This document shows, in pieces, positions 1 through 38,308 of a stretch of DNA of 38,308 nt (its first letter is position 1; the number at the start of each line of letters is the position of its first letter). Origin of the DNA: Candidatus Sulfotelmatobacter sp. (GTDB lineage: Bacteria; Acidobacteriota; Terriglobia; Terriglobales; Acidobacteriaceae). Below the pieces are notes generated by a model, which saw nothing but the letters and a program-made list of their open reading frames with translations, did no database searches and had not been told where the DNA came from. Both the position numbers and the translations under genes were made by a program. Location: contig JASHNX010000221.1 in assembly GCA_030041415.1 (NCBI GenBank), positions 1 through 38,308 on the forward strand. The letters run 5' to 3'.

Positions 1-790
1 CGTGAATAAAGCAGCCGGCAACGCATCCGGGCCCGCCGTTCAGATATTTGTAACTGCACCAGACGCCGAAGTCTGGTCCCCATTCGTGGAGCTTGAGCGG
101 CAAATTTCCAGCAGCGTGCGCGAGATCAAAACCAACGCTGCACCCGGCTTTCTGTCCGGCACGGGTGATGCTCTCCATATCGAAAGCTTGGCCGGTAGCG
201 TAATTCACCCCGGCCAGCATGATCAGGGCAATTTCGTTTCCGGTCCGATCGATCAGTTCTTCGATGTCGTCTGCGCGCAGGCAAGCTTCGCCCGGCCGCG
301 GGGTTAGTTCGACGAGGGAACTCGTAGGGTCGAATCCATGAAAGCGAATCTGCGATTTCACCGCGTACTGATCGGAAGGAAACGCGCCGCTCTCGACAAC
401 AATCTTGTGCCTTGTCTTGGTCGGCCGGTAAAAAGAAACCATCATCAGATGCAGATTTACAGTGAGCGAATTCATCACCACAACTTCTGTTGGATTTGCG
501 CCGACGAGTTCGGCGGTCTGCTCGGTGAGCAGGCGATGGTAGGGCATCCACGGCAGCTTTGCGTGGAAGTGGCCTTCCACCCCGAATTCGGCCCAATCTT
601 TTAAGTGTTGCGCCAGGTAGTCGGCCGCGGTTTTCGGTTGAAGTCCGAGCGAATGCCCGCATAGGTAAAGACAATCGTTTCCGTCGCCGGTCTTTGGCAT
701 GAAGAAGCGCTTGCGAAAAGCTTTCAGCGGATCGCGGTTATCCATCGCGATTGCAAAGTCCTCGCCGGTTTGAAACCCGGCGGCGCTCAC
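1..790 (-). CDS. kynU: Kynureninase, C-terminus cut by window edge
   Basis: Kynureninase is a cytosolic PLP enzyme that splits 3-hydroxykynurenine (or kynurenine) into 3-hydroxyanthranilate (or anthranilate) and alanine. About 263 residues are present and the C-terminal third lies beyond base 1. The reading frame closely follows the animal-type enzyme: the GHSLGLQPK block at residues 45-53, NSLTVNLHLMMVSF at 107-120, AFPSDQYA at 136-143, the cofactor-binding FDLAH with Asp222, and the Schiff-base lysine in WCSYKYLNGGPG (Lys248). I chose the GTG at 790 because it overlaps the kmo stop by four bases (GTGA) and keeps the GEDFAIAMD N-terminal motif; an ATG at 745 is the alternative. It is the last visible gene of the kynurenine operon and is probably translated by coupling to kmo. 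Confidence 0.93.
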   Translation of the reverse strand, partial: MSAAGFQTGEDFAIAMDNRDPLKAFRKRFFMPKTGDGNDCLYLCGHSLGLQPKTAADYLAQHLKDWAEFGVEGHFHAKLPWMPYHRLLTEQTAELVGANPTEVVVMNSLTVNLHLMMVSFYRPTKTRHKIVVESGAFPSDQYAVKSQIRFHGFDPTSSLVELTPRPGEACLRADDIEELIDRTGNEIALIMLAGVNYATGQAFDMESITRAGQKAGCSVGFDLAHAAGNLPLKLHEWGPDFGVWCSYKYLNGGPGCVAGCFIH

Positions 791-2154
791 TGCGGAATCT
801 CCAAAGGTGTGAGGTTGCGGTGAATCAGTTGGTCCGCCTTTTTCCAATCGAGATCCTCTACGCGATGGATGGACTCGCAAAGTTCTTCCAGCATGCGGTC
901 CTGCACAGTTCCGCGCGCCAGCGCGACCGAATACGGAATCCGATGAAAAGTGACCATGGCATATTTTGGAATAAACAATTTCGGGTATTTTTGCTCTAGA
1001 GCCAGCTCCACTTTTTTTCGAAACAGAAATCGCGAATCCGCTACCCGATCGCGCATTTCGATGAAGTTTTCAACGGCCATGTCGGCGATGGCATCGGTGT
1101 TTGTCTTGCGTTGGCTTTCAAATTCTGGAAAAATTCGCGCCCAATCGGAACCGTGCTGATCGATCAAGTCGACCAAGGCTGTGCAGTCCTCGAATCCGCA
1201 ATTGATTCCCTGGCCGAAAAACGGAACGATGGCATGGGCCGCATCTCCCAGCAGCAGGGCTTTGCCGCCTACGTGCCATGGAGAACATTTTATGGTGACC
1301 ATGGAACCAGTGGGATTGGCAAAGTAGTTTTCCGTGAGTTGCGGCATCAACTGAGCCGCATCTGCGAAGCGGGACTGAAAAAAGGCGCGCACTTGTTCGG
1401 GGGTATTTAAACTTGCAAAGCTCTCGGGTCCTTCGAACGGCAGAAACAGAATGCAGGCGAACGTACCATCGATGTTCGGCAAGGCGATCAGCATAAGATT
1501 GCCGCGCGGCCAGATGTGAAGCGCATTAGTTTCCAGCAGATGCTCTCCACGAGCGCCTGCCGGAATTGTCAGCTCCTTGTATCCGTGTCCCAGATGCTGC
1601 TGAGAAAAATCGAAGCGATTCAGCTTGAGCATCGCCATGCGAATCGCCGATGTCGATCCATCGCAGGCAATCAGAACCGTTGGCTGGCAGCTGGTTTCAC
1701 TGCGAGGATTCCCTTCGCGCAATCGTATGGTGCCGGTTTCCATGTCGTATCCGGTGCAGCGCTGGTTGAAATGAATTGTTGCGCCCTGCTCTTCGGCCGC
1801 GTTCATGAGCGCGATGTTCAGTTCGGCCCGGGAAATAGAATTGATGACCTCAGTTTCATTTTGCCCATAAGGTTGAAATGTAAGCTCACCGGCCAGCGAG
1901 TGCATCATTCTTCCTCTCATCGGGATTATGATGCTCCGCATGCGCTCCCACAATCCTGTCTGCTGTAGGGCATAGATACCGCGCGCGGAAAGAGCGAGAT
2001 TAATCGATCGGCCAGCGTTTACGCGAACCTGGCGCATATCCGGACGTCGCTCATAGACTTCTACATCGAACCCGCGTTGCCGCAGGAGGATGGCAAGAAG
2101 CGGTCCGTTCAGACCGGCTCCGATGAGTGTGATTTTGTCAGGAGAGGGTTTCAT
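787..2154 (-). CDS. kmo: Kynurenine 3-monooxygenase
   Basis: This is an FAD-dependent aromatic hydroxylase that turns L-kynurenine into 3-hydroxykynurenine using NADPH and oxygen. Its 455 residues match the family length. The N-terminus has the FAD dinucleotide fold with GAGLNG at residues 12-17 and the acidic end of strand two in EVYERR. RVNAGRSINLALSARG at about 44-59 is typical of KMO, and the second FAD motif GDAAHAIVPFFGQGINCGFED lies at about 303-323. A C-terminal region follows, as in the eukaryotic and Pseudomonas enzymes, where it helps bind substrate. The gene starts 76 bases after the ACMSD-TDO fusion and its stop overlaps the kynU start, placing it directly before the enzyme that uses its product. 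Confidence 0.95.
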   Translation of the reverse strand: MKPSPDKITLIGAGLNGPLLAILLRQRGFDVEVYERRPDMRQVRVNAGRSINLALSARGIYALQQTGLWERMRSIIIPMRGRMMHSLAGELTFQPYGQNETEVINSISRAELNIALMNAAEEQGATIHFNQRCTGYDMETGTIRLREGNPRSETSCQPTVLIACDGSTSAIRMAMLKLNRFDFSQQHLGHGYKELTIPAGARGEHLLETNALHIWPRGNLMLIALPNIDGTFACILFLPFEGPESFASLNTPEQVRAFFQSRFADAAQLMPQLTENYFANPTGSMVTIKCSPWHVGGKALLLGDAAHAIVPFFGQGINCGFEDCTALVDLIDQHGSDWARIFPEFESQRKTNTDAIADMAVENFIEMRDRVADSRFLFRKKVELALEQKYPKLFIPKYAMVTFHRIPYSVALARGTVQDRMLEELCESIHRVEDLDWKKADQLIHRNLTPLEIPQ

Positions 2155-2230
2155 TCGAGCGATTCAGCGGACGCGCGGCGCATAAGCCGACACATTCGCA
2201 AGGGACGGGCGGCGCTTTCAAGAAACGGGC

Positions 2231-4090
2231 TCATTCCGTCAGCAATGTTCTGGCCTCCCATAACTCAGGAAAGAATTTCTTATCGAGAGTCAGCTTCAAA
2301 TACGACGCTCCTGCGCTGCCGCCGGTTCCCATGCGAGTACCAATGATGCGTTCGACCAGCTGAATGTGGCGTAGCCGCCAGCTCACGATTAGTTCGTCAA
2401 ACTCCGTCAGCCGTTCACATACGTCGATCCAGTCGCGATGGTGATTCTCATCTTTATATAGCTCGTGAACCGCGCGGGCACGGGCCTGAAAAGTTTTGTT
2501 CTCATTTTCGGCATCAGCCGGCGGCACTTTACTGATCGCCTGCAAAGCAGCGAAAAAAACGTCGTGCAGTGATGGCTCCTCGAGTCTTCGCCTCAGCCGC
2601 TCGTAGGCCTCCGGCGTTGGCCGATGATAGCGAAGCATTTTTTCGTCCTTCAAGCCGCATAAGAATTCGATCTCTCGAAACTGTTCTGACTGGAAACCGC
2701 TGGCTGGCTCCAGCAATCCGCGAAACGCAAGAAAGTGCGTTGGCAGCATGGTTTCGAGAATGGTGAACTGCTCAACGAGAACTCGCGTGATCTCAGTACA
2801 GCGGCGGAGCAATCGCGCGGCCTCGTAGACTTCGTCATGCGATCCGGGCGCCACGGCGGCTCGCTTTAGGTTCGCGACTACCGCGTCGAGATCGTGCAAA
2901 AGCTCCTTGAACCACAATTCGTACGTCTGGTGCACGATGATGAACAGCATCTCATCGTGATGCTCGGGCAAAGACTGCGGGCATTGCAGTTCCAGCAATT
3001 CCGGAACCTTGAGATACGAACTATAGGTCAATTGCCCAGCCGCGGGCACGGACAGCGACGAAGCGGCTTGCGGCTGATTCGGCACGTGGTTCGGTTCCGC
3101 GGGAAATCCTAAAAATCGTTGTGCATTCCTCCCAAGAAGTGCCGACTTCACATGTTGCAGGATCGCGCTTTTACGAATCAGCGAGCCGACCCGTTCCTCG
3201 CCGAGCGGAAACGGATAATCCGATCCCAGCATCACTCGATCTTTCCCCATGGTTTGCAGGAGAAAATTGAGCGTGTGCTCGTCAAATACGGCCGAGTCGA
3301 CGGAAAAGCGATTGAGGTAATGGCTTGGTGGATACTCGCAGTCGCCCCGCGCAACGGGATGATGGTGCCATGCGTTTTCCAGGCGGCCGAGCAAAAACGC
3401 AAAGCTGCCGCCGCCGTGCGCGAAACAAATACGCAGCGTAGGCGGCAAGCGATCGAAAGCGCCGCTGAGTATCAGGGCAACTACCGAAAGCTGCGTTTCT
3501 GCCGGCATGCCAACCGTCCACGGCATCATGTACTTTGGCATGCGGTCGCGACCAAACATTTCCCAGGGGTGGACCAGCACGGCCGCGCCTTCCTCGGCGC
3601 AGTGATGAAGAAAAGTCACGATGCCGGTATCGTCGAGGTTCTTCTCGCCGACATGGTTGCCGATCTGCACGCCAAGGTGGCCGCCCTTCATACAGCGGCT
3701 CAGCTCCTTGCAAGCGGCATCCGTATCCTGAAGCGGCACCTGGCAGAACGATTTCAACCGGCCTTTGCCTCGGCTGCACAGTTCGAGCGCCGCATCGTTG
3801 AACAACCGCGCGCAATCCAGCGCGTGTTCAACAGGGCGGTTGTATGCAAACAAAACAGGAGTTGCCGAGATCAATTGCAGATCAATTCCATCGCGATCCA
3901 TTTCCTGAATCCGCACTTCCGGATCCCAGCACGCCGAGTAAATGTGGCGAAAAAATCGATCTCCCACCATAATGTCGGCTTTTCCGGGCTCGGTATGTTT
4001 GATCCACGGCCAGTCCGGCGAGCCGTAGCGCGCGGCGAGATCCGGCCAGGATTCGGGAAAAAAGTGATTATGAATATCAATGACCTGCAT
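2231..4090 (-). CDS. Fused ACMS decarboxylase - tryptophan 2,3-dioxygenase
   Basis: One open frame of 619 codons joins two kynurenine-pathway enzymes. Residues 1 to about 335 are 2-amino-3-carboxymuconate-6-semialdehyde decarboxylase of the amidohydrolase-2 family: HNH (His7, His9), His174, catalytic His225 in FAHGGG and Asp291 in GSDYPFPLGE match the spacing of the zinc site in the Pseudomonas enzyme. Residues about 354-619 are a complete haem tryptophan 2,3-dioxygenase: LTYSSYLK, the substrate-site His387 in VHQTYELWFKEL, the axial haem ligand His575 in WRLRHIQLVERIIG, then GTGGSAG and the family C-terminus. A linker of about 20 Pro/Ala/Ser-rich residues (about 333-353) joins them with no stop or frameshift. 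The first enzyme of the pathway is thus tied to a late one. The start lies 3 bases after the dioxygenase stop upstream, which suggests coupled translation. The assignment of both halves is firm; whether the protein stays intact in the cell is unknown. Confidence 0.93.
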   Translation of the reverse strand: MQVIDIHNHFFPESWPDLAARYGSPDWPWIKHTEPGKADIMVGDRFFRHIYSACWDPEVRIQEMDRDGIDLQLISATPVLFAYNRPVEHALDCARLFNDAALELCSRGKGRLKSFCQVPLQDTDAACKELSRCMKGGHLGVQIGNHVGEKNLDDTGIVTFLHHCAEEGAAVLVHPWEMFGRDRMPKYMMPWTVGMPAETQLSVVALILSGAFDRLPPTLRICFAHGGGSFAFLLGRLENAWHHHPVARGDCEYPPSHYLNRFSVDSAVFDEHTLNFLLQTMGKDRVMLGSDYPFPLGEERVGSLIRKSAILQHVKSALLGRNAQRFLGFPAEPNHVPNQPQAASSLSVPAAGQLTYSSYLKVPELLELQCPQSLPEHHDEMLFIIVHQTYELWFKELLHDLDAVVANLKRAAVAPGSHDEVYEAARLLRRCTEITRVLVEQFTILETMLPTHFLAFRGLLEPASGFQSEQFREIEFLCGLKDEKMLRYHRPTPEAYERLRRRLEEPSLHDVFFAALQAISKVPPADAENENKTFQARARAVHELYKDENHHRDWIDVCERLTEFDELIVSWRLRHIQLVERIIGTRMGTGGSAGASYLKLTLDKKFFPELWEARTLLTE

Positions 4091-4093
4091 ATT

Positions 4094-5051
<958 letters not shown>

Positions 5052-5064
5052 CTCGTGAATCCGT

Positions 5065-6519
5065 TTACAGCCGAATGCAGATGTTATTCAGTTCGGAATA
5101 GAAGTTCAACGAATGAACGCCGCCTTCGCGGCCAATGCCAGAGAGTCCGACTCCGCCGAAGGGCGTTCGCAAGTCGCGCAGGAACCAGCAATTGACCCAG
5201 GTAATGCCGGCACTCATTTGTTGCGCGACGCGATGGCCACGTTTCAGATCATTTGTCCAGACCGAAGCTGCGAGTCCATATTTTGTTTCGTTGGCCATTG
5301 CGACCGCTTCTTCCTCCCAATCAAACGGAGCGACGTGGCAAACCGGGCCGAAGATTTCTTCTTTCACGCACCGCGCCGACTCCAAAAGCCCGGTATAGAT
5401 CGTCGGTTGCACATAAAACCCGTTGTCGCGAGCATCGCCAAACTCCGGGATTTCTCCTCCGGCGACAAGCGTAGCGCCTTCTTCTTTGGCCAGCTGAAAA
5501 TAAGAAAGAACTTTCTCGCGGTGCTGGGCCGAAATCAGCGGACCAAAATCAGTCGTGGCATCGGTCGGCCATCCTAAGTTGAGGCTTTCCGCTTTTTTCT
5601 TCAGAGCCTCGAGGAAGCGGTCGAAAATTTTGCGTTCCACATATACTCGTTCGGCGCAGAGACAAACTTGGCCGGTATTCAGAAAGACCGCTTCGGACAA
5701 CCCATTCGCGGTTTGTTCGAAATCGCAGTCGGCAAAAACGATCGCGGCGTTCTTTCCGCCAAGCTCAAACGAGACTGGCTTCACGTTGGATGCCGCGGCC
5801 TTCATGATCGCGGCGCCAGTCTTGGATTCTCCCGTAAACGTGATGGCGTTTACATCCGGATGCCGCGTAAGGAATTCTCCTGCCGAGTCAGGTCCGAAGC
5901 CGTGCACCACGTTGTAAACGCCCTTGGGAATCTCGGCCTCTTGCATAACCTCGGCCAGCAATGTCGCGGTTGCGGGCGTCTCTTCGGAGGGTTTGACCAC
6001 AGCAGTATTGCCGCAAGCCAGCGCGGACGCAACTTTCCACGTCAGCAGCAGCAACGGCAAATTCCACGGCGTAATGACGCCGACGACGCCCAATGGTTTG
6101 CGAATCGCATAATTTAAGGCATTGACGCCATCGGGGGTTTGCGTTTGAAAAGCTTCTAACCCAGAGACTTTAATGAGATCGGCGAAGACGCGAAAATTAG
6201 CGGCTGCGCGTGGCACATCTAGCTTCGAAGCAAGGGAAATCGGCTTGCCGGTATCGGCAACTTCGGCTTGAACTAAACAGTCGAAACGCCTTTCAATCGC
6301 GTCAGCAACTTTGTACAACCGCTGCGCCCGCTCACGAACCGAGAGATGTCCCCACTCTGCTGCTAGGGCGCGGCGGGCAGCTTGAACGGCTTCATCGACT
6401 TGCCTGGCGTCAGCTTCGGCGACGTGTGCAATGACGGTTCCATCAGCGGGATTTACATCTGCGAATTGGCGGATGCCGGGAGCGAAACAGCCGTCAATGT
6501 AGTTCAGAATTTGCTTCAC
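5065..6519 (-). CDS. 2-aminomuconate-6-semialdehyde dehydrogenase
   Basis: This 484-residue NAD-dependent aldehyde dehydrogenase (AmnC/NbaE, ALDH8-like) oxidises 2-aminomuconate semialdehyde to 2-aminomuconate after ACMS decarboxylation. The catalytic Cys286 in NTGQVCLC and the general base Glu252 in FELGGKN are 34 residues apart, as in the Pseudomonas enzyme (Cys302, Glu268). Asn153 in PWNLP and Arg104 in LDVPRAA line up with Asn169 and Arg120 there; the arginine grips the substrate carboxylate and favours this substrate over simple aldehydes. 2-hydroxymuconate semialdehyde is the main alternative substrate. The start codon is a GTG. This is the first gene of the kynurenine operon, so the promoter should lie in the 132 bases before it. 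Confidence 0.92.
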
Positions 6520-6620
6520 AGAATCCCCGGAGAGGCCTTGAAAAATCGTAACAGGGGAGATCGAAATGAAGCAATCGTCGTGACTTCACCGAATTGCTGA
6601 AACTCATCGGCTGGCGGGTC

Positions 6621-6645
6621 CGGCGAACGTACGATATCGTCGCCG
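6621..6645. promoter_or_regulatory. Inverted repeat upstream of kynurenine operon
   Basis: The gap between the peptidase stop and the first catabolic gene holds a perfect 10-base palindrome, ACGATATCGT (6631-6640), inside a wider CGGCGA...TCGCCG repeat. No run of T follows on the minus strand, so it does not look like a simple terminator. It lies about 100 bases before the operon start, a reasonable place for a regulator site, but no regulator gene is visible in the window and a chance palindrome is possible. Confidence 0.25.
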
Positions 6646-6651
6646 AAGCCG

Positions 6652-8706
6652 CTACTTCCCGCCGACCTCAGAACTTCCGCTGGTCTCGAACTCTTCCTGC
6701 ATCCACTTCTGCAGCGCCGCCATATTCTGTGGACGCCCGAGGAAGTTCTTCACTAAGTCGTTCGCCGACATCGAGCCACCGGGCTCGAGAACGACGCTCC
6801 GATACTTTATCGGCGCAGGGCCGGCGAGTAGATTTTTCTGGTCGAACTGCTGGAAGAAATCTTCAGCAATCTCTTTGTCCCACAGGTAGGTGTAGTAAGC
6901 GGAGGAATAGCCGCCGAGGTGTCCGAACGACGCCCAGAAGTGAGTGTCAGGCAGATACTTGAAAAGCGTGTAACGATCGGAATCCTCGTTCGTGACTTTA
7001 TCGAGATCGACGCTTTCAGGTTTCGTTTTGTAAATGTCGTACGAGATGGCGGTGAAGGAATTTTGCCGGTCGACCCAGCCACCGCGCCCAAATGCCGATG
7101 CACGATTCATGCGCTCGACAAGTTCCGCGGGAATGGGTTCCCCGGTTTTGTAATTGCGCGCGAACTTGGCAAGAACCTGAGGGCTGCGAATCCATTCCTC
7201 AAGCATTTGCGAAGGCGCCTCGACGAAATCGGACTCCATGGTGATGCCGCTAATGCCCGCCCATTGCTGCTGGCCCCCAAGAATGTGGTGCATGAGGTGC
7301 CCGAACTCGTGGAAGAAGGTTTGCACGTCGTTGTAATCCATCAAGCCTGGATCATCCGCCGCAGGCGCGGGAAAATTGCAAACCAGAATAGTTTCCGGCA
7401 GTTGCTTGCCGCGAACGCCATCCAATACCGGCACCATTTCGGCGTGGCTATATTTCCCCGGCCGCGGATGCATGTCGAGATAAAAACGGCCGATCGGCTG
7501 TCCATGATCCAAAACCATCCAGGTCTCAACGGATGGATCCCAGGAGGGGACGTTTTTTTCCTGCTGGAAGCTGACGTGGAAGAGATCGGCTGCCGCATCG
7601 AGGATTCCCTGTTTCACCTGCATGAACGGGAAATAAGGACGAACCGACTGCGAATCAAAATTGTATTTGTCCCGCCGTACCAATTCGGCGAGATAGCTGC
7701 GCTCATAATCCCAGATTTCGGTGGCTCCGGGCTCGCTCTTCTGCTTCTCGGCGAGCAGCATGTCGAACTCTTTTTTCGCGAGCGGCCGCGACGCGTCTTC
7801 CACTTGCTGAATAAAGTCAGCGATGTTTTGCCCCTTCACGATCATCTTGTCGGCGGCGTTGTAGTCGGCCCATGATGAGTAGCTGACGAGCGTCGCGATC
7901 TCGTACCGTGTCTTCATCAGACTGGTGAGAACTTCCAAATTTTTTGGATAAGCTCGGTTGTTGAAAGCAAACAGCAGACGCTTGCGCAGATCGTTGCTTT
8001 TAGCGAACGTGAACACAGGCAAGGCATCGGGATAATCGGTCGAGATGTGGACTTTGCCGTTGGCATCTGGCTTGTGCCGGTCGATGTAGTCCTGCGGCAG
8101 GCCGGCAAGTTCGGAGGGATCTGCCTCGATTTCTTTCCGGCCGTCGGAGATATTTCGATCGAACATCGACTGCTCGTCGGTCGCCTGATCGTTCAGTTTC
8201 TTGAGGCGAGCACGAGTCGGTTCATCTTTGTCGACTCCGGCGAGCCGGAATTCGAGAAGTTGGCGCTGCACATAATAACGAGTGGCAGCATCGGCCTTGG
8301 AAAGATCAAGTGCCGCAAGCGCGTTGTAGACCTCGTGATTCAGGGCGATCGCGGTCTGCGCTGCGCTTGCCTTGGTCAGCATGGCGGTAGCGTGATCGCG
8401 AAATGTACCATCGGGATGCACCTGTTCCATCAGCCCCGCGAAATACCCGGCAGAGTTGTTCTGACGCACGGCCTCGTCGAAGAGCACAAGCGTGTTTTCG
8501 ATCGTGCGTTCGCCCTTCACCGCGAGCAATTCGTCGATGGCGCGTTTGCCGGCGTCAAGTCGGTCATTCTCGATTTTCTCGAATCCGGCGACGTCGGGCT
8601 TGCTCGCCCAGATCGTAGGCTGAGAGACACTCGCATTTTGAGCGGGAAGCATAGAAACCAGAATAAACGGTATGCAGAAAAAAATAGCGAATCGGGAATG
8701 CGTCAT
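6652..8706 (-). CDS. Exported M3-family zinc metallopeptidase (Dcp/oligopeptidase A-like)
   Basis: This 684-residue protein belongs to the thimet oligopeptidase / peptidyl-dipeptidase (M3) family, which cleaves short peptides. The zinc site is complete: His466-Glu467-Phe-Gly-His470 in TFFHEFGHLMHH and the third ligand Glu496 in DFVEAPSQ, with the family spacing of 25 residues after the HExxH. The N-terminus has a hydrophobic segment (about residues 6-22) ending near PAQNAS that looks like a signal peptide, so the enzyme probably acts in the periplasm, unlike the cytosolic E. coli Dcp. It is codirectional with the kynurenine operon but separated from it by 132 bases. A link to tryptophan supply from peptides is possible but only a guess. 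Confidence 0.9.
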   Translation of the reverse strand: MTHSRFAIFFCIPFILVSMLPAQNASVSQPTIWASKPDVAGFEKIENDRLDAGKRAIDELLAVKGERTIENTLVLFDEAVRQNNSAGYFAGLMEQVHPDGTFRDHATAMLTKASAAQTAIALNHEVYNALAALDLSKADAATRYYVQRQLLEFRLAGVDKDEPTRARLKKLNDQATDEQSMFDRNISDGRKEIEADPSELAGLPQDYIDRHKPDANGKVHISTDYPDALPVFTFAKSNDLRKRLLFAFNNRAYPKNLEVLTSLMKTRYEIATLVSYSSWADYNAADKMIVKGQNIADFIQQVEDASRPLAKKEFDMLLAEKQKSEPGATEIWDYERSYLAELVRRDKYNFDSQSVRPYFPFMQVKQGILDAAADLFHVSFQQEKNVPSWDPSVETWMVLDHGQPIGRFYLDMHPRPGKYSHAEMVPVLDGVRGKQLPETILVCNFPAPAADDPGLMDYNDVQTFFHEFGHLMHHILGGQQQWAGISGITMESDFVEAPSQMLEEWIRSPQVLAKFARNYKTGEPIPAELVERMNRASAFGRGGWVDRQNSFTAISYDIYKTKPESVDLDKVTNEDSDRYTLFKYLPDTHFWASFGHLGGYSSAYYTYLWDKEIAEDFFQQFDQKNLLAGPAPIKYRSVVLEPGGSMSANDLVKNFLGRPQNMAALQKWMQEEFETSGSSEVGGK

Positions 8707-8838
8707 TGAAAAGCCTCAGTGATTTCGACGAGCAAGAAACAATTTGGAAATAACTACGGCGCAGAAATTGTTGATGAGCCGATCGAGTGCTGTCAAGCGC
8801 ATGGGTCGGGCGAAACTTCAACAATGTGTTTTGTGCGA

Positions 8839-10461
8839 TCAACGCCAGTGCTTAAGTTGCGGCCAAAGCTCGGCCATAGTGCCGAACTTGGCTCCTCGGC
8901 AGATGAACACAGGAATTTCCTTTTCAAGCGCGTAGGGATTGTCGGCGGACGTGCCGACGTATTGGACGTTCGTCCACAACCGCTCGAGCCGTGATCGCCG
9001 GTCGTCCAGCACGATCATGCAGTTGCCTGAATAGCCGCGCGGGCCCCAGAGAAACCAGGTCTGGTGTCCGCTGAGAGATAAAGGCAAGCCGTACTTCGAC
9101 CCGAGAAAATCGATGGCTCCGGCCTGGCCGTAGTCCTGTGCGAAGATTCCGCAGCGCTCGTCTTCGCGTTCCAAAGGCGTCAGTTGGTTCCATGCGACCG
9201 CAGTTTCGGCAACGATTTCGTCCCAGCCGAATTGATCGGCGTACCATTGCGGCAGCGCGGCACGCGCATGGGAGTGCTCCATGACCGGCAGTTTGAACGG
9301 GAGTGTTCTCGTGTACGCCAAAAAATGTTCGGGTGAAAAAACCGGGACGGTAATTGGAAGCAGGTGTATGCCACCGGCGAGCAGGAGAACAATTATGACC
9401 GGCTTCAACCACGCGAGGCTGTGATGCTTGGGCTGCGATACATCATCCTGCTTGCCATCGACCGCAGATTCGATCACCACTGCGCCTGCCGCCAGCAGCA
9501 TGGGATAGATTGGGGCAAGGTAATAGTTTTTCCCGTGAAGGACGAACATTACCGTGAAGCAAATCAGATAACACCAGCCAAGAAAACGGTACGGCTTGAG
9601 CCTAGCTGAAACAAGCAGTGCAAAGAAGCCGGTCAGCCAGATGGGCGCAGTGATGGGATCGATCAGAAGGGTTTGCTGAAGGAAATATTGCGGCAGGGGA
9701 AGAATCACATCGCGTCCTTCGGCGCGAATGTTGTGCATCAGCTCAAGGAACGGCCAGTGGTAATGAATGTTCCATAGCAGGTTCGGTAGAAAGATCAGAA
9801 ATGCTGCGAGCCCACCGAGCCAGATCCAACGGTTGAGAAAAACCCGCCGCTGCGCGGTCAGCAAAAGTCCCACCACAATGCCGAATCCGAAAAGGGCGAT
9901 CGAATATTTCTCCTCCATCCCTATCCCAGCAACAACGCCGAACCACAGCCAATAGCGCGGGGCGTTCTTTGTTCCATCGCGCTTGACCGCGAGAATCGCG
10001 AAATAAGCGCAGCCCATCCAGAGATTGGGTTCGAGGCAATTGGTGCCGAGCAGGCTTGCGTTCGAGAGATATTGCGGCGCAATCAGGATGCAGATGGCGG
10101 TGAGAAGCAGGGCGAAACGGCGTCCGCCGAGCTCGCGAGCGAGCACGGCAGACTGCACGATTAAAAGAGACGATGCCAGCGCAGGAATAAAGCGGATGGC
10201 GCGAAGGGAATCGCCGAGCACGGCAAGCGAAATTCGGCTGAGAAAAGGAATAAGCGGCGGCTGGTCGACGTATCCCCACGCTAGGTGCCTGCCGCAGGCG
10301 ATGTAATCGAACTCATCACGAAAATAGCCGTAGCGGTTGTTGAAGTAGATGTGAAACAGGAGTTTGGCCAGCGCGATGCCCCAAACCACAGCTAAGCTAG
10401 GGGAGAAGAACACCTTCTCATCGCGGCGGAATTCGAAAGCCTTAAGGTCAGCGCCGGCCAT
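8839..10461 (-). CDS. Family-39 glycosyltransferase (ArnT/PMT-like membrane protein)
   Basis: This 540-residue integral membrane protein resembles the PMT_2/ArnT group, which transfers sugars from polyprenyl-phosphate carriers on the outer face of the cytoplasmic membrane. Near the N-terminus the first outside loop carries YGYFRDEFDYIACG, with the acidic pair expected at the catalytic site, followed by WGYVDQPPLIPFLSRI. About ten hydrophobic segments follow, with Trp/Tyr-rich turns. The C-terminal 150 residues are a soluble region, as in related acidobacterial proteins. The acceptor (lipid A, protein or another lipid) cannot be told from sequence. The gene is divergent from the FecR-domain gene across a 219-base gap and lies 132 bases upstream of the peptidase. 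Confidence 0.82.
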   Translation of the reverse strand: MAGADLKAFEFRRDEKVFFSPSLAVVWGIALAKLLFHIYFNNRYGYFRDEFDYIACGRHLAWGYVDQPPLIPFLSRISLAVLGDSLRAIRFIPALASSLLIVQSAVLARELGGRRFALLLTAICILIAPQYLSNASLLGTNCLEPNLWMGCAYFAILAVKRDGTKNAPRYWLWFGVVAGIGMEEKYSIALFGFGIVVGLLLTAQRRVFLNRWIWLGGLAAFLIFLPNLLWNIHYHWPFLELMHNIRAEGRDVILPLPQYFLQQTLLIDPITAPIWLTGFFALLVSARLKPYRFLGWCYLICFTVMFVLHGKNYYLAPIYPMLLAAGAVVIESAVDGKQDDVSQPKHHSLAWLKPVIIVLLLAGGIHLLPITVPVFSPEHFLAYTRTLPFKLPVMEHSHARAALPQWYADQFGWDEIVAETAVAWNQLTPLEREDERCGIFAQDYGQAGAIDFLGSKYGLPLSLSGHQTWFLWGPRGYSGNCMIVLDDRRSRLERLWTNVQYVGTSADNPYALEKEIPVFICRGAKFGTMAELWPQLKHWR

Positions 10462-10583
10462 CCTGAAAAGAGTATCCTAAGCTTCTCGAGAAATGCTGGT
10501 GGATAACGTTCCTGGCGCATTCAGCCGTAGCTTTTCAAATGTGGCCGAGAGCGGACATCCGGCCAAGTGTGATCGGTACACGA

Positions 10584-10615
10584 AGGTAATGTTCCTTCCT
10601 GATTACCTGTTTTTT
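10584..10615 (+). promoter_or_regulatory. Inverted repeat with T-run in divergent gap
   Basis: AGGTAAT (10584-10590) and ATTACCT (10602-10608) form a 7-base stem with an 11-base loop, followed by GTTTTTT. The shape is that of a weak intrinsic terminator read rightwards, but no plus-strand gene ends just before it. It lies between two divergent genes, so an operator or an early attenuator of the FecR-mre transcript is equally possible. Confidence 0.25.
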
Positions 10616-10680
10616 GCGTTTCCTCGCTTGTGATAACTTTGAAATTACCGCATCTTCAAAAGGTTTGAATAAGGTTTTAG

Positions 10681-11973
10681 GTGCACGTGTCTTCGCAGAC
10701 TCGCAAACCGGGCGTCTATATTGCGTGGAAGACGATCACTTATCGCAGCGTGGCGTTGATGGTTCTCGCTGGCTGCCTGATCTTCTTGGTTGCGCTGCGT
10801 TTCACCTTTCCGCAATTTACCGAGAGCAGTCTTAAGACCGCCGGTGGCTTTGCCGACAGAGCCTTAGAGCGAGTCGCCGGCATGGCCCCGAAGGCGGGTA
10901 CAGGTGCGGTCACCGCACAGCAGGCGCATTTCACAGCGCTTGACGGCACGGTGCGAATCAAGAAAGGAAACGATAACAGTTGGATTGCCGCCGATTACAA
11001 CGTCCCGCTCGAGAAAGGGGACGTGGTGCAGACCGGCTCCGAAGGTATGGCAAAAGTGGTCTTCAACGACGGCACCAGTTATGTGGTGAAACAGGATTCC
11101 CTGATCGTCATTGAAGAGAACTCCGCGAACGACCAGCAGCAGACAAACGTGGCGGTTGCAGTCAGCACTGGAACCGTCGATCTTTCGACCGCGACGTATT
11201 CTCAAGGATCGAAGTCGCGGGTGATCGTGGCCGGGGCAACGGCATCCTTGGCTCCCGAGTCCGCCGCTCAGGTGCACAACGACCCCAAAGCCGACCAGCA
11301 TGAGATCTTGATGAAGAAGGGCGTTGGCGAAGTGACCCGTAACGGAGAAACTGTTCAGCTGGCAAACTGGGAAAAAGTGAGCTTCCAAGGGAAAGAAACG
11401 CACATGCAGAAGGAGCAGGAGATTGGACCGCCCACTCCGATTTCTCCAGCTAACATGGCGCCCATTTTCACTTCCGGCGAGGCAACCAAGGACGTGGAAT
11501 TTTCCTGGACGCCGATGGCTAACGCGATTGCGTATCGGTTGCAGATCTCACGCAATCCGTACTTTTCCTCTACTCTGGTCGACAAGCGGGTCAACACGGC
11601 AGACGTCAGCGTGACCAGCCTGGGCGAAGGCGCTTACTACTGGATGGTACAGTCGTATGACGCGGCCGGAAAAGAATCGGTGGAGAGCGAAAAGAACCGC
11701 TTTACCATTATTCCCAAGAGCAAACAGGCCGAAGTGATCGATTTGGAGTTGGATCCCTTCATCCAACATGGTCATGTGATTGAGATATCGGGCAAGACAC
11801 AGGTAGGGGCGCGAGTGATGGTGAATGGGCGGGAAGTGCCGATGGTCACGATGGACGGCACGTTCCACTACTTCACCCCACCACTGGCTACGGGTGAAGC
11901 TGTGATTACGGTCACAGCACAGACCGCCCAGGGTGGGGTTAATACGCAGCAGAAGAAGATTATTATTCAGTAA
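10681..11973 (+). CDS. Membrane-anchored FecR-domain protein
   Basis: The 430-residue protein has a short cytosolic tail, one membrane helix at about residues 21-40, and a large part outside. A FecR domain spans about 85-215, recognisable from GTVRIKKG, PLEKGDVVQTGSEGMAKVVFNDGTSYVV and VAVSTGTVDLST. It is followed by a fibronectin-type-III-like segment (about 260-345, FSWTPMANAIAYRLQIS and AYYWMVQSYDAAGKES) and a C-terminal Ig-like domain (about 350-430, VIEISGKTQVGARVMVNGREV). Classic FecR relays iron signals to an ECF sigma factor, but no sigma or anti-sigma gene is nearby. Position 75 bases before mreB suggests a wall-associated role. The start is the GTG at 10681 after AAGG. Confidence 0.82.
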   Translation: MHVSSQTRKPGVYIAWKTITYRSVALMVLAGCLIFLVALRFTFPQFTESSLKTAGGFADRALERVAGMAPKAGTGAVTAQQAHFTALDGTVRIKKGNDNSWIAADYNVPLEKGDVVQTGSEGMAKVVFNDGTSYVVKQDSLIVIEENSANDQQQTNVAVAVSTGTVDLSTATYSQGSKSRVIVAGATASLAPESAAQVHNDPKADQHEILMKKGVGEVTRNGETVQLANWEKVSFQGKETHMQKEQEIGPPTPISPANMAPIFTSGEATKDVEFSWTPMANAIAYRLQISRNPYFSSTLVDKRVNTADVSVTSLGEGAYYWMVQSYDAAGKESVESEKNRFTIIPKSKQAEVIDLELDPFIQHGHVIEISGKTQVGARVMVNGREVPMVTMDGTFHYFTPPLATGEAVITVTAQTAQGGVNTQQKKIIIQ

Positions 11974-12048
11974 ACAAGATCCTCACGTGCAAATTGGATC
12001 AGGCATCGCGGTCAGTCAGAAACCAACAGGCGGAAGGCAGAGTTTGTC

Positions 12049-13107
12049 ATGTCGAGCAACGGATTTCATTCATCGCGTTCACACAATCTGAGGTCGCTGT
12101 TCAGCTTATTCTCAAGCGACCTCGCGATCGATCTCGGTACGGCCAATACTTTGGTCTATGCGCGAGGCAAGGGCATAGTCGTCAACGAGCCTTCCATTGT
12201 CGCCATCAATAAGAATACGGGCGAAGTCGAAGCTGTCGGCAAAGAAGCGAAAGAGATGCTCGGTCGGACGCCGGGCAATATTGTCGCCATCAAGCCAATG
12301 AAAGATGGAGTGATCGCCGACTTCAAAGTCACCGAGAAGATGCTCAATTATTTCATTCAGAAAGCCCACAACCGGAAGATGCTGGTGCACCCGCGAATCG
12401 TGATCGGAGTGCCTTCCGAGATCACGCAGGTCGAGAAGCGGGCGGTTATGGACTCTGCCTATCGCGCGAAAGCGAGCGAAGTGCACCTCGTGGAGCAAGC
12501 CATGGTCGCGGCAATCGGCGCGGGGTTGCCAATTACCGAGCCGAGCGGGAACATGGTCGTGGATATCGGTGGAGGAACGACTGACATCGCGGTGATTTCG
12601 CTAAGTGGCATCGTATATTCGCGTTCGGTACGGATGGCGGGCAATCAGATGGATGAAGCCATCATGAATTATCTGAAGCGCAAATATAACCTGCTGATCG
12701 GCGAGCGCACCGCCGAGCAGATCAAAATGGAGATCGGCTCCGCTCATCAACTCGACAAGCCCATGACCATGGAAATTAAAGGGCGCAACCTAATTGAAGG
12801 AGTTCCAAAGACCATCACAGTCGACGACGGCGAGATACGCGAGTCCTTGAGCGAGTGCGTGTCGACCATCATGAATGCGATCCGCGTGGCTCTGGAGCGC
12901 ACGCCACCGGAGCTTTCGGCGGACATCAGTGATCGGGGCATTGTACTCACCGGCGGCGGCGCGCTGCTGAAGAATCTGGATAAACGCATTCGCGAAGAGA
13001 CCGGGCTTCCAGTCTCGATTGCCGACGACCCGTTGTGCAGCGTGGTGCTGGGCACGGGCAAAATGCTCTCGGACTTCAAGCTGCTGCGAAAGATATCGAT
13101 CGAATAG
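12049..13107 (+). CDS. mreB: Rod shape-determining actin MreB
   Basis: This is bacterial actin, which forms membrane-bound filaments that steer lateral wall synthesis in rod-shaped cells. The 352-residue protein has the nucleotide-binding signatures: DLAIDLGTANTLVYARGKG near residues 24-42, VVDIGGGTTDIAVISLSG at about 168-185 and GIVLTGGGALLKNLD near 300. About 20 Ser/Phe-rich residues precede the conserved start; RSLFSLFSSDLAIDLG fits a short membrane-touching helix. It opens the classic mreBCD-mrdA-rodA order. A GGAAGG-type ribosome site precedes the ATG. Confidence 0.97.
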   Translation: MSSNGFHSSRSHNLRSLFSLFSSDLAIDLGTANTLVYARGKGIVVNEPSIVAINKNTGEVEAVGKEAKEMLGRTPGNIVAIKPMKDGVIADFKVTEKMLNYFIQKAHNRKMLVHPRIVIGVPSEITQVEKRAVMDSAYRAKASEVHLVEQAMVAAIGAGLPITEPSGNMVVDIGGGTTDIAVISLSGIVYSRSVRMAGNQMDEAIMNYLKRKYNLLIGERTAEQIKMEIGSAHQLDKPMTMEIKGRNLIEGVPKTITVDDGEIRESLSECVSTIMNAIRVALERTPPELSADISDRGIVLTGGGALLKNLDKRIREETGLPVSIADDPLCSVVLGTGKMLSDFKLLRKISIE

Positions 13108-13111
13108 CTGC

Positions 13112-13173
13112 GAGTCCTGAGCCCCGAGTCGCGAGCACAGGAACTCGGGACTCACAACTCGGGACTCGGGACT
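13112..13173. repeat. Direct and inverted CTCGGGACT repeats between mreB and mreC
   Basis: The 70-base gap is built from copies of one short word. AACTCGGGACT occurs at 13142-13152 and 13156-13166, with a further CGGGACT at 13167-13173. The left arm 13113-13129 is the reverse complement of 13157-13173 at 15 of 17 positions, so the RNA can fold into a long hairpin that ends five bases before the mreC ATG. No Shine-Dalgarno sequence is seen in front of mreC. It could act on expression or be a dispersed genomic repeat. Confidence 0.6.
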
Positions 13174-13177
13174 AGTT

Positions 13178-14458
13178 ATGGAATCCGTACTCGGCCGTCA
13201 TCGCAACCTGATCATCTTCCTCGGTGTGCTCTTCCTGCAGGCACTGGGATTGGCGGTGCAGGTTAAACGGGGCGGTCCCGATGAACAGGATACCCGGCTG
13301 ATTCGAATCTGGGCCGTCGATGCCATCACCCCCTTCGAGCGCGCCCTCATTCGCGTTCAAAACGGCGCGAGCGGTATTTGGCAGGAATATTTTTTCCTGC
13401 GGGGCGTACGCGCCGAGAACCGCAGGCTCAATGAGCAGATTGAGCAGATGCGGCTCGATCAGGTTCGTCTGAGCGAAGATGCAGGCCAGGCGCGGCGGCT
13501 GCAGCAATTACTCGCCTTCAAAGAACAGGTCATTGCCAGGACCGTGCCGGCTCAAGTCATCGGCTCCAGTGGCAGCGATCTTTCCAAGTCCATTTACATC
13601 GATAAGGGATCGGACGATGGAGTAGCCCAGGATATGCCGGTCATTACCGCAAGCGGCGTTGTCGGCAAAGTTTTGCGTGTATATCCTTCGACCTCCTTGG
13701 TCCTTTTAATCAACGATCAGAGCAGCGGGGTCGGCGCTCTTCTGGACAAGTCACGGCTCCAGGGTGTCGTGCACGGAACGCCGAATGGGGAACTGATGCT
13801 CGAACACATCATGAGCGATGAAAAAGTCGCCCCCGGCGAAACTGTATTAAGCAGTGGGGGCGATCAGATTTTCCCGAAAGGGTTTCCCATCGGGACGGTC
13901 ACACACGTCAGCCCGGGAAGAGAGATGTTTTTGAACATCAAAGTAAAACCCGCGGCGGATCTCAACCGGCTAGAAGAAGTCCTGGTTATCACCGCGAAAG
14001 AAGAACGTGAATCGGTGGCAGGAAACGGTGGCCGCATGCGAGCGGCGGATATTTTGGCGCAGCGTTTGCCTTCCGTTCCGGATAAACCTCTGACTGCTTC
14101 GACGCCTGGCGCAAATCCGGCGGGCGCCAAACCACAAACTGGCTTGCAAGCGAAGACCTCGTCGAAGCCGATCACGGGGAATACAAACATGACAGCCGGG
14201 GCCTCGCCGGCGGGTACTGCGAAAACAGCAAGCCCGGCCGCGGTGAACGCCAATGCCGACCCTCAGTCACCCCACATCAACATGGCGAACAGACCGGAGC
14301 GAGTGGCCGTTTCCGGTGATACCGCAGCGAAAAGCAAGGCTCCTGCCGAAAACGGTTTGAGTCCTCAAGTTTCTCTCGAGCCAGACGCCACCCCCGCGAA
14401 ACCCCTGAATCCGCCTTCGGCTCCTCAACCTGCACCGAGCGAAGACACTCCCCACTAG
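13178..14458 (+). CDS. mreC: Rod shape-determining protein MreC with long disordered tail
   Basis: MreC is a periplasmic scaffold, anchored by one N-terminal helix, that links MreB to PBP2-RodA and activates them. Here the helix is at about residues 10-27. A coiled coil follows (about 70-115, AENRRLNEQIEQMRLDQVRL), then the double beta-barrel domain (about 120-275) with IDKGSDDGVAQDMPVIT, VGKVLRVYPSTSLVLLIND and FPKGFPIGTVTHVSPG. The last 140 or so residues are rich in Ala, Pro, Thr and Lys and look disordered, making the protein longer than the roughly 280-370 residues usual for the family. mreD starts one base after its stop. Confidence 0.95.
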   Translation: MESVLGRHRNLIIFLGVLFLQALGLAVQVKRGGPDEQDTRLIRIWAVDAITPFERALIRVQNGASGIWQEYFFLRGVRAENRRLNEQIEQMRLDQVRLSEDAGQARRLQQLLAFKEQVIARTVPAQVIGSSGSDLSKSIYIDKGSDDGVAQDMPVITASGVVGKVLRVYPSTSLVLLINDQSSGVGALLDKSRLQGVVHGTPNGELMLEHIMSDEKVAPGETVLSSGGDQIFPKGFPIGTVTHVSPGREMFLNIKVKPAADLNRLEEVLVITAKEERESVAGNGGRMRAADILAQRLPSVPDKPLTASTPGANPAGAKPQTGLQAKTSSKPITGNTNMTAGASPAGTAKTASPAAVNANADPQSPHINMANRPERVAVSGDTAAKSKAPAENGLSPQVSLEPDATPAKPLNPPSAPQPAPSEDTPH

Positions 14459-14459
14459 C

Positions 14460-14978
14460 GTGCCCATCACCTACACATCGGGCGAGCAGATCGAGGTTTA
14501 CCGGTTCAGCATACCAGTCACCATCGGCGTTCCGCTGCTGGCGCTCTTCCTGCAAGCGTTTTTGCCGCGCCGCCTGCCGTTTTTCTCGATTTTCGATTTG
14601 CCATTGCTGGTGACGATTTTTTTCGCCATGGCACGCCGCAATCCAATCACCGGATTGTTCACGGGGGCCGGGATTGGGCTGGTGCAGGACATGCTGGGCG
14701 CCTATCCCATAGGAATCTTCGGCATCGCCAAGACGGTGGTCGGTTATGGCGCGTCGTCGCTTGGAGCGAAGCTTGATGTGGAGAATGCCGGTGCGCGCTT
14801 TCTGGTTACCCTTGGTTTCTATCTGGTTCACCAGGCGGTTTATTTCGCGGTTGCTCGCGGCATGGTGAACTTGACGATGAACTGGAGCTGGAGCCGTGGC
14901 ATCGTGGCCGGATTGGCCAATGCATTCTTGGGAGTCGGGTTGTACTTTGTACTGGATAAATTCAAGCAGAGAGCGTAA
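14460..14978 (+). CDS. mreD: Rod shape-determining protein MreD
   Basis: A 172-residue polytopic membrane protein with about five hydrophobic helices, the expected size for MreD, the small partner of MreC in the elongation complex. FFAMARRNPITGLFTGAGIGLVQDMLG matches the most conserved part of the family (RNP near one helix and the G-x-x-x-G-x-x-QD motif). The GTG start follows the mreC stop by one base and has no clear ribosome site, so coupled translation is likely. Confidence 0.92.
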   Translation: MPITYTSGEQIEVYRFSIPVTIGVPLLALFLQAFLPRRLPFFSIFDLPLLVTIFFAMARRNPITGLFTGAGIGLVQDMLGAYPIGIFGIAKTVVGYGASSLGAKLDVENAGARFLVTLGFYLVHQAVYFAVARGMVNLTMNWSWSRGIVAGLANAFLGVGLYFVLDKFKQRA

Positions 14979-15187
14979 AGCTACCGACTGGTTGTCGCCC
15001 TGCAGGGTTCGGCCCCAATTCAAACTCGAACTATTGGTTGCGCTCTGCCTGTGACTTAGGTTTTGCTTCGACCTTCGCGCCATACTCGGTCGGGGCTAGA
15101 ATAAGGAAACCGCACAAATCTCAAGAATCTCTGTCCACTTTGCTGTTACCGCAAAAACGGGAACTGAGACGTGTGAACTGACAACTG

Positions 15188-17158
15188 ATGCTCGGCCGTG
15201 ACGACAAAGTTTCGGAATTCCGCCTGACGGCAGCGCAATACATGATCCTGGCCATTTTCCTTGTACTGGCGTATGGGTTGTGGCGGCTGCAGGTCATGGA
15301 GAGCAATCTCTACGCCACGCTGGCGGAAAAGAACCGTATCCGAAATGTGCCGATCCTGGCTCCGCGCGGGAAGATTCTTGACCGCGAGGGTCGTACCATC
15401 GTCGACAATTACCCTTCGTTTTCCGCCCTCCTTTTGCGCGACACCCCGCATGACCTTAACGCCGACTCCGACTTGATCGCGCAAGGGCTGCATCTCGATC
15501 CTGACGACTTGCGGACACGTATCCGGACTTTCGCGTCGATGCCGCAGTACCAGCCGATTTTTTTGAAGGAAGACATCACGCCTGACGAGTTGGCCTTCAT
15601 CGATTCTCACCGTAACGAACTGCCGGAACTCGACACGATTGTGGCACATCGCAGGCTTTATCCGCGCAATGGGTTCATGGCGCATCTGATCGGCTACGTC
15701 GGGGAAGTCACGGAAGACATGCTGAACCAGCCGCAATTCGAGTTGTACAACCCCGGTGATGTTGTGGGAATTTCCGGCGTGGAACGGCAATACAACAACT
15801 TGCTGATAGGAACAAACGGCGCGCGCCGGGAACTGGTCAACAGCCATGGCCGAGAGGTCGGCCTTTTGGATGAAACCGATGCGATTCCCGGAAAACCATT
15901 GAAGCTCACCGTCGACATCGATCTCCAGATTGCTGCGGAAGAGGCGATGGAGGGCAAGAACGGCGCCATCATTGCCATGGATCCGCATACCGGCGAGATT
16001 CTTGCCATGGTCAGCGGACCCACGTTTGATCCCAATGATTTCTCGGTCCACATTTCGCGCGGGGAGTGGAACAAGCTGGTGGACGATCCCGACAAGCCAC
16101 TGCTTAACAAAGCGATTCAGGCACAATTGGCGCCCGGTTCGACTTTTAAGGTCGTTATGTCGGTTGCCGGATGGCAGGAAGGGATCGCACAGAGCCTTCG
16201 CGTTCACTGCAACGGCAGTGCCGATTTTTACGGCAGAAACTATAAGTGTTGGGTCTATTTCCTGCACCAGTCGCACGGCGATGTCGACCTTGAGAAAGCC
16301 ATTTATCAGTCCTGCGACGTATTCTTCTACACTCTCGCTGACCGCTTGGGAATTGAGCGCATCGCCAAGTATGCGAGCCTGCTCGGCTTGGGGCAGAAGA
16401 CTGGCATCGATCTGCCGAACGAAGTCAGCGGTGTAATGCCCTCGGAGGAGTGGAAGCTGCGCAACTTCCATCAGAAATGGTTTGCGGGAGAAACGATTTC
16501 GGTTGGGATCGGCCAGGGAGCAATCACAGTCACTCCTGTACAGTTGATCCGTGCCATCTCTGCCATATCCATGGGCGGCCGGATGGTTGTGCCGCATGTG
16601 GTCAATCCCTCTGGCTTGCCGCCCGGACTTTTGCAAACCGCCAATTACACCGAAGTAAAGAACATTCCGATCGATCCGGAGGGATGGAATTACATTACGG
16701 ACGCGATGGTGAAAGTTCTTCAACCGGGAGGCACGGCGCCGTCGGCGGGAGTCCCGGGCATAGAGATCGCGGGGAAGACAGGCTCAGCCCAGGTAGTCTC
16801 GCTGGCCCTACGCGCCAAGGCAAAGAACGAATCGGATTTTGCGCAGAACGGATGGTTTGTTGGTTTTACGCCACGCCGTAATCCCGACGTTGTGGTATGT
16901 GCCTTGTTCCAGGGCGGTGAGCACGGAAAATTAGCGGCGCGACTCGCTACCCAGGTGATTCAGGCTTACGTGGAAAAACAGCGCCGCTCGCCGCAAAAGG
17001 TGGCGCGAATATCGAAGCCGGAGAAGGTTGAGGTTGGGGCTCTGTGGAGCGAACCCGATCCCGACGGCAACAATTCGAAGCTGCAAATGGGAAGATTTGT
17101 TGTTGATCTTGCAAAGAAACCGCTCCCTCTGGCGATTGCTGCGCCGGGCGTGGAGTAG
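15188..17158 (+). CDS. mrdA: Penicillin-binding protein 2 (elongation transpeptidase)
   Basis: This class B penicillin-binding protein cross-links peptidoglycan during elongation in complex with RodA. The 656 residues include an N-terminal membrane helix (about 15-33), the pedestal region beginning RGKILDREGRTIVDN (60-74), and a transpeptidase domain. The active-site motifs are all present: Ser318-Thr-Phe-Lys321, Ser375-Cys-Asp377 (the SxN-type motif, as SCD in PBP2 proteins) and Lys530-Thr-Gly. The C-terminal 50 residues extend past the domain and are charged. A 209-base gap follows mreD, larger than other gaps in the cluster; the leader has no obvious Shine-Dalgarno and shows short AACTGA-type repeats just before the ATG. 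Confidence 0.96.
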   Translation: MLGRDDKVSEFRLTAAQYMILAIFLVLAYGLWRLQVMESNLYATLAEKNRIRNVPILAPRGKILDREGRTIVDNYPSFSALLLRDTPHDLNADSDLIAQGLHLDPDDLRTRIRTFASMPQYQPIFLKEDITPDELAFIDSHRNELPELDTIVAHRRLYPRNGFMAHLIGYVGEVTEDMLNQPQFELYNPGDVVGISGVERQYNNLLIGTNGARRELVNSHGREVGLLDETDAIPGKPLKLTVDIDLQIAAEEAMEGKNGAIIAMDPHTGEILAMVSGPTFDPNDFSVHISRGEWNKLVDDPDKPLLNKAIQAQLAPGSTFKVVMSVAGWQEGIAQSLRVHCNGSADFYGRNYKCWVYFLHQSHGDVDLEKAIYQSCDVFFYTLADRLGIERIAKYASLLGLGQKTGIDLPNEVSGVMPSEEWKLRNFHQKWFAGETISVGIGQGAITVTPVQLIRAISAISMGGRMVVPHVVNPSGLPPGLLQTANYTEVKNIPIDPEGWNYITDAMVKVLQPGGTAPSAGVPGIEIAGKTGSAQVVSLALRAKAKNESDFAQNGWFVGFTPRRNPDVVVCALFQGGEHGKLAARLATQVIQAYVEKQRRSPQKVARISKPEKVEVGALWSEPDPDGNNSKLQMGRFVVDLAKKPLPLAIAAPGVE

Positions 17159-17200
17159 AGTTCCGCTAACTTAGAACTGACAGCCGGGAACCGATTACTG

Positions 17201-18298
17201 ATGTCTCGCTATGTTTCATTTCGCGATTTCGACTGGCTGCTGCTGGTCTTTGTGCTCATGATTTGCGCTCTGGGCGTGATGGAGATCCAGAGCGCCACCG
17301 CGCACACAAAGTTCGCAGGGGCGAACGTGAAGCAGATGTATTGGGTCGTAGCAGGAATCGGATTGATGTTCCTCATGAGCATGGTGAGCTACCATGCCCT
17401 GCTCGATAAGATCCAGTGGTTTTATATTGCGGCGATCGCTTCGCTGATGGCCGTTCTGGTGTTTGGGACGAAGGCTTTGGGCGCGAAACGCTGGATCAAA
17501 ATACCTGGTGGAAACCACTTCCAGCCATCTGAGTGGGTAAAGCTGATCCTTATCCTCGCTGTCGCCAAATATTTCGCCGACATGCGGCAGCGGGAGCTTT
17601 CATGGTCTGACCTGCTCAAAGCCGGCGCGATCGTCGTTGTGCCGATGCTCATGGTTTTAAAGCAGCCGGATTTAGGCACCGCTCTTACCTACCTGCCTAT
17701 CGCTGCAATGGGGATCTTTCTCGGCGGCTTGCAATGGAAACAGGGGGTTATCATCGCCTTGCTGGCCACAATCGGTGTGGGGGCGGTATTTTTTATTCCA
17801 CGGGTTCATGTGCTGAAGTCTTATCAAAAGCAGCGGTTGACCAGCTTTGTCGATCCCGATCTCGACCCTCAGGGTTCGGGGTACCAAGTTGAGCAATCGC
17901 TGATCGCTGTGGGTTCCGGAGGACTGTGGGGCGGCAAAGGCTCGCAAACACACGGCGCTTTCTTACCGGTGCCGCAAACCGACTTCATCTTTGCGGCTTT
18001 TGCCGAAGAACACGGATTTGTCGGCGCTTTGGGGCTTCTGCTGTTATACTTCATAGTGCTGATGCGTTTGACCCAGAACGCACAAACAGCGCCCGACCGC
18101 GCTGGGACGTTCGTGGTGATGGGTGTGGTGGCTGTTCTCAGCTTTCATATCCTGGTCAACGTCGGTATGGTGGTCGGCTTCATGCCGGTCACTGGAATAC
18201 CTTTGCCGCTAATGAGTTACGGCGGGTCTTCCGTGCTTTTCATGTTTCTGGCGCTGGGGATGGTGATGAACGTCCGGATGCGCCGCTTTGTGAATTAA
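17201..18298 (+). CDS. rodA: SEDS peptidoglycan polymerase RodA
   Basis: RodA polymerises glycan strands from lipid II and works with PBP2 encoded just upstream (43-base gap). The 365-residue protein has about ten membrane helices and the SEDS signatures LKQPDLGTAL at about 148-157, the outside loop SGYQVEQSLIAVGSGGLWGKG-like segment with FLPVPQTDFIFAAFAEEHGF at about 253-272, and GIPLPLMSYGGSS near the end, which separates RodA/FtsW from other membrane proteins. Pairing with MrdA and MreBCD points to RodA rather than FtsW. Confidence 0.95.
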   Translation: MSRYVSFRDFDWLLLVFVLMICALGVMEIQSATAHTKFAGANVKQMYWVVAGIGLMFLMSMVSYHALLDKIQWFYIAAIASLMAVLVFGTKALGAKRWIKIPGGNHFQPSEWVKLILILAVAKYFADMRQRELSWSDLLKAGAIVVVPMLMVLKQPDLGTALTYLPIAAMGIFLGGLQWKQGVIIALLATIGVGAVFFIPRVHVLKSYQKQRLTSFVDPDLDPQGSGYQVEQSLIAVGSGGLWGGKGSQTHGAFLPVPQTDFIFAAFAEEHGFVGALGLLLLYFIVLMRLTQNAQTAPDRAGTFVVMGVVAVLSFHILVNVGMVVGFMPVTGIPLPLMSYGGSSVLFMFLALGMVMNVRMRRFVN

Positions 18299-18731
18299 CC
18301 GGCTGGGCCGACGATCCAGGAACGTTCAGAACGTAGTTCGGGGTTTTCTGAACTGCTAGAGTAGTTGCAAGTGAGTAATTGCCGCGCCGCGGGCGCGGCC
18401 CCAAAAATATCGATCGCTCTCGCGTGAAGAGAGCATTTCACCGGTCATTTCGAGCAGTGGAAGGCCGGGCAGGATTGAAGTACAAAGCGCCGCTGGCAGG
18501 GAAACGGCCCCCTCATACCGGAAACGGTTTCGAGAGTGCGGTCACAAACCGGCGGGCGAAAAGCGAAAAGTGCAAAAGATATCCAAGCTTGTGCAGCGGA
18601 TTCGGCCTAGGAATATTATTCTGAGCCTTAACCGTCCCTCGTCCAGGGTCTTTGTCGCGTCACTCGATCCTCCAGCTTTCCTCTTTTCGATCCGGTGAAC
18701 ACCTGCTGATCGCAGCAGGACCGGAGTATGC
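18299..18731. other. 433-base gap before rng with nested inverted repeats
   Basis: No convincing gene lies here. ACGTTC-A-GAACGT (18322-18334) is a perfect 13-base palindrome, and GTTCAGAA (18324-18331) also pairs with TTCTGAAC (18346-18353), so two exclusive foldings share one arm. No T-run follows, arguing against a plain terminator. The rest is GC-rich and structured-looking. The stretch may be a long leader of the RNase gene; E. coli RNase E controls its own level through its leader, but no matching element can be recognised here. Confidence 0.4.
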
Positions 18732-21467
18732 ATGAATAAAGAGTTGTTTGTTTCTTCCACGCCTCACGAGACCAAAGTGGGGCTGGTGGAAGATGATCTG
18801 CTCGCGGAGATCTACCTCGAGCGCGAAAATGAATACACCCTGGCAGGGTCCATCTATAAGGGTCGCGTGACCCGGGTTTTGCCTGGAATGCAGTCGGCAT
18901 TTGTCGACATCGGCCTCGAACGCGATGCTTTCCTTTACGTCTCCGATTTTATGGAACTCGAGGAGCATGACGAGGACGTAACGGACGTTATTCCGGCGAA
19001 TCGAGCCGTACCGGATTTGCGGCCGCAACCAGCCACTATTGCCGAATCGTCCGGTTCAGAAGTTCACCCCTCTTCTTCTGGCGCCGAACCAGAGTCGGAA
19101 CTGAAAAGCGATTCCGAGGCGAGTTCCAATCAGACCGAAGATGTCGAGGTTCAAACGCGAACCCCGGCATCGGAGGGCTTCACTTCTGAACCACAAGAGC
19201 GAGAGCGCGGCTGGCGTGGACGCCGCCGTCGTCGCGGTGGGCGACGTGACGGACGAGGCGAAGGACGGGATCGAGGGTTCGATTCACGTTCGACTCGGCC
19301 TATGGGCGAGACGAGTCCTTCTTCTCCCTCATTCCGCGCGCCGGAATCGGGGAGATCGCAGTTTGGGCCGCCGGCAGGCTATCAGCCAATTCTCCTTCCC
19401 GGTGAATCCATTTCAAAATATCGCGGAATGTCCTCGTCGATTCCCTCCGCTCAGCCCCAAACCGGTCAGGAACCGAGTATTGGTTCTCCGAATGAGATAA
19501 CGAGAGAATCGGTGGGCCCGGTGGCGTCGGCTTTTCCGGAAGACGAGCCCATCTTCGCGAATCCCGCTGTTGAGGCTAGCGAGACCGAGGCAGGGAAATC
19601 GCATTTCAGCGTGGGACAGATCGCACAACCTGCCGCAATTGAGACATCGACATCCATCGATTGGACTCAGGAAGTTTCGGATTCAGCCCCGGCTGGGGTG
19701 GTCGAATTCGCAGACGAGCGGCAGCCGCAGGAGTCGATTGACCGTGGGCTCGTCGAGATTGAACAAGACACCGCGCCAGCCTCATCCAGCATTCCGGAAT
19801 TTGCCGCCCCGGGAACGCTTGAGGAAGAAACCATCGAAGAGGATGAAGTCGACGCGGTGCGGTACGAGGGAGCCTCCGACGAAGGCTATGAAGAATTCGA
19901 AGAAGAGACGCGCGCCGCTGGGGACGATTCAAGCGGCGGGCTGGTGATCCCCGAGGTCCGCGAGACCGTAGCTGAAATTCACATGTCGTCTTTGGCCGAG
20001 TCGGAATCTGCGACGGCCGGGGGCGTCGAACCGGAGGGGGAAGACGACTCGGAAGAATATGAATTGGAAGAAGCTCAAGCGGAAGCGGAGGCCCTGCTGG
20101 ATGCGGAAGCGCGAGGCAACGGTACGGTCGATGCTCGCGCGGAAGTACGAGCTTCGTCAGGGACCGCAGGTTACACACAACGAGCTCCCCGTCCGCGGCC
20201 GGCTTATGAGCGCCGCGGTGGACGCCGTGGCGGACGGCGTTTCCCTCGCCGTCAATCACAGGAAGTTCCCAAGATCAGCGATTTGCTGAAAGAGGGCCAG
20301 GAGATTCTGGTCCAGATTGCCAAGGAGCCGATCGGGAAAAAGGGCGCGCGCATCACCAGCCATATCGCGTTGCCCGGACGTTTCCTTGTGTATATGCCAA
20401 CCGTGAATCACACCGGCGTTTCACGCAAGATCGCGTCCGATGAAGAGCGGCAGCGGCTAAAGAGAATCGTGATGAGCGAGCGGGAAAACGGCCACGGAGG
20501 TTTCATCGTCCGCACGGCAGCGCAGAATGCCAGCGAAGACGAACTGCGCGCCGATATCCGCTTTCTCAAAGGCTTGTGGAATGACATCAAGACACGGGCG
20601 GAAAATTCGAAGCCGCCGGCCCTGATTTACCACGACCTGAACGTCGTGGAGCGGGTTTTGCGCGACCAGGTCACTTCCGACTTTTCCGTGATCTGGGTCG
20701 ATACCGAACCGGAGTATGAGCGCATTCTGCGTTTCTTCAACCGTTTTCAGCCCGGGCTGGTGAAGCGAGTGAAGCTCTACACCAAAGAAACGCCATTGTT
20801 CGAACAATTCGGCCTGGCCGATGAAATGAACAAGGCCTTGAAGTCGAAAGTTTGGTTGAAGAGCGGTGGTTACATCGTGATCAATCAGACCGAAGCGCTG
20901 GTGGCGATCGACATCAACACTGGCAAGTACGTCGGTAAGACTGCGCGTCTGGAAGATACCATCGTCAAGACCAACGTAGACGCAGTCAAGGAAATCGTGC
21001 GGCAGATCCGGCTGCGCGATTTGGGCGGGATCATCATCATTGATTTCATCGACATGGACGAGCGCCGCAATCGCCAGCGCGTGATGCAGGCGCTCGAAGA
21101 AGAACTGCGCCACGACCGTGCACCATCAAAGGTGCTTCAGTTCAACGATTTCGGCCTGGTCGCGATTACCCGCAAGCGCGTAAAGCAGTCGCTTGAGCGC
21201 ACCATTGGCGCGCCCTGTCCCTATTGCCAGTCCACCGGATACGTGAAATCGGTGACCACAGTCTGCAACGAGATTTACGTAGAGATGCGCAAGATCGCGA
21301 AGCATCTCGAGCACGAAGATGTCATGCTGCGCGTGAATCCCGATGTGGCCAAAGAATTGAAGGGCAACAATGCGCGTTTGCTGAATGAAATGGAAGAACT
21401 CACCAAGCGGACGATCATTGTGAAGAGCGATCCGGCGCTGCACCAGGAGCAGTTCGACATCAACTAG
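18732..21467 (+). CDS. rng: Ribonuclease E/G with a large insertion in the S1 domain
   Basis: A 911-residue endoribonuclease of the RNase E/G family, which processes rRNA and starts mRNA decay. Residues 1-78 hold the family start and the first half of the S1 domain (GSIYKGRVTRVLPGMQSAFVDIG). The second half resumes at about 515 (KEGQEILVQIAKEPIGKKGARIT). Between lie some 430 low-complexity residues, acidic and Ser/Pro/Glu-rich, with Arg/Gly blocks at 161-181 (RGRRRRRGGRRDG) and 484-507 (RRGGRRGGRRF). The catalytic domain is intact: Asp727 in AIDINTGKYVG and Asp771 in IIIDFIDMDERR match E. coli Asp303 and Asp346, and CPYC at 829-832 is the zinc link. No C-terminal degradosome tail is present. 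rng also follows mre genes in E. coli. Confidence 0.94.
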   Translation: MNKELFVSSTPHETKVGLVEDDLLAEIYLERENEYTLAGSIYKGRVTRVLPGMQSAFVDIGLERDAFLYVSDFMELEEHDEDVTDVIPANRAVPDLRPQPATIAESSGSEVHPSSSGAEPESELKSDSEASSNQTEDVEVQTRTPASEGFTSEPQERERGWRGRRRRRGGRRDGRGEGRDRGFDSRSTRPMGETSPSSPSFRAPESGRSQFGPPAGYQPILLPGESISKYRGMSSSIPSAQPQTGQEPSIGSPNEITRESVGPVASAFPEDEPIFANPAVEASETEAGKSHFSVGQIAQPAAIETSTSIDWTQEVSDSAPAGVVEFADERQPQESIDRGLVEIEQDTAPASSSIPEFAAPGTLEEETIEEDEVDAVRYEGASDEGYEEFEEETRAAGDDSSGGLVIPEVRETVAEIHMSSLAESESATAGGVEPEGEDDSEEYELEEAQAEAEALLDAEARGNGTVDARAEVRASSGTAGYTQRAPRPRPAYERRGGRRGGRRFPRRQSQEVPKISDLLKEGQEILVQIAKEPIGKKGARITSHIALPGRFLVYMPTVNHTGVSRKIASDEERQRLKRIVMSERENGHGGFIVRTAAQNASEDELRADIRFLKGLWNDIKTRAENSKPPALIYHDLNVVERVLRDQVTSDFSVIWVDTEPEYERILRFFNRFQPGLVKRVKLYTKETPLFEQFGLADEMNKALKSKVWLKSGGYIVINQTEALVAIDINTGKYVGKTARLEDTIVKTNVDAVKEIVRQIRLRDLGGIIIIDFIDMDERRNRQRVMQALEEELRHDRAPSKVLQFNDFGLVAITRKRVKQSLERTIGAPCPYCQSTGYVKSVTTVCNEIYVEMRKIAKHLEHEDVMLRVNPDVAKELKGNNARLLNEMEELTKRTIIVKSDPALHQEQFDIN

Positions 21468-21495
21468 TCGCCGCCATTTGGCTGCGTTAAAACCA

Positions 21496-21530
21496 AAAGG
21501 ACGGGCATAACGCCCGTCCTTTCTTGTTTA
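21496..21530. terminator. Strong bidirectional intrinsic terminator
   Basis: AAAGGACGGGC (21496-21506) and GCCCGTCCTTT (21512-21522) form a perfect 11-base stem with a 5-base loop (ATAAC), followed by TTCTTGTTT on the plus strand and a T-rich stretch on the minus strand. It sits 29 bases after the rng stop and about 50 bases beyond the end of the convergent gene, so it can end both transcripts. Confidence 0.9.
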
Positions 21531-21579
21531 AGACCCGCTAGACAGAACTCCCTTGCCCGAAGTTCAGCCTTTTCGAAAA

Positions 21580-23379
21580 CTACTGCCGTGCCGAACCGCT
21601 CGCCGGCAGTAATGTGGCAGCGAGCACCACCACGTGAGAGTTATCCGGCAGAAGAAGGCTCTGCACGACCTTGGCTGGATTAAGCACAAACTGATAGGCG
21701 TACAGATTGAACGTACGATCATCTTCGGTCCCGTTGTCAAAATTCCGGTAAGCCATGGCTACGCCTTCATATTCATGCGGATAGTTTGCGGGCGTATACC
21801 AGTCGCTAAAGCTCTGGACAAATTTCGAACTCGTTCCATCTGTGTAGTTCACGGTTAGAGTCTGTGACGCTTGATCTCCCTCCACGCCGGTTGCCAAAAG
21901 CATTAGACCGGAAAATTTTCCTTGCGGCAGAGAAACCAACTGCCCGCTGCATCCCACCGCATCCAGATCATTCTCCGGTCCAAACTTGAACAGGATGCCG
22001 TTATAAACTCGCGATGGAGTAAGCAGGTTCGCCGAATACGAATAGCCGTCGCCGTCCAGGCCGCCGGTCGTATACGTTGTGCCGTCTTTGTAGATTCCGT
22101 AAAGACTAAACTCCGAGGAGAGATCTACCTGCGTGCCTGTTCCGGTTGAACCGGCAGCGGCGCTGACGGCGAGATTGAGGTTAACGCTTTCGACCAAGTT
22201 GCCGGATGTGCCGGTCACAGTCACAGTTGTCTGTCCCGTGCTAGCGGAAGACACGGCCTCAAACGTCACTTTCCGTTGATTGCCCTGCCCCTGCACTCTT
22301 GCCTTCACACCTTTTGGCAAGCTCGACAGCGTCAGATTCACCACGCCATTGAACCCATTCACAGGTGTGATCGTGATCGCCGCAATTGCGCTTGAGCTTT
22401 GATTCAGAAAAACGCTGCTCGGCCCGGAGAGAGTGAAACCAGTTCCTCCCACTGCAGTGTTAATTGCATTGGCGTATTGCGCCGCGAGGCCGGTGCCGAC
22501 GAAGTCGTCATAGATCCACATGAAGCCGCCAATGATGTCGCATTGGTCATGCCAGCCGGTCATAATGCTTTGCACCTGCGCCGGAGCGTCAACCTGGTCC
22601 CACAGCCCAGGAAATACTGGAACGGCGCCGAAATTCCATCCTTCGCAGGGATTATTGCCGGCGCCGCCCGCATACGCCTGCAGGTGGACCCCATCGACCG
22701 TCCCCGGAAGTTGCGCATTGATTTGGGCCACCACATTTGTCCAGTAACTGTTGTTATCGAAGGCATCCGGCATCACGTGATAGCCCAGCTGGCCGAGCAT
22801 CACGCCAAATGCAATCGTGGTGGGCGAATTGAAGCTGTTCTCATCGTCGAAGTCGATGGCGTCCAAAGCCGGGATGGCGGCCTTCAGAGCGACAAAATCC
22901 TGATACAGGATGCTGCTTGGTCCAGTTCCCTGCGCTTCAACCAGCGAGGTAATGTCTTCCCAGTCTCCGTAGTTAGAGGAGCCGATGCTGAAGGTGACTC
23001 GCTTCACCGTCCCTTGCTCTAATTGCGCCATGTCGGCTGGAAAGTCAGGATAGTACTGGTTGCCTACGTAAACACCGCCAGAGGTCAGTGGAAATTCTCC
23101 ATTAAAGTTCAGGTCACCTGTGCTGCTGACCTCGATGCTCCAGACAATGGCCTCAGTGAAACCAGAGTTCTCGATCTCGGTGATGTTCGCTGATGCATTC
23201 TTGTAAAACGGTCCGCCGCCGAAAATTCCCGTGTAGCCGGTCTGGCCTGATGCCTGAATCGAGAAGTTTAAAATCGCGAATAAGAGAATTAGAAATAACA
23301 AAAGTAGATTTGTTCTGCCGCGGCCGAATGCTGCGCGGTGAAAAGACTGCGCCGACTGCACCTTTATCGAATCCCTCAC
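21580..23379 (-). CDS. Secreted GH18-like glycosidase with Ig-like and C-terminal beta domains
   Basis: A 599-residue exported protein: a hydrophobic signal segment at about 24-45 follows a basic N-terminus. Residues about 48-320 look like a glycoside hydrolase 18-type barrel. ALDAIDFDDENSF carries Asp173, Asp176, Asp178 and Glu180, the DxxDxDxE acid pattern of chitinase-like enzymes, though the usual Gly before the second Asp is Ala. A middle domain (about 325-410) resembles an Ig-like/NEW3 module, and the last 180 residues form another beta-rich domain. Substrate is unknown; a non-hydrolytic carbohydrate binder is possible. The GTG start follows AGGAG with good spacing. Transcription converges on rng at the shared terminator. 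Confidence 0.6.
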   Translation of the reverse strand: MRDSIKVQSAQSFHRAAFGRGRTNLLLLFLILLFAILNFSIQASGQTGYTGIFGGGPFYKNASANITEIENSGFTEAIVWSIEVSSTGDLNFNGEFPLTSGGVYVGNQYYPDFPADMAQLEQGTVKRVTFSIGSSNYGDWEDITSLVEAQGTGPSSILYQDFVALKAAIPALDAIDFDDENSFNSPTTIAFGVMLGQLGYHVMPDAFDNNSYWTNVVAQINAQLPGTVDGVHLQAYAGGAGNNPCEGWNFGAVPVFPGLWDQVDAPAQVQSIMTGWHDQCDIIGGFMWIYDDFVGTGLAAQYANAINTAVGGTGFTLSGPSSVFLNQSSSAIAAITITPVNGFNGVVNLTLSSLPKGVKARVQGQGNQRKVTFEAVSSASTGQTTVTVTGTSGNLVESVNLNLAVSAAAGSTGTGTQVDLSSEFSLYGIYKDGTTYTTGGLDGDGYSYSANLLTPSRVYNGILFKFGPENDLDAVGCSGQLVSLPQGKFSGLMLLATGVEGDQASQTLTVNYTDGTSSKFVQSFSDWYTPANYPHEYEGVAMAYRNFDNGTEDDRTFNLYAYQFVLNPAKVVQSLLLPDNSHVVVLAATLLPASGSARQ

Positions 23380-23577
23380 GTGATCTCCTGGGAAAGTATT
23401 GGACTGCGCTGGTACCTTGAGATCGGAGCAGGGGGAACCGAATCGCGGTCGCTCCTCCCTCGAAGTTGCTGACCGATTCTACACTCTCATCGAAGCGGCC
23501 TGCTGGGCGGGCATTCTCGAGCGGGATTTGTAAATATCAGGAGAAAAATGCGATGAGGAAAGAGAATTGCCGAGGTG

Positions 23578-25080
23578 TTAGCTGCCGGGATGCGCCAAAG
23601 TCTTAACGGCTACATCGGACCGGCTACGCAATTTTTTGATAGTCTCGTGAATGGCCTTGGAGGACGAGGCATCGCCTTTTTCTGCCGCCTTGGCCACGCT
23701 TCCCGCCTCCTCGGTTGTCGTGCTGGAAATATCGAGCAGGACGACGAGCGCATCGGCATGAAGCTTCCACAGTGATGACATGCTCTGGCTGCGCTTGATC
23801 TCTTCTAATTCAGTGTTAATGCGGGCGATGCAGGAGACCGAACGAATCAATGTGCGGGCGACATCGGCGCGCAAGCTCTTTTCCTCCAGGAAGGTCGCAT
23901 TGTAGGCGTCTGCTTCCGCCGGGCTCAGCATTAGATTAAAGAAGCGCATGGGCACAATCTGGCGGTATTTGGGATCGGCGACGCGAACAAAAACCCGGAT
24001 GGACTCTTCGACACGGCGCAACTTTCCCTCCTCGGCCGATATTTGTTGAGCGGTGATGACCGGCGGCTGGAACGTCTGAGCCGCTACCGGAGCTTTCGTG
24101 GCGGCAATCCGTGCCGGCTTTGCCGCGGCCGTCGACCGGTTCGATGCTGCAGTGGCGCTCCTCGCAGCCGGAGCCAGCAGCGATTTGCGAATCGGCGGAC
24201 GGCGGTCCAGTTCTTTTTTCAGTCGCGAAACGCGTCGGAATTTTTCGAGCGCATTGTTGTAATCGGCCTTGAGCATCTCGTGTTCCTCAATGGCGGCCAC
24301 GTGCTCAACCGTGACCTCGACGCCATCGACGGTGCTCAGAATGCTGCCGCCCATCTCATCGAGCGCCTGTGCGAATTGCTTGATCTCTCCCAGGGCTTTG
24401 GCGAAGAGTTGGTCAAAGCGCTGCCCGAAGGCGGCGTTGTGCGCAGCCACTGTGGCCAGCACTCCGGGGTGATAAAACGAAGAATCCAGCCAGCGCTTGA
24501 TCTCACGAACGCGTGAAACGATTCCGGAATCCATCAGCGCATTGAAGTCGCGGTAGCGGGTGATTTCTTCCCGCAGCGGATCAAAATTCCGCAGCAACTG
24601 CACGTGTTCCTCCGGGAGCTGAGGAACATCCGTATCGGCTAGAATCTCGATCAGCGCGATTTCGAAAGGCGAAAGAGGTAGCGCGCCATCTAATCCATAG
24701 CCATGTTGTTCCCACTGGCCGGAAACGCGTGGGTGTCGATAAAGAAAAGTCGCGATCAGATCGGTCTTATCCCGGTTGATCTCACTCGACTCGCGCCGGC
24801 GGACGAAATATCGCAGCAAGGCTTCCGCGACTTCTGAGTCAGTTTCTGGAGTGAGCGCTTGCCGCAACATCGCGGGAGTAATCGCCATATCCAGCACATG
24901 CAGCCAGCGATACATGCGGGAAAGAGTTTCGGGAAGGCCATTGTCCGATTGGCGAAGCGAGGCCTCATCCAATCCGCTCGGGATGGGCACGTCGCCGCCG
25001 AGCGAATCGCGCATCAGCTTCTGGTAAAAACCCTGGACGGTCGCCAGGATTGAAAGCTCAAATTTAAGGTCCTCGGCCAA
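23578..25080 (-). CDS. Uncharacterised 500-residue helical protein
   Basis: I do not recognise this family. The protein is mostly alpha-helical and charged, with no signal peptide or membrane helix. An N-terminal part (residues 1 to about 300) has several Leu-rich helices and ends in a likely coiled region around HEMLKADYNNALEKFRRV. A linker very rich in Ala, Lys, Pro and Thr (about 300-343) leads to a C-terminal helical part (345-500) with two further amphipathic helices. The start is a TTG preceded by GGGAG at six bases. Neighbours on the same strand are a lipoprotein upstream and the secreted GH18-like gene downstream, giving no firm clue. A cytosolic structural or regulatory role is only a guess. 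Confidence 0.6.
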   Translation of the reverse strand: MAEDLKFELSILATVQGFYQKLMRDSLGGDVPIPSGLDEASLRQSDNGLPETLSRMYRWLHVLDMAITPAMLRQALTPETDSEVAEALLRYFVRRRESSEINRDKTDLIATFLYRHPRVSGQWEQHGYGLDGALPLSPFEIALIEILADTDVPQLPEEHVQLLRNFDPLREEITRYRDFNALMDSGIVSRVREIKRWLDSSFYHPGVLATVAAHNAAFGQRFDQLFAKALGEIKQFAQALDEMGGSILSTVDGVEVTVEHVAAIEEHEMLKADYNNALEKFRRVSRLKKELDRRPPIRKSLLAPAARSATAASNRSTAAAKPARIAATKAPVAAQTFQPPVITAQQISAEEGKLRRVEESIRVFVRVADPKYRQIVPMRFFNLMLSPAEADAYNATFLEEKSLRADVARTLIRSVSCIARINTELEEIKRSQSMSSLWKLHADALVVLLDISSTTTEEAGSVAKAAEKGDASSSKAIHETIKKLRSRSDVAVKTLAHPGS

Positions 25081-25187
25081 AAATCGCTCCCGCAGGGCGA
25101 GATTCTCCCGTTGGCTGAGAGAATTCTTAACGCTGTTTTAGTAAAGACGAAAGTTACCAGTGCCGCAAGTTACTACCGGAATCGGCT

Positions 25188-25209
25188 GTCAACGGATCCA
25201 GGCGTTGAC
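25188..25209. promoter_or_regulatory. Perfect inverted repeat GTCAACG-N8-CGTTGAC
   Basis: Two 7-base arms are perfectly complementary around an 8-base spacer. The site lies about 110 bases upstream of the unknown 500-residue gene and 66 bases beyond the end of the lipoprotein gene, both on the minus strand. With no T-run after it, an operator is more likely than a terminator, but no regulator is evident. Confidence 0.3.
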
Positions 25210-25274
25210 GGAAGTGCATGACCTTCCGCGTTATCGCAGCTTTCTGTTTCTTGGGGTTGCGAGGAACTCGAATC

Positions 25275-25796
25275 TTATGTGCCCGAGGATCCTGACGAGG
25301 AAGTCGACGTCGAAGTAGACTGCGTCATGGTGAAGGTGCCGTTGCTATCGTTGCACACTCCTGTGCCTTTGAGGCTCCAATTACCGATAATCGAGCCTTC
25401 GCTTAGCGGCGGTTGGCCGTCGACCTCGGTGCCGCTGACCGTGCCGGTCAGAGTGAGTGTATTGCCGGAAGCCTGCACGATGTACTTAAAAGGGCCGGAG
25501 ACCTGGCCCGTGCTCGGATTGACAGAACTCAAGACCAGCGAACCCGACTCTTGCCCGCCATCCACCGGGAAACAAGTCGAGGTTGTGAGAAATTGAAAAT
25601 AGTTGATGACTAGTGAACCGTTGGCATTCAGCGTAAATTCCGTCGTGAAGCTAAAGCCAGAGGCTTCTCCCGCGCCCCCTTGAATTTCGGCGCTCCAGAT
25701 TCCAGCAGCCGCAGACTGCGCCTGCTGGGTAGCGGTTGGGTTGCTGCAGGCGGTAAACGAAAAGGCCACGAGCAGCAAGAGTGCAACTTCTTTCAT
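25275..25796 (-). CDS. Small predicted lipoprotein
   Basis: A 173-residue protein with a lipoprotein signal: basic start, hydrophobic run LLLLVAFSF and the lipobox FTAC with Cys17 as the lipid-bearing residue. The mature part is rich in Gly, Ser, Thr and beta-branched residues and seems to form a small beta-sandwich or barrel (GIWSAEIQGGAGEASGFSF, LTLTGTVSGTEVDG, GSIIGNWSLKGTGVC). Two internal cysteines could form a disulfide. It ends in a Ser/Thr/Gly tail (STSTSTSSSGSSGT). Similar GxW-starting lipoproteins of unknown role are common in acidobacteria. Function unknown. Confidence 0.75.
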   Translation of the reverse strand: MKEVALLLLVAFSFTACSNPTATQQAQSAAAGIWSAEIQGGAGEASGFSFTTEFTLNANGSLVINYFQFLTTSTCFPVDGGQESGSLVLSSVNPSTGQVSGPFKYIVQASGNTLTLTGTVSGTEVDGQPPLSEGSIIGNWSLKGTGVCNDSNGTFTMTQSTSTSTSSSGSSGT

Positions 25797-26280
25797 GAAT
25801 ATATTTTTCCTGAGCTTATAGCTCCGATGCAGCGATTCGTTGGGAAAGATGTCTGCAGCAAGACTACCTAGATTTCGCCTTCTGGGTCAATCGAAGCATT
25901 GGCGCGTGGTGAAGAACGCAGAAATAACAAAGATTCCCGCGATTTATCGCACTTTTTTTCACACTCAAACGCGCGCCGGTGTCCCGCGCGCCATGTTTTT
26001 GGCAAAACCAGTGCTTTCATTCCTTTACAAGGGTTCGGTTCTCTCGCGACGGCCTGTGAATTGCAGCGTTCTGATTGATTTGTGGTCGGTTCGAAACGCT
26101 TTCTCAATGCCGCCAGGAAGTGATACCCTGTCGGGTAACGTTTTTAGGGTCTTTTCCTCTCCCTACGAAAATCCGCAGGTGATTGCCGCCGAGACGCAGC
26201 AATAGTTCAGGACCGCAATCTATCTAATTATGATAAACGTAGTCGACATTACGACCACCATTGTTCAGGAGGATTCGCAC
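25797..26280. other. 484-base divergent gap before sat-cysC
   Basis: The gap separates the lipoprotein gene (minus) from the sulfur module (plus), so it should carry both promoters; none stands out. Two weak hairpins followed by T-runs are seen on the plus strand: GCGATTTATCGC then ACTTTTTTTC (25939-25960), and GCGCGC-N9-GCGCGC then CATGTTTTT (25971-26000). TACCCTGTCGGGTA with ACGTTTTT nearby (about 26124-26146) is a third. Such a series could be leader attenuation, but no known sulfur riboswitch core was recognised. A 121-codon plus-strand frame here lacks a ribosome site and is not called. Confidence 0.3.
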
Positions 26281-26283
26281 GTG
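26267..26283 (+). promoter_or_regulatory. Ribosome binding site that decides the sat-cysC start
   Basis: AGGAGG (26267-26272) lies eight bases before an in-frame GTG at 26281. An ATG 17 codons upstream (26230) has no ribosome site, so the GTG is the preferred start. Confidence 0.7.
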
Positions 26284-28029
26284 ACCGCTTCGACCAGCCA
26301 TCTTATCCCGCCCCACGGCGGTGAATTAATCCAACTTGTCGCGCAATCGGAAAGGATTGATGAGCTCAAGGCTCACTCACGGGAATGGCCCTCGTGGGAT
26401 CTGACCGCGCGACAACTCTGCGATCTGGAGTTGCTTTTGTCCGGCGGTTTTTCTCCGCTGCGCGGATTTATGACTCGCGCCGATTATGAAGGAGTTTGCC
26501 GCGACATGCGACTGGCGAACGGAACTCTCTGGCCTATCCCGATTACCTTGGACGTCAGCGAGGAGTTTGCGAAGAAGCTGACGCCCGGCTCAAGCAAGGT
26601 TGCCCTGCGCGATCCGGAGGGCGTGATGCTCGCCGTCCTCAACGTTGAGGAAGTTTGGCAGCCCGATCGTAAAGCCGAAGCAATGGCAGTTTTCAACACC
26701 ACCAGCAGCGCACATCCGGGAGCGGATTATGCGATCAATAAGTCGAACACCTGGTACGTTGGGGGAAAACTCGAGGGTTGCCAGATTCCCTCGCACTATG
26801 ATTTCCGCAATCTGCGTTTAACTCCCGCCGAACTGCGCGCGGAATTCGCCCGTGTAGGATGGCGCCGCGTGGTTGCTTTCCAGACGCGAAATCCCATGCA
26901 CCGGGCCCATGTCGAACTTACCTTTCGCGCGGCCAAACAAGTCGAGGCCAACTTGCTCATTAATCCCAGCGTGGGCATGACCAAGCCTGGCGATGTGGAC
27001 TATTACACGCGCGTGCGCTGCTACCAGTTGCTGCTGCCGAAGTTCCCGCAGTCGACCGCCAAACTTTCGTTGCTGCCTCTTGCTATGCGTATGGGGGGAC
27101 CTCGGGAGGCCATTTGGCATGCATTGATTCGCAAGAACTACGGCTGCACGCACTTTATTGTGGGCCGCGATCATGCCGGTCCGGGATCCGATCCCGAGAC
27201 CAAGAAGCCGTTCTATGGGCCGTATGAAGCACAGGAGCTTTTCAAAAAGCACGAAGCTGATATCGGCGTGACCATGGTGAATTTCAATATGATGGTCTAC
27301 CTCGAGGAACAGGACAAATATGTTCCGGATAACGAGGTCAAGCCGGGCGAGCGCGTGCTCAACATTTCCGGCACGGAGCTCCGCCAACGGTTGAACGAAG
27401 GCCGCGATATCCCCGGATGGTTTACCTATCCCGAAGTCGTTGCTGAATTGCGGCGCAGTTTCCCGCCGCGGCACAAACAGGGATTGACTGTTTTCTTCAC
27501 GGGGTTGTCAGGTTCGGGTAAATCGACCATCGCCAACGTGCTAATGACCAAGTTTCTCGAGGCCGGTGGTCGTCCGGTAACGATGCTTGACGGCGACCTG
27601 GTTCGCAAGCACCTTTCTTCTGAGCTCGGATTCTCCAAGGAGCATCGCGACATCAATATTCGTCGTATCGGATACGTTGCCTCGGAGATCACCAAGAATG
27701 GAGGCATCGCGATCTGCGCGCCGATCGCTCCCTATGACGCCACTCGCAAACATGTGCGCCAGATGATCGAGCCTTACGGCGGATTCATTCTCGTACATAT
27801 CGCTACTTCTGTTGAGGTCTGCGAACAGCGCGACCGCAAAGGCTTATACGCGAAAGCGCGTGCGGGAATCCTGAAAGAATTCACCGGCATTTCGGATCCC
27901 TATGAGGTTCCGGCCGATGCCGAGGTCACGATCAACACCGGCGACCTGTCCCCCGAAGAAGCAGCGCAGGAAATCGTTCTGCACCTGGAGAGGGAGGGTT
28001 TCATCGGATCGACGGCTCAGTCAGCCTAA
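26281..28029 (+). CDS. Bifunctional ATP sulfurylase - APS kinase
   Basis: This 582-residue fusion makes PAPS from sulfate in two steps. The ATP sulfurylase half (about 1-395) carries QTRNPMHRAH (about 201-210), the family's nucleotide motif, and GRDHAGPG (about 295-302). The APS kinase half (about 400-582) has the P-loop GLSGSGKST (about 408-416), DGD after strand two, the FSKEHRDINIRR segment and IAPYDATR. Both active sites look complete, as in the Aquifex-type Sat-CysC. The product is used for sulfur assimilation or as sulfate donor to sulfotransferases; no PAPS reductase is in the window. It heads a plus-strand module with the exporter 36 bases downstream. A start at 26230 would add 17 residues. 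Confidence 0.95.
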   Translation: MTASTSHLIPPHGGELIQLVAQSERIDELKAHSREWPSWDLTARQLCDLELLLSGGFSPLRGFMTRADYEGVCRDMRLANGTLWPIPITLDVSEEFAKKLTPGSSKVALRDPEGVMLAVLNVEEVWQPDRKAEAMAVFNTTSSAHPGADYAINKSNTWYVGGKLEGCQIPSHYDFRNLRLTPAELRAEFARVGWRRVVAFQTRNPMHRAHVELTFRAAKQVEANLLINPSVGMTKPGDVDYYTRVRCYQLLLPKFPQSTAKLSLLPLAMRMGGPREAIWHALIRKNYGCTHFIVGRDHAGPGSDPETKKPFYGPYEAQELFKKHEADIGVTMVNFNMMVYLEEQDKYVPDNEVKPGERVLNISGTELRQRLNEGRDIPGWFTYPEVVAELRRSFPPRHKQGLTVFFTGLSGSGKSTIANVLMTKFLEAGGRPVTMLDGDLVRKHLSSELGFSKEHRDINIRRIGYVASEITKNGGIAICAPIAPYDATRKHVRQMIEPYGGFILVHIATSVEVCEQRDRKGLYAKARAGILKEFTGISDPYEVPADAEVTINTGDLSPEEAAQEIVLHLEREGFIGSTAQSA

Positions 28030-28065
28030 GTCTCCGAAGAGTTAGAGAACGGGAAGCTTTACGGC

Positions 28066-28833
28066 ATGGATCTGCTGCTAAAGAGCTTGGTAGGTTTTGT
28101 AGTTGGCGCTCTCATCGGAATGACGGGAGTCGGCGGCGGCGTATTGCTGCTTCCCATCCTGATCTTTGGCTTGGGCGTGCCGCCATTGCGCGCAGTCGGC
28201 TCCGATGCGATGTTCAATTTTTTTACGAAAATTGGCGCCAGCGCAGTTCACCTGAGGAAGGGAACGGTGCGGAAGCAAGTGGTTTTGGCGCTGGCGGCGG
28301 GCAGCGCCCCGGGATCGTTCATAGGCGTGAACTTCCTGATGTATCTGCGAAACCACTATGGGGACGGCGTAAATCATTTTATTACCGTTGCGGTAGGAGT
28401 ATTGCTGGTCTGCATTCCGACTTTTTTGTTTTTTCAGAAAAAAATCGAAGATCACGCGGCGGCCAAACCGCCGACGATGAAATCCTTTGCATGGATGACC
28501 CTGATCGGGTTGGTTGCCGGATTCCTGGTTGGCATCACTTCGGTAGGATCAGGCAGCATTGTGATGATGCTGCTCTTGCTCTTTTATAGTTTTCAACCGA
28601 AAGTGATGGTCGGCACCGATATTGTTCATGCTCTGGTGCTGACCGGTGTCACCAGCTTTCTTCACTTCCGCATGCACAACGTGGATCTCCACCTGGTAGG
28701 CGCGCTCCTGATTGGTTCGGTTCCCGGAGGCCTGTTGGGTTCCTATCTCAGCACGCGCGTGCCGGTTCCGTGGCTCAGGCGCATTCTGTGTGCAGTCTTA
28801 CTCGCGACCGGTGCGCGCATGCTCATGGCCTAA
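28066..28833 (+). CDS. TauE/SafE-family sulfite or organosulfonate exporter
   Basis: A 255-residue membrane protein with about eight helices in two similar halves. Each half starts with the glycine-rich motif of the family: GMTGVGGGVLLLPILIFGLG at about 19-38 and GITSVGSGSIVMMLLLLFY at about 160-178. The family moves sulfite, sulfoacetate or similar anions, mostly outward. Its place between sat-cysC and the cysQ-like gene makes a sulfur anion (sulfite or sulfate) the likely substrate; direction cannot be read from sequence. A GGGAAG ribosome site precedes the ATG. Confidence 0.85.
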   Translation: MDLLLKSLVGFVVGALIGMTGVGGGVLLLPILIFGLGVPPLRAVGSDAMFNFFTKIGASAVHLRKGTVRKQVVLALAAGSAPGSFIGVNFLMYLRNHYGDGVNHFITVAVGVLLVCIPTFLFFQKKIEDHAAAKPPTMKSFAWMTLIGLVAGFLVGITSVGSGSIVMMLLLLFYSFQPKVMVGTDIVHALVLTGVTSFLHFRMHNVDLHLVGALLIGSVPGGLLGSYLSTRVPVPWLRRILCAVLLATGARMLMA

Positions 28834-28865
28834 GCGAGCGATCATACAGACTTAAGGGCACAAAT

Positions 28866-29675
28866 ATGCAATCCAATCGTTATGCGCAAATCCTTGAACG
28901 TATTCAAGCTGCCATCGAGGCCTCACGCCCGGTATTTGCCCGTTTCACGCCCGGAGCAATTGAAACGGAATATAAAGTTGGGCATGATCCGGTAACCGAG
29001 GCGGATCGAGCTCTCGATGCCATTCTGCGAAAGGAATTGTTGCGCCAGGATGAAGGCTGGCTTTCGGAAGAAAGCGTCGATGATGCCGTTCGGCTGCAGC
29101 GATCGCGAGTCTGGGTAGTCGATCCGCTCGATGGCACGAGAGAATTTGTTAAAGGCATTCCGGAATTCTGCGTATCCATTGGCTACGTGGAAAATGGCCA
29201 CCCCGTAGCCGGCGGAATCTATAACCCAGCGACAGATGAAACCTTTCTTGGGTCAATCGACTCCGGCGTGATTTACAACGGCAAACCGGCCCGGCCAAGT
29301 CAACGTAAGAGTTTGGAAGACGCACTGGTGCTCGCCAGTCGAAGCGAAGTGAAGCGCGGCGAGTGGAAGGTATTTGAGAATTCTGCGCTGAGCATTCGCC
29401 CGATGGGATCGGTCGCTTACAAGCTGGCGCTGGTTTCGGCGGGACTGGCCGATGTAACCTTTACGTTGACTCCAAAGAATGAGTGGGACGTCGTAGGCGG
29501 CGCCGCGCTGGTCGAGAGCGCGGGAGGGTTTGTCAGCACTTTGGAGAAAACCAGTCTTATTGCGAATCGCCGCAATTCGCTCTTATCTGGCCTTCTGGCT
29601 TGCGGGCCATTTCTGAAAAACGAACTGCTCGCGCTCATCGAACCGCATATTCCAGTGGCTGAACAAAGTCGATAG
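28866..29675 (+). CDS. cysQ: CysQ-type 3'(2'),5'-bisphosphate nucleotidase
   Basis: A 270-residue inositol-monophosphatase-family enzyme. Its metal and phosphate motifs are present: DPVTEAD (about 39-45), the Glu pair in WLSEESVDD (about 65-73), VDPLDGTREF (about 84-93) and EWDVVGGAA near residue 210. Within this family, DGTREF and the neighbourhood with sat-cysC favour CysQ, which dephosphorylates PAP left after PAPS has been used; inositol monophosphatase activity is the main alternative. I chose the ATG at 28866, after an AAGGG, over longer in-frame starts that would overlap the exporter gene. It closes the sulfur module, keeping PAP from building up and blocking sulfotransferases or reductases. 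Confidence 0.85.
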   Translation: MQSNRYAQILERIQAAIEASRPVFARFTPGAIETEYKVGHDPVTEADRALDAILRKELLRQDEGWLSEESVDDAVRLQRSRVWVVDPLDGTREFVKGIPEFCVSIGYVENGHPVAGGIYNPATDETFLGSIDSGVIYNGKPARPSQRKSLEDALVLASRSEVKRGEWKVFENSALSIRPMGSVAYKLALVSAGLADVTFTLTPKNEWDVVGGAALVESAGGFVSTLEKTSLIANRRNSLLSGLLACGPFLKNELLALIEPHIPVAEQSR

Positions 29676-29745
29676 CTGTTCTCCGGCCGACAAAGGAGCG
29701 CATGTTATTTTCAGCACAGGTGCAGCTTACTTCTCTTTTGACCTC

Positions 29746-30741
29746 ATGAGCAGGCTTTACATCTCAGGCGGGCGGCAGCGGGCCACCATATTTCACAAAC
29801 TCGAGGAGTGGCAATCTTACGAACAGGCGCTGCTTATCGAGTTGGACACGGCAACAGGTCATTCCCGCGCGCGCGTCGAATACGTGACGCCTCCAGCAGC
29901 ATGCGCGGGTGAATTGCCGTCGATTCTCTTTAAGTCAGCATCATTGCGAAACAATAAGCTCTATGCCTGCACTTCTACAGAGATCTTGATCTACGAAGTT
30001 CCAGCGTTTCGGCGCTTGCATTACATTTCCTTGCCCTGCTTCAACGATCTCCATCATGTTTGTCCAACTGGGAGAGGAACGCTGCTGGTCGCCGTGACAG
30101 GTCTCGATATGGTGGTTGAGATCACCCTGGAAGGAAACTTGGTGCGGGAGTGGAGCGTTCTAGGCGAGGATCCGTGGGCGCGATTTTCACGGCAAACCGA
30201 CTATCGCAAGATCGCTTCCACAAAGCCGCACCAGTCACACCCCAATCACGTTTTCGAGCTGGATGGCGAGGTATGGGTAACGCGCCTGCAGCAGCGCGAT
30301 GCGATCTGCTTGACCAAACCGGGCGCGCGCATCGATATCGCCATCCAGCGGCCGCATGACGGATATATTTTCGGGGATCGCATCTACTTCACGACTGTCG
30401 ATGGCTACATAGTCATCGCGAATCGCAAGACTTTGAAGATTGACGAAACTATTGATCTCAATGAGATGAGCAATCAATCGGACCAGGTCTTGGGATGGTG
30501 CCGCGGCCTGCTCCCGCTGGATGAGCGCCGGCTCTGGGTCGGGTTCACCCGTGTTCGGCCAACGAAGTTTGTCGAGAATGTAGCGTGGATCAAGAATGCG
30601 GGCAATCAACGCCACAAGCCCTCTCACCTAGCTCTGTACGATCTTGCGCGCAGGGAATGCGAACAGGAAATCGAGCTAGAGCCGCACGGAATTGACGTTG
30701 TCTTCAGCTTGCTGCCGGCATCGGCCGCCGGCAGCGGATAA
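29746..30741 (+). CDS. Uncharacterised histidine-rich propeller-like protein
   Basis: This 331-residue protein has no signal peptide or membrane helix and was not matched to a known function. It is beta-rich with a blade-like rhythm (NNKLYACTSTEILIYEV, GTLLVAVTGLDMVVEITLEG, DGEVWVTRLQQRDAICL, GDRIYFTTVDGYIVIANRKT, RRLWVGFTRVRP), fitting a beta-propeller. Histidines recur at the start of blades: DLHHV (103, 104), KPHQSHPNHVF (162, 165, 168), RPHDGY (204) and PHGIDVVF (314). In a propeller such residues can face the central channel and bind a metal. It may belong with the TIGR03032/DUF4915-like proteins of polysaccharide loci, but this is uncertain. It lies between the sulfur module and the flippase, on the same strand. 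Confidence 0.7.
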   Translation: MSRLYISGGRQRATIFHKLEEWQSYEQALLIELDTATGHSRARVEYVTPPAACAGELPSILFKSASLRNNKLYACTSTEILIYEVPAFRRLHYISLPCFNDLHHVCPTGRGTLLVAVTGLDMVVEITLEGNLVREWSVLGEDPWARFSRQTDYRKIASTKPHQSHPNHVFELDGEVWVTRLQQRDAICLTKPGARIDIAIQRPHDGYIFGDRIYFTTVDGYIVIANRKTLKIDETIDLNEMSNQSDQVLGWCRGLLPLDERRLWVGFTRVRPTKFVENVAWIKNAGNQRHKPSHLALYDLARRECEQEIELEPHGIDVVFSLLPASAAGSG

Positions 30742-30893
30742 TCTAAACTCCCGCGAACCGCGGTTCCAGGAAGTTGCGACCATATCTAGGCATATCGCGG
30801 TGTCTATGCTGAGTCCTCCGTCGCAAATTGTCGGCTATGATAGGAGCGTTCAGGAACCTCTGCCCGTTCGTTCACCACGGCCGTCGCCAATCT

Positions 30894-32468
30894 ATGCGCA
30901 AGCTGGAAAAGATTCAGATCATCAAGAATGTCGGGTCGAGCTGGGTTGCGCTGGCGGTCAACATTCTGGTCGGAATTTTCCTTTCGCCATTTATTTTGCA
31001 TCACCTAGGCGACGCCGCTTTCGGCATCTGGGTTTTGATTTTTTCACTCACGGGCTACTACGGAATCTTTGACTTCGGCATTCGCTCGTCGATCATCCGC
31101 TTTGTCTCGAAATACACGGCCACTCACGATTTGAACGAAGTGAGCGGGCTGATCAACACGGCTCTTTTCACTTATTCCTGCGTCGGAGTTTTATGTCTGA
31201 TTATCACGGTCGCCGGATCGTTTTGGGTAGATCGCATATTTCATATCACTCCCGGACTGCAAAGTACGGCGCGCTGGCTGCTGCTGATGGTCGGAGCCTC
31301 GGTCTCCGTCGGTTTCCCACTAGGGATGTTTGGTGGGGTGCTCGAGGGTCTGCAGAAATTTTACATTCTCAACTGGACGAATATCACTTCTAGCCTGCTA
31401 CGCCTCGTGCTGATTGTGTTCTACCTGCGTCGTGGCCATGGTCTGCTTGCGGTTGCGCTTATCACGGTCGGCATGCCTTTTCTTGCGTCGATTGTTCGCA
31501 TGATCATCGCCATGCGTTCCATGCCGGTCAAGTTTTCCTCGACCCTTGTCGACCGCGGTTCATTCCGCCAGATGGCGAATTACAGCGGCCTGACCTTCAT
31601 GATTATCGTCGCTGCGCAGCTACGGTTTAAAACCGATGCAGTTGTGATCGGGACATTTCTTTCGTCAGCAGCAATCACGTACTTCTATGCCGGCTCGCGG
31701 CTAGTCGATTATGCCGGTGAAGTCGTAAGCAGCCTGGCGCAAATTTTTGTTCCAATGTCGAGCCAGTCCGATGCCGAGGGGAATATGGCTCGCCTGCGGA
31801 AGATTTTTATAGCCGGAAATCGCGTCTGTGCCTTCACGACTTTTCCCATGACCGCAACATTCGTGATCGTGGGCAAATCCATCATCGAGGTGTGGCTGGG
31901 AAAAAGATACGTCGCGCTTGGCTATCCGGTCCTGATCACCCTGATCATTCCTACCACGCTGATGTTGATGCAATCTGCCTCATCGCGCATTTTGTTCGGT
32001 ATCAGCAAGCACGGTCGGTTCGCGGTTGTAGCCCTGCTGGAAGGCACGGCAAACCTGATTCTGAGCATATTGCTGGTGCGTCCGTTTGGGATTCTGGGCG
32101 ATGCCATCGGTACCGCAATTCCATTAGCGGTTACCTACCTGTTGTTCATGCCTCGCCACCTCTGTCGTCAGCTTGGCATTCGCCTCTCGACCTACGTGCG
32201 ACAAGCCTATCTGCTGCCGCTGTTGCTAAGCGTCCCTGTGGCACTCTTTCTTTTTGTTATTCACTCTGTTTCTGCGGCTCATTCTTATCGGCAACTGATT
32301 CCGGAGCTGCTCATCGCAGCCGCCATCTATGCTGTCTGTTTGTGGTGGGCGTATACGAGCAATCGCGCTTTTCAAGTGGATGATCTCGCTTCCTCGCGCC
32401 CGGAACTGAATTCGGTTGCCACTTTGGAAATGGCTGTCACAGGCCAAAGTTCGCAACCGGAGATCTAA
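30894..32468 (+). CDS. Wzx-type polysaccharide flippase (MOP superfamily)
   Basis: A membrane protein of 524 residues with about 12-14 helices. The opening segment (KIQIIKNVGSSWVALAVNIL, then FLSPFILHHLGDAAFGIWVL) is characteristic of Wzx/MATE-like exporters that flip lipid-linked glycans across the cytoplasmic membrane. A charged loop KFSSTLVDRGSFRQMANYSG near the middle is also typical. The ATG at 30894 gives the usual start; ATG 30837 or TTG 30828 would add 19-22 residues, and no good ribosome site marks any of them. Its neighbours are glycosyltransferase and uronate-sugar genes, so its cargo is probably the repeat unit of a surface polysaccharide. Confidence 0.88.
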   Translation: MRKLEKIQIIKNVGSSWVALAVNILVGIFLSPFILHHLGDAAFGIWVLIFSLTGYYGIFDFGIRSSIIRFVSKYTATHDLNEVSGLINTALFTYSCVGVLCLIITVAGSFWVDRIFHITPGLQSTARWLLLMVGASVSVGFPLGMFGGVLEGLQKFYILNWTNITSSLLRLVLIVFYLRRGHGLLAVALITVGMPFLASIVRMIIAMRSMPVKFSSTLVDRGSFRQMANYSGLTFMIIVAAQLRFKTDAVVIGTFLSSAAITYFYAGSRLVDYAGEVVSSLAQIFVPMSSQSDAEGNMARLRKIFIAGNRVCAFTTFPMTATFVIVGKSIIEVWLGKRYVALGYPVLITLIIPTTLMLMQSASSRILFGISKHGRFAVVALLEGTANLILSILLVRPFGILGDAIGTAIPLAVTYLLFMPRHLCRQLGIRLSTYVRQAYLLPLLLSVPVALFLFVIHSVSAAHSYRQLIPELLIAAAIYAVCLWWAYTSNRAFQVDDLASSRPELNSVATLEMAVTGQSSQPEI

Positions 32469-32550
32469 AGATGGCCGGAGAACGATTTTCAAGTTTCGTT
32501 TTCACTGTGAAATGAGTTCATTGGCGCCGGAAAAAGCCTGAGGGGTAAAG

Positions 32551-34332
32551 ATGAAATTTTGCTTTCGAGGCGCGTCTGAGCTGCATGCCTTTCTTATGCT
32601 GCTGGTGCTCGTTTCTATTTCGCCATTGTCAAACGGTCGGAGCGCTGACCACGCCACTGGGAACATGTTCGACGGTCCAGCCGAGTTACCGAGAGAATAT
32701 GTCAAGAGTGATCTGAGAGATTCTCCAGCGGCCGGGAAGGTCTGGACGGTTCATAGCGTTGAAGACCTTTACGAAAGTTTAGCGAAATCTTCTTGCGGCG
32801 ACACGATCCAACTGCAGTCGGGTGGGGTCTTTTCAGGAAATATCGTGCTGCCGGCGAAGAATTGTGACGATGCGCATTGGATCATTCTGCGAACCAGCGC
32901 ACCTGATTCTGCCCTGCCGCCGGAACATAATCGACTGACGCCGTGCTATGGCGGAGTACTATCGCTGCCGGCAAGACCTTCGTGGAATTGTCCATCAAAC
33001 ACGAACATTCTGGCGAAAATCGAGTTCAGTGGCGGCGGAGGATCGGGCCCGCTTCTGTTCTCTCCTGGAGCAAATCACTATCGGCTGGTCGGCCTGGAAA
33101 TCACTGCGCTCGGCAGCGCATACAATCTGGTCGAATTTATCGGTCCGGCCGACCATATCATCTTCGATCGCGTGTGGATGCACGGCACGGTGCAAGGCGA
33201 AGCCGCGCGAGGCATTTTGTTGGGGCAAAGCCGCTACGTTGCGGTCATCGATTCCTTTTTTTCTGACTTCCATTGCGTCGCGAAGACCGGTTCTTGCGGT
33301 GACTCGCAGGCCATTGCCGGAGGAATTGGCGATGGGCCGATGGGTCCCTACGAGATCGTGAACAATTTTCTTGAAGCCTCGGGCGAGAACATTATGTTCG
33401 GGGGCGGCCGCGGCACCGCAACGCCGCAGGATATTGAAGTTCGTCACAATCACCTGTTCAAGCCCTCGATATGGATGAAGGGCCAGCCTGGATACGTGGG
33501 AGGAGAAGACGGAAATCCGTTTATCGTAAAAAATCTTTTCGAGCTGAAAAATGCGCAGCGCATTCTTCTCGAAGGCAACATCATGGAGAACACGTGGGGC
33601 GGTTTCACTCAGGCAGGGTTCGGAATCGTGTTGACGCCTAGAAATCCAGGCGGCTGCTTGCCCTGCAAAGTAGCGGATGTGACCATTCGGAATAACTACA
33701 TCCGTCATGTCGGTTCCGGCTTGCAAATCGCTAATGCGCCGTCGGGCTCTGGAGTGGCGGTCGATGGCCAGCGCTACAGCATTCACGATATCGTGATCGA
33801 TGATATCGACGGTCCCAAGTACGGTGGCGCCGGGGAACTTGCGCAAATTTCGGTAAACCCTGGTGCGCCGCTTCTTCAAAATGTGAAAATCGATCACATC
33901 ACCGCGTTTCCCCCGCACGGTCTGTTCTTTATTGGCGATTTCGTAGCGACCAGCGGACCAATAAACAATTTTAGTTTTACCAACAGCATTGTGACCGCAG
34001 GCACAAATCCAGTCTGGTCGACGGGTGGTGGTCCGGCAAACTGCGCCTTTCACGACGATCCTCGCACCACGTTCCAATCTTGCTTTATCGGCTCCACGAT
34101 CGCTGCAAACGTAATTCTCGACCCACCGCCAGCGTACGGTCCGGGAAACTGGCCCGCCAATAACTACTTTCCGAAGTCGGCCCAAGCGGTCAAGTTCGCC
34201 AACTACAATGGCGGCAACGGCGGTGACTATCGCCTGCAGCCTTCGAGCCCATACAAACGCAAGGGCACCGATGGCAAAGACCTTGGAGCGGACATGGATG
34301 CGATCCATGCGGCAACGGCCGGTGCTAATTAG
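32551..34332 (+). CDS. Secreted right-handed parallel beta-helix protein
   Basis: A 593-residue exported protein with a signal peptide at about residues 10-31 (FLMLLVLVSISPLSNG). From about 70 on it shows the repeating turns of a pectate-lyase-like beta helix: DTIQLQSGGVFSGNIVLPAKN, YRLVGLEITALGSAYNLVEF, DIEVRHNHLFKP, RILLEGNIMENTWGGF and VTIRNNYIRHVGSGLQI. Many Asn/His turn residues and several Cys pairs fit a secreted fold. Members of this fold cleave or epimerise uronate-containing polysaccharides (pectate, alginate) or just bind surfaces. No catalytic set can be assigned with confidence. Position next to a glycosyltransferase and GDP-mannose 6-dehydrogenase suggests action on the local polysaccharide. 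Confidence 0.78.
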   Translation: MKFCFRGASELHAFLMLLVLVSISPLSNGRSADHATGNMFDGPAELPREYVKSDLRDSPAAGKVWTVHSVEDLYESLAKSSCGDTIQLQSGGVFSGNIVLPAKNCDDAHWIILRTSAPDSALPPEHNRLTPCYGGVLSLPARPSWNCPSNTNILAKIEFSGGGGSGPLLFSPGANHYRLVGLEITALGSAYNLVEFIGPADHIIFDRVWMHGTVQGEAARGILLGQSRYVAVIDSFFSDFHCVAKTGSCGDSQAIAGGIGDGPMGPYEIVNNFLEASGENIMFGGGRGTATPQDIEVRHNHLFKPSIWMKGQPGYVGGEDGNPFIVKNLFELKNAQRILLEGNIMENTWGGFTQAGFGIVLTPRNPGGCLPCKVADVTIRNNYIRHVGSGLQIANAPSGSGVAVDGQRYSIHDIVIDDIDGPKYGGAGELAQISVNPGAPLLQNVKIDHITAFPPHGLFFIGDFVATSGPINNFSFTNSIVTAGTNPVWSTGGGPANCAFHDDPRTTFQSCFIGSTIAANVILDPPPAYGPGNWPANNYFPKSAQAVKFANYNGGNGGDYRLQPSSPYKRKGTDGKDLGADMDAIHAATAGAN

Positions 34333-34353
34333 AATCTGATTGCATTCCTCGGC

Positions 34354-35565
34354 ATGAAGATACTGTGGGTAAAGGCTGGCGGACTGGTTCCACCCGACAC
34401 TGGCGGGAAGATCCGGAGCTACAATATTCTCCGCGAGCTTTCGCGCCAACACTCCGTTACTTTCTTTTCCTTCTATGCCGCTCACACCAATGATCAGCAT
34501 AGTGACTTAAAGAACATTTTTGACCGCGTCGTCTGCCTGCCGTTGAAACTTCCAGAAGCGAAGAGCGCGGCCGAGATGTTCAGCTATGGCATTCGCTTGT
34601 TTTCGCCACAACCCTATGGCATCGCTAAATTCTGTTTGCCTGAAGTCCGTCGAAGAGTGCTGGCTCTGATCAACCAAGAAAAGTACGACGTCATCGTCTG
34701 TGATTTTATGGCGGCTGCTGGAGCGATTCCGTGGACTTCGCCCGTTCCCAAGGTCCTGTTCACTCATAATGTCGAGGCAACCATCTGGCAACGGCACTAT
34801 GAGGTCGCCGCGAATCCCATTTGGAAAGCCATTTCCTGGCTGGAATGGAAAAAAATGGAAAACGCCGAGCACAGATACCTGCACCTGGCCGACCACGTGC
34901 TCACCGTTTCGGAAGCGGACCGCGATGCATTCGCCCACATCGTGGCTCCAGCGAAGCTGAGCGTTATTCCCACGGGCGTTGACGTTGAGTACTTCCAGCC
35001 GCTGGCTTTAGAGGAAACGCCCAATTCGATAGTCTTCACTGGATCCATGGATTGGCTTCCCAATGAGGATGCCATGATTCATTTTCTCGCCGAAATTTTC
35101 CCTTTAATAAGACGGCAACTCCCCGATGCGACTCTCGAAGTAGTCGGCCGAAAGCCCTCGCGGAGGCTGCAGGCTCTCGCAGAAAAAGAAACAAATGTAA
35201 TGCTCACCGGTTGGGTCGAAGACGTTCGGCCCCATCTCGCACGCGGATCCGTATGCATTGTTCCGCTAAGGATTGGAGGAGGCACGCGGCTGAAGATTTT
35301 CGAGGCGATGGCGATGGCCAAGCCGGTCGTTTCTTCTTCAATTGGGGCGGAGGGGCTGCCCATCGAGTCAGGCGAGAATATTGTGCTTGCGGACGCTCCT
35401 CAGGATTTCGCCAATCGGGTTGTATCGCTGCTCCGGGATTCTAGCGAGAGGATGCGAATCGGCAACGCCGCACGCGCGTTGGTGCAAGAAAAATACGGAT
35501 GGCCGAGGATCGCTGAAATCTTCGCTCAGACTCTGCAGGATGTTGTGTCTCGCGGGCAGAAGTGA
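34354..35565 (+). CDS. GT4-family glycosyltransferase
   Basis: A 403-residue cytosolic GT-B fold enzyme. The N-terminal domain begins MKILWVKAGGLVPPDTGGKI with the Gly-rich acceptor loop. The C-terminal half has the sugar-nucleotide site: VIPTGVDVEYFQP, FTGSMDWLPNEDAM, TLEVVGRKPS, LTGWVEDVRPHLARGSVCIVPLRIGGGTRLKIFEAMAMAKPVVSSSIGAEG, with the E-x7-E acidic pattern of the family in the last block. It resembles sugar transferases of exopolysaccharide loci (Stp1/WbuB type). Donor and acceptor are unknown. It follows the beta-helix gene by 21 bases and converges with the dehydrogenase gene. Confidence 0.9.
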   Translation: MKILWVKAGGLVPPDTGGKIRSYNILRELSRQHSVTFFSFYAAHTNDQHSDLKNIFDRVVCLPLKLPEAKSAAEMFSYGIRLFSPQPYGIAKFCLPEVRRRVLALINQEKYDVIVCDFMAAAGAIPWTSPVPKVLFTHNVEATIWQRHYEVAANPIWKAISWLEWKKMENAEHRYLHLADHVLTVSEADRDAFAHIVAPAKLSVIPTGVDVEYFQPLALEETPNSIVFTGSMDWLPNEDAMIHFLAEIFPLIRRQLPDATLEVVGRKPSRRLQALAEKETNVMLTGWVEDVRPHLARGSVCIVPLRIGGGTRLKIFEAMAMAKPVVSSSIGAEGLPIESGENIVLADAPQDFANRVVSLLRDSSERMRIGNAARALVQEKYGWPRIAEIFAQTLQDVVSRGQK

Positions 35566-35628
35566 ATACGTATGAGGTACGAGATCACTGAGACTTGGCG
35601 TTGCTGCAATTTGGAGGGGTTAGTTCGG

Positions 35629-36954
35629 CTACCAGCAGATCCCTTCGTAAAAAGGCACGTCCTTCACTCGATGCAACTTATCGAGGTTCACAAGGTCAAT
35701 GATGATCTGATCTTTCCGAAGTCGTCTCGCAAGATCGTCCTTCGTCACCGACTTGTTCCCGACAATCACAACTTCGCCCCATTGGAGCACACCTTCAAGA
35801 TCGGATGACAGCAACGATCCGATATGCGGAATGACTTCTTCAATGTACTGCCGGTTCGAGCCGGCAAGCCGACCGAGACTGACATCGCGATCCCAAACCT
35901 TTACTTCATATCCCTCGCCCAACAGGCGTTTTACCAGTTGCACCTGAGGGCTTTCCCGCAAATCGTCCGTACCTGGTTTGAAGCTTAGTCCCAGCTGGGC
36001 AATCTTTCTTTTGTTCGCGCGCATCACGGCTTCCACAGCGCGCTCGATGTGCGCAGAGTTGCTCGGCATCATCGATTCAAGCATGGGCAGCTTAAGGTCA
36101 AGCTCTTTCGCTTTGTATATCAACGCCCGCAAGTCTTTTGGGAGGCAAGATCCGCCAAAGGCAAATCCAGGAGACAGATACGCCGGTGAGATGTTCAGCC
36201 GCGTATCGGACGTGAAAATCTCGGTTACCGCTTGCGTGTCAACTCCGAGCTGCTTGCAGAAGGTTCCAAGTTCGTTGGCAAACGTCACTTTGACGGCATG
36301 GAAAGCGTTCGAAAAATACTTCACCATTTCGGCAACAGCGATGCTCGTTTCGAACACTTTGCCTGGAGTCTTTCCGCAAAGCTCGCGCAACGGGGCGAGT
36401 TGAGCGGCATCCGGCGCACCGAGAATCGTGTAGGGAGGCTGAAGGAAATCGGCTACCGCAGTTCCCTCCCGCATGAATTCAGGATTATATGCAACGCTAA
36501 AATCAACTCCGGCCCGCTTGCCACTGTCTCTCTCAAGAATGGGGATGACCACTGTTTCTGTTGTACCGGGCAACACCGTGCTGCGCAAAACACAAGTGTG
36601 ATGACTTTCTTTGTGTCTTAGCGCAGCACCGATCTCGTGTGCGACTTTCTCGATATGACTCAAATCCAGCTTGCCATTTCGCAAGCTTGGCGTGCCTACG
36701 CAAACGAACGATACGTCGGAGTCCAGGACCGCCGCAGTCGAATCAACTGTGGCGTGAAGTCGGCAGGCGTTGTGGCCTTCGGCTACAAGCTCATTCATGC
36801 CGGCTTCGATGATGGGGCTGCGTCCGCTCCCCATCATTTCCACCTTCGCGGGATTCACGTCCACGCCGGTCACGCGATGCCCCATGGAGGCAAAAGACGC
36901 GGCGGACACAGAGCCTACGTATCCCAAACCGAAGACGCTAATCGACAAACTCAC
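35629..36954 (-). CDS. algD: GDP-mannose 6-dehydrogenase
   Basis: A 441-residue NAD-dependent sugar-nucleotide dehydrogenase that oxidises GDP-mannose to GDP-mannuronate, the building block of alginate-like polymers. The N-terminal fold has GLGYVGSVSAASFASMGH; FVCVGTP follows; catalytic Cys270 is in PGFAFGGSCLPKDLRAL, the exact wording of AlgD, and NPEFMREGTAVADF and LGLSFKPGTDDLRESP also match. Related UDP-glucose dehydrogenases read differently at these blocks, so GDP-mannose is favoured, although substrate is not proved. The GTG start has AGAGG upstream. It is the only minus-strand gene in the polysaccharide region, divergent from the heparinase-like gene. Confidence 0.85.
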   Translation of the reverse strand: MSLSISVFGLGYVGSVSAASFASMGHRVTGVDVNPAKVEMMGSGRSPIIEAGMNELVAEGHNACRLHATVDSTAAVLDSDVSFVCVGTPSLRNGKLDLSHIEKVAHEIGAALRHKESHHTCVLRSTVLPGTTETVVIPILERDSGKRAGVDFSVAYNPEFMREGTAVADFLQPPYTILGAPDAAQLAPLRELCGKTPGKVFETSIAVAEMVKYFSNAFHAVKVTFANELGTFCKQLGVDTQAVTEIFTSDTRLNISPAYLSPGFAFGGSCLPKDLRALIYKAKELDLKLPMLESMMPSNSAHIERAVEAVMRANKRKIAQLGLSFKPGTDDLRESPQVQLVKRLLGEGYEVKVWDRDVSLGRLAGSNRQYIEEVIPHIGSLLSSDLEGVLQWGEVVIVGNKSVTKDDLARRLRKDQIIIDLVNLDKLHRVKDVPFYEGICW

Positions 36955-37026
36955 TCGTGAGACCTCTGCTGGTAATGGCGGGCGCGGGGAGATGGAATTT
37001 CCCGGCGCCGCGCCGTTTAGACTCTC

Positions 37027-37057
37027 AATATAACAATCGCCGGACGAGGCTGCACAA
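37027..37057 (-). promoter_or_regulatory. Possible promoter of the GDP-mannose dehydrogenase gene
   Basis: Read on the minus strand, TTGTGC (37057-37052) and TATATT (37032-37027) are 19 bases apart (18 if the -10 is TTATAT), about 70 bases before the GTG start. This is near sigma-70 form but with a loose spacer, so the call is tentative. Confidence 0.3.
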
Positions 37058-37236
37058 CGCGGACTGCACCGAAGTCACATCCGCCGTTAGCGCGGTAAAA
37101 CTTTCCACCTGAACAAGTTGGCGGCTGTGCTCGTTATGCTTCTAACTTAGCGCCCCTGCCGTGGCGCGCCCGGAAGCTTCGGCAGGGTAACATGTGTTTT
37201 GTGGCTACGCTGCCTCCAAGAAAATGGAAGCGCCTC

Positions 37237-38308
37237 ATGCAGATAAACTGGGATGAGGCTGCCACGCGCCTTCGCCAGGAGTTCTCCAAACGCGTTGACT
37301 TGGCTTTATACCGCTCGGGAATTGGATTTCCTGCGCACCGACTAGGTAGTGTGTTCTCGAATGATGCAAAGCTTGGGGCCGCGAAATTTTTCTTCGGCAA
37401 AGATCAGATCCGCAATCGCGCCGATCTGATGCGCAGGCACCTCCCGAATGAAGCGGACGCGATCATCAATGAAGCCGACGAGATTTGCCGTCATGAATTC
37501 CGTCTCCTGGGCTATGAAAAGATAAGCTTTGACCAGGAAATCGATTGGCATTTTTGGCACGGCAAGCGAGATGTGCACAGACTGCCTTGGTTCAAGATCA
37601 ATTTTCTCGATTTTGATGTAATCGGCGACCACAAGCTTGTGTGGGAACTGAATCGTCACCAGCGCCTTGTTACGCTTGCGAAGGCCTGGGTTCTAACTGC
37701 CAACCCGGCGTATGTCAATGAACTCATGGCGCAGTGGTATTCGTGGCGGAAGGCCAATCCATACCCGCTCGGCATCAACTGGGCAAGCACATTGGAATCG
37801 GCATTCCGTAGCGTTTCCTGGCTCTGGGTGCGCGGTCTTCTTGCGGACTGCGCGCAACTTCCCGATAGTTTTCGAAACGATCTGCTTCACGGACTTCAGT
37901 TGCACGGCCGCCATATCGAACGCTATTTGTCGACATACTTTTCGCCTAATACGCACCTTCTCGGCGAGGCAGTTGGGCTTTTTCTTATTGGAACATTGTG
38001 CCCTGAGATTCCGGCTTCGCGCCGATGGCGCGATTTGGGATGGAAAATTCTTCTGCGCGAATCCCACCGCCAGGTTCGGCCTGACGGGGTTTACTTCGAG
38101 CAGGCTCTCTACTATCACGTCTACGCTCTCGATTTTTTTCTGCATGCTCGAATTCTTGCGGACGAAAACGGAATTGTGGTTCCAAAACAATTCGACGATG
38201 TTCTCAAGCGAATGCTCGACCTTGTGCTGGCGCTTTCGGCGTCTGGAACGATCGAGGGTTTCGGCGATGACGATGGCGGGAGAGTATTCAATCCCCACAG
38301 AAACCGCG
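37237..38308 (+). CDS. Heparinase II/III-like (alginate lyase superfamily) protein, C-terminus cut
   Basis: The frame stays open from the start to the end of the window (357 residues), so the C-terminal beta domain is missing. The visible part is the alpha-alpha toroid typical of heparinase II/III and alginate-lyase-type proteins: an N-terminal MQINWDEAATRLRQEFSKRVD, a linker with a Trp/His-rich block (IDWHFWHGKRDVHRLPWF), then VWELNRHQRLVTLAKAWVLT, GINWASTLESAFRSVSWLWV, HGLQLHGRHIERYLS, TYFSPNTHLLGEAVGLFL and VYFEQALYYHVYALDFFLHA. Tyr and His in the last two blocks fit the family's catalytic region. An ATG at 37192 with AGGG ahead would add 15 residues. It probably cleaves a uronate polysaccharide, perhaps that of this locus. 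Confidence 0.85.
   Translation, partial: MQINWDEAATRLRQEFSKRVDLALYRSGIGFPAHRLGSVFSNDAKLGAAKFFFGKDQIRNRADLMRRHLPNEADAIINEADEICRHEFRLLGYEKISFDQEIDWHFWHGKRDVHRLPWFKINFLDFDVIGDHKLVWELNRHQRLVTLAKAWVLTANPAYVNELMAQWYSWRKANPYPLGINWASTLESAFRSVSWLWVRGLLADCAQLPDSFRNDLLHGLQLHGRHIERYLSTYFSPNTHLLGEAVGLFLIGTLCPEIPASRRWRDLGWKILLRESHRQVRPDGVYFEQALYYHVYALDFFLHARILADENGIVVPKQFDDVLKRMLDLVLALSASGTIEGFGDDDGGRVFNPHRNR

Follow-up and report, generated by a model that had tools for sequence, protein, structure and literature searches.

Does the long frame at positions 2231–4090 of this DNA encode a genuine fusion of ACMS decarboxylase (ACMSD) with tryptophan 2,3-dioxygenase (TDO), and what might be gained by joining two enzymes that act at opposite ends of the kynurenine route and are normally separate proteins? 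The window (the whole stretch analysed, 38,308 nucleotides) comprises positions 1–38,308 of the forward strand of contig JASHNX010000221.1 from Candidatus Sulfotelmatobacter sp. (GCA_030041415.1). Its genome, here designated G000, is a draft of 350 contigs rated 95.56% complete.

The ACMSD–TDO gene and its recurrence

The earlier note had described an uninterrupted frame of 619 codons containing two complete enzymes, and this was borne out: a single ATG-started frame encodes 619 amino acids and carries two Pfam domains. The coordinates 2231–4090 also stood, and the strand, previously left unstated, is the minus strand. The plus-strand frame from 2231 contains several stops, and an overlapping plus frame (3119–4138, 339 aa, TTG start) shows no sign of being a gene. 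Residues 1–330 (3101–4090, minus) form the ACMSD domain, matched by Pfam Amidohydro_2 over residues 4–329 (112.8 bits, cut-off 26.4), with Pseudomonas fluorescens ACMSD as the best solved relative (PDB 2hbv, E 2.5e-117) and a Foldseek match to 4ifk at TMt 0.92. Residues 354–619 with the stop codon (2231–3031, minus) form the TDO domain, matched by Pfam Trp_dioxygenase from residue 352 (190.7 bits, gathering cut-off 34.9), with Xanthomonas campestris TDO as the best solved relative (PDB 2nw7, E 1.1e-55) and a Foldseek match to 7p46 at TMt 0.83. The TDO part scored 241.1 bits against the NCBIfam equivalog TIGR03036, below its cut-off of 390.7, and it is therefore assigned as a TDO by family, residues and fold rather than by this equivalog. 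That one frame should hold two full domain families goes far beyond chance, and the description of enzymes from opposite ends of the kynurenine route joined in a true fusion holds for this gene.

Alignment to 2hbv and 2nw7 showed that all the active-site residues named in the earlier note were correct. H7, H9, H174, H225 and D291 of the fusion align with the metal and catalytic residues of 2hbv, which we take to be H9, H11, H177, H228 and D294 in ACMSD numbering. R48 and R236 correspond to R51 and to the neighbouring subunit's R239 of P. fluorescens ACMSD, both named essential in the title of PDB 4ifk, and are identical in 45/45 distinct fusion proteins. In the TDO half, H387 and H575 correspond to H55 and H240 of 2nw7, and H575, H387, R457, S464 and T589 (equivalent to His240, His55, Arg117, Ser124 and Thr254) are likewise identical in 45/45. 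Of these TDO residues, His240 is presumably the heme ligand and the other four presumably contact the substrate. Altogether, the 17 functional positions checked are identical in all 45 distinct one-frame fusion proteins. As judged from these residues and the two folds, the fusion gene is read as encoding a real bifunctional enzyme.

The two domains are joined by a linker of residues 331–353 (3032–3100, minus) that is predicted to be disordered. An AlphaFold2 monomer model built from 52 aligned sequences gave a mean pLDDT of 81.3 and a pTM of 0.55, with residues 333–355 below 50; it supersedes a poor model from 20 rows (mean pLDDT 68.9). The segment 329–353 has 25 residues in the window and between 10 and 54 across the 45 distinct proteins, whose linkers are rich in Ala, Ser, Pro and Glu. 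Translation of TDO on its own, from a start within the frame, was considered and rejected, as an in-frame ATG occurs in the linker region of only 6 of the 45 proteins and a start preceded by a Shine-Dalgarno-like stretch in only one.

An assembly or sequencing artefact might be suspected, given that the window's genome is a 350-contig draft. A scan of genome contigs returned 362 relatives of either domain, of which 78 loci were kept; in 43 of these (L001–L042 and L044) both domains are adjacent at an identity of at least 67%. Together with the loci from whole-genome searches, 64 loci carry both domains with an ACMSD at least 60% identical to that of the window; L068, L087 and L092, in which the ACMSD falls below 60% and the two domains lie in separate places, were set aside before this count. 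The frame is single in 62/64 loci, which represent 45 distinct proteins, some genomes being present in both collections, and it starts with ATG in 64/64. A stop or frameshift between the domains was looked for across the loci and none was found. The two loci that are not one frame could be taken to favour an artefact, but in L038 (the same contig and place as L156 of genome G409) a gap of 2 N bases falls within the start of TDO and in L042 an indel lies within ACMSD, and neither case separates the two domains cleanly. The same fusion is found in records of several isolate series, as judged by title, and in the single-contig genome G619, rated 100% complete; domain identity to the window falls to 67% for ACMSD and 71% for TDO, across two families of the class. 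The check for an assembly error thus failed to show one. There is hardly any chance left for the artefact reading, which is refuted for practical purposes.

Operon context and origin of the fusion

The fusion lies in a minus-strand operon with the order AMSDH-RidA-HAO-[ACMSD-TDO]-KMO-KynU. AMSDH (2-aminomuconate/2-hydroxymuconate semialdehyde dehydrogenase, 5065–6519) matches TIGR03216 with 859 bits (cut-off 693.25). It is followed by a RidA-family protein (4608–5051, PF01042), a probable 2-aminomuconate deaminase by inferred function, which adjoins HAO here and stands beside HAO in L161, L191 and L192. HAO (3-hydroxyanthranilate 3,4-dioxygenase, 4094–4651, PF06052) matches NF009763 with 265.3 bits (cut-off 220), and its stop codon ends 3 bases upstream of the fusion ATG. 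KMO (kynurenine 3-monooxygenase, 787–2154, FAD_binding_3) is named by family and context, its best NCBIfam match being VioC with 208.1 bits against a cut-off of 760; it adjoins the fusion in 65 of 66 sequences. KynU (kynureninase, 2–775) is cut off by the contig start, matches TIGR01814 over cut-off with 286 bits (G000:C329:2-748) and is 79% identical to the KynU of L007. The window operon thus holds TDO, KMO, KynU and HAO, with KMO assigned by family and context only.

Gene order and strand, as far as the genes were seen, are kept in all 66 sequences with both domains. All seven parts are present in 42/66 (window included), while within the stretch examined KynU is missing from 23/66 and both KMO and KynU from 1/66. 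A KynB-type formamidase was found over the TIGR03035 cut-off in 0 of the 45 genomes of the window's genus (g1), with weak matches in 26/45.

In two g1 genomes the operon has a different form. In G427 (L154, around 4910) AMSDH runs directly into the rear part of KMO. G418 (L153, around 3570) lacks AMSDH, most of KMO and all that lies between them; the final 46 residues of KMO remain, preceded by a sugar-reductase-like frame (its resemblance to L007 was judged by eye). Both look like internal operon deletions, in drafts with 6–7% contamination. Elsewhere in the window, an ATP sulfurylase fused to APS kinase (26230–28029) is followed by a TauE-type exporter (28066–28833), and an ordinary cell-shape cluster with MreB, MreC, PBP, RodA/FtsW and RNase E/G occupies 12049–21467. 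The long frames at 21580–23379, 23578–25080 and 32551–34332 have no Pfam match at E 1e-5, and their status as genes is uncertain.

The ACMSD–TDO fusion probably arose once, as judged from the trees. An ACMSD tree with added proteobacterial and actinobacterial rows (30 rows in all, 18 of the 45 fusions and 12 others) placed the fusions in one clade (starred support 95/97), with the free-standing alphaproteobacterial ACMSD of L043 next to it (82/84). In a larger ACMSD tree of 72 rows, L043 lay among the fusions without starred support. The TDO tree, with 94 rows, grouped all 45 fusions with weak support (80), beside the free-standing TDO of the acidobacterial family f71 and with L081–L083 nearest. 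Some Proteobacteria and Actinomycetota carry a RidA-HAO-ACMSD cassette with a free-standing ACMSD. The simplest reading is a single fusion event in which TDO was added at the 3′ end of such a cassette, with putative sources for both parts.

Of 396 genomes in a sample of the phylum, 2 gave the fusion as one row, each of them from the window's genus, and many other genomes in it carry ACMSD and TDO as separate genes. A sample of the class gave 12 of 399, or 13 with G662, in which the fusion is cut by a contig end; these belong to genera g1, g213 and g224 of family f1 and to g262 of family f91. Within g1, the fusion was found in 38 of 45 genomes (35 whole, 3 in pieces). A record titled Nevskia soli (L034, BOG_genome_mining) also has the fused operon and falls beside a Bryobacterales MAG within the acidobacterial set; a wrong label or a transfer is the probable cause. 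Titles and the beginnings of abstracts in the literature yielded no description of the fusion, which is weak evidence of novelty, the coverage of subscription journals being poor.

These data bear on the possibility that the fusion is nearly neutral: a lost stop codon would have joined two neighbouring genes once, through a flexible linker, and the product would have been inherited with the operon and have no function beyond co-expression. The single origin (one clade at 95/97 with 18 of 45 fusions sampled), the probable descent of the domains from two sources, the variable and disordered linker without a conserved internal start, and the co-expression that the operon would provide anyway are all in keeping with this explanation. 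However, the single frame persists in 62/64 loci over the wide divergence given above and in two families, and no clean re-split into two genes was seen among the loci examined. We regard near-neutrality as unlikely, yet with an appreciable chance of being right.

NAD synthesis genes and the probable fate of ACMS

The known substrate of NadC is quinolinate. In g1 (n = 45), NadA (quinolinate synthase) was found in 0/38 genomes with the fusion compared to 3/7 without it (Fisher p 0.0025, in a test that ignores shared ancestry), and NadC was found in 35/38 fusion genomes (34 over cut-off) and in 40/45 genomes overall. Restricting the count to the 16 g1 fusion genomes with a completeness of 90% or more and a contamination of 5% or less gave NadA in 0/16 and NadC in 16/16. 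The window's genome itself has NadC (294.4 bits), no NadA, and a NadB match under cut-off (263.5 bits). The NadA profile gave a match in 12 of 14 control genomes. Given NadA in none and NadC in 35 of the 38 g1 fusion genomes, tryptophan is most likely the source of quinolinate there, which would make ACMSD the branch enzyme that competes with NAD synthesis.

In the class (n = 399), NadA was found in 342 genomes (334 over cut-off). It is present in 2 of the 13 fusion genomes (a count that includes one truncated fusion) compared to 340 of the 386 others (Fisher p 1.3e-8, again ignoring shared ancestry); the fusion and NadA counts come from two draws of the same size, with the same genomes as far as listed. 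The two fusion genomes that keep NadA are the single-contig G619 and G720, and therefore the fusion is not tied to NadA loss. In g262, where the six fusion genomes were searched again individually, NadA was found in 0/6 fusion genomes compared to 12/12 non-fusion genomes among the matches listed, the latter not being a full count of the genus as genomes without a domain match are not all listed. NadC was found in 2/6 g262 fusion genomes (one below cut-off) compared to 12/12 non-fusion genomes among the same matches, and it was not found in 4/6, including G545 at 95% completeness. The evidence on NAD is therefore weaker in g262 than in g1, and the pattern of NadC present with NadA absent is that of the window's genome but not of every fusion lineage. 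The nadC and nadA genes are neighbours in each of the 12 non-fusion g262 genomes searched; neither was found in 4/6 fusion genomes.

That NadC was not found in four of the six g262 fusion genomes suggests that salvage, or simply catabolism, is at work in this genus. Catabolism could even be the whole story: tryptophan would be burned for carbon and nitrogen, ACMSD would remove ACMS, as in the idea of the earlier note, and so prevent wasteful or toxic quinolinate, and NAD would come from salvage. AMSDH and RidA in the operon fit such a unit, as do the relatives of the cassette that lie with 4-oxalocrotonate decarboxylase, dmpE or dmpG, the missing NadC in 4/6 g262 fusion genomes and the retention of NadA in G619 and G720. 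Against this explanation stand the NadC kept in 35/38 NadA-less fusion genomes of g1 and an absence of NadA that tracks the operon in two genera, and we consider it rather improbable.

The three g1 genomes with NadA (G420, G427 and G432) have no fusion match, and G396, G417, G418 and G424 have neither the fusion nor NadA. In the NadA tree, the proteins of G427 and G432 group with families f91 and f94 (starred support 99/99), apart from that of G420, which belongs to the family's own type (starred support 100/100). The foreign-type NadA of G427 (L150) and G432 (L166) suggests, on tree position, that the NAD route may have been replaced in these genomes. In G432 (L166), NadA adjoins NadB. A NadB-like match above 410 bits was seen in 25/45 g1 genomes, 22 of them without NadA, and these NadB-like proteins without NadA are possible orphan L-aspartate oxidases.

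The argument from NAD, like the association with NadA, attaches to the whole operon. As g1 yielded no operon in which TDO and ACMSD are separate genes, this association is not creditable to the fusion as such.

Proposed ratio control at the branch point and known systems

The suggestion that the fusion fixes the ratio of TDO to ACMSD holds, since it must be 1:1 and the fusion is the single match in the window's genome. The further idea that flux entering from tryptophan is always matched by removal of ACMS is not supported: with NadA in 0/38 and NadC in 35/38 g1 fusion genomes, some ACMS most likely must escape to quinolinate for NAD. The fusion would thus set the size of the ACMS leak, not abolish it. 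Direct channelling from TDO to the ACMSD site was rejected, as the two active sites are separated by four enzymatic steps (formamidase, KMO, KynU and HAO) and no intermediate can be handed over directly.

The reading we favour, at a little short of an even chance, is that a fixed-ratio ACMSD–TDO serves as a device for robust partitioning at the ACMS branch point. Tryptophan would be oxidised via kynurenine and 3-hydroxyanthranilate to ACMS, most of which the ACMSD half would decarboxylate and which would then be burned, while a small share would cyclise spontaneously to quinolinate; NadC would convert this quinolinate to NAD because there is no quinolinate synthase. TDO would supply the flux and ACMSD would set the level of ACMS. 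A 1:1 fusion would cancel enzyme abundance, so that the rate of quinolinate formation would depend only on the saturation of TDO with tryptophan for as long as ACMSD is unsaturated. In a steady-state model, the flux is J = E kT f(Trp) and the steady level of ACMS is about K r/(1−r), with r = kT f/kA; as the same amount E applies to TDO and ACMSD, E cancels, and the leak to quinolinate is independent of expression while r < 1. With illustrative constants, and with the upstream steps assumed to carry the flux, the model gave a quinolinate CV of 0.000–0.011 for fused enzymes compared to 0.47–10.98 for separate enzymes at r of 0.05–0.8; at r = 1.2 this robustness was lost (fused CV 0.29–0.59). Co-transcription alone would already give a nearly fixed ratio. 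A more far-reaching version, in which the fusion makes the spontaneous leak to quinolinate, the sole de novo source of NAD left, depend on tryptophan saturation alone, the operon displaced quinolinate synthase and lineages losing the fusion took up a foreign nadA, is a speculative proposal that we hold to be doubtful.

The tether could also act through oligomerisation. Attachment to the TDO tetramer would hold two ACMSD dimers together, and tetramerisation of TDO might force ACMSD into its active dimer or a higher form at low expression, with ratio control as a by-product. Y356 and Y359, just after the linker and identical in 45/45 proteins, match TDO residues that presumably reach into the neighbouring subunit. 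ACMSD needs its neighbour's arginine (R236, equivalent to R239 of the neighbouring subunit, 45/45), and PMC10143591 states that the ACMSD monomer is inactive and that the dimer and higher forms are active. Yet free-standing ACMSD occurs in many bacteria, and oligomer scaffolding is judged improbable as the main role of the fusion.

Ratio control by the fusion would be of interest beyond these bacteria. PMC10143591 calls the steady quinolinate of healthy people despite varying tryptophan perplexing and unexplained, and proposes a transient HAO-ACMSD-AMSDH complex. In the bacterial fusion, the entry enzyme is covalently joined to the branch enzyme in place of a transient complex, and this makes ratio control directly testable by comparing fused with split enzymes. 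The anti-correlation with NadA suggests switching between two NAD routes within one bacterial class, and the fusion may tie tryptophan use to NAD supply in soil Acidobacteria.

Compared with the solved enzymes, the ACMSD half has the whole fold of P. fluorescens ACMSD (2hbv, 4ifk; TMt 0.92, with the structural match at about 50% identity), including all metal ligands and both substrate arginines; however, that enzyme is free-standing, whereas the fusion carries TDO on the C-terminus of ACMSD. The TDO half shares with X. campestris TDO (2nw7, 7p46) the fold (TMt 0.83) and the equivalents of H55, H240, R117, S124, T254, F51, Y24 and Y27. It differs in that the Xanthomonas enzyme is free-standing, its Y113 is a Phe (F453) in the fusion, and its N-terminus is replaced by the linker and ACMSD. 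The free-standing TDO of f71 (G235, G275 and G291) and of L045 is 72–76% identical to the fused domain but is encoded by frames of 280–286 aa without an ACMSD part, and in L045 (5977–6819) and the short L081–L083 none of the other operon genes lies beside TDO in the stretch examined. Among gene cassettes, that of Mycetohabitans shares the order AMSDH-RidA-HAO-ACMSD with AMSDH first, and those of Rhodococcus and Streptomyces share RidA-HAO-ACMSD; in all three, unlike the window, a free-standing ACMSD closes the series of genes, with no TDO, KMO or KynU in the stretches shown. As for NAD synthesis, the part of PMC4217691 consulted cites a kynurenine-to-quinolinate route in Xanthomonadales and Flavobacteriales and includes a single Acidobacteria genome in its list of 91 bacteria that have most of the kynurenine pathway, without mention of a fusion in that part. 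The system in g1 resembles that route in having TDO, KMO, KynU, HAO and NadC with NadA absent, but here the operon also includes ACMSD, AMSDH and RidA, and ACMSD and TDO form one polypeptide.
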